Origin: Blastococcus atacamensis | GTDB lineage: Bacteria; Actinomycetota; Actinomycetes; Mycobacteriales; Geodermatophilaceae | Assembly: GCF_002938425.1 (NCBI RefSeq) | Contig: NZ_POQU01000035.1 | Coordinates: 1-35,466, forward strand | DNA: 35,466 nt | Direction: 5' to 3' | Shown: in pieces, positions 1 through 35,466 of the stretch | How positions within the stretch are numbered: the first letter of the stretch is position 1 | Layout: each line of letters begins with the position of its first letter | Program-made: the position numbers and the translations under genes | Notes under the pieces: model-generated | Told to the model about the DNA's origin: nothing | Databases searched by the model: none | What the model saw: only the letters and a program-made list of their open reading frames with translations

Positions 1-1305
<1,305 letters not shown>

Positions 1306-1315
1306 CCGGACCCGC

Positions 1316-1362
1316 ACGACGAAGGGGCCCCCACCGCGCGGCGGTGGGGGCCCCTTCGTCGT
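1316..1362. terminator. Strong hairpin between convergent genes
   Basis: A perfect 22-bp inverted repeat (1316-1337 pairs with 1341-1362) with a 3-base loop GCG. It sits 10 bases after the glf stop and 33 bases after the glfT1 stop, so it can end transcription from both sides. There is no long T tract, as is usual in high-GC actinobacteria. Confidence 0.85.
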
Positions 1363-1395
1363 CGCCGGCCAGGTGCGGGTCGGTGGGCAGCTCTC

Positions 1396-2316
1396 TCAGG
1401 CCGCGGGCGTGAAGCGCTCGTGGCGGCCGGCGCGCAGCAGGCCCAGCCATTCGCGGTAGCCCGCCGGATCACGCCGGGTCACCAGGAAGAACCAGGAGAA
1501 CCGGACGAGCTCCAGCGGCAGCAGCCAGCGCATGCCCGGCTGCCGCATGAGGTACCCGCGGTTCCGGTAGGTGTAGTAGCGCTTCCACGCCGTCTCGGGG
1601 TACTGCGCGGACAGCCGGCCCCCCAGGATCGGGACGAACTCGGACCGCCCGTTGGGGTGCAGGTAGGTGGCGTCCAGCGCGGTGCCGAAGACGACGCCGG
1701 CGCGCACCATCCGCCGGTGGATCTCGGTCTCGTCACCGCGGGCGAACAGGCGGAGGTCCGGCACGCCGACCAGGCTGAGCGTGCCGGCCGCGAAGAGCGC
1801 CCCGTTGAACAGCGACGCATAGCCGGGCAGGAACGCGTCGTCCTTGAGCCCGGACCGCTCGCCCTTCCATCGCAGGCCGGTGCGCACCGGGAAGGCGAAC
1901 TTGTCGGGGTCGTCGATGTCGGCGACCGTGGGCGACACCTCGCCGAGGTCCCGCTCGCGGGCGACCCGCAGCAGCGTGGCGAGCACGTGCTCGTCGGCCG
2001 GCCGGCCGTCGTCGTCGGCGCACCAGACCCAGTCGGCGCCCTGCGCGAGCGCGGTGAGCATCCCCAGGGCGAAGCCGCCGGCGCCGCCGAGGTTGGTCTG
2101 GGAGGCCACGTAGGTGTGCGGCAGCCCGCTGGCGCGCACGACCTCCTCGGCCGGCTGGTCGGGGCCGTTGTCGACCACGATCACCGACTCGACCGGCCGG
2201 GTCTGGATGGCCAGGGCGGCCAGCGCCTGCTTCAGCGAGTCGGGACGGTGCCGGGTGACGATGACCGCGATGACGCGGTCGTCGTCGCGCTCCACCCCCG
2301 CACCCGCGCGGGACAC
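1396..2316 (-). CDS. glfT1: Galactofuranosyltransferase GlfT1
   Basis: Starts galactan by adding the first galactofuranose residues to the decaprenyl-PP-GlcNAc-rhamnose acceptor at the inner face of the membrane. It is a 306-aa GT2-fold enzyme. The N-terminal strand IAVIVTRHRP, the VVDNG turn, the NLGGAGGFALGM segment and the metal-binding DDD (about residues 101-103) follow in the expected order, and a GDETEIHRRM segment lies further on. From memory it matches M. tuberculosis Rv3782 along its whole length, including LFNGALF, YLHPNG and SWFFLVTRRDP. GTG start directly follows the TGA of wzt, so translation is probably coupled. It is the last gene of the leftward operon glfT2-wzm-wzt-glfT1. 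Confidence 0.92.
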   Translation of the reverse strand: MSRAGAGVERDDDRVIAVIVTRHRPDSLKQALAALAIQTRPVESVIVVDNGPDQPAEEVVRASGLPHTYVASQTNLGGAGGFALGMLTALAQGADWVWCADDDGRPADEHVLATLLRVARERDLGEVSPTVADIDDPDKFAFPVRTGLRWKGERSGLKDDAFLPGYASLFNGALFAAGTLSLVGVPDLRLFARGDETEIHRRMVRAGVVFGTALDATYLHPNGRSEFVPILGGRLSAQYPETAWKRYYTYRNRGYLMRQPGMRWLLPLELVRFSWFFLVTRRDPAGYREWLGLLRAGRHERFTPAA

Positions 2317-3081
2317 TCAGCCCTCCGAGGTCGCGTGGTCGCGGCCGTGGTTGTAGCTGCCCAGGACCTCGTCCAGCGGCCCCTGCTGGCGGATGGTGCC
2401 GTGCTCCATCCACAGCGCCGAGGTGCACAGCTGCTTGAGCAGGTCGTCGGAGTGCGACGCGAAGACCAGCAGGCCGGCCCGGTCCACCAGGTCCTTCAGC
2501 CGGCCCTTCGCCCGCTCGAGGAAGGAGGCGTCGACCGCGCCGATGCCCTCGTCGAGCAGCAGGATCTCCGGGTCGATGCTGGTGACGACGCCCAGGGCCA
2601 ACCGCACGCGCATACCGGTGGAGTAGGTCCGCAGTGGCATGTGCAGGAAGTTGCCCAGCTCGGTGAACTCCGCGATGTCGTCGACGCGGGCTTCCATCTG
2701 CTTGCGGGACATGCCCAGGAAGAGGCCCCGGACCATGATGTTCTCCAGCCCGGAGATCTCCGGGTCCATGCCCACGCCGAGGTCGAAGACCGGTGCCACG
2801 CGCCCGTTGACCCGCGCCTCACCGCTGGTGGGCTCGTAGATGCCCGACAGCAGCCGCAGCAGGGTGGACTTGCCGGCGCCGTTGTGGCCGACCAGCGCCA
2901 GCCGGTCGCCCTCGGAGACGTGCAGGTTGATGTTGTGCAGGGCCTCGATGACGATGACCTTGCTGGCGTTGGCGGCGACGTTGCCGCCGACCACGCCGAG
3001 CACGGTGTGCTTCAGCGACCGCGACTTGGCGTCGAAGATCGGGAAGTCCACGCTCGCGTCGCGAACGTCGATGCTGACCAT
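2317..3081 (-). CDS. wzt: ABC transporter ATPase for galactan export (Wzt type)
   Basis: Nucleotide-binding subunit of the O-antigen/galactan-type ABC exporter, matching Rv3781. Walker A GHNGAGKST is at about residues 65-73, the signature YSTGM at 153-157, Walker B ILLLDE at 173-178 and the switch His in FASHS at about 210. At 254 aa it has no C-terminal carbohydrate-binding domain, so it is the short form that would not recognise a modified chain end. The start is an ATG with a good GAGGAGA ribosome site 8 bases upstream. It lies 13 bases after wzm and abuts glfT1. It would power flipping of the lipid-linked galactan made by GlfT1 and GlfT2. Confidence 0.92.
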   Translation of the reverse strand: MVSIDVRDASVDFPIFDAKSRSLKHTVLGVVGGNVAANASKVIVIEALHNINLHVSEGDRLALVGHNGAGKSTLLRLLSGIYEPTSGEARVNGRVAPVFDLGVGMDPEISGLENIMVRGLFLGMSRKQMEARVDDIAEFTELGNFLHMPLRTYSTGMRVRLALGVVTSIDPEILLLDEGIGAVDASFLERAKGRLKDLVDRAGLLVFASHSDDLLKQLCTSALWMEHGTIRQQGPLDEVLGSYNHGRDHATSEG

Positions 3082-3094
3082 GGTGGTGCTCTCC

Positions 3095-3997
3095 TCAGAC
3101 CCAGTACGCGACGCGGCTGCGGTAACGCCGCATGACCAGCAGGGTCACGGCCCAGCCCACCGCGGCGATCCCGCCGACGATGATCCAGGTACGCCACTCC
3201 TGGTCCTGGCCCAGCATCGGCCGCCGGATGATCTCGACGAAGTGGAACAGCGGGTTGAGCTCCACCAGCCGAGCCCGCTCGGCGACGGCCGGGTTGTCCA
3301 GCAGGACGTCGTACATCCAGACGATCGGCGTCAGGAAGAACAGCAGCTGCACCAGGCTCTGGGTCACCGGGGGCAGGTCGCGGAACCGGGTGCTCACGAT
3401 GCCGATCAGCAGCGCCACCCAGGTGCCGTTGACGATCAGCAGGGCCATCGCCAGGAAGGCCGAGAGGTCGGTCCAGCGCAGCGGCTGCGGGAACGCCACG
3501 AGCATGACGGCGTAGACGATCAGGTTGTGGGCGAAGAACAGCGTCTGCCGCCACACCAGCCGGTACACGTGGATGCTGATCGGCGCCGGTAGGTGGGTGA
3601 TCAGCCCCGTGTTGGCGACGAACACCTCCGAGCCCTCGGTGATGCAGCCGGAGATGAAGGCCCAGACGATCATCCCGACCAGCACGTGCGGCAGCAGCGT
3701 GGCCAGCTCGATTCCGAACAGTCCCGAGTAGAGGATGCCCAGCGCGATGGCGGTGACCGCCATGCTGATGGTGATCCAGATCGGGCCGAGGACCGAGCGC
3801 CGGTACCGCTGCCGGATGTCCTGCCAACCCAGGTGGAGCCACAGCTCACGCTGGTCCCAGCCCCGGCGCAGGTCCGCGAAGGCGGACCTGAAGTTCCGCC
3901 CGGTGGGGATCGGGGCGCTGCCTGCCCCACCGGAACGGCTCTCCGCCGGCCCGCCGCTCCCGGCGGGCGCGGCCTCGCGAGTACGACTCGAGGACAT
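3095..3997 (-). CDS. wzm: ABC-2 type permease for galactan export (Wzm type)
   Basis: Membrane subunit paired with the adjacent ATPase; matches the Rv3783 type. The 300-aa protein has a disordered, Gly/Ser/Pro-rich N-terminus of about 35 residues, then the amphipathic DLRRGWDQRELWLHLGWQDI stretch that precedes the first helix in this family. The RYRRSVLGPIWITISM segment follows, and about six hydrophobic helices come after it. The motif NPLFHFVEIIRRPML near the C-terminus is also typical. ATG start; 6 bases separate it from the glfT2 stop. In the inner membrane it would form a homodimeric channel for lipid-linked galactan. Confidence 0.92.
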   Translation of the reverse strand: MSSSRTREAAPAGSGGPAESRSGGAGSAPIPTGRNFRSAFADLRRGWDQRELWLHLGWQDIRQRYRRSVLGPIWITISMAVTAIALGILYSGLFGIELATLLPHVLVGMIVWAFISGCITEGSEVFVANTGLITHLPAPISIHVYRLVWRQTLFFAHNLIVYAVMLVAFPQPLRWTDLSAFLAMALLIVNGTWVALLIGIVSTRFRDLPPVTQSLVQLLFFLTPIVWMYDVLLDNPAVAERARLVELNPLFHFVEIIRRPMLGQDQEWRTWIIVGGIAAVGWAVTLLVMRRYRSRVAYWV

Positions 3998-4003
3998 CGG
4001 TGC

Positions 4004-5866
4004 TTACTCAGCCCCGCCGTCGAACAGCCGTCGCCAGTTGTCCCGGCTGGTCAGCTCGGGCAGCGCCTGCCGGTAGGCCGCGGCCGCCGCCGGGCCCTCC
4101 TTCGCCAGCCGCATGCAGGCCGCGAAGGACTCCTTCAGCAGCCGGACGCCGGTGTCCTTGTCGAACTGACGGACCCGGACGCCCCCCTGGGAGGCGTCGG
4201 TCACGACCGCCTTCGTGTAGCGGGAGACGTGCCACCAGTGGGAGTCCTCGAGCGGCACGTTCACGGATCCGCCGTTGCGGCCGGTCAGCTGCCAGAGGAG
4301 GCGCTTGGCCAGGACCGCCTTGAGCATCGACGGGTGGCCGGCCGCCCGCTCGGTGTCCTCGCCGCGCAGCGGCAGGTCCGGCACGTCCGACGCGCTGTGG
4401 ATCACGGTCTCCGGGAACGCCTTGCGCAGCTCGCGGACCTCGGACAGCGCGCGCTGCCCGCCGTCGTGCAGAAACTCCGGGCCGGCGAGGAAGTCGTCGA
4501 TGCCCTTGATGGCGGTGGCGGCCAGGCCGTACTGCATCGACGTCACGAAGGCGACCAGCCGGCCGAACAGGACCCGTGCCAGGCTCTTGCTGCGGAAGTC
4601 GGAGTGCAGCGCGGCGGTGATCAGGCTGTTCCGGACGCTGAAGTAGCGCGCCCAGTCGTCCTGGTCCTTCCAGGTGAAGTCGGCGTGCCACACGCCGGCG
4701 CCCGGCAGGGTGACGGTGGTGAAGCCGTTCTCGCGCGCCCGGTAGCCGTACTCGATGTCGTCCCACTGGAAGAACATCGGTAGCGGGTAGCCGGTCGCCG
4801 ACACGATCTCCGACGGGAGGATGGCGCTCCACCAGGCGTTGTAGACGCCGTCGACCCGGAGCTCCTGGTTCTCCTTGGTCATGTCGGCGTTCCACAGGGC
4901 GCGGGGAACGACCTTGCCGGCCTCGAGGATGTTCAGGTCGGCGTACTCGGCGCCGGTGTGCAGCCGCTTCGGGTGCAGCGCGTAGAGCATCTGCGCCCCG
5001 ACGATGACCGGCTGGCGCGCGGAGTTCGCGAACGCGGTGAGCCGGATGATCGACTCCGGCTCGAGGATGATGTCGTCGTCCATGAACAGGACGTTCGCGT
5101 GGTGCTCGTCCTCGATCTCGGTGATCTCGTACATGCCGCGGGTGAACCCGCCGGCGCCACCGAGGTTGGCCTGGTTGATGTAGTGCATCCGGCCGGCCAG
5201 GTCGGCGGAGACCTGCTCGAACGCCGGGTGGGCCGACACGCGCTTGTCGCCCTGGTCGATGACGTAGACCGAGTCGAGCTGGTCCAGCGCCGGCAGGTCG
5301 GCGGCGAGCGTCTGCAGGGTCTTGATGCAGTCGTCGGCCCGGTTGTGGGTGCAGATGACGACGGAGGTCTTGCGGACCCGGGGCGGGGTCGGGATGGTCC
5401 ACCGCGGGGAGGTGATCGTCAGGCTGCCGTCGGCCGACCGGAAGTCGGCCCAGATGGCGCCGCCGTCGACGAACTTGTCGATGAGCACGTCGAGGGAGAT
5501 CCGACCGGAGCCGGACACCTCCTGGCCGCCGATCGTGCGCGGCTCGCCGACGAAGTCGCTGGCGAACAGCTCGACGACACCCTCACCCGAGAACTCGGCC
5601 TCGAACGTCATCGTCGTGACGCCGGTCCAGCGCTGCCAGTACGACGCCGGGATGCGCCCGAAGTAGGTGTTGGTGCTCAGCGCCGAGTGCGGGTCGAGCG
5701 TGAAGGCGGTGCGCTCCAGGTGCACCCGCCCCTGCACGCGCTTGGCGTAGAGCTCGGCCGGGAGCCCGAGGGCCGGCGGCAGCGTCAGGACGCGCTGCGC
5801 CAGGCTGGTGACCTCCGGCGTCGAGACGGTCCCGTCGGCGGTGGTCGCGGCGGAAGTGGTGGTCAT
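4004..5866 (-). CDS. glfT2: Galactofuranosyltransferase GlfT2
   Basis: Processive polymerase that adds alternating beta-1,5 and beta-1,6 galactofuranose units to galactan. The 620-aa length is near that of Rv3808c (637 aa). It has an N-terminal beta-rich domain (about 40-160) with the SALSTNTYFGRIPASYWQRW segment. The GT-A domain follows: VVICTHNRADDC, metal-binding DDD at about 263-265, the catalytic WDDIEYG (Asp 369 and 370), the metal-ligand His in VWHADF (about 394), and a helical C-terminal domain. The ATG at 5866 has GAGGA about 12 bases upstream. It is the first gene of the leftward operon with wzm, wzt and glfT1, so both galactofuranosyltransferases and the exporter would be co-expressed. 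Confidence 0.95.
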   Translation of the reverse strand: MTTTSAATTADGTVSTPEVTSLAQRVLTLPPALGLPAELYAKRVQGRVHLERTAFTLDPHSALSTNTYFGRIPASYWQRWTGVTTMTFEAEFSGEGVVELFASDFVGEPRTIGGQEVSGSGRISLDVLIDKFVDGGAIWADFRSADGSLTITSPRWTIPTPPRVRKTSVVICTHNRADDCIKTLQTLAADLPALDQLDSVYVIDQGDKRVSAHPAFEQVSADLAGRMHYINQANLGGAGGFTRGMYEITEIEDEHHANVLFMDDDIILEPESIIRLTAFANSARQPVIVGAQMLYALHPKRLHTGAEYADLNILEAGKVVPRALWNADMTKENQELRVDGVYNAWWSAILPSEIVSATGYPLPMFFQWDDIEYGYRARENGFTTVTLPGAGVWHADFTWKDQDDWARYFSVRNSLITAALHSDFRSKSLARVLFGRLVAFVTSMQYGLAATAIKGIDDFLAGPEFLHDGGQRALSEVRELRKAFPETVIHSASDVPDLPLRGEDTERAAGHPSMLKAVLAKRLLWQLTGRNGGSVNVPLEDSHWWHVSRYTKAVVTDASQGGVRVRQFDKDTGVRLLKESFAACMRLAKEGPAAAAAYRQALPELTSRDNWRRLFDGGAE

Positions 5867-5947
5867 AGAGATCTGCAGTCCTCAGGACGACGACGTGACG
5901 GTCCATGTCGCGCGACGCTCGGCCGGGCGTGGATCACCACCGGCTCC

Positions 5948-5966
5948 GGTGACGACGTGCGTCACC
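5948..5966. promoter_or_regulatory. Inverted repeat downstream of the candidate glfT2 promoter
   Basis: A perfect 7-bp inverted repeat GGTGACG/CGTCACC with a 5-base centre. It lies just after the predicted start of transcription of the glfT2 operon and 82-100 bases before its ATG. This is where a repressor operator would sit, but it could also form a leader hairpin. No regulator gene is adjacent, so its role is inferred from position only. Confidence 0.35.
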
Positions 5967-5975
5967 GACCGGCAT

Positions 5976-6003
5976 TCGGTAACGGCAGCATAACCACGTC
6001 ACA
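5976..6003 (-). promoter_or_regulatory. Candidate promoter of the glfT2-wzm-wzt-glfT1 operon
   Basis: On the minus strand a TGTGAC-like -35 (5998-6003) and a TACCGA -10 (5976-5981) are separated by 16 bases. The predicted RNA leader would be about 100 bases long and would begin with the inverted repeat at 5948-5966. The match to consensus is moderate. Confidence 0.35.
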
Positions 6004-6009
6004 GGAGCC

Positions 6010-6027
6010 CGGCCCGACTTCGGGCCG
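6010..6027. terminator. Possible terminator after the LGFP gene
   Basis: CGGCCCGA and TCGGGCCG form an 8-bp inverted repeat with a 2-base centre (so an effective loop of 4 or more bases). It lies 65 bases beyond the stop of the LGFP-repeat gene and upstream of the glfT2 promoter. No T tract follows. Confidence 0.4.
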
Positions 6028-6091
6028 ATTCCGGACCCCATCCGTCACAGGTATCCCAGGAGGATTCCGGGGCGCTGCCGCGCCGCTCCGA

Positions 6092-8668
6092 TCAGCCCGC
6101 TGCGCCGACCTGCACCGTTCCGTCGGACGCCTCCAGCAGGTACCCGCGCTGGAAGTCGGTCCGCTGCCCACCAGCGACGGCGGTGGGGTCGCCGACCGGG
6201 AACCCGAGGCTCCCCGCGTGGCCGCCGAGCTGCTTCCACCTGGCCAGGGTGGCACCTCGGACGACGTGCGCACCCGTGCCCGGGGACCAGTAGATCTCGC
6301 CGCCCTGCAGCCGCACGACGGCGCCGCCGCCGGTGGTGGTGGCGCCGTCGTGCGCGAGCGGGAAGCCCAGCGCCGCCGGACCGCCGAGGGCCTCGTACTT
6401 CGCCTGCAGCGCACCGCGCACGCCCTTCGTCCCGGTCGCCGCCGACCAGTAGAGGGCGCCCCCCTGGAAGTCGGTCTTGTAGCCACCGGGCACGGCCATG
6501 TCGTCACCGGTCGGGAAGCCCATCGGTCCCGCCTGGATCCCCAGGGACCGGTAGGTCGCCAGGATCGCGCCGCGCACCACGTGCGCGCCCGTGGCCGGTG
6601 ACCAGAAGAGGTCGCCGCCCTGGAGCCGGACCGTCGCACCGCCGCCCGTCGTGGTGGCGCCGTCGTGCGCGAGCGGGAAGCCCAGTGCCGCCGGACCGCC
6701 GAGGGCCTCGTACTTCGCCTGCAGCGCGCCGCGGACGCCCTTCGTGCCGGTCGCCGCCGACCAGTAGAGGGCGCCCCCCTGGAAGTCGGTCTTGTAGCCA
6801 CCGGGCACGGCCATGTCGTCACCGGTCGGGAAGCCCATCGGTCCCGCCTGGATCCCCAGGGACCGGTAGGTCGCCAGGATCGCGCCGCGCACCACGTGCG
6901 CGCCCGTGGCCGGTGACCAGAAGAGGTCGCCGCCCTGGAGCCGGACCGTCGCACCGCCGCCCGTCGTGGTGGCGCCGTCGTGCGCGAGCGGGAAGCCCAG
7001 TGCCGCCGGACCGCCCAGCGCCTCGTACTTCGCCTGCAGCGCGCCGCGGACGCCCTTCGTGCCGGTCGCCGCCGACCAGTAGAGGGCGCCGCCGCGGAAG
7101 TCGGTCTTGTAGCCACCGGGCACGGCCATGTCGTCGCCGGTGGGGTAGCCCATGGGCCCGGCCTGCGCCCCGAGGGCCCGGTAGGTGGCGAGGATGTCGC
7201 CCCGCACGACGCGCGCCCCGGTGGCCGAGGTCCAGTAGATGGAACCGCCGGTGAGGTCCACGTACGCGCCGTCGCCGGTCGACGTCGCGCCGTCGTTGAT
7301 CACCGGGTAGCCCAGTGCCGCCGGCCCGCCCGAGCGCTCGAACTTGTCCAGCAGCGCGCCGCGGATGGTGCGCGCGCCGGTGCCCGCCGACCAGTAGGTC
7401 GTACCGCCGGTGAAGCGGGTGCGGTACCCGCCGGGCACCGCCTCGTCGCCACCGACGGGGTAGCCGAGCACCCCGGCCTGCGCGCCGGCCTGGCGCCACG
7501 CGTCGAGGATCGCACCGCGCACCTCGTGCGCACCGGTGGCGGCCGACCAGTAGATCGCGCCGCCCTGGAAGTAGGTGTAGTAGCCGGTGCCGAACGGCGC
7601 GGCCGCGTCGTCGCCGACCGGATAGCCCAGGGCGCCGGCCGGACCACCGAGGGCCAGGTACCTCTCGAGGATCGCGCCGCGCACCACGTGGGCGCCGGTG
7701 TGCGCGTGCCAGAAGATGGTGCCGCCGGCGTAGGCCCGCGAGCAGCCGTCGTAGGGCAGGGTGCAGGTCGCGTCCTCCAGGGGCGCCGCCAGCTGGACCC
7801 CGGCAAAGGCGAGCTCGCTGTTCTTGTCCAGAACCGCGGCGCCGCCGGAGGACTGGGTGCTGCCGAACCAGTCGGTGAAGTACAGGAAGAAGTTCCGGTT
7901 GCCGTACGTGGAGCAGTCGTTCGCGGTTCCGTAGCCGGCGTCGAGCGCGGCCTGGTTGGGCACGTAGGGCGTGTAGTTGTACAGCCCGGCGGTGGCCTGG
8001 TTCTGGATGTACACCGAGGCCTTGCCGCACCTCGTGCCGCCGATGTTGTCGTACTCCGCGGTCATGGGCGCGTAGTTGATCGAATTGGTCATCCCGGCCC
8101 GGTAGTTGAACTTCGCCGGATTGGCCCGGTACTCCTTGAACCGGTGCGCCGCGCTGTAGAGCTGGTTGTAGAGGCCGAAGTACCGCGAGTCGCAGACCGA
8201 GGCGTCGGGGCAGGCGTAACCCATCGCGCGCTCGATGGCGTAGGCCGACGGCCCGCGGGAGCCGATCAGGCCCTGCTCCTTCTGCAGGATCACCATCAGG
8301 GCGCGGGGGTTGATCCCGCAGGCCAGCCCCACCTTGTGGATGATCGCGGCCGCGGACTCCCCGCCCGCTCCCTGGTAGGCGGCGCAGAAGGCGTCCGCCG
8401 GCCTCGTCCAGGTGTCCTGCCGGAAGGTCTTGAGACAGCGGTCGCCACTGCAGGAGGCCCCCTTCACCACCAGGAAGTCCTGGATGGCCTGGGCGGTCAT
8501 CGTGGTCGGGTCGTAGAAGACCCCGTCGCTGACGATGTTCCCGGCGTTGAAGAGCCTCAGGTCGGCCGCCTCGTGCAGGTCCGGCCGCTGCGGGGAGATC
8601 CCGGCGAGGAAGGCCACCCCCAGGCCGAGAGCGAGCAGGGCCGCGACGATCCACCTCGGGCGCGGCAT
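6092..8668 (-). CDS. Secreted LGFP-repeat protein with N-terminal putative lysozyme-like domain
   Basis: An 858-aa exported protein. An N-terminal hydrophobic segment (about 6-25) acts as signal or anchor. Residues about 35-270 form a Cys-containing domain with the conserved ILQKEQGLIG, the YGLYNQLYSAAHRFKEY-like stretch and FNYRAGMTNSINYAP. This domain is annotated in related proteins as hemagglutinin-like and recalls lysozyme/transglycosylase folds, but no catalytic activity can be asserted. From about 290 to the end there are ten LGFP/LGYP/MGFP motifs, one every 50-55 residues. LGFP repeats are known from corynebacterial PS1 and are thought to attach proteins to arabinogalactan-containing walls. 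I chose the ATG that overlaps the TGA of the upstream gene by one base (TGATG); a GTG one codon earlier is the alternative. Coupled translation with the 188-aa protein suggests joint work. Confidence 0.85.
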   Translation of the reverse strand: MPRPRWIVAALLALGLGVAFLAGISPQRPDLHEAADLRLFNAGNIVSDGVFYDPTTMTAQAIQDFLVVKGASCSGDRCLKTFRQDTWTRPADAFCAAYQGAGGESAAAIIHKVGLACGINPRALMVILQKEQGLIGSRGPSAYAIERAMGYACPDASVCDSRYFGLYNQLYSAAHRFKEYRANPAKFNYRAGMTNSINYAPMTAEYDNIGGTRCGKASVYIQNQATAGLYNYTPYVPNQAALDAGYGTANDCSTYGNRNFFLYFTDWFGSTQSSGGAAVLDKNSELAFAGVQLAAPLEDATCTLPYDGCSRAYAGGTIFWHAHTGAHVVRGAILERYLALGGPAGALGYPVGDDAAAPFGTGYYTYFQGGAIYWSAATGAHEVRGAILDAWRQAGAQAGVLGYPVGGDEAVPGGYRTRFTGGTTYWSAGTGARTIRGALLDKFERSGGPAALGYPVINDGATSTGDGAYVDLTGGSIYWTSATGARVVRGDILATYRALGAQAGPMGYPTGDDMAVPGGYKTDFRGGALYWSAATGTKGVRGALQAKYEALGGPAALGFPLAHDGATTTGGGATVRLQGGDLFWSPATGAHVVRGAILATYRSLGIQAGPMGFPTGDDMAVPGGYKTDFQGGALYWSAATGTKGVRGALQAKYEALGGPAALGFPLAHDGATTTGGGATVRLQGGDLFWSPATGAHVVRGAILATYRSLGIQAGPMGFPTGDDMAVPGGYKTDFQGGALYWSAATGTKGVRGALQAKYEALGGPAALGFPLAHDGATTTGGGAVVRLQGGEIYWSPGTGAHVVRGATLARWKQLGGHAGSLGFPVGDPTAVAGGQRTDFQRGYLLEASDGTVQVGAAG
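6338..7135 (-). repeat. 315-bp tandem DNA repeat within the LGFP gene
   Basis: About two and a half copies of a 315-bp unit (two LGFP modules, 105 aa). Comparable positions fall at 6441, 6756 and 7071. Copies 6441-6755 and 6756-7070 appear to differ at only about two bases, including at third codon positions. This means recent duplication or gene conversion rather than selection on the protein alone. The frame is kept, so unit gain or loss would change protein length by 105 aa. Confidence 0.9.
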
Positions 8669-9234
8669 CACGGCACCATCACCTCACCGGCGGAGGACTC
8701 CCCCGCCGACGTGGCGGAGGAGTACCGGACGACCGCCTGCCACGGGCCGCTGGTGAGCTCCGGGCCGCTGACCCGGAGCTCGCCGCAGGCCGTCGTGGTC
8801 GCGTCCGGCGTCGCCTCGCCGGAGCCCTCCAGGACGACGCCGCCGCGGCTGAGGACCAGCGTGCAGCGGCCGCCCTGCTCGACCCGGTCCAGGACGACAC
8901 CCCCGACCACCACCGCCCCGGCGGGGTCCCACCCCGAGTACGTGAGGGCGACGTCCGCCGACCGCGGCTGAGAGGGCGCGGGAACCGTGCTGGGTCCGGC
9001 TTCCACGGTCGGTGCCGGCTGGGACGCGCTCCCGGTCGCGGGCGTTGCGTCGACCGGAGGCTCGGTGGCGCCGTCGGACGGCGCGGTCGCCGCGCCGTTC
9101 CCCCCGGCCGTGCTCGCCGCGCCCTCCGTGGTGGGCCGCAGCAGGTAGCCGCCGACCGCGGCGGCGGCTCCCAGCGCGAGGGCCAGCGTCAGGAGGACGG
9201 GGCGACTGCGACGGCGACGAGGGGCAGCGGACAC
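8668..9234 (-). CDS. Secreted or membrane-anchored protein of unknown function
   Basis: A 188-aa protein I do not recognise. The N-terminus is strongly basic (RRRRSRP) and followed by one hydrophobic helix (about 13-31), then a Ser/Thr/Pro/Ala-rich linker to about residue 90. A C-terminal domain (about 92-188) begins VALTYSGWDPAGAVVVGGVV, contains two Cys (GGRCTLVL and TACGELRV) and looks like a small extracellular beta-sandwich. The GTG start has GGGAG about 7 bases upstream. The stop overlaps the start of the LGFP protein gene by one base, so the two are almost certainly translated together. A helper or partner of the LGFP protein at the wall is a reasonable guess. Confidence 0.75.
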   Translation of the reverse strand: MSAAPRRRRSRPVLLTLALALGAAAAVGGYLLRPTTEGAASTAGGNGAATAPSDGATEPPVDATPATGSASQPAPTVEAGPSTVPAPSQPRSADVALTYSGWDPAGAVVVGGVVLDRVEQGGRCTLVLSRGGVVLEGSGEATPDATTTACGELRVSGPELTSGPWQAVVRYSSATSAGESSAGEVMVP

Positions 9235-9379
9235 GACGACTCCCGGTGGTACAGCGCGGAGGGCGCCCCGCCCGTCATGCCCGGCCGTCAGCCAGGAACA
9301 TCGGAGAGGCGCACCCTGTGATCGCTACGCTACTGGCTGTCACGCTCCGCGCGTGCGTGCCACGCCGGGCCTACCCGCA

Positions 9380-11686
9380 TCAGGAACGCTGGGTGATCGC
9401 CGACGTGGATGCGTTCCAGGTCAGCGACCCGCGCTCGAAGTCGCTGCGCAACCCCTCGGGGACGGCGTACGTCGTCCGCGTCGGGAAACCCAGCGAGCCC
9501 GTCGGGCCGCCCCGGGAGACGTAGGCGCCGGCGAGCGCCCCCCGCACGATGTGCGTCCCGGTGGCCGGCGACCAGTAGACGTCGCCGCCCTGGAAGCGCA
9601 CGAACGCACCCTTGCGATCCGACGTCAGCGCGTCGGTCGTCGTCGGGAAGCCCAGCACGCCGCCGGACCCACCCGCCTGCAGCCAGGTCGTGAGGATGGA
9701 ACCCACGACGGTCTGCGTGCCGGTGGACGGTGAGTAGTAGATGTCCCCGCCCTGGAAGCGCGTGAAGTAGCCACGACCATCGGGGGTGGGGGCGTCCGAC
9801 GTCGTCGGGAAGCCCATGTGCCCGGTCGCGCCGCCACGGGCCAGCCACGTGGTCAGGATCGAGCCCCGCACGATCTGGGTGCCCGAGGCCGGCGACCAGT
9901 AGACGTCCCCGCCCTGGAACCGCACGAAGGCGCCCTTGCGGTCCGCCGTCAGCGCGTCGGTGGTCGCCGGGAAGCCCAGCGGGCCGGCCGAACCGCCGGA
10001 CTGCAGCCACGTGCCGAGGATGGAACCCACGACGGTCTGCGTGCCGGTGGACGGCGAGTAGTAGATGTCCCCGCCCTGGAAGCGCGTGAAGTAACCACGA
10101 CCATCGGGGGTGGGGGCGTCCGACGTCGTCGGGAAGCCCATGTGCCCGGTCGCGCCGCCACGGGCCAGCCACGTGGTCAGGATCGAACCCCGGACCACAT
10201 GCGTGCTGCTGGCCGGCGACCAGTAGATGTCCCCGCCCTGGAACCGCACGAACGCGCCGCGCCCGTCGGAGGTGCCGGCGTCGTCGGCGGTCGGGGCGCC
10301 GAGGGCGGCGGGCCCGCCGAGGGCCAGGTACTTGTCGAGGATCGCTCCGCGGACCACGCGCACGCCGCCGCCCTGGGAGGAGTACAGCCGCCCGTTGGCG
10401 TAGACCTGCCAGGAGACACCGTCCTTGGCCTGCTCGGTGCCGACCGGCGCGCCGAGCCCGGCCCGCAGACCGGCGTCGGCGGCGTAGCGGCGCTCGATCG
10501 GGGTCATCGCGGCGATCGTGCGGTCGTACGCCTGGGTGCGGATCTCGCCCATCCGCGCGAAGCCGTAGCGGCCGGGGCAGGCGGTGGAGCCGACGTCCCG
10601 GTGCGCGAAGACGGTCGGCAGGGTGACCTGCGCACCCTTCTCGTACCGGGAGGTGCCGGTCTTGCCGGCGGAGGTGAGCGTGACCGATCCCTTGGGGTCG
10701 ATGCCGTACAGCGAGAACTTCCAGGCGATGATGGCCGAGACCGCGTCGACCATCGGCTGCGTGGTGTTGACGGTGTCGTAGTTGCCGAGCATCGAGACGC
10801 CGAACGTGCCGGAGTTGAAGCCGGCGGCGTGCGCGCCGATCACCGTGCTGGCCAGGCCGCCGTCGCGGCCCTCCCAGAGCCGGCCGAACTTGTCGACGAT
10901 GACGTTGTAGCCGATGTCGCCCCAGCCCAGGCTCCTGGCGTGGTACGTGTAGATCGAGCGCATGATCGCCGGCACGTCGCCCGCGCCGTAGTTGTTCGAG
11001 TCGGCGGTGTGGTGCACCGTGGCGGCCTTGAGCGTCGGGGCGAACTCCGGGCTCCAGGTGCGCAGGGCCGGGTCGGCGCCCCACTGGGCACGCGAGTAGA
11101 CCGGCGGCATGGCCATCGCCGCGTCCGCGGTGTCGCGGATCTCGGCCTCGCCGAGGGCGGTGTCGGCCGCACTGGTACCGGGGTCGACCAGGTCGATGCG
11201 CACGTCGGTGGGCTCCGCGCCCGTGCGGGTCACGAGCTCGGCCTCGACGCCGGTGCTCGGGCCGGTCCACAGCGGGGAGGTGCCTCCGCGACTCTCGCCG
11301 GCGGCACCGGCCTGCTCCAGGCCCTCGGTGCCGACCTGGGTCCACTCCCCCCACTCGCCGTCGTCGTCCTGCACACGCACCTGGACGACGGTGTCGGTCA
11401 CGGCCGGGTCGTACGCCCAGGTCACGCCCACCAGCGAGAAGCCGCCGGTGTCGGTCCGGGTCAGCGTCATGACCGGCTCGTCCTCGGGAACGCCCGCGAC
11501 CGGCACGGTGGTGCCCTGCTGGATCTCCACGTCCGGAGCCGGGGTGGCGACCGACCCCATCGCGACCGCCTCGGAGGTGGTCTTCACGGGCACTGGTTCC
11601 GGCCGGGGCGGCGACGAGACCGGCAGCACGAGGAGCAGGCCGGCCAGGCCGAAGGAGGCCGCCAGAATCACGAGGAGTCGGCGCAC
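9380..11686 (-). CDS. LGFP-repeat N-acetylmuramoyl-L-alanine amidase
   Basis: Predicted secreted peptidoglycan amidase, of the same architecture as Rv3811. A signal peptide spans about residues 1-24. Residues about 50-190 are an unassigned beta-rich region. The PGRP/Amidase_2 domain runs from YSRAQWGADP (about 197) to about 385. Zinc ligands are visible: His 225/226 in TVHHTADS, His 362 in AHRDVGSTACPG and Cys 370. Seven LGFP-like modules follow (about 395-768). The enzyme would cut the bond between muramic acid and the stem peptide while the repeats hold it at the wall. The GTG start has AAGGA 7-8 bases upstream. It is the first of three leftward envelope genes. Confidence 0.9.
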   Translation of the reverse strand: MRRLLVILAASFGLAGLLLVLPVSSPPRPEPVPVKTTSEAVAMGSVATPAPDVEIQQGTTVPVAGVPEDEPVMTLTRTDTGGFSLVGVTWAYDPAVTDTVVQVRVQDDDGEWGEWTQVGTEGLEQAGAAGESRGGTSPLWTGPSTGVEAELVTRTGAEPTDVRIDLVDPGTSAADTALGEAEIRDTADAAMAMPPVYSRAQWGADPALRTWSPEFAPTLKAATVHHTADSNNYGAGDVPAIMRSIYTYHARSLGWGDIGYNVIVDKFGRLWEGRDGGLASTVIGAHAAGFNSGTFGVSMLGNYDTVNTTQPMVDAVSAIIAWKFSLYGIDPKGSVTLTSAGKTGTSRYEKGAQVTLPTVFAHRDVGSTACPGRYGFARMGEIRTQAYDRTIAAMTPIERRYAADAGLRAGLGAPVGTEQAKDGVSWQVYANGRLYSSQGGGVRVVRGAILDKYLALGGPAALGAPTADDAGTSDGRGAFVRFQGGDIYWSPASSTHVVRGSILTTWLARGGATGHMGFPTTSDAPTPDGRGYFTRFQGGDIYYSPSTGTQTVVGSILGTWLQSGGSAGPLGFPATTDALTADRKGAFVRFQGGDVYWSPASGTQIVRGSILTTWLARGGATGHMGFPTTSDAPTPDGRGYFTRFQGGDIYYSPSTGTQTVVGSILTTWLQAGGSGGVLGFPTTTDALTSDRKGAFVRFQGGDVYWSPATGTHIVRGALAGAYVSRGGPTGSLGFPTRTTYAVPEGLRSDFERGSLTWNASTSAITQRS
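9692..10186 (-). repeat. 324-bp tandem DNA repeat within the amidase gene
   Basis: Positions 9692-9862 recur at 10016-10186 with about two mismatches, a period of 324 bp (two LGFP modules, 108 aa). The bases in between are related but more diverged. It encodes the MGFPTTSDAPTPDGRGYF stretch twice. As in the neighbouring LGFP gene, the repeat unit is a pair of modules, but the sequences of the two genes differ. Confidence 0.85.
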
Positions 11687-11741
11687 GGGGCGTTCCTTTC
11701 GTGGTCGGCGGTCGCCGGCCCCGGTGAGGGGCGGGGCGCAT

Positions 11742-11762
11742 CCCCTGAGCTGTCGTCAGGGG
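11742..11762. promoter_or_regulatory. Inverted repeat upstream of the amidase gene
   Basis: CCCCTGA and TCAGGGG form a perfect 7-bp stem with a 7-base loop, 56-76 bases before the amidase start in the divergent gap 11687-11933. It may be an operator or a hairpin in the amidase leader. It does not resemble the c-di-AMP riboswitch known from some actinobacterial wall hydrolase genes. Confidence 0.35.
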
Positions 11763-11920
11763 GAACCGACCTGTTGAGTCCGATCGGAAGATGCCATGTC
11801 GTCACGCGGCGCGCCCGGCTCGACACGCAGGAGTGCATCGAGTGAACCCGTGGGACGAGTGTTGTCAGACCTGCGACCGCATGCGCACTCCGCGCTACCG
11901 GCCCGCCGATAGGACCTTGC

Positions 11921-11926
11921 TACCGT
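11921..11926 (+). promoter_or_regulatory. Candidate -10 box of the sialyltransferase-like gene
   Basis: TACCGT ends 7 bases before the ATG at 11934, with no ribosome binding site between. This spacing places the start of transcription at or next to the ATG, as in leaderless actinobacterial mRNAs. No -35 box is evident. Confidence 0.45.
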
Positions 11927-11933
11927 CGCCGCG

Positions 11934-12614
11934 ATGACAGGTGAACGGCCGACGGGAACCGCCCCCGCACGCAGCGCCCTGGACCTCGTCTCCGGGCTGG
12001 TCGAGGCCTACGCCGGCCGCACCCCCGTCGAGACGATCGCCGTCGTGGGCAACGCCCCGGTATCGCCCGATCCCGAGCGCGCGACGGCGATCGACGCCGC
12101 CGATCTGGTGATCCGGGTCAACGGGTTCGCCCTCGACGACGCGCACACCATGCGCGGCTTGGGCACCCGGGCCGACGTCGTCGTCGTCCAGTGGCTGCTG
12201 GAGGCCACCCCCTGGGTGTTCCAGGACTACCGCTCACGGCTCTACCTCTACAACGAGCCCGGCGCCATGTACTTCGACGGCGAGCGGCTGCCGCGCTGGT
12301 GGCCCGCCGACCTCGGCCTGGTTCCGGTCCCGAACCGGGAGATCACCCAGCCGCTCTCCCGGGCGCTGGGCTTCGACCCGGCGGAGCCCCGGTGGGCGAC
12401 GACCGGGAGCGTCGCGGCCTACCTGGCCCGCACGCTCTATCCCGACGCCCATCTGCTCCTGGCCGGCTTCTCGTTCGTGTACGAGCCGGTGCAGACGACC
12501 TGGGACCACGCCTACGGCGGCAACGCGAAGCTGACCGAGGACCACGTACTGACAGCGGAGGCGAACATGCTGCGCAGCTTCATCGACGAGGGCCGTGCGG
12601 AGCTGCTCGCGTGA
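11934..12614 (+). CDS. GT29-like (sialyltransferase-type) glycosyltransferase, putative
   Basis: A 226-aa protein with no signal peptide, membrane helix or cysteine. The motif order resembles sialyltransferase family GT29, known mainly from animals. A sialylmotif-L-like stretch has AVVGNAP (36-42), IDAADLVIRVN (53-63) and GTRADV (77-82). A sialylmotif-S-like stretch has ATTG (155-158) and LLLAGFSF (174-181). A motif-III-like DHAY follows (His 192), then a motif-VS-like H-x4-E (His 204, Glu 209) in EDHVLTAE. In GT29 enzymes the last His is the catalytic base. The downstream genes make and CMP-activate a nonulosonic acid, so transfer of that sugar is the natural role (inference). It overlaps the coiled-coil gene by 4 bases (GTGA). 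It might instead use another CMP-sugar such as CMP-Kdo. Confidence 0.65.
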   Translation: MTGERPTGTAPARSALDLVSGLVEAYAGRTPVETIAVVGNAPVSPDPERATAIDAADLVIRVNGFALDDAHTMRGLGTRADVVVVQWLLEATPWVFQDYRSRLYLYNEPGAMYFDGERLPRWWPADLGLVPVPNREITQPLSRALGFDPAEPRWATTGSVAAYLARTLYPDAHLLLAGFSFVYEPVQTTWDHAYGGNAKLTEDHVLTAEANMLRSFIDEGRAELLA

Positions 12615-13171
12615 GCGGCGGAGGCCTGCGCCGCATCGCCGGCGCGGTCCGGCAGAACGGCGCCTGGAACCGCGTGCAGCAGAAGCTCGACCACGTCGTC
12701 GCCGTGCGCACCGAACCGTCCCTCGGCGAGGTGCGGGAGCGGGTGGACCGCACCGGCGAGGACCTGCGGGCCGAGCTGCGTGGCGCCGTCGACGACCTCC
12801 GCCGGCACGTGGACGAGCGCTCCGACCACCTGGCCGGCGATATCCGGCGGCTAGACGACGACCTGCGCCGGCTCTCCGACGCCGTCCAGGGCCTGCGCGA
12901 CCAGTGCGGCGAGGTGCGGTTCGACCTCGACCGGCTCGGTCCGCACGTGGCCTCCCTCGAGGTGCGCATCGCCGACGGCGAGCGTTCCGGCGTGAACCTC
13001 GAGTCCGACGCGGCGGAGACCGCCGAGTCCCGCCGGTTGCTGGACGAGGTGAGCCGCGAGCACGAGCGGATCCGCGTGCGCTTCAGCGGGTTGGCGCTCT
13101 ACGAGGAGCGGCTGCGCAAGCTCGAAGAAGCACGGTGGCCGGGCTCATCCGGTCACCCCACGGCCCCCTGA
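12611..13171 (+). CDS. Coiled-coil protein of unknown function
   Basis: A 186-aa soluble protein, not recognised. The GTG start lies in the GTGA overlap with the end of the sialyltransferase-like gene, so the two are translationally coupled. After a basic N-terminus (GLRRIAGAVRQNGAWNRVQQ) come long heptad-like stretches rich in Glu, Asp, Arg and Leu, such as LRRHVDERSDHLAGDIRRLD, broken by short turns. This predicts two or three coiled-coil helices from about residue 38 to 170. No enzyme motif or membrane segment is seen. A scaffold or oligomerisation partner of the upstream transferase is possible. Confidence 0.75.
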   Translation: MSGGGLRRIAGAVRQNGAWNRVQQKLDHVVAVRTEPSLGEVRERVDRTGEDLRAELRGAVDDLRRHVDERSDHLAGDIRRLDDDLRRLSDAVQGLRDQCGEVRFDLDRLGPHVASLEVRIADGERSGVNLESDAAETAESRRLLDEVSREHERIRVRFSGLALYEERLRKLEEARWPGSSGHPTAP

Positions 13172-13408
13172 CGACCCCTCCGGGAGCGCCCTCCGGCGGC
13201 GTTGCCGTCGGCCGGGGCGACGCGCCCGGGAGCCGCGGAGGCAGCGGACCGGTTCCTCACGCGCGTAGCGTAGATGCGCCGTCCCGGCGGGTATGGTGCA
13301 GAAGCAGCCACTCTGCGTGACCTGCCGCGCCGGCCGTCGGCCGGGTACTCCTCCCACCGAACACCGCAGACGGCGCACGCTGGCGCCTCGAGAGGGTGCA
13401 CTTCCGAC

Positions 13409-14284
13409 ATGACCACTGAAGCCCCCCTGGTGATCGCCGAGATCGGCTGCAACCACGCCGGCAGTCTCGAGCTGGCCAAGCGGATGGTCTCCATCGCGGC
13501 GAAGTTCTGCGAGGTCGACGCCGTCAAGTTCCAGAAGCGGAACAACCGGCAGCTGCTCTCCCCCGAGCAGTACGACGCGCCCCACCCCAACCCGATGCAC
13601 AGCTTCGGCGACAGCTACGGCGCCCACCGCGAGTTCCTCGAGTTCGACATGGCGCAGCACGAGGAGCTCAAGGACCACTGCGAGGCCGAGGGCGTCGTCT
13701 ACTCCACGTCGGTCTGGGACCCCACCTCGGCCCGCGAGGTCGCCAAGCTCGCTCCCGAGTTCATCAAGGTGCCCTCGGCGACGAACCTCAACTTCGAGGT
13801 CCTCGGCATCCTCTGCGACGAGTACTCCGGCGGCATCCACATCTCCCTCGGCATGACCACCCGCGCCGAGGAGGAGCAGATCGTCTCCTTCCTCGACGAG
13901 CGCGGCCGGCTCGCCGACGTCACCCTCTACGCCTGCACGTCGGGCTACCCGGTCCCCTTCGACCAGCTGGCCCTGATGGAGATCCGCCGGCTCGACGAGG
14001 CCTACGGCGACCGGCTGCAGCGCGTCGGCTTCTCCGGGCACCACCTGGGCATCGCCGCCGATGTCGCCGCCATGGCCCTGGGTGCGACGGCGATCGAGCG
14101 CCACTTCACCCTGGACCGGACCGCCAAGGGCACCGACCACTCGGCGTCGCTGGAGCCCGACGGCCTGCGCAAGCTCAAGCGCGACACGGCCAACGTCAGC
14201 AAGGCGCTCACCTACAAGGCCGAGGAGCTCCTCGAGGTGGAGAAGGCGACCCGGGAGAAGCTCAAGTGGACCGACGGCCTCTGA
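13409..14284 (+). CDS. neuB: NeuB-family nonulosonic acid synthase lacking the SAF domain
   Basis: Predicted to condense a hexose or N-acyl-hexosamine (or its 6-phosphate) with phosphoenolpyruvate to a nine-carbon nonulosonic acid. The TIM-barrel signature is clear: VIAEIGCNHAGS at the N-terminus, AVKFQKRN, IKVPSATNLN, a GFSGHHLG segment and IERHFTLDRTAKGTDHSASL near the end. At 291 aa it stops right after the barrel. The C-terminal antifreeze-like (SAF) domain of classical NeuB (about 340-350 aa), which helps shape the substrate site of the neighbouring subunit, is absent. I chose the ATG at 13409, after AGAGGG; an upstream in-frame extension looks non-coding. The gene overlaps the CMP-transferase gene by 19 bases. 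Kdn or Neu5Ac chemistry cannot be told apart from sequence alone. Confidence 0.85.
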   Translation: MTTEAPLVIAEIGCNHAGSLELAKRMVSIAAKFCEVDAVKFQKRNNRQLLSPEQYDAPHPNPMHSFGDSYGAHREFLEFDMAQHEELKDHCEAEGVVYSTSVWDPTSAREVAKLAPEFIKVPSATNLNFEVLGILCDEYSGGIHISLGMTTRAEEEQIVSFLDERGRLADVTLYACTSGYPVPFDQLALMEIRRLDEAYGDRLQRVGFSGHHLGIAADVAAMALGATAIERHFTLDRTAKGTDHSASLEPDGLRKLKRDTANVSKALTYKAEELLEVEKATREKLKWTDGL

Positions 14285-15447
14285 ACGTCGTCATCCCGGT
14301 CCGGGGTGGCAGCAAGGGGATCCCGAAGAAGAACGTCGCCGTCGTCGGCGGGTGCCCGCTGATCGCCTGGACCGTTGCCGCCGCGGTGGGCGCCACGTCG
14401 GTCGACCGCGTCATCGTCTCCACCGACTCGGCGGAGATCGCCGCCGTCGCCCGCCTCTACGGCGGCCCCCGCGTCGAGATCCACGCCCGCTCGGCGGAGT
14501 CGGCCACCGACACCGCCTCCAGCGAGTCGGCGCTCCTGGAGGCCGTGCGCGACCTCGAGGTCGAGGGTGCCGTGGCGCTGGTGCAGGCGACGAGCCCGCT
14601 GCTGTCCAGCGGGGTGGTCGACGAGATCGCCGACCGCCTGTCCACGCACGACAGCGCCCTCACCGTGGTCCGTCGTCACCAGTTCCTCTGGGCCGACGAG
14701 GACGCGGAGGGCCGACCGGTGAACTACTCCCCCGACGCCCGCCCGCGGCGGCAGGACTGGTCGGGACACCTGATCGAGACCGGCGCCGTCTACGCCACCT
14801 CGGTCGAGCGGCTGCTGGCGTCGGGCGTCCGCATCGGTGGTCGGGTCGGCCTGGTGGAGACCGACGAGGCCGAGGCCGTCGAGATCGACTCCCCCACCGA
14901 CCTGGTGGTCACCGACGCACTGCTGCGGACGCACCGGATCCGACCGGCCAAGGTGCGCAGCGGCCCGGTCCGGCTGGTGGTCACCGACGTCGACGGCGTC
15001 CTCACCGACAACGGCCTGACCTACGGAACCGTCGCGACGGAGACCAAGACGTTCTCCGCCCGCGACGGCAAGGGCTTCCAGCTCCTGCGCGAGGCCGGCG
15101 TCCGCACGGCGCTGCTCACCTCCGAGGACCACGAGAGCGTGGCCGAGCGGGCGCGCAAGCTCCGCGTCGACGACTGCGTCATGGGCTCGACGGACAAGCT
15201 GGCCGACCTGGTGATGCTGGGCGCCCGGTACGGCGTCCCCCTCTCCCAGATCGCCTACGTCGGCGACGACGTGCACGACGTCCCCGCGCTCGTGGCCGCG
15301 GGCGTGTCCGGCGCTCCCGGGGACGCCCGTCCCGAGGCCACGGACGTCGCCGACCACGTGGTCACCGCGGCCGGCGGCTCCGGCGCGTTCCGCCAGTTCA
15401 CCGACCACCTGTTCGCCCGTTCCATCCCCGTCCGCGGCGGCGTCTGA
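14266..15447 (+). CDS. neuA: CMP-nonulosonate cytidylyltransferase fused to KdsC-like HAD phosphatase
   Basis: A two-domain protein of 393 aa. Residues 1-225 are a NeuA-type cytidylyltransferase: VVIPVRGGSKGIPKKN (8-23), VSTDS (51-55), QATSPLL (107-113) and ETGAVYATS (171-179). Residues 232-393 are a KdsC-like HAD phosphatase: motif I DVDGVLTD (241-248), the ARDGKGFQLL stretch, Lys 311 and GDD at 333-335. This layout resembles animal CMAS. The phosphatase could remove the 9-phosphate of a NeuB product before activation with CTP, making a separate phosphatase unnecessary. The GTG start lies inside the neuB end, with GGGAG 9 bases before it. A hairpin right after the stop ends the cassette. Confidence 0.88.
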   Translation: MDRRPLNVVIPVRGGSKGIPKKNVAVVGGCPLIAWTVAAAVGATSVDRVIVSTDSAEIAAVARLYGGPRVEIHARSAESATDTASSESALLEAVRDLEVEGAVALVQATSPLLSSGVVDEIADRLSTHDSALTVVRRHQFLWADEDAEGRPVNYSPDARPRRQDWSGHLIETGAVYATSVERLLASGVRIGGRVGLVETDEAEAVEIDSPTDLVVTDALLRTHRIRPAKVRSGPVRLVVTDVDGVLTDNGLTYGTVATETKTFSARDGKGFQLLREAGVRTALLTSEDHESVAERARKLRVDDCVMGSTDKLADLVMLGARYGVPLSQIAYVGDDVHDVPALVAAGVSGAPGDARPEATDVADHVVTAAGGSGAFRQFTDHLFARSIPVRGGV

Positions 15448-15448
15448 C

Positions 15449-15471
15449 CCGGACGGATCGGTCCCGTCCGG
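15449..15471 (+). terminator. Hairpin terminator after the CMP-transferase gene
   Basis: CCGGACGG and CCGTCCGG form a perfect 8-bp stem with a 7-base loop, starting 2 bases after the stop at 15447. No T tract. It separates the nonulosonic acid cassette from the LCP gene. Confidence 0.55.
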
Positions 15472-15543
15472 CCGCCTGGCCCCGCCAGTCCCAGGTGTCC
15501 CGTGTCGCTGCGCGACTCCCCTCGGGGCCCCAGGTTCCGCGCC

Positions 15544-15549
15544 TAGCAT
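15544..15549 (+). promoter_or_regulatory. Candidate -10 box of the LCP ligase operon
   Basis: TAGCAT in the gap between the cassette terminator and the LCP gene. It would give a leader of about 120 bases. No clear -35 box; weak evidence. Confidence 0.25.
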
Positions 15550-15674
15550 TCGGACCCGAGCCTCCGGCAGTCGCGCCGAACCGGACGGCGACGATCGCGC
15601 CGGGCCTCCTCGCCCGAGCGCGGCACATCGGCGTCGACCGCCGCGCGGATCCGAGCGAGGGAAGGAACACCACC

Positions 15675-17234
15675 GTGAGCACCAACGAGCCCGGCCCCTA
15701 CGAGGCCGACGACCTCCGGCCGCTGCCGCCGCGCCTGGACCCGCGCGCCGGGCGTCCCGGGCGCCCGCGCACGGCGGCCGATGAGCGCCGGGACGCCGGC
15801 GACGGCGAGCCGAGGCGCCGCCGGGGCAACGGCCGGGTCGCCGTCACCGCCCGGATCGTCGCGGGCCTGCTCTCCGCCGCACTCCTCGCGGGCTCCGGCT
15901 GGGGCTGGTACCTGGGTCAGGTCGCCGCGGCGACGGTGAACCGCACCGATGCCATCCCGACCGACGGCAACGAGGGCACCGGCAACGCCGGCGCGGCGAT
16001 GAACCTGCTGCTGGTGGGCAACGACAGCCGCAGCTCGCTCTCCGAGGAGCAGCTCGCCGAGCTCAACGCCGGCACCGACTCCGGCGTCAACACCGACACG
16101 ATGATCCTGGTGCACGTGCCCGCCGACGGGTCGCGGGCCTCGTTCGTCTCGTTCCCCCGCGACTCCTACGTCGACATCCCCGGCTACGGCAAGGACAAGC
16201 TCAACGCCGCCTACGCCTACGGCTACGCCGAGGTGGACGACGACGCCGCCGAGAACGCGAAGCAGGCCTCGGGCGCCCAGCTGCTGGTCCGCACGATCAG
16301 CCGGCTGACCGGGCTGCAGATCGATCACTACGCCGAGGTCGACCTGCTGGGCTTCTTCAACTTGAGCTCCGTCGTGGGCGGCGTGGAGGTCAACCTCTGC
16401 GCGGCGGTCGACGACTCCTACTACTCCGGTGCGGTGTTCGCCGCCGGGCCGCAGACGATCAGCGGCGCCGAGGCGCTGAAGTTCGTGCGCCAGCGCCACG
16501 AGCTGCCCCGCGGCGACTTCGACCGGATCATCCGCCAGCAGGTCTTCATCGCCGGCGTGCTGCGCAAGATGCTCTCCGACGAGGTTCTGCTCGATCTCGG
16601 CAAGCAGCGCCAGCTCGTCCAGGCCGCGGCCGAGTCGCTCACCGTGGACAAGAACCTCGACCTGCTCCAGCTCGCCGAGCAGATGCAGTCGGTGACCGCC
16701 GGCAGCATCGAGTTCCAGACGATCCCCTACATCGGGACCGACCGGGACGAGCAGAACCGGTCGATCATCCGGCTGGAGGACGAGGAGACGCTGCTCGAGT
16801 TCTTCGCCGACCTCTCCGCGACCCCGGAGCCCGCGGCCCCGGCGACCACCGAGGCCCCGAAGACCGTCGACCCCGCGCAGGTGCCGGTCGAGATCTTCAA
16901 CGGCTCGGGCACGTCCGGCCTGGCCGGCAAGGCGGCCACCGCCCTCGCGGCGGCGGGCTTCCCCGTCGGGTCCACGGGCAACGCCTCGTCGATGGACTTC
17001 GAGCAGACCGAGATCCGCTACGCCGCCGGTGACGAGGACCTCGCCAACACCGTGGCCGCCGCCATCCCCGGGGCCGCGCTCACGGAGAGCCAGGACCCTA
17101 CGAGCGGCACCGTCCAGGTCATCCTCGGCAGCGACTTCAACGGGGTCGGCCAGGCCGTCACCCCGACCGCCCCTGCCGCGGAGACCGAGGGCGAGGACGC
17201 CCGCACCGCCGCGGACACCACCTGCATCAACTGA
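15675..17234 (+). CDS. LytR-CpsA-Psr (LCP) family cell-wall glycopolymer ligase
   Basis: Transfers a polyprenyl-linked glycopolymer, in mycobacteria arabinogalactan, onto peptidoglycan outside the membrane. The 519-aa protein has a basic, Pro-rich cytoplasmic N-terminus, one membrane helix (about 57-79) and an LCP domain. The domain shows NLLLVGNDSR (about 110-119), NTDTMILVHV, SFPRDSYVDIPGYGKDKLN with the lipid-phosphate-binding Arg/Asp, and FVRQRHELPRGDFDRIIRQQ. A C-terminal LytR_C domain follows an Ala/Pro/Thr linker and begins PVEIFNGSGTSGLAG. The GTG at 15675 has AAGGA 8 bases upstream. The stop overlaps the TIGR03089 gene by one base, as in the Rv3267-Rv3268 pair. It sits among galactan, arabinan-donor and nonulosonic acid genes, any of whose polymers could be its substrate. 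Confidence 0.9.
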   Translation: MSTNEPGPYEADDLRPLPPRLDPRAGRPGRPRTAADERRDAGDGEPRRRRGNGRVAVTARIVAGLLSAALLAGSGWGWYLGQVAAATVNRTDAIPTDGNEGTGNAGAAMNLLLVGNDSRSSLSEEQLAELNAGTDSGVNTDTMILVHVPADGSRASFVSFPRDSYVDIPGYGKDKLNAAYAYGYAEVDDDAAENAKQASGAQLLVRTISRLTGLQIDHYAEVDLLGFFNLSSVVGGVEVNLCAAVDDSYYSGAVFAAGPQTISGAEALKFVRQRHELPRGDFDRIIRQQVFIAGVLRKMLSDEVLLDLGKQRQLVQAAAESLTVDKNLDLLQLAEQMQSVTAGSIEFQTIPYIGTDRDEQNRSIIRLEDEETLLEFFADLSATPEPAAPATTEAPKTVDPAQVPVEIFNGSGTSGLAGKAATALAAAGFPVGSTGNASSMDFEQTEIRYAAGDEDLANTVAAAIPGAALTESQDPTSGTVQVILGSDFNGVGQAVTPTAPAAETEGEDARTAADTTCIN

Positions 17235-18034
17235 TGGCCGCCGCTCCCGCCACCCCGGCCGACCTGCTCGCGCAGGCCGTGCGCCGCTCCCCCGCCACGC
17301 CCCTGGTGACGTACTACGACGACGCCACGGGGGAACGGGTGGAGCTGTCGGCGACGACGCTGGCCAACTGGGTCGCCAAGACCGCGAACCTCCTCCAGGA
17401 GGAATTCGACATCGCTCCGGGCAGCAGGGTGGCGATCGCGCTGCCGGTTCACTGGCAGACGGCGGCGGTCCTGCTGGGCGCCTGGAGCTGCGGCGCGACG
17501 GTGGTCGACACCGCCGCCGAGGACGAGGGCCGGCTGGACGACGTCGACGTCGTGCTGGCCGCCCAGGACCGGCTGGCCCCGATCCAGGAGCAGGGCGTCG
17601 ACGAGCTGCTCGGCCTGTCGCTGCACCCGCTGGGCATGGGCATGACCGGCTACGTCGGACCCGCGCGCGACTTCGCCGTCGAGGTGCGCACGCACGGCGA
17701 CGTCTTCGCCCCGTGGGCCCCGCCACGGCCCATCGATCCGGGTCTCGCGCTCGGCGGTCTGGAGATCTCCCTGGGCGGCCTCGTGGAGGCCGCCACCGAG
17801 CTCGCCGCGCGGCTCGGCATCGCCGAGGGCGACCGGCTGCTGGTCGACGCGCGGGTGGCCGCCGAGGCCGGGCCCGCGGCCTGGTTGCTGGCGCCGCTGG
17901 CGGTCGGTGCGTCGCTGGTGCTGGTCGGCTCCGGCCACCCCGACGGCCAGGCGCACCGGGCGGCCACCGAGCGCGTGACGGCTACCCTCGGCTTCCGGGT
18001 CGAGGGCGTCCGCGAGCTCGGCCGCACCGCCTGA
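17234..18034 (+). CDS. TIGR03089 family protein (adenylation-domain fragment)
   Basis: A 266-aa actinobacterial family of unknown role, equivalent to Rv3268. It resembles the N-terminal subdomain of AMP-forming acyl-CoA synthetases (LVTYYDDATGERVELSATTL, NLLQEEFDIAPGSRVAIALP, LLGAWSCGATVV). It lacks the ATP-binding TSGTTGxPK loop and the C-terminal catalytic part, so adenylation is unlikely. The ATG overlaps the LCP stop by one base (TGATG), giving tight coupling. The conserved pairing with an LCP ligase suggests an accessory role in glycopolymer attachment, but this is inference. Confidence 0.85.
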   Translation: MAAAPATPADLLAQAVRRSPATPLVTYYDDATGERVELSATTLANWVAKTANLLQEEFDIAPGSRVAIALPVHWQTAAVLLGAWSCGATVVDTAAEDEGRLDDVDVVLAAQDRLAPIQEQGVDELLGLSLHPLGMGMTGYVGPARDFAVEVRTHGDVFAPWAPPRPIDPGLALGGLEISLGGLVEAATELAARLGIAEGDRLLVDARVAAEAGPAAWLLAPLAVGASLVLVGSGHPDGQAHRAATERVTATLGFRVEGVRELGRTA

Positions 18035-18083
18035 CCCGGTCCGGTCCGCCGCACCGTCCGGCACGAGGGAGCAGCCGAACTCC

Positions 18084-18905
18084 GTGACGTTCTCGGTCGT
18101 GGCCCGTGACGCGGACACCGGCGATCTCGGCATCGCCGTCTCCTCCTGCATCCTCGCCGTCGGCCGGGCGGTGCCCGCCGCGCGCCCCGGTGTGGGCGTG
18201 GTGGCGGTGCAGGCACGCAGCCGGCGCGGCCTGGGCGCGACGCTGCTGAACGGTCTGGCCGCAGGCGGCACGCCGGAGGCCCTCGTGCGCCGCGCGGCCC
18301 ACTCCGCCGAGGACGCCGACCGGCAGATCGCCGTCCTCGACGTGCAGGGACGGGTGGCCGCCGACACCGGCCGTGGCTCGTTCCCGGTCAGCGGTCACGA
18401 GATCGGGGACGGCTTCAGCGTGCAGGGCAACATGCTGGCCGGCACGGAGGTGCTGCCGGCCATGGCGCACGCGTTCACGTCGGCCACGGGCAGCCTCCCC
18501 GACCGGCTGCTCGCCGCGCTGACCGCCGGGCAGGACGCCGGTGGGGACCTGCGCGGCCGGCAGTCCGCCGCGCTGCTCGTGGTGACCGGCTCCCCCGCCA
18601 CCGAGGACGACGACGGCGTCGTGGTGGACCTGCGGGTCGACGACTCAGGGGACCCGGTGGCCCAGCTGCGGATGCTCCGCAACCTGCAGCGCGCCTACGA
18701 CGAACGAGACTACGAGTACCTCACGCTGTTCGCCCCCGAGGGCGCCCGCGAACTCTACGCCGCGCTGGCCGCGTCACGCCGCGGTGACCGGGAGGCCGCC
18801 CGGCAGGCGCTGGCCGCCATGCGCAGCCGCCCCGGGTGGTCGGGGTGGCTCAGCGCGATGGCCGGCGACGCCCGCCTCGCGGCGGTCTCCCGGCTGCTCG
18901 ACTGA
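18084..18905 (+). CDS. DUF1028 family protein
   Basis: A 273-aa protein. The N-terminus TFSVVARDADTGDLGIAVSS and the ARPGVGVVAVQA, RQIAVLDVQGRVAADTG and GFSVQGNML segments are characteristic of DUF1028, which has an Ntn-hydrolase-like fold. The C-terminal third, with LQRAYDERDYEYL, is a helical extension, perhaps a TPR-like or peptidoglycan-binding part. Its substrate is unknown. The GTG start has GAGGGAG about 12 bases upstream. It ends only 3 bases from the end of the convergent acyl-CoA dehydrogenase gene, leaving no room for a terminator. Confidence 0.85.
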   Translation: MTFSVVARDADTGDLGIAVSSCILAVGRAVPAARPGVGVVAVQARSRRGLGATLLNGLAAGGTPEALVRRAAHSAEDADRQIAVLDVQGRVAADTGRGSFPVSGHEIGDGFSVQGNMLAGTEVLPAMAHAFTSATGSLPDRLLAALTAGQDAGGDLRGRQSAALLVVTGSPATEDDDGVVVDLRVDDSGDPVAQLRMLRNLQRAYDERDYEYLTLFAPEGARELYAALAASRRGDREAARQALAAMRSRPGWSGWLSAMAGDARLAAVSRLLD

Positions 18906-18908
18906 CCC

Positions 18909-20066
18909 TCAGCGCAGCAGGCTGCGGGCGATCACCATGCGCTGCACCTGGTTGGTGCCCTCGTAGATCTGGGTGATCTTGGCGTCGCGCATCATCCGCT
19001 CGACCGGGAAGTCCTGGGTGTACCCGGCGCCGCCGAAGAGCTGGACGGCGTCGGTGGTCACCTGCATGGCGACGTCGGAGGCGAAGGCCTTGGCCGAGGC
19101 CGAGACGCGGGTGACGTCGGGCCGGCCCTGCTCGCCGGCCGCGGCGGCGACGTAGACCAGGTGGCGGGCCGCCTCGATCTTCATCTCCATGTCGGCGAGC
19201 AGAAACTGCACGCCCTGGAACTCACCGATCGCCTTGCCGAACTGCCTGCGCTCCTTGACGTAGGCCACCGACGCGTCGAGCGCGCCCTGCGCCACGCCCA
19301 CGGCCTGCGCGCCGATGGTCGGCCGAGTGAAGTCCAGCGTGCGCAGCGCGGTCTTGAATCCGGTGCCGGGCGCGCCGATGATCCGGTCGGCCGGAATGGT
19401 GCAGTCGGTGAAGTAGAGCTCGCAGGTGGGCGAGCCCTTGATCCCCATCTTCCGCTCCTTGGGGCCCACGGCGAAGCCCGGGTCGTCGCGGTGGACGGCG
19501 AACGCGGAGATTCCGTTGGCACCCTTCTCGGGGTCGGTCACCGCCATGACCGTGTACCACTCGGAGATGCCGGAGTTGGTGATCCAGGCCTTGGTGCCGT
19601 TGAGCACCCACGAGTCGCCGTCGAGCCGGGCGCGCGTCTTCATCGCGGCCGCGTCGGAACCGGCCTCCCGCTCGGAGAGCCCGTAGCTGATCATCGCGTC
19701 GCCGGCGGCGATGGGGCGCAGCACCTTCTGCTTGAGCGCCTCGTCGGCGGACAGGATGATCGGCATCGAGCCGAGCTTGTTCACCGCCGGGATCAGCGAG
19801 GCGCTGACGTCGACCCGGGCGACCTCCTCGATGACGATGCAGGTCGCGATCGCGTCGGCACCCTCGCCGCCGTAGGCCTCGGGGATGTGGGTGGCCTGGA
19901 AGCCGGCGGCGGTCAGGGCCTTCTGCGCCTCGACCGGGAACCGCGAGTCGGCGTCGACCTCGGCCGCGAACGGCGCGATCTCCCGCTCGGCGATGTCGCG
20001 GACGGCCGCACGGATGGCCTCGTGCTCCTCGGTCAGGGCGTAGAGCCCCGCAGCGTCGTTACCCAC
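18909..20066 (-). CDS. Acyl-CoA dehydrogenase (FadE25-like)
   Basis: FAD-dependent alpha,beta-dehydrogenation of acyl-CoA, probably short or branched-chain. It follows Rv3274c (FadE25) over its full length: [114 protein letters not shown] and the catalytic Glu in [10 protein letters not shown] prefer the GTG at 20066 (385 aa). TACGAT ends 7 bases before it and the N-terminus then fits FadE25. A GTG at 20090, overlapping the purE stop, would add 8 residues. The gene lies downstream of purK-purE, the same order as in mycobacteria. Confidence 0.93.
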
Positions 20067-20073
20067 GCATCCG

Positions 20074-20079
20074 ATCGTA
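20074..20079 (-). promoter_or_regulatory. Candidate -10 box for leaderless acyl-CoA dehydrogenase mRNA
   Basis: TACGAT on the minus strand ends 7 bases before the GTG at 20066. This suggests that the gene has its own start of transcription in addition to read-through from purE. Confidence 0.35.
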
Positions 20080-20089
20080 GGACGTCCCA

Positions 20090-20617
20090 CTACCCGCCGG
20101 TAGCAAGCCGCTCCTGCAGGGTGACGTCACGGGCCGCGACCTGCTCGGCGAGGTCGGCCTGGAAGCGGGCCACGGCCACGAGGAGCGCCGGGTCCCCGGC
20201 GGCCAGGATGCGCACGGCCAGCAGTCCGGCGTTGCGGCCGCCGCCGATGCTCACCGTCGCCACCGGGACGCCGGCCGGCATCTGCACGATGGAGAGCAGG
20301 CTGTCGAGGCCGTCGAGCCGGTCCAGCGCGCGGGGCACGCCGATGACCGGGAGCGGGGTGGCGGCCGCGACCATGCCGGGCAGGTGCGCCGCGCCTCCCG
20401 CCCCGGCGATGATCACCCGCAGGCCGCGGCCCGCGGCGGACTCGGCGTAGTCGAGCATCCGGCGCGGGGTGCGGTGCGCGGAGACCACGTGCGCCTCGTA
20501 CGGGATGCCGAACTCCTCCAGCGCCGAGGCGGCCGGCTCCATCGTGGGCCAGTCGGAGTCGCTGCCCATGACGATGCCGACCACCGGGTCGTCGCTGTCG
20601 CGGCGCTGCTCGGTCAC
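20090..20617 (-). CDS. purE: N5-carboxyaminoimidazole ribonucleotide mutase
   Basis: Purine biosynthesis: rearranges N5-CAIR to CAIR. The 175-aa protein has the class I PurE motifs [61 protein letters not shown] and [11 protein letters not shown]. The GTG start has GAGGAG 4 bases upstream. It follows purK by 39 bases on the same strand, and the two act in sequence. One variation is [14 protein letters not shown] where GVPV.L..LDG is more usual. Confidence 0.96.
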
Positions 20618-20656
20618 GGGGCTCCTCGGTGGTCGGCCGGTCAGTGGTCGGGCTGG

Positions 20657-21862
20657 TCAGTGCTCGGTCGGGAACGCGAACGCCGGGTCGACGACACCGT
20701 CGGCGAGGTAGCGAGCCGCGGCCACCGCCCGTGCCCGGACCTCGGCCAGGTCCTCCCCCAGCGCCGTCACGTGCCCGAGTTTCCGGCCGGGGCGCTGCCC
20801 CTTGCCGTACCAGTGCAGCTTCACGTCGGGCCAGTGCGCCAGGAGGTGATGGATCCGCTCGTCGAGGCCGGGGCCGGCCCAGTCCTCGGCCGCGGCGGCA
20901 CCGCCCAGCACGTTGGCCATCACCACCACCGGGGCGGTCATCGCCGTCGAACCGAGCGGGTAGTCCAGGACGGCGCGCAGGTGCTGCTCGAACTGGCTCG
21001 TGCGGGCGCCCTCGATGGTCCAGTGCCCGGAGTTGTGCGGGCGCATGGCGAGCTCGTTGACCAGCACGCCGTCGGCGGTCTGGAACAGCTCGACGGCGAG
21101 CATGCCGACGACGCCCAGCCGGTCGGCGATCCGGACGGCGAGTTCCTGGGCGGCCGTGGCCAGCTCGTCGGAGAGCCCGGGCGCCGGCGCCACGACCTCC
21201 GCGCACACGCCGTCGCGCTGCACAGTCTCCACCACCGGCCACACGGCGACCTGGCCGAACGGCGAGCGGGCCACCTGCGCCGAGAGCTCCCGCACCCACG
21301 TCACCCGCTCCTCAGCGAGGAGCGTGCCGTGCTGCTCGACCAGGGCGGCGGCGGTCCCGGCGTCGGGGACGACGAACACGCCCTTGCCGTCGTAGCCACC
21401 CCGCGGGGTCTTCAGCACGACCGGCCAGCCGTGCGCCGCCGCGAAGGCGGTGACGTCGGCGGCCGAGGCGACCTCGGCCCAGGCCGGTTGGGGCTCCCCC
21501 GCCTCGGCCAGTGCTCGGCGCAGCACCAGCTTGTCCTGCGCGTGCACGAGCGCCTCGGGCCCGGGGGCGACCCGGGCGCCGGCCTCGACCAGGGCGCGCA
21601 GGTGATCGGTCGGCACGTGCTCGTGGTCGAAGGTGACCACGGTGGCGCCGTCGGCCAGGTCCCGCAGCGCCGCCAGGTCATCGTGGGCGCCGATCCGGAC
21701 GTCGGCCGCGACCAGCGCGGCGGACTCGTCGGGGCCGGCGGAGAGGACCCGGAGCGACTGGCCGAGCGCGACGGCAGCCTGGTGCGTCATGCGGGCGAGC
21801 TGACCGCCGCCGACCATGGCCACCACGGGCAGGCCGGTGCGCGGGTCCGGGGAGAAGGCCAT
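20657..21862 (-). CDS. purK: N5-carboxyaminoimidazole ribonucleotide synthase
   Basis: ATP-grasp enzyme that carboxylates AIR with bicarbonate, feeding PurE. The 401-aa protein begins with MVGGGQLARMTHQAA. It has the ATP-grasp segments VVLKTPRGGYDGKGVFVV, VGMLAVELFQTADGVLVNEL and AMRPHNSGHWTIEGARTSQF, and ends with the expected LHWYGKGQRPGRKLGHVT region. ATG start. TAGACT lies 9 bases upstream, so the transcript may have a very short leader. First gene of the purK-purE pair. Confidence 0.96.
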   Translation of the reverse strand: MAFSPDPRTGLPVVAMVGGGQLARMTHQAAVALGQSLRVLSAGPDESAALVAADVRIGAHDDLAALRDLADGATVVTFDHEHVPTDHLRALVEAGARVAPGPEALVHAQDKLVLRRALAEAGEPQPAWAEVASAADVTAFAAAHGWPVVLKTPRGGYDGKGVFVVPDAGTAAALVEQHGTLLAEERVTWVRELSAQVARSPFGQVAVWPVVETVQRDGVCAEVVAPAPGLSDELATAAQELAVRIADRLGVVGMLAVELFQTADGVLVNELAMRPHNSGHWTIEGARTSQFEQHLRAVLDYPLGSTAMTAPVVVMANVLGGAAAAEDWAGPGLDERIHHLLAHWPDVKLHWYGKGQRPGRKLGHVTALGEDLAEVRARAVAAARYLADGVVDPAFAFPTEH

Positions 21863-21871
21863 GACCTGGCG

Positions 21872-21877
21872 AGTCTA
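21872..21877 (-). promoter_or_regulatory. Candidate -10 box of purK
   Basis: TAGACT on the minus strand ends 9 bases before the purK ATG, in the 56-base gap after the SGNH hydrolase gene. Leaderless or short-leader start; no clear -35. Confidence 0.3.
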
Positions 21878-21918
21878 GACGCGCGGAGGACCGGCCGGTC
21901 GCGGGGAACCCGGCCCGG

Positions 21919-22812
21919 TCAGCCGAGCGCCGCGACCGCCTCGCCGATGCGCCGGCCGGACTCCGCGGCGACGCCGTCGGGGAGGTGGGTCCCGTCGGTG
22001 GTCGTCCCGGGCAGGAACGTGCCACCGGCGTCGATCGGGGCCCACGGGTCGACGTAGGTCCACCCTCGCGCGGCCGCCAGCGCGGCCAGTGCGGCGTTGT
22101 AGGACTGCCGGAGCTCGGGGAACTTGTCGTTCGGCGGGATCGCGACGACGGCCACCACGGGGATGCCTGCTGAGGCGACCATGCCGTCCAGCGCGACGGC
22201 GGAGCGCTCCCACGGCACTCCGCGCAGCACGTCGTTCGTGCCCGCGAGGATGACCAGCGCCTCGGCGTCGGCGGGCACGGTCGCCGCCAGCATCTCCTCG
22301 GTGGTTGAACCCGGGACCGCCCAGCCGCCCGCGAAGTGGAGCCCGGGAACCGCGTCGGCGGCCGGGACCCAGGAGGCCGACCCCCGGACCTCGGTCCCGG
22401 AGATCGCCTCACCACCCGCCGTGAGCGAGTCGCCGATGACGGCGAACGTGGTCACCGTCTCCTGCACCACTGGAGGCGCGACCTGCGGGGCCGCCTCCGC
22501 GATCGAGACGACCACGGACTCCGCCACGGTCTCCACGGCCGAGGCGAAGGCGGAGGCGAGCAGCGACGCGAGGACCGAGCCGGGACCGGCGCCCGCGGGC
22601 GAGCGCCGGTCGGTCGAGGCGGGGTCGGCTGCCGGCGCGGCACCGCTCGGCGCGGCCGTCGCGGCCTCCGCGGCGTCCGACCACCCCGGGGACGGCGCGC
22701 TCCCGGCCGGCGCGGCCGAGGCGGCCGACGCGGACCCGATCACGAGCGAGGCGACGGCGGCCAGGAGAACCGGACCGACGGGAGTGGACCGGCGCACGGG
22801 GAACGGGGGCAC
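21919..22812 (-). CDS. Secreted SGNH/GDSL-type hydrolase
   Basis: Predicted exported esterase. A signal peptide follows the Arg pair of PFPVRRSTPVGPVLLAAVA, then a long Ala/Pro/Ser-rich low-complexity stretch. The SGNH domain starts at TFAVIGDSLTAGGE with the catalytic Ser. GSTTEEML, the block III LAGTNDVLRG, and the terminal DGTHLPDGVA with the catalytic Asp and His complete the fold. I chose the GTG at 22812 (297 aa) because it puts the signal peptide at the N-terminus. A GTG or ATG at 22869-22872 would add 20 residues without signal features. It could remove acyl groups from envelope glycans and lies back to back with an acyltransferase gene. Confidence 0.85.
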   Translation of the reverse strand: MPPFPVRRSTPVGPVLLAAVASLVIGSASAASAAPAGSAPSPGWSDAAEAATAAPSGAAPAADPASTDRRSPAGAGPGSVLASLLASAFASAVETVAESVVVSIAEAAPQVAPPVVQETVTTFAVIGDSLTAGGEAISGTEVRGSASWVPAADAVPGLHFAGGWAVPGSTTEEMLAATVPADAEALVILAGTNDVLRGVPWERSAVALDGMVASAGIPVVAVVAIPPNDKFPELRQSYNAALAALAAARGWTYVDPWAPIDAGGTFLPGTTTDGTHLPDGVAAESGRRIGEAVAALG

Positions 22813-22944
22813 CGATCCAGTTTCCCGCAGGGACCCGCAGCAGGCAGGACGGCCGAGGAACGTGTCCATCACTTCCGGCCGGAGGCTCCGGACGGCGTCG
22901 TCGATGGGGCCGAGATTGCGGGCTTCTGCCGAGACCTGCCTTCC

Positions 22945-22970
22945 GAAGCATCCTCGGATCGTGATGCTTC
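22945..22970. promoter_or_regulatory. Inverted repeat, possible operator
   Basis: GAAGCATC and GATGCTTC are perfect 8-bp arms with a 10-base centre, about 75 bases upstream of the TAACGT box. It sits in a divergent gap between two secreted or membrane acyl-modifying genes, so it may be an operator acting on both. Role inferred from position. Confidence 0.35.
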
Positions 22971-23044
22971 TGTGACTCGAGTGACCACTGCGGTGCGCGA
23001 GATGTGACGGGCCCGTCCGTTCCGCGACCGGCCTCCATCGCTGC

Positions 23045-23050
23045 TAACGT
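23045..23050 (+). promoter_or_regulatory. Candidate -10 box of the acyltransferase gene
   Basis: TAACGT in the divergent gap; a start about 7 bases further would give a leader of about 100 bases to the GTG at 23155. No clear -35 box. Confidence 0.3.
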
Positions 23051-23154
23051 TCCGACGTCAGCTACTGAGCGCTACCCCATGATCACCGATCGTCGAGCCG
23101 GGGGCCTCGGGAAGCCGGACGGGCCATCTGCTTCCCACGGGGGTTACCGCAAGC

Positions 23155-25320
23155 GTGTTCGACACCCAGGTCATCAGCGCCCGATCGCGCTCCGTGCCCG
23201 CCGTCCCGGGGCCGCGCCACGCGGTGGACGTCCGCCCGGAGCGCGCGGAACCCGCCCGCCCCCGGGGAGCGCACGTCCCGCGGCTCGACATCCAGGGCCT
23301 GCGCGCGGTCGCCGTCGGCCTGGTGGTCCTCTACCACCTGCGCCCCGACCAGCTCAGCGGCGGCTTCGTCGGCGTCGACGTCTTCTTCGTCATCTCGGGC
23401 TTCCTGATCGTCGGCTCCCTCGGCCGCGAGGCCACCCGCACGGGGACGATCTCCCTCACGAGCTTCTACATGAAGCGCATCCGCCGGCTGCTGCCCGCGT
23501 CGGCGCTGGTGCTCGTGGTCGTCATGGCCGCGACCATGCTGCTGTTGCCACTGAGCCGCTGGCAGGGCACGGCGGAGAGCGTCCTGGCCTCCACCCTCCA
23601 GGTGCAGAACTGGGCGCTGGCGATGAGCAGCGGCTACGCCGCAGCCACGGAGGCGGTCTCGCCGCTGCAACACTTCTGGTCGCTGGCGGTCGAGGAGCAG
23701 TTCTACCTCGGGGTCCCGCTCCTGCTGATCGGCCTCGTCTGGCTGGCCGGCCGGCTCGGCCGCTCGCGCATGGCCGTGGTGATCGGCGGCATCGCCGTCC
23801 TCACCGTCGCGTCCTTCGTCTACTCCGTCGTCTACACGGCCTCGAACCACGACGTCGCCTACTTCGCGACCACCACCCGCGTCTGGGAGCTCACCGCCGG
23901 CGGCCTGCTGGCCCTGGTCGCGACCCGGCTGCGGCTGTCCGCGCCGGTGCGGACGACGGCCGGCCTGGTCGGCCTGGCCGCGATCTGCGGGTCGGCGCTG
24001 ACCTACACGACCGCCATGGCCTTTCCCGGCTGGGTCGCGATCGTCCCGGTGCTCGGGACAGTGCTCGTCATCGCCGCCGGCACCCCGGCGGCCGGCGAGT
24101 CCGTTCCCGCGGGCGCCGGCCCGGCCACCTGGCTGTTGAGCACGCGGCCGGCGACCTTCGTCGGCGACATCAGCTACTCGCTGTACCTGTGGCACTGGCC
24201 GCTGATCATCTTCTACGGCTTCTTCGCCGAGCGGGTCCCGACCAAGATCGAGTGCCTCGCCCTGGTGGCCGGCTCCCTCGCCCTCGCCTGGCTCTCCACC
24301 CGGTTCGTCGAGGAGCCGTTCCGCGGTTCCGCGCACGCCGGGCGGGCCCGCGCCGCCACGCCGGCCCGTGCCTTCCGGCTGGCCGCCGTGCTCGTCGTGA
24401 CCGGGGTGCTGACCGCGGCCGGCCCGTGGCTCTACCTGCAGGACCGCCTCGAGCAGTTCCGCCTGCAAGGCCTGGACCCCACCCACACCGGTGGTGCCGC
24501 GCTGCTGCCCGAGCAGATGGTGCCCACGTCCGGGTCGGTGGTGCCGCATCCCGCCATCGCCGCCGAGAGCGGCCCGATCATCTACGCGAACGACTGCGGC
24601 CTGTACGACCCCGCCACGATGACCCCCGGCGCGTGCACCTACGGCGACCCCGCCGCGAGCGAGGCCGTCGTGCTGGTCGGCGACTCGCACGCGGCCCAGT
24701 TCGCGACGGTGCTGTCGGACATCGCCGCCGGCGAGGGCCTGCGCCTGCAGGCGATGGTCCACGACGGCTGCCCGTTCGGGATGGCGCTGCCCCGGACGCC
24801 GATGGGCCCCCTGACGACGTGCCCGGAGGGCAACGCCGCCACCCTGGAGCAGATCCTCGAGCTGAAGCCCCGCGCGGTGATCACCTCGGCGATGAACCCG
24901 GCTGGCTACGCCTCGGTCCTGGGCTTCCGGTGGACGTCCTTCTCCGCGCAGGTGGAGGGGTACCGCGAGGCCTGGGCGCCGCTGCTGGAGGCGGGCATCG
25001 AGGTCGTCGTGCTCAGGGACACCCCGTTGCCGACCTTCCACGCGCCGGAGTGCGTCGAGCGCCACGGCGCAGATGCGCCGCAGTGCCGCACCGATCGCGA
25101 GACAGCCGTCGAGGACACCCCGGATCCCGCCGTCGCCGCCGCGAAGGGTCTCTCCGGTGTCCGGGTCGTCGACCTGACCGGCCACCTGTGCAACGCCGAG
25201 GTCTGCCCCGCCGTCATCGGCAACGTGCTGGTCTACCGCGACAACCACGTCACCGACATGTTCGCGCGCAGTCTGCACGGACCCCTGCGCGAAGCGCTCT
25301 TCGGCGGCGCGGCGTCCTGA
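23155..25320 (+). CDS. OafA-like acyltransferase with C-terminal SGNH domain
   Basis: Membrane O-acyltransferase likely to acetylate an envelope polysaccharide. The 721-aa protein has a disordered N-terminus, then the acyltransferase-3 domain. Its R-x10-H motif runs from Arg 50 to His 61 in GLRAVAVGLVVLYH, followed by GGFVGVDVFFVISGFLI, SFYMKRIRRLLP and HFWSLAVEEQFYL. About ten helices run to about residue 430. The periplasmic SGNH domain has GDSHAAQF (Ser near 510) and a C-terminal DNHVTDMF with the Asp-His pair. This fused layout is known from O-antigen and peptidoglycan O-acetylases. The GTG start has GGGGG about 12 bases upstream. It ends before a two-way hairpin. Confidence 0.9.
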   Translation: MFDTQVISARSRSVPAVPGPRHAVDVRPERAEPARPRGAHVPRLDIQGLRAVAVGLVVLYHLRPDQLSGGFVGVDVFFVISGFLIVGSLGREATRTGTISLTSFYMKRIRRLLPASALVLVVVMAATMLLLPLSRWQGTAESVLASTLQVQNWALAMSSGYAAATEAVSPLQHFWSLAVEEQFYLGVPLLLIGLVWLAGRLGRSRMAVVIGGIAVLTVASFVYSVVYTASNHDVAYFATTTRVWELTAGGLLALVATRLRLSAPVRTTAGLVGLAAICGSALTYTTAMAFPGWVAIVPVLGTVLVIAAGTPAAGESVPAGAGPATWLLSTRPATFVGDISYSLYLWHWPLIIFYGFFAERVPTKIECLALVAGSLALAWLSTRFVEEPFRGSAHAGRARAATPARAFRLAAVLVVTGVLTAAGPWLYLQDRLEQFRLQGLDPTHTGGAALLPEQMVPTSGSVVPHPAIAAESGPIIYANDCGLYDPATMTPGACTYGDPAASEAVVLVGDSHAAQFATVLSDIAAGEGLRLQAMVHDGCPFGMALPRTPMGPLTTCPEGNAATLEQILELKPRAVITSAMNPAGYASVLGFRWTSFSAQVEGYREAWAPLLEAGIEVVVLRDTPLPTFHAPECVERHGADAPQCRTDRETAVEDTPDPAVAAAKGLSGVRVVDLTGHLCNAEVCPAVIGNVLVYRDNHVTDMFARSLHGPLREALFGGAAS

Positions 25321-25340
25321 CACCCGCCTGAGACCCGCTC

Positions 25341-25378
25341 CGACGGCCCGTTCCCGGCACCCCGGGGGCGGGCCGTCG
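25341..25378. terminator. Hairpin between convergent acyltransferase and sbcC genes
   Basis: CGACGGCCCG and CGGGCCGTCG form a perfect 10-bp stem. The 18-base loop holds a further short inverted repeat (CCCGG/CCGGG). It lies between the stops at 25320 and 25383 and can serve both strands. Confidence 0.7.
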
Positions 25379-25382
25379 TCGG

Positions 25383-28343
25383 TCAGCCGGCCAGGCGGGA
25401 CCCGTTCCGGCCGGCGATGACCTCGAGCCGGGTGGGGATGCGCGTGCGCAGCTCCTCCAGGTGGCTGATCACCCCGACCGTCCGACCGCCCCGGCGGAGC
25501 TCGTCGAGCACGGTCATCACCGCGTCGAGCGCCTGCGCGTCAAGCGTGCCGAACCCCTCGTCGACGAACAAGGTGTCGATGCGGACACCCCCGGTCTCGG
25601 CGGTGACGACGTCGGCGAGGCCGAGCGCGAGCGCCAGCGACGCCATGAAGCTCTCGCCACCGGAGAGCGTCTTGGTCGGCCGCCGAGCGCCGGTGTACTC
25701 GTCGAACACGTCGAGCCCGAGGCCGCCGCGGGCGCCGTGGCGCCCCTGGGCGTCACTGTGCAGGAACGTGTAGCGGCCACCGGACATGTCCAGGAGCCGG
25801 CGGCTGGCGACCTCGGCCACCTGCTCCAGCCGGGCGGCGAGGACGAAGGACTGCAACCGCATCTTCCGGGTGTTGGCGCCGCGCCCGTGGGTGAGGTCGG
25901 CGAGCGCGGTGACCTGGTCGGCCCAGTCGCGCAGCTCCGCGAGCTCGAGCTCGGCGGCGGCGATCCGCCCCACGACGTCGGTCAGCGAGCTGGTGCAGCG
26001 GCGGGCCTGCTCCAGCTGCGCCACCGCCTCCTCGCGTCCGCGGGTGGTGCCGGCGCACCGGTCCTCGAGACCGGCGATGTCGGGCCGCGGGCCCAGATCG
26101 GCCAGTTCGGGGTCGGCCAGCACCGCACGCAGCACGGCCAGTCGCTGGTCGTGCTCGTCGAGCTGCCGGTCGAGCCGGGCCAGCCGGCCGGGCTCCAGCA
26201 GGGCGTCGGAAGCGGCGAGCACGTCGTCGAAGCCGGCGGCCACGGCGCGCTCCTCGGCCGCGCGACGGGCCGCGTCGGCCTGCACCCGGGCGCGCAGCTC
26301 CTCGGTCTCCGCGGCGGTCACGGCCTCGCAGGCGGCGGCCGCGGCCGCGAGCCGGGTCACCCGCGCGGCCAGGTCGCGGTCGGTGCCCCGGGCGGCCTCG
26401 AGGCGGTCGCGCAGCTCGCCGAGCCCGGCGGCCAGCGCCTCGCGCTCGGCACTCCGCGCCACCAGCTCCTCGCGGTCGCCGGCCAGGCGGGCCGCGACCT
26501 CCTCGCGCTCGGCGACCAGCCGGCGGAGCAGGTCCTCCGCCGCCCGAAGACCGGCGGCGAGCGTCGACGTGGTCCGGACGGTGGAGGTCAGCTCGGCGAC
26601 GCGTGCGGCCTGCTCGGGCACCGGCAGCTCGCCGGCCCGCGCCCGGAGGGCGGCCAGCTCGCGCCCGGCCTCCTCCAGCCGGCCGGCCGCCGCGGTGTGG
26701 ACCGAGTCCGCCTCGTCGGCGGCGGTCCGGGCGGCGTCCTCGTCGACGGCGGTGATGCGCTCCCCTGCCGCGGTGGCCGGTCGTGGGTGCTCTGTGGCGC
26801 CGCAGACGGGGCAGTCCTCGCCGTCGGTGAGCCCGGCGGCCAGCTCGGCGGCCATGCCGTCCAGCCGCCGCCCGCGCAAGTCCAGCCAGCGTTCCCGGGC
26901 GTCGGCTCGCGCGTCGCGGGCACGGCGCACGTCCTCCCGCAGCGCGACCACTCGGCCGTCCAGCCGCTCGGCCGCCCGCGTCGCGGTCAATGCCGCCTGG
27001 GCGGCGTCCAGCGCCGCCTGGGCGCCCGGCAGCTCCGCCGCGGCGGACCGCGCCACGGCCACGAGCTCCTCCTGCGCGCGCACGCGGGAGGGCAACGCCT
27101 CCAGTGCCTGCTCGCCGGAGCCGCACCGCCGCGACAGGGCGTCGACGGCCCGGTCCAGGGCGGCGATCGACCGCTCGAGCCCGGCCACCCGGTCGACCTC
27201 CGGCAGCAGCGCGCGGGACTCGGCGACCCGGTCGCGGAGATCGCGGCCGACGCTCGCGCTCGCCTCCTGCCCGTCGGAGACCGGGGTCCAGGCCGCACGG
27301 GCGGCGGCGAGCGCGCCGGCCGCCCGCTCCGCGGCGAGAGCGGCCGTCCCGGCGGCGAGCAGCACGTCGCGGAGCGGCTCGGCCCGGCGGCCGGCATCCC
27401 GCTCGGCGCGCAGCGGCGCCAGGGCCGGCTCCCGCTGCTCCAGCGCCTCGACCTCCGCGGTCGCCTGGTCGCGGCGGGTGTGCCGCTCCTGGAGCGCACG
27501 GGCCGCGGCCAGCGCCGCGTCCGTGGCGGCCACCTCGGCGGCGGCGGCGTCGGCACGAGCCGCGGCCCCGGTCAGGCGGCGTTCGGCGTCGGCCGCGACC
27601 GCATCGACCCAGGGCAGCACCCGGCCACCCGCGGCGGCGCCGACGAGCTCGGGCGCCAGTTCCTCCGGCACGTCGACGTCGGCGATCTGGGCCACCCGGG
27701 CCAGCAGGGTGCTCAGCTGCGCCCGCCGGCCGGCGGTCCGCTCACGGGCGACCGCGCGCTCCTCGGCGAGCCACTCCTCGGCGCGGGCGAACCGGTCGAC
27801 GTCGAACAGGGTGCGCAGCAGCTCCGCGCGGTGCTCGGGCTCGGCCCGCAGGAAGCGCGCGAAGTCGCCCTGCGGGAGGAGGACCACCTGGCAGAACTGG
27901 TGCACGTCGAGACCCAGCCGGGTGCGCAGGTGCTCCGAACCCTCGTCGATGCGGGTGCTCACCGGCTCCCAGCCGCCGTCGGTGAGCCGGGACACCACGA
28001 GCTTCGCCTGCTCGGTCGCCCAGCCCTCGCCACGCTTCTTGGGCCGCTGCTGCTCGGGCCGGCGCACCACCCGCAGTCGCTCCGCACCCAGGGTGAGCTC
28101 GCAGGTCACCTCGGTGCGGGTGGCGGGGTCGGCGTGGTCGCTGCGCAGCCGCTTCTCCTCGCCGCGCGCGCCGGGCACCCGGCCGTAGAGCGCGAACACC
28201 ACGGCGTCGAGCAACGTGGTCTTGCCTGCGCCGGTGGGACCCCACAGGAGGAACAACCCGTCGCGGCCGACCTCGTCGAGGTCGACCTGCACCGTGCCGG
28301 GGAACGGGCCGAAGGCGGTGAGGGAGAGCTGGTGCAGCCTCAC
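25383..28343 (-). CDS. sbcC: Exonuclease subunit SbcC
   Basis: Rad50-like ATPase that works with SbcD on hairpins and blocked DNA ends. The 986-aa protein has Walker A GPTGAGKTTLLDAVVFALYG in the first 60 residues, then long Arg/Glu/Ala-rich coiled coils. The zinc hook CPVC is at Cys 511 and Cys 514. The ABC signature LSGGESFMASLALALGLADV and Walker B LFVDEGFGTLD are close to the C-terminus. The GTG start overlaps the sbcD stop by 4 bases (GTGA). The zinc hook lies at the middle of the chain, as expected for two equal coiled-coil arms. Confidence 0.95.
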   Translation of the reverse strand: MRLHQLSLTAFGPFPGTVQVDLDEVGRDGLFLLWGPTGAGKTTLLDAVVFALYGRVPGARGEEKRLRSDHADPATRTEVTCELTLGAERLRVVRRPEQQRPKKRGEGWATEQAKLVVSRLTDGGWEPVSTRIDEGSEHLRTRLGLDVHQFCQVVLLPQGDFARFLRAEPEHRAELLRTLFDVDRFARAEEWLAEERAVARERTAGRRAQLSTLLARVAQIADVDVPEELAPELVGAAAGGRVLPWVDAVAADAERRLTGAAARADAAAAEVAATDAALAAARALQERHTRRDQATAEVEALEQREPALAPLRAERDAGRRAEPLRDVLLAAGTAALAAERAAGALAAARAAWTPVSDGQEASASVGRDLRDRVAESRALLPEVDRVAGLERSIAALDRAVDALSRRCGSGEQALEALPSRVRAQEELVAVARSAAAELPGAQAALDAAQAALTATRAAERLDGRVVALREDVRRARDARADARERWLDLRGRRLDGMAAELAAGLTDGEDCPVCGATEHPRPATAAGERITAVDEDAARTAADEADSVHTAAAGRLEEAGRELAALRARAGELPVPEQAARVAELTSTVRTTSTLAAGLRAAEDLLRRLVAEREEVAARLAGDREELVARSAEREALAAGLGELRDRLEAARGTDRDLAARVTRLAAAAAACEAVTAAETEELRARVQADAARRAAEERAVAAGFDDVLAASDALLEPGRLARLDRQLDEHDQRLAVLRAVLADPELADLGPRPDIAGLEDRCAGTTRGREEAVAQLEQARRCTSSLTDVVGRIAAAELELAELRDWADQVTALADLTHGRGANTRKMRLQSFVLAARLEQVAEVASRRLLDMSGGRYTFLHSDAQGRHGARGGLGLDVFDEYTGARRPTKTLSGGESFMASLALALGLADVVTAETGGVRIDTLFVDEGFGTLDAQALDAVMTVLDELRRGGRTVGVISHLEELRTRIPTRLEVIAGRNGSRLAG

Positions 28344-29488
28344 CGGGCGGCCTCCTCGCGGTCGGCGGCGCCCAGCGCGCGGGCCAGCATCTCCCGTTCG
28401 GCGGGGGTCGCCGCCACCCCCCGGACGTGCGAGACGAACTCGCCGGCGACCTCGAGGGCGCTGCGGCCGCGCATCCGCTCCTGGTAGCTCCCGCTCTCGG
28501 CCGCCGATCCCGCGGCGGTCCAGTCCAGGTGGACGCAGAAGGGGAAGCGGGCCTGCAGCCGGCGCATCGGGTCCGCAGGCCGGGCCGGATCGGTGAGCCG
28601 GGCAGAGACGAAGTGCTGCTCGGCCTGAGCGTGCGCCGGATCGGCCAGGAGCTCCTCCAGGGTCCCGGTCAGCACGCTCAGCGACCGCGGGGTGGGCAGC
28701 GGAACCGCCCGCACCTCGGCCAGCCCACCGGCGTCCAGCTCGACCAGCCAGGCCTGCTTCTGCTGCCCCGCCTCGCCGAAGGAGTAGGCCAGCGGTGAGC
28801 CGCTGTAGCGCATGCGGGGGCTGAGCGTCTGGGGACGGTGCAGGTGCCCGAGCGCCACGTAGTCGACGCCGTCGAAGACCGAGGCGGGCACGAGGTCGAC
28901 GCCGCCGACGCAGATGTCCCGCTCGCTCTCGCTGGCCACCCCGCCGCCGACGAACGCATGGGCGAGCACGACCGACCGAACGCCCGGCCGGAGGAAGAGG
29001 TCGGCCCGCACCCGGTCCATCGCCTCGCGCAGCACCGCCTCGTGACCGCGGGCACCGGGGATCCCGAGCTCATGCCGTGCCACCTCGGGCTCGAGGTAGG
29101 GGATGCCGTAGATCGCGACCTCGCCGTGCTCGTCGGCCAACAGCACCGGCTCGTCCAGCCGCGGGGTGGCCGCGCGCACGTGCAGGCCGGCGGCGCTCAG
29201 CAGGCCGGAGAAGGTGCCGAGCCGCCGGGCCGAGTCGTGGTTGCCCGGGGTGAGCACCACGCGCGCGCCGGTGGCCAGCAGCCGGCCGATGACCCGGTCC
29301 AGCACCGCCGTGGCGTCGGCCGAGGGGACGGCGCGGTCGTAGACGTCACCGGCCACCACGACGACGTCGACCTGCTCGGCGGTCACGACGGCGACCAGGC
29401 CGCCGAGCACCGCCTCCTGCTCGGCCAGCAGGTCGGTGCCGTGCAGCGTCCGACCGATGTGCCAGTCGGAGGTGTGCAGCAACCGCAT
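28340..29488 (-). CDS. sbcD: Exonuclease subunit SbcD
   Basis: Mre11-like metallo-nuclease. The 382-aa protein has the phosphoesterase motifs in order: LHTSDWHIGRTL, VVVAGDVYDRAVP, VLTPGNHDSARRL, VVLAHAFVGG and YVALGHLHRPQ, followed by the YSGSPLAYSFGE segment and a C-terminal capping region. The ATG at 29488 is preceded by TACCTT ending 7 bases upstream, suggesting a leaderless mRNA. A perfect 16-bp palindrome lies further upstream. First gene of the sbcD-sbcC pair. Confidence 0.95.
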   Translation of the reverse strand: MRLLHTSDWHIGRTLHGTDLLAEQEAVLGGLVAVVTAEQVDVVVVAGDVYDRAVPSADATAVLDRVIGRLLATGARVVLTPGNHDSARRLGTFSGLLSAAGLHVRAATPRLDEPVLLADEHGEVAIYGIPYLEPEVARHELGIPGARGHEAVLREAMDRVRADLFLRPGVRSVVLAHAFVGGGVASESERDICVGGVDLVPASVFDGVDYVALGHLHRPQTLSPRMRYSGSPLAYSFGEAGQQKQAWLVELDAGGLAEVRAVPLPTPRSLSVLTGTLEELLADPAHAQAEQHFVSARLTDPARPADPMRRLQARFPFCVHLDWTAAGSAAESGSYQERMRGRSALEVAGEFVSHVRGVAATPAEREMLARALGAADREEAAR

Positions 29489-29495
29489 GCCGCCG

Positions 29496-29501
29496 AAGGT
29501 A
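29496..29501 (-). promoter_or_regulatory. Candidate -10 box of sbcDC
   Basis: TACCTT on the minus strand ends 7 bases before the sbcD ATG with no ribosome binding site between, consistent with leaderless transcription. Confidence 0.4.
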
Positions 29502-29535
29502 GGGAGGGGGTACGACAGAAACGCTCAGGCGCGCC

Positions 29536-29551
29536 GTGACCGATCGGTCAC
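29536..29551. promoter_or_regulatory. Perfect 16-bp palindrome upstream of sbcDC
   Basis: GTGACCGATCGGTCAC is a perfect palindrome between the stop of the PH-domain gene and the sbcD promoter, about 48-63 bases before the sbcD ATG. Its length and lack of a loop favour protein binding over a hairpin. It is not the actinobacterial LexA box (GAAC-N4-GTTC) nor a CRP site (GTGA-N6-TCAC). Confidence 0.5.
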
Positions 29552-29566
29552 ATCGGGTCGCCGCGG

Positions 29567-30148
29567 TCAGAGGACGGCGGTCGACCGCCAGCCTTCCTCG
29601 GGCGGGTGGCCGTAGCCGTCGTCGCCCCGGACGTACCCGGCGTTCTCCGCCGCCCGCCGGTCGGCGTCCTCCTCGATCATGAACGCGATCAGCTGCTGGA
29701 CGCCGTCGCTGTCGGGGATCTGCCGCAGCACGGTGGCCCCGCCGTCGCCGGCGGTCTCGATGGTCAGCGTGCCGGAGTGGATGATCCGCTCCCACAGCGT
29801 CTGCGTGTAGGAGATGTCGGTGATCCTGGACAGGCCCAGGTCCCGGCCCCGCCGGGCCAGCACGCCCTCGCGGAACAGCAACCGGTGGGTGGTGACCACG
29901 TAGTGGGTGGTCCGCCACCGCAGCACCGGGACGACGACGAACACCAGCAGGAGCAGCGCGCACAGCACCACGATCGACAGCCGGATCATCCCCTGCTGCG
30001 GGCCCACGGGGACCAGGGCGGCGCCGAAGGAGGCGCCTCCGACGAGCAGCAGCAGCAGGACCACCGGCCAGAAGACCGTCAGCCAGTGCGGGTGCAGGTG
30101 GCGGACGACCTCTTCGTCGTCGGCGAGCAGCTTGTCCGGGAAGGCCAC
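29567..30148 (-). CDS. PH-domain membrane protein
   Basis: A 193-aa protein equivalent to Rv3278c. Two hydrophobic helices (about 24-45 and 55-76) are followed by a bacterial PH domain (bPH2, YdbS-like) with the typical WRTTHYVVTTHRLLFREGVL, ITDISYTQTLWERIIHSGTL and a LIAFMIEE helix. The C-terminus is Gly/Asp-rich. GTG start without a clear ribosome site. In mycobacteria it directly neighbours birA; here a degraded acyltransferase gene lies in between. Function unknown; perhaps membrane sensing or transport. Confidence 0.88.
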   Translation of the reverse strand: MAFPDKLLADDEEVVRHLHPHWLTVFWPVVLLLLLVGGASFGAALVPVGPQQGMIRLSIVVLCALLLLVFVVVPVLRWRTTHYVVTTHRLLFREGVLARRGRDLGLSRITDISYTQTLWERIIHSGTLTIETAGDGGATVLRQIPDSDGVQQLIAFMIEEDADRRAAENAGYVRGDDGYGHPPEEGWRSTAVL

Positions 30149-30208
30149 GCAGCCAGGATGACGGAGCCTCCCCCGGGCGTCACCCTCCGAGCGGCCCGCG
30201 TGTCGGGG

Positions 30209-31438
30209 TCAGGAGCCGCCGGAGGAGCCGGCCATGACGCCGGCCCGTGCGGCGGGAATCCGGTCGGCGGCGTCCAGCGGCGACCAGGGGGCCGGCTCCT
30301 CCGGCTGCTCCGCCGAGACCCGCGGGACCGGGACCGCCGACCGGCCGGGCAGCCCGAACCCGCGCATCGACCGGCGGGCGGGCTCCTCGACGAACCGGTG
30401 GACCAGGTAGGAGAGCACCATCGTGGCCATGAACATCTGGGGCAGGAGGAGGGTGCCCAGGCCGGTCCCCGGAGCTAGACGGGGGTGCCAGTCCATGAGC
30501 GTGTAACCGATCTCGAAGACCGGGATGTGCACGAGGTACATGGCGAAGGAGACCTTGCCGCCGAGGACGGCGGTGTCGGTCGAGAGCCACCGGCTCGGGC
30601 CCCGGGTGGACAGGGCCAGGGCGCCGACGATCACCGGGAAGGCGATGACGGCCAGGGCGCTGTCGTTCGTGCTGCCGACCTTCGCGCTGTCCGCCCAGAG
30701 CAGGACCAGCACCTCGGCCGCGGCGAGCACGGCGACGCCGCCGGCGATGCGGTCGACCTTGTCGGTCCGCGGGATGCGCCGGACGGCGAGGCAGATCAGC
30801 GCACCGGACACGAAGCCGCTCCCGATGCGCAGCGCCCAGGCGTAGGGGAAGTCGAGGCCGGTCTCGGTGGTCGAGAGGTAGCCCAGCGGCACCATCGCGG
30901 CGACCCCTAGGGCACCCAGCAGGGCCGGGTGCGCGTTCCGCAGCCGCCACAGGACGAGGACGAGGACCGGGAAGACGGTGTAGGCCGCCCACTCGGCGCT
31001 GATCGACCAGGCGGGACCGACCCAGCTGGAGCCGGCGAGGGCCTCGCGGTGCCACATCTGGACCATGAGCATCTGCTCGACCCAGTGCGGGAAGTCCAGG
31101 ACGGGCTGGACCGTCTGGTACGCGACCGGACCGGGGCGCCCGGTGCCTGCCTTGTAGAACAGCCAGATCCCGAACAGCGCGGTGACGAGGGCGTGCACCG
31201 GCCAGATGCGGCAGGCCCGGGCCCACCAGAACCGGACCCAGCCGCTCGGGGAGGGGCGGGAGCCGAGCTTGTCCAGGTAGGTCAGCGACCGGATCTTCGC
31301 GACCGGCTGGGGCGCCTCGCGACGGGATCGGTTGCCATGGGCCAGCGGGCGGTGCGCCGCGGTGCGGGAACTCACGCTTGCTGAGGTAGTGGCTGAAACC
31401 CGTTGAGTGAGTGCAGTGCGGCGGGGCGGGGGACTCAT
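30209..31438 (-). CDS. N-terminally truncated acyltransferase 3 family protein
   Basis: A 409-aa membrane protein. FWWARACRIWPVH (about 72-84) matches the RR.RI.P stretch of acyltransferase-3 enzymes. SSWVGPAWSISAEWAAY corresponds to the usual LW.L..E...Y motif, and YLVHRFVEEPARRSM to the family's end. The first two helices, with the catalytic R-x10-H and the GVDLFFVLSGF motif, are missing. In their place are about 50 residues of Ser/Arg/Ala-rich sequence with no family likeness. The ATG is 3 bases after the birA stop, so there is no room for the lost part upstream. It is probably inactive or has a changed role. It splits the birA/PH pair that is adjacent in mycobacteria, which suggests insertion followed by decay. 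Confidence 0.7.
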   Translation of the reverse strand: MSPPPRRTALTQRVSATTSASVSSRTAAHRPLAHGNRSRREAPQPVAKIRSLTYLDKLGSRPSPSGWVRFWWARACRIWPVHALVTALFGIWLFYKAGTGRPGPVAYQTVQPVLDFPHWVEQMLMVQMWHREALAGSSWVGPAWSISAEWAAYTVFPVLVLVLWRLRNAHPALLGALGVAAMVPLGYLSTTETGLDFPYAWALRIGSGFVSGALICLAVRRIPRTDKVDRIAGGVAVLAAAEVLVLLWADSAKVGSTNDSALAVIAFPVIVGALALSTRGPSRWLSTDTAVLGGKVSFAMYLVHIPVFEIGYTLMDWHPRLAPGTGLGTLLLPQMFMATMVLSYLVHRFVEEPARRSMRGFGLPGRSAVPVPRVSAEQPEEPAPWSPLDAADRIPAARAGVMAGSSGGS

Positions 31439-31441
31439 CCG

Positions 31442-32269
31442 TCACATGCGCCGCACCTGCCGCACGTCCCCGGATGCCAGCTCCACCGTGCCCGCGGCGG
31501 TCGCGAGGACCAGCCGGCCGTCCCAGTCCACGGCCTGGGCCACCCCCTCCAGCGTCGAGCCGTCGGGCATCGTCACGACCACGTCGCTGCCGACCGTCGA
31601 GGACCAGATCAGGTAGTCCTGCGCCAGCTGCGAGGCGATCGGATCGCCGAGCACCGTCGTCCACCGGCGGTACCGCGCCTCGAAGACCCGGAGGAACCCC
31701 AGGAGCACCGGGCCCCGGTCGACGGTGGCGCCGGTGACCATCGACAGCGACGTCCCCGTCTCCGGCAGCTCCTCGGCGGAGGTGGAGACGTTGAGCCCCA
31801 CACCGACGACGACGGCGTTCCGGCTGCTCTGGGCCAGGATCCCGGCCAGCTTGCGCCCGTCGCGGGCGAGCAGGTCGTTGGGCCACTTGAGCGAGGCAAG
31901 CACGCCGGTCACCTCGCGCACCGACTCGGCCAGCGCCACTCCGGTGAGCAGCGGGAGCCAGCCCCGCCGCGATGCCGGCACGTCGGGGCGCAGCAGCACG
32001 GAGACGGTGATGCCGGCCCGTGGTGGCGAGGTCCACGCGCGGTCCAGCCGGCCCCGGCCGGTGACCTGGTGCTCGGCCACCAGCACCGCCCCTTCCGGGG
32101 CGTCGTCCTCGGCGGCGGCCACCAGCGCGGCGTTGGTGGAGCCGATCTCCTCCACCACCTCGACCGAGCGCCACAGGCTGCTGTCCCGGGTCAGCGCCGA
32201 CTGCAGCGCGGCGGCGTCCAGCGCGGGTCGCCCGAGGTCCGACCAGCGGGAGGAAGGGATGTCGGTCAC
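31442..32269 (-). CDS. birA: Biotin-[acetyl-CoA-carboxylase] ligase
   Basis: Attaches biotin to carboxyl carrier domains through biotinyl-AMP. The 275-aa protein has EEIGSTNAALVAAA, the biotin/ATP loop GRGRLDRAW (71-79), LKWPNDLLARDGRKLAGIL and VGVGLNVS, followed by the SH3-like C-terminal domain. There is no N-terminal winged helix, so it is a ligase without repressor function. The GTG start has TACCGT 6 bases upstream and no ribosome site, a leaderless pattern. It is 19 bases from dprE2, so read-through is likely as well. Confidence 0.95.
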   Translation of the reverse strand: MTDIPSSRWSDLGRPALDAAALQSALTRDSSLWRSVEVVEEIGSTNAALVAAAEDDAPEGAVLVAEHQVTGRGRLDRAWTSPPRAGITVSVLLRPDVPASRRGWLPLLTGVALAESVREVTGVLASLKWPNDLLARDGRKLAGILAQSSRNAVVVGVGLNVSTSAEELPETGTSLSMVTGATVDRGPVLLGFLRVFEARYRRWTTVLGDPIASQLAQDYLIWSSTVGSDVVVTMPDGSTLEGVAQAVDWDGRLVLATAAGTVELASGDVRQVRRM

Positions 32270-32275
32270 GGGCAG

Positions 32276-32281
32276 ACGGTA
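32276..32281 (-). promoter_or_regulatory. Candidate -10 box of birA
   Basis: TACCGT on the minus strand ends 6 bases before the birA GTG. Same hexamer as upstream of glf and of the sialyltransferase-like gene. Confidence 0.35.
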
Positions 32282-32288
32282 GCCAGGA

Positions 32289-33044
32289 TCAGAAGGACAG
32301 CCGCCGGAAGATCGCCCGGGGCGTGTGCCGGAGGCCGGTCATCACCCAGCGCAGAGCACCGGGCACCCAGATCGTGTGCCGCCTTGCGCGCACGCCGGCG
32401 ACGATCGCCTCGGCCACGACCTCCGGCGTGGTGGCGAGCGGGGCGTCGGGCATGCCCTCGGTCATCTTCGACCGGACGAACCCCGGCCGGACGACGAGGA
32501 CCGACACCCCGCTGCCGGCCAGCGAGTCGCCGAGGCCGGAGTAGAAGGCGTCCATGCCGGCCTTGGTCGAGCCGTAGACGTAGTTGGTCTTCCGGACGCG
32601 CTCGCCGGCCACCGACGACAGCGCCACGATCACGCCGTGCCCCTGGGTCCGCATCCGGCCGGCCAGCTCGGTGCCCACCGCGACGGCGGCGACGAAGTTG
32701 ACCTGCGCCAGGTGCGCCGCGGCGACGGAGTCCGTGCGCAGCCGGGCGGCGTCCCCCAACTGCCCGAACGCGACCACCGCGACGTCGATGTCGCCGTTCG
32801 CCGTCGCGGCGGCGACCGCGCCGGCCGGCGACGCCGGGTCGTCGGCGTCGAAGTCCACCACCTCGACCTGCCCGCCGGCGCCGCGGAGCTCGTCGGCCAC
32901 CGCCGCCCGCCGGGGGGTGTCGCGGGCCGCGACGACGACGCGCAGCGGCCGCTCGGCGAGGTAGCGGCGGGCCGTGGCGACGGCGATGTCCGAGGTGCCA
33001 CCGACGAGGAGCAGTGAGCCGATCGAACCGAGGGCGTCGATCAC
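32289..33044 (-). CDS. dprE2: Decaprenylphospho-beta-D-erythro-pentofuranosid-2-ulose 2-reductase
   Basis: NADH-dependent half of the ribose-to-arabinose epimerase, reducing the 2-keto intermediate made by DprE1 to decaprenyl-phosphoryl arabinose. The 251-aa short-chain dehydrogenase has GGTSDIA (15-21) for nucleotide binding, VVAFGQLGD, ALSSVAG with the catalytic Ser, YGSTKAGMD with Tyr and Lys, and VRPGFVRSKMTEGM. The length is close to Rv3791 (254 aa). The GTG start overlaps the dprE1 stop by 4 bases (GTGA). Confidence 0.94.
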   Translation of the reverse strand: MIDALGSIGSLLLVGGTSDIAVATARRYLAERPLRVVVAARDTPRRAAVADELRGAGGQVEVVDFDADDPASPAGAVAAATANGDIDVAVVAFGQLGDAARLRTDSVAAAHLAQVNFVAAVAVGTELAGRMRTQGHGVIVALSSVAGERVRKTNYVYGSTKAGMDAFYSGLGDSLAGSGVSVLVVRPGFVRSKMTEGMPDAPLATTPEVVAEAIVAGVRARRHTIWVPGALRWVMTGLRHTPRAIFRRLSF

Positions 33045-34396
33045 AGGGAGAGCCTCCTGGCGAGGTCGGAGGTGAAGACGCCCTCGGGATCCACGCGCCT
33101 GCGCACGTCCCGGAACGACTCGAGCCGCGGGTACATCTGCCCGAACAGGTCGGGTCGCACCCGCGGATCCTTGGCGAGGTAGACCCGGCCGCCCGCTCCC
33201 ACGACGAGCTCGTCGAGCTCGTCGAGGAGGCCGGCCAGACCCTCGACGACGGGGATGTCCAGTGCCAGGGTCCAGCCGGACACGGGGAACGACAGCATGC
33301 CCGGGTTGCCCTCGCCGAACCGCTTGAGGACGGCCAGGAAGGAGGCGTGGCCGGAGCTGCTGATGCGGATGAGCGCGCGGCGCATCGCGTCCTCGCCCCC
33401 GTGGGGGACGACGAACTGGTACTGGACGAAGCCCCGGGGTCCGTAGACGCGGTTCCAGTTCCCGACGCCGTCGAGCGGGTGGAAGAAGGCCCCGATGGTC
33501 TGCAGCTGGTCCCGCTTGTGCCGGGGGGACTTCCGGTACCAGACCTCGTTGAACGCAGCGACCGTCGCTTGGTTGAGCAGGCCGGAGGGGAAGACCCCGG
33601 GGGTGGAGAGCCGGACCGCACCCGAGTAGCGCAACGGGTCGGCCCGCTGCTTCTCCGTCAGCTCGTCCCTCCGGGCGAAGCGCCCCCGGGTGAGCACCGA
33701 GCGGCCCATCCGGGCACCGGTCGCCACGCAGTCGATCCAGGCCACCGAGTAGTCGTAGAGGTGGTCGGTCTCGGTGAGCAGCGTCATGAGCGAGTCGAGG
33801 TCCGGCGTGCGGTCGGTGTCGACCAGCAGCCGCGAGGTCTCGATCGGCGTCATCCGGAGCCGGACACGCAGGATGACGCCGGTCAGGCCCATGCCGCCGG
33901 CGGTGGCCCAGAACAGGTCGGGGTCCCGGTCGGGCCCGATCCGGCGCACCTGGCCGTCCGCGGTGAGGAGGTCCAGCCAGGCCACGTGCTGGGAGAAGGT
34001 CCCGGCGACGTGGTGGTTCTTGCCGTGGATGTCGGCCGCGATCGCCCCGCCCACGGTCACGTACCGGGTCCCCGGTGTCACCGGGACGAACAGGCCCATC
34101 GGCACGAACAGGTTCATGAGCCGGTCGAGCGAGATCCCGGCCTCCACCTCGATCTCGGCGCCGGCGAGGTCGACGTCGAGCACGCGGTCGGCCGCGGTCA
34201 TGTCCAGGACGAGCCCGCCGGCGTTCTGAGCGGCGTCGTTGTAACTGCGCGCGAGCCCCCGGGCGACCAGCCCGCGCTGCGTCCTGGCGGCCAGGGCGGT
34301 CCCGGCGTCCTCCGGGCCCCGCACCGGGACCACGGTCGCCGGCGTGGGCGCCGTGCGGCCCCACCCTGTCAGCGGCACCGTCGCGGGATCAGCCAC
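33041..34396 (-). CDS. dprE1: Decaprenylphosphoryl-beta-D-ribose 2'-oxidase
   Basis: FAD enzyme that oxidises decaprenyl-phosphoryl ribose at C2. The 451-aa protein matches Rv3790 throughout: FAD-binding RGLARSYNDAAQNAGG, GGAIAADIHGKNHH (about 116-129), ATAGGMGLTGVILRVRLRMT, FHPLDGVGNWNRVYGP and the terminal ARRLSL. The catalytic Lys is kept (Lys 409, in YLAKD). The residue equal to Cys387 of M. tuberculosis, the target of benzothiazinones, is Ala 378 here (GWTLALDIP; codon 33263-33265). The GTG start at 34396 overlaps the ubiA stop by 8 bases. A longer reading frame upstream is antisense-like filler within ubiA. Confidence 0.95.
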   Translation of the reverse strand: MADPATVPLTGWGRTAPTPATVVPVRGPEDAGTALAARTQRGLVARGLARSYNDAAQNAGGLVLDMTAADRVLDVDLAGAEIEVEAGISLDRLMNLFVPMGLFVPVTPGTRYVTVGGAIAADIHGKNHHVAGTFSQHVAWLDLLTADGQVRRIGPDRDPDLFWATAGGMGLTGVILRVRLRMTPIETSRLLVDTDRTPDLDSLMTLLTETDHLYDYSVAWIDCVATGARMGRSVLTRGRFARRDELTEKQRADPLRYSGAVRLSTPGVFPSGLLNQATVAAFNEVWYRKSPRHKRDQLQTIGAFFHPLDGVGNWNRVYGPRGFVQYQFVVPHGGEDAMRRALIRISSSGHASFLAVLKRFGEGNPGMLSFPVSGWTLALDIPVVEGLAGLLDELDELVVGAGGRVYLAKDPRVRPDLFGQMYPRLESFRDVRRRVDPEGVFTSDLARRLSL

Positions 34397-35399
34397 CGAC
34401 AACCCCCACGCCGACGGCGCCGGCCCACGCCAGCCCGAGCACCAGCAACACGCGGTCGTGCAGCACGATCTCCTCGGGTGCGCCCGCGGTGCCCTGGTCC
34501 ACGTCGACGGCGTACCGCAGGATGCCCAGCACGAACGGCGCGATCGACAGCGCCGCCCACGGGACGCCGGTGCGGGACTCCCCCATCTCGAACGCCCACA
34601 GGCTGTACGCGGTGCAGGCCACACCGGCCGAGAGGCTCCAGACGAAGCGCAGGTAGCTCGCCGAGTACTCCTCCAGCGTGCGCCTGGTCCTGGCGCTGTC
34701 TCCGACGACGACCAGCTCGGAGTAGCGCTTCCCGGCGACCATGAACAGCGACCCGAACGACGCCACGAGCAGGAACCACTGCGACAGCTGCAGTCCGGCA
34801 GCCACGCCCCCGGCCACGCCCCGGAGCAGGAAACCGGAGGCGACCACCGCGAGGTCGAGGACGGGCTGGTTCTTCAGCCCCAGGCAGTAGCCCAGCTGCA
34901 GGACGACGTACGCCCCGATCACCCAGGCCAGCGCCGGGCGGGTCAGCAGGAGACCCCCGGCCAGGGCCAGCGCCGCGAGGGCGACGGCCAGCGCCAGGGC
35001 CAGCCAGCGCGGAACGACCCCGGCGGCGATCGGCCGCGACCGCTTGCGCGGGTGCCGGCGGTCCTCCTCCACGTCGATCACGTCGTTGACGAGGTAGACC
35101 GCACCCGACGCGAGGCAGAACAGGACGAACGCGAGCAGCGTCGGACCGAGGACGTCGGCGTCGGCGATCCGGCCGGCCGCCAGCGGCACGGCCAGCACGA
35201 GCACGTTCTTCGACCACTGCTGCGGGCGCACAGCGCGCACCAACCCCCGCAGGAGACCGCCCCGGGGCGGTTCGGCCGGTGGCGCGGGAGCGGGCGGGGG
35301 AGCAGGCGCCGGGATCGGTCCGCCGGTCGCCGCGGCGGCTCCATGCACCGGCGGCCGGAAGCGCCGCGCGGACGGCACGGGCACGGGGGCGTCGGGCAT
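34389..35399 (-). CDS. ubiA: Decaprenyl-phosphate phosphoribosyltransferase (UbiA family)
   Basis: Makes decaprenyl-phosphoryl 5-phosphoribose from PRPP, the first step to the arabinose donor. The 336-aa membrane protein has a Pro/Ala-rich N-terminus of about 48 residues and then RPQQWSKNVLVLAVPLAAG. The Asp-rich NDVIDVEEDRRHPRKRSRP motif (105-123) binds metal and diphosphate. About eight helices follow, with MVAGKRYSEL and LRYAVDVDQG as in Rv3806c. The ATG has AGGAAGG 8 bases upstream. It heads the ubiA-dprE1-dprE2 run. No gene for the intermediate phosphatase (Rv3807c type) is present in the window. Confidence 0.93.
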   Translation of the reverse strand: MPDAPVPVPSARRFRPPVHGAAAATGGPIPAPAPPPAPAPPAEPPRGGLLRGLVRAVRPQQWSKNVLVLAVPLAAGRIADADVLGPTLLAFVLFCLASGAVYLVNDVIDVEEDRRHPRKRSRPIAAGVVPRWLALALAVALAALALAGGLLLTRPALAWVIGAYVVLQLGYCLGLKNQPVLDLAVVASGFLLRGVAGGVAAGLQLSQWFLLVASFGSLFMVAGKRYSELVVVGDSARTRRTLEEYSASYLRFVWSLSAGVACTAYSLWAFEMGESRTGVPWAALSIAPFVLGILRYAVDVDQGTAGAPEEIVLHDRVLLVLGLAWAGAVGVGVVGG

Positions 35400-35428
35400 C
35401 GACGGGCCTTCCTGCAGGGGGCCTGTCC

Positions 35429-35457
35429 CTTATAACCATCTGACGCTCACGACGAAA
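35429..35457 (-). promoter_or_regulatory. Promoter of the ubiA-dprE1-dprE2 operon
   Basis: On the minus strand TTTCGT (35452-35457) and TATAAG (35429-35434) are separated by 17 bases in an unusually AT-rich stretch, about 30 bases before the ubiA ATG. The -10 is good and the -35 is weak. Confidence 0.5.
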
Positions 35458-35466
35458 AGAATAGTG

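Follow-up and report, generated by a model that had tools for sequence, protein, structure and literature searches.

A four-gene cassette in the galactan locus of Blastococcus atacamensis should, judging from its sequence, produce a sugar resembling sialic acid and link it to a wall polysaccharide (Table 1). The window, as we call the whole stretch of DNA analyzed, is 35,466 nucleotides long. GT29, the family that the transferase of the cassette resembles, is known mainly for the sialyltransferases of animals. The cassette can be read as two modules, a donor module (NeuB and a NeuA-HAD fusion) and a transfer module (the GT29-like protein and a coiled-coil protein). In the reading that we favor, with a probability of about 0.5, the donor module makes CMP-Kdn and the transfer module puts Kdn on a lipid-linked wall glycan, likeliest galactan, before export. 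NeuB would combine a hexose-6-phosphate, likeliest mannose-6-phosphate, with PEP to give a nonulosonic acid 9-phosphate (Kdn-9-P), from which the fused HAD domain would make Kdn and the NeuA half CMP-Kdn. The GT29-like enzyme and its partner, both of which are without a membrane segment, would use CMP-Kdn in the cytoplasm and add Kdn to the lipid-linked glycan, likeliest the galactan from GlfT1/GlfT2. The Kdn-bearing glycan would then be exported by Wzm/Wzt and ligated by an LCP protein. The conserved unit is the GT29 and coiled-coil pair, which can be combined with any one of three donor pathways. In related bacteria the enzyme that attaches the sugar and its companion protein are constant, and the sugar-making genes are replaced with other kinds.

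Table 1. Features of the cassette and its surroundings in the window
Feature	Position	Strand	Remarks
Putative GT29-like CMP-nonulosonate transferase	11934..12614	+	226 aa
Coiled-coil partner protein	12611..13171	+	186 aa; GTG start
NeuB-family synthase without SAF domain, probable Kdn-9-P synthase	13409..14284	+	PF03102
CMP-nonulosonate synthetase NeuA fused to C-terminal HAD phosphatase	14266..15447	+	GTG start
Perfect 8-bp inverted repeat without T-run, 3' of cassette	15449..15471		
Context: UDP-galactopyranose mutase Glf	28..1305	+	TIGR00031, 361 bits (cut-off 304)
Context: galactofuranosyltransferase GlfT1	1396..2316	-	NF050113, 475 bits (cut-off 330)
Context: galactan export ABC transporter ATPase Wzt	2317..3081	-	254 aa; NF050108, 450 bits (cut-off 400)
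Context: galactan export ABC transporter permease Wzm	3095..3997	-	NF050109, 427 bits (cut-off 380)
Context: GlfT2-like galactofuranosyltransferase	4004..5866	-	PF19320, PF17994
Context: N-acetylmuramoyl-L-alanine amidase with LGFP repeats	9380..11686	-	PF01510, PF08310; left spacer border
Context: LCP-LytR_C glycopolymer ligase	15675..17234	+	PF03816, PF13399; right spacer border; region searched, 15678-17234

The four plus-strand genes lie tightly packed where the original prediction had placed them, and their coordinates, overlaps and spacing were confirmed: the GT29-like and coiled-coil genes overlap by 4 bases, the NeuB and NeuA-HAD genes overlap by 19 bases, and 237 bases separate the two pairs. 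A hairpin had also been proposed to close the cassette. The perfect 8-bp stem is there (15449-15471), but it has no T-run and a terminator scan of the window did not report it. The NeuB frame can be extended 5' to an upstream ATG at 13274; in the best plasmid NeuB relatives (H21-H23 and H25), the alignment begins at residue 1 or 2 of the protein that starts at 13409. The cassette occupies the spacer between the amidase and LCP genes of the Blastococcus galactan locus, which is empty in 10 of the 12 congener loci opened. Its predicted setting among galactan and LCP genes was borne out by the matches to Glf, GlfT1, Wzt, Wzm, GlfT2-like and LCP proteins, as was the set of transferase, synthase and activation/phosphatase by Pfam and NCBIfam matches and the GT29 fold. 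Recent transfer signaled by odd composition was rejected, as the third-codon-position GC of the four genes (0.93-0.98) is the same as that of the neighboring genes. The cassette occurs in this form in only 1 of the 23 genomes of the genus, as might be seen with a decaying or silent acquisition that has no function. Such an origin is very improbable given the four open frames, the host-like codon composition and the conserved residues retained in the GT29-like protein and the HAD domain.

The product of the first gene has the GT29 catalytic fold. With its AF2 model (pLDDT 91.2), all 30 Foldseek matches at E <= 0.001 were GT29 chains, as were all of the 14 best VIA-align rows. The single sequence scored 20.8 bits against PF00777, under the curated cut-off of 23, and, therefore, fold and family evidence was needed for the motif call and the name is restricted to "GT29-like", a divergent branch. 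Of its 47 relatives, 18 matched PF00777 at E <= 0.01 (best 6.7e-8), and a profile made from the 47 matched GT29 chains alone among PDB sequences at E <= 1. Sialylmotif L is present, as seen from the Pfam stretch 30-83 on profile positions 52-103 and from the profile alignment with ST6Gal1 and ST8SiaIII. H204-x4-E209 aligned to the motif VS His/Glu of the same two enzymes with a negligible score. We tentatively take T157-G158 to be sialylmotif S and H192 to be motif III, both assigned by eye, and N63 to be a candidate CMP-binding Asn. Across the 47 rows R61, T157, G158 and E209 are invariant, N40 and H204 are kept in 46 and H192 in 45; N63 is kept in 32 and replaced by T in 14. The fold and sialylmotif L are common to the mammalian GT29 enzymes ST6GALNAC2, ST3Gal1, ST6Gal1 and ST8SiaIII. 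In contrast to the mammalian enzymes of CAZy GT29, the window protein is short (226 aa), anchor-free, actinobacterial and partnered with a coiled-coil protein, and its relatives have donor genes of Pse, Neu or Kdn type. From its genomic linkage to nonulosonate genes, it should transfer a nonulosonate from a CMP donor. A plasmid collection searched with this protein gave zero matches. Bacterial GT29 was reported in 2018 with 23 bacterial sequences, 19 of them alphaproteobacterial, in a paper whose main text does not contain the word "Actinobacteria" (PMC5811610).

The coiled-coil gene adjoins the GT29-like gene in 79 of 79 named loci among the matches listed (77 through a position filter and 2 overlapping the end of the GT29-like gene). 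The heptad pattern of its product exceeded all 200 shuffles, and the AF2 model (pLDDT 90.9, pTM 0.48) predicts a 110-residue helix (17-126) and a 42-residue helix (134-175). Its relatives are 121-221 aa long in 72 of 73 cases, with start codons assigned by rule. The protein presumably has a role in the transfer module. One explanation is that the pair acts as a chain terminator equipped with a molecular ruler, so that a nonulosonic cap sets galactan length before export, as with the Kdo-capped Klebsiella O antigens. The constant adjacency, often near Wzm/Wzt, the single 110-residue helix of the model and the lengths of the relatives speak for this, as do the descriptions of O-antigen terminator proteins that bear a coiled-coil ruler and of a CMP-Kdo terminator (PMC11231755). 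A CMP-ulosonate transferase (putative in the window), a coiled coil and a nearby ABC glycan exporter are common to the window and to the WbdD, WbbB and ORF7-O4 systems of ABC-exported O antigens as described there. However, terminator and ruler are one protein in those described systems, whereas the coiled-coil protein carries no terminator enzyme, the two being separate genes in the window and separate frames in the relatives. The transferase is also GT29 rather than GT99/GT137, and the wall is Gram-positive. The Wzt of the described capped systems bears a carbohydrate-binding module (PMC11231755); a Pfam search of the window Wzt (254 aa) found ABC_tran only and no such module. Moreover, of the 7 congeners opened that lack the pair, 5 carry Wzm, Wzt and GlfT1 in the stretch (in the remaining two it stops short of them), so export does not depend on capping, and the Nocardioidaceae and Microbacteriaceae loci have no galactan trio beside the pair. 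We consider a ruler unlikely. The same holds for a wider proposal, an undescribed module of some actinobacteria in which GT29, with the coiled-coil protein as its obligate ruler, caps (or decorates) galactan in the cytoplasm ahead of ABC export, and donor operons of Kdn, Neu and Pse type replace one another under a single transferase lineage. With such interchangeable operons, the surface sugar could change with the transferase unchanged.

On the donor side, the NeuB domain was found with E 1.8e-62 (211 bits, cut-off 22.1). A domain scan of the window NeuB gave no SAF domain, in contrast to 26 of 26 Neu/Pse synthases scanned, and its score for the N-acetylneuraminate synthase equivalog TIGR03569 was 192 bits, below the 400 required. 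It is 56-58% identical to ten alphaproteobacterial plasmid records and joins three of them in the NeuB tree at 100/100, having stood on a very long branch before these three were added. A single clade of NeuA-HAD-linked NeuBs is not claimed, since the fork uniting this group with the HAD-linked rows of actinobacteria has weak support (73/40), long branches meet and one HAD-linked row (L011) is placed outside. In the alphaproteobacterial loci (Sinorhizobium and Pseudorhodobacter plasmids) a NeuA-HAD gene also adjoins NeuB, but the neighbors are annotated as alpha-2,3-sialyltransferase and DUF6716.

The NeuA half of the fusion matched CTP_transf_3 (E 5.2e-20), and a HAD domain was also detected, for which the KDN-9-P phosphatase family NF058599 was the top NCBIfam match at 116 bits, below its cut-off of 180. 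The positions examined in the Bacteroides thetaiotaomicron KDN-9-P phosphatase are kept, namely D10, D12, T54, K80, D103 and D104 and also E56/R64/K67. The last three, which presumably have a role in that phosphatase, are kept in 28 of 29 domains of this kind. The original prediction of a 9-phosphate route like that of animals held for the 9-phosphate. Animals were rejected as the closest comparison, as NeuB has a NeuA-HAD fusion next to it in alphaproteobacterial loci and, among the 28 actinobacterial loci that gave a good NeuB match, in 16.

Together, NeuB and NeuA-HAD probably make CMP-Kdn, given that a NanE or NeuC-type gene was not found, that NeuB has no SAF domain and that the phosphatase residues are of the KDN-9-P type; the same points uphold the earlier preference for Kdn. 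The accompanying statement that there is no epimerase is correct within the cassette, which has neither a kinase nor an epimerase gene, but not for the genome, which encodes WecB and an AGE-family epimerase (PF07221) at other sites. The latter makes ManNAc conceivable, so that the product might be Neu5Ac or a relative made via ManNAc-6-P as in animals, and the mouse-type CMP-Neu5Ac synthetase 1qwj was the second-best PDB match of the NeuA half. Against this, the genome search found no NanE, the sole PF02350 gene is WecB and not NeuC, and both the cassette's gene content and the missing SAF domain disagree with it. Neu5Ac is, thus, an improbable product, and we infer Kdn. As outlined in PMC6200933, B. 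thetaiotaomicron and Prymnesium parvum go from mannose-6-phosphate through Kdn-9-P and Kdn to CMP-Kdn; the three activities of this route are also expected of the cassette, in which, by contrast, the phosphatase is fused behind the CMP synthetase and the specificity is predicted.

Conservation of the four-gene set in relatives had been proposed as a check, and genus-wide conservation was rejected: none of the 22 congeners has a NeuB of >33% identity. In five of them a NeuB relative of another class adjoins the same transferase, and the other 17 have neither a transferase nor a NeuB relative at the thresholds used. The pair itself is found in four actinobacterial families, with nonulosonic acid donor genes of the Pse, Neu or NeuA-phosphatase kind. 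The window transferase is Geodermatophilus-like (in a quick GT29 tree with an unresolved base) and the window NeuB is alphaproteobacteria-like; thus, the transfer and donor modules appear to have been exchanged independently of each other.

The pair is linked to galactan genes in two families. They flank it in 49 of 54 Pseudonocardiaceae loci, and the galactan trio is beside it in 3 of 11 Geodermatophilaceae, 0 of 7 Nocardioidaceae and 0 of 5 Microbacteriaceae loci. A recount by family weakened the idea of linkage across several families, as the 53 trio loci comprise 49 from Pseudonocardiaceae, 3 from Geodermatophilaceae (Geodermatophilus) and 1 from an unplaced MAG. This makes our main reading and the capping proposal slightly less probable and another acceptor slightly more so. 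Since the linkage is mainly in one family, shared ancestry explains much of it, and with none in the 12 Nocardioidaceae and Microbacteriaceae loci galactan is only the likely acceptor. Another possible explanation, which we consider less probable than our main reading but the likeliest of the alternatives, is that the acceptor is a wall polymer of its own, similar to teichulosonic acid, or else a glycolipid or protein, with the galactan locus serving only as a place in the chromosome that suits wall genes. This could account for the trio-less loci, for the five Blastococcus congeners that carry the pair upstream of purK and for the Geodermatophilus donor genes that lie apart from the transfer pair. 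Kdn in Streptomyces is likewise described in a separate wall polymer, of Gal-Kdn (PMC11481543). Against this explanation stand the galactan genes beside the pair in the Pseudonocardiaceae, the three Geodermatophilus loci and the window; also, no polymerase or flippase gene was recognized in the cassette. The S. coelicolor teichulosonic acid region SCO4873-SCO4882, for an actinobacterial wall polymer with Kdn (PMC13011467, PMC11481543), is likened here by its description; NeuA-HAD and short NeuB pairs occur in sampled large-genome actinobacteria. The window differs in its setting of galactan/LCP genes and GT29, and its NeuB belongs to another clade.

What is new is the GT29 and coiled-coil pair in four families with three kinds of donor genes. 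No report of an acidic sugar of this kind on the wall glycan in question was found in the open-access literature. If our reading is true, a conserved actinobacterial branch of GT29, accompanied by its partner in the loci listed, would add an acidic sugar to a glycan of the wall. It would offer compact, anchor-free GT29 enzymes along with a natural experiment in donor specificity.

The four genes of the cassette were all found in the arrangement given by the original prediction, as seen in the table. The start of the coiled-coil gene lies inside the end of the GT29-like gene with a 4-base overlap, a 237-base gap precedes NeuB, and NeuB and the NeuA-HAD fusion overlap by 19 bases. The predicted closing hairpin is present as a perfect stem, but it lacks a T-run. 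Two of the three tandem genes upstream carry 10 and 6 LGFP repeats, and their arrangement and identity vary among Blastococcus congeners. The interval from purK to the SbcCD genes, where congeners have a nonulosonic-acid cluster, holds a frame that looks secreted by eye, together with a SucT-like acyltransferase (NF058601, 346 bits against a cut-off of 1275).

Features of the window in and around the cassette
Feature	Position	Strand	Remark
GT29-like gene, coiled-coil gene, NeuB, NeuA-HAD	11934-15447	+	cassette
Perfect 8-bp hairpin	15449-15471		3' of cassette; no T-run
GlfT1, Wzt, Wzm, GlfT2, LGFP-repeat proteins	upstream of cassette	-	
Glf	upstream of cassette	+	
LCP-LytR_C protein	downstream of cassette		
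Three tandem genes	6092-11686	-	
Interval purK to SbcCD genes	21919-25320		
SbcCD genes	25383-29488		

Relatives were sampled with the transferase alone, using one genome per species and two peptide patterns. The best 80 of 83 relatives gave 79 distinct loci: 54 in Pseudonocardiaceae, 11 in Geodermatophilaceae, seven in Nocardioidaceae, five in Microbacteriaceae and two in metagenome-assembled genomes without a family. An iterated profile with a position filter placed a coiled-coil relative after the transferase in 77 of the 79; in the other two (L166 and L167), the two matches overlap where that of the transferase ends. The coiled-coil family has a C-terminal motif with R155, R157, Y164, E165, R167 and E172 invariant in 31 rows, and the model of the protein has helices of 110 and 42 residues (pTM 0.48). 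Across the order, the transferase was present in 37 of 397 genomes, only in the families coded f1 (14, counting the window's genome) and f15 (23). In a single Pse locus of Nocardioides insulae (L165), two GT29-like genes (1123-1818 and 10001-10651) are separated by about 9 kb. The five Microbacteriaceae loci (L132, L148, L152, L153 and L157) have the transferase together with Pse genes, with PseC not seen in L132, and the three Microbacterium loci have Glf nearby, as well as a Wzm/Wzt pair that matches weakly.

The donor genes beside the transferase were of three kinds. Within the 79 stretches, 51 had PseB and PseC, 10 had NeuC, six had the NeuA-HAD kind (all Actinokineospora) and 12 had none of these. 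The reference genes for these labels were named by eye and later scanned against NCBIfam. PseB, PseI and NeuC scored above their own cut-offs, PseC (397 against 423.5 bits) and the Neu-type NeuB (326 against 400 bits) fell below theirs, the nearest family to NeuA was PseF (101 against 206 bits), and the PseF-like protein had no NCBIfam match at E <= 1e-20. NeuB was found in seven of the eight genomes searched genome-wide (window, L091-L093, L098, L134, L164 and L169), which took in five of the 12 loci that lack donor genes in the stretch. Outside the transferase stretch, L091 and L092 have NeuB-NeuC-NeuA, L134 has Pse genes, and L164 has NeuA-HAD and NeuB. NeuB was not found in the genome of L169, Saccharomonospora iraqiensis. 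This species (L168 and L169) keeps both a divergent transferase and the coiled-coil; joint decay is possible.

Placement also varied. The Geodermatophilus pair sits between GlfT2 and an LGFP gene, and the amidase|LCP spacer, filled by the cassette in the window, holds NeuB-NeuC-NeuA and one more gene. This spacer is 330-427 bp in 10 of the 12 congener loci opened; G005 and G017 are arranged otherwise. Five Blastococcus congeners have the pair upstream of purK; three of them carry Pse genes there and the other two NeuB-NeuC-NeuA. In three, the other border is formed by frames identified by eye as sbcCD-like. On a quick transferase tree of 80 rows with an unresolved base, the three donor labels, assigned to all but eight rows and taken from the genome-wide search for L091, L092, L134 and L164, needed seven changes against a minimum of two. 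The window transferase was sister to three Geodermatophilus rows (SH-aLRT 100), whose donor kind differs.

The window transferase is 70-73% identical to the two Geodermatophilus alignment rows (74-76% in the relatives scan). The window NeuB shares 56-58% identity with ten plasmid records from Alphaproteobacteria. Its identity to the HAD-linked actinobacterial rows of the NeuB alignment does not exceed 39%, and a separate search covering part of L011 gave 42% to that row; in the tree it groups with three alphaproteobacterial rows (100/100). These sequence comparisons suggest two origins for the cassette, with a Geodermatophilus-like transferase and an alphaproteobacteria-like NeuB. NeuB adjoins a full-length NeuA-HAD gene, taken as fused because query cover was 96%, in two of four alphaproteobacterial loci opened; in Tritonibacter and Marinovum the two are not adjacent. 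The window NeuA-HAD reached at most 38% identity among 11 plasmid records with cover of at least 80%, and one further record gave a shorter match at 60-80% identity.

In the window's HAD domain the catalytic positions are conserved, as are E56, R64 and K67 (B. thetaiotaomicron numbering), three residues that we take to read the substrate. Among 29 such domains (hits above 45 bits; window and two alphaproteobacterial included), all but L020 keep these three. Position 103 is N in 26, whereas the window domain, L016 and the phosphatase whose structure is known carry D. In two KdsC proteins position 56 is R and position 67 is either E or D; PDB entry 4hgq has Ala at 56. SAF was present in one of 30 NeuBs (window, 26 HAD-linked, three alphaproteobacterial) and in all 26 NeuC- or PseBC-linked NeuBs (12 of the Neu kind, and 14 out of 50 of the Pse kind). 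NanE was not found in the window genome, whose sole PF02350 gene is WecB (240 bits, cut-off 210); the genome also encodes an AGE-family epimerase and a mannose-6-phosphate isomerase. According to PMC6200933, a Prymnesium Kdn-9-P synthase used mannose-6-phosphate alone of seven sugars tried. We consider Kdn the probable product (about 0.7); a Neu5Ac-type product is unlikely.

Counting GlfT1, Wzt and Wzm when each exceeded 40 bits within the fetched stretch, the galactan trio was near the pair in 53 of the 79 loci from the best 80 of 83 relatives (Pseudonocardiaceae 49/54, Geodermatophilaceae 3/11, unplaced metagenome-assembled genomes 1/2). It was not found in the fetched stretches of the seven Nocardioidaceae and five Microbacteriaceae loci. 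These 12 loci count against galactan as the acceptor, and the acceptor in those two families may differ. PMC5811610 gives 23 bacterial GT29 sequences, 19 of them alphaproteobacterial, and PMC11481543 describes Kdn in a Streptomyces wall polymer. In the open-access literature, with subscription papers mostly outside the search, no paper was found joining GT29, nonulosonic acids and actinobacterial galactan.

The coiled-coil may tether the transferase to the polymerase. Alternatively, it may be a ruler of the kind seen with ABC-exported O antigens; for these, PMC11231755 describes coiled-coils borne by terminator proteins, one of them a CMP-Kdo transferase. In those systems a single protein combines the terminator with the coiled-coil, and Wzt has a binding module; in the window the two are separate proteins, and no such module was found on Wzt. 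In mycobacteria, galactan is built in the cytoplasm by GlfT1/GlfT2 and then exported by Wzm/Wzt. A soluble CMP-nonulosonate transferase encoded among galactan genes could reach galactan before its export.
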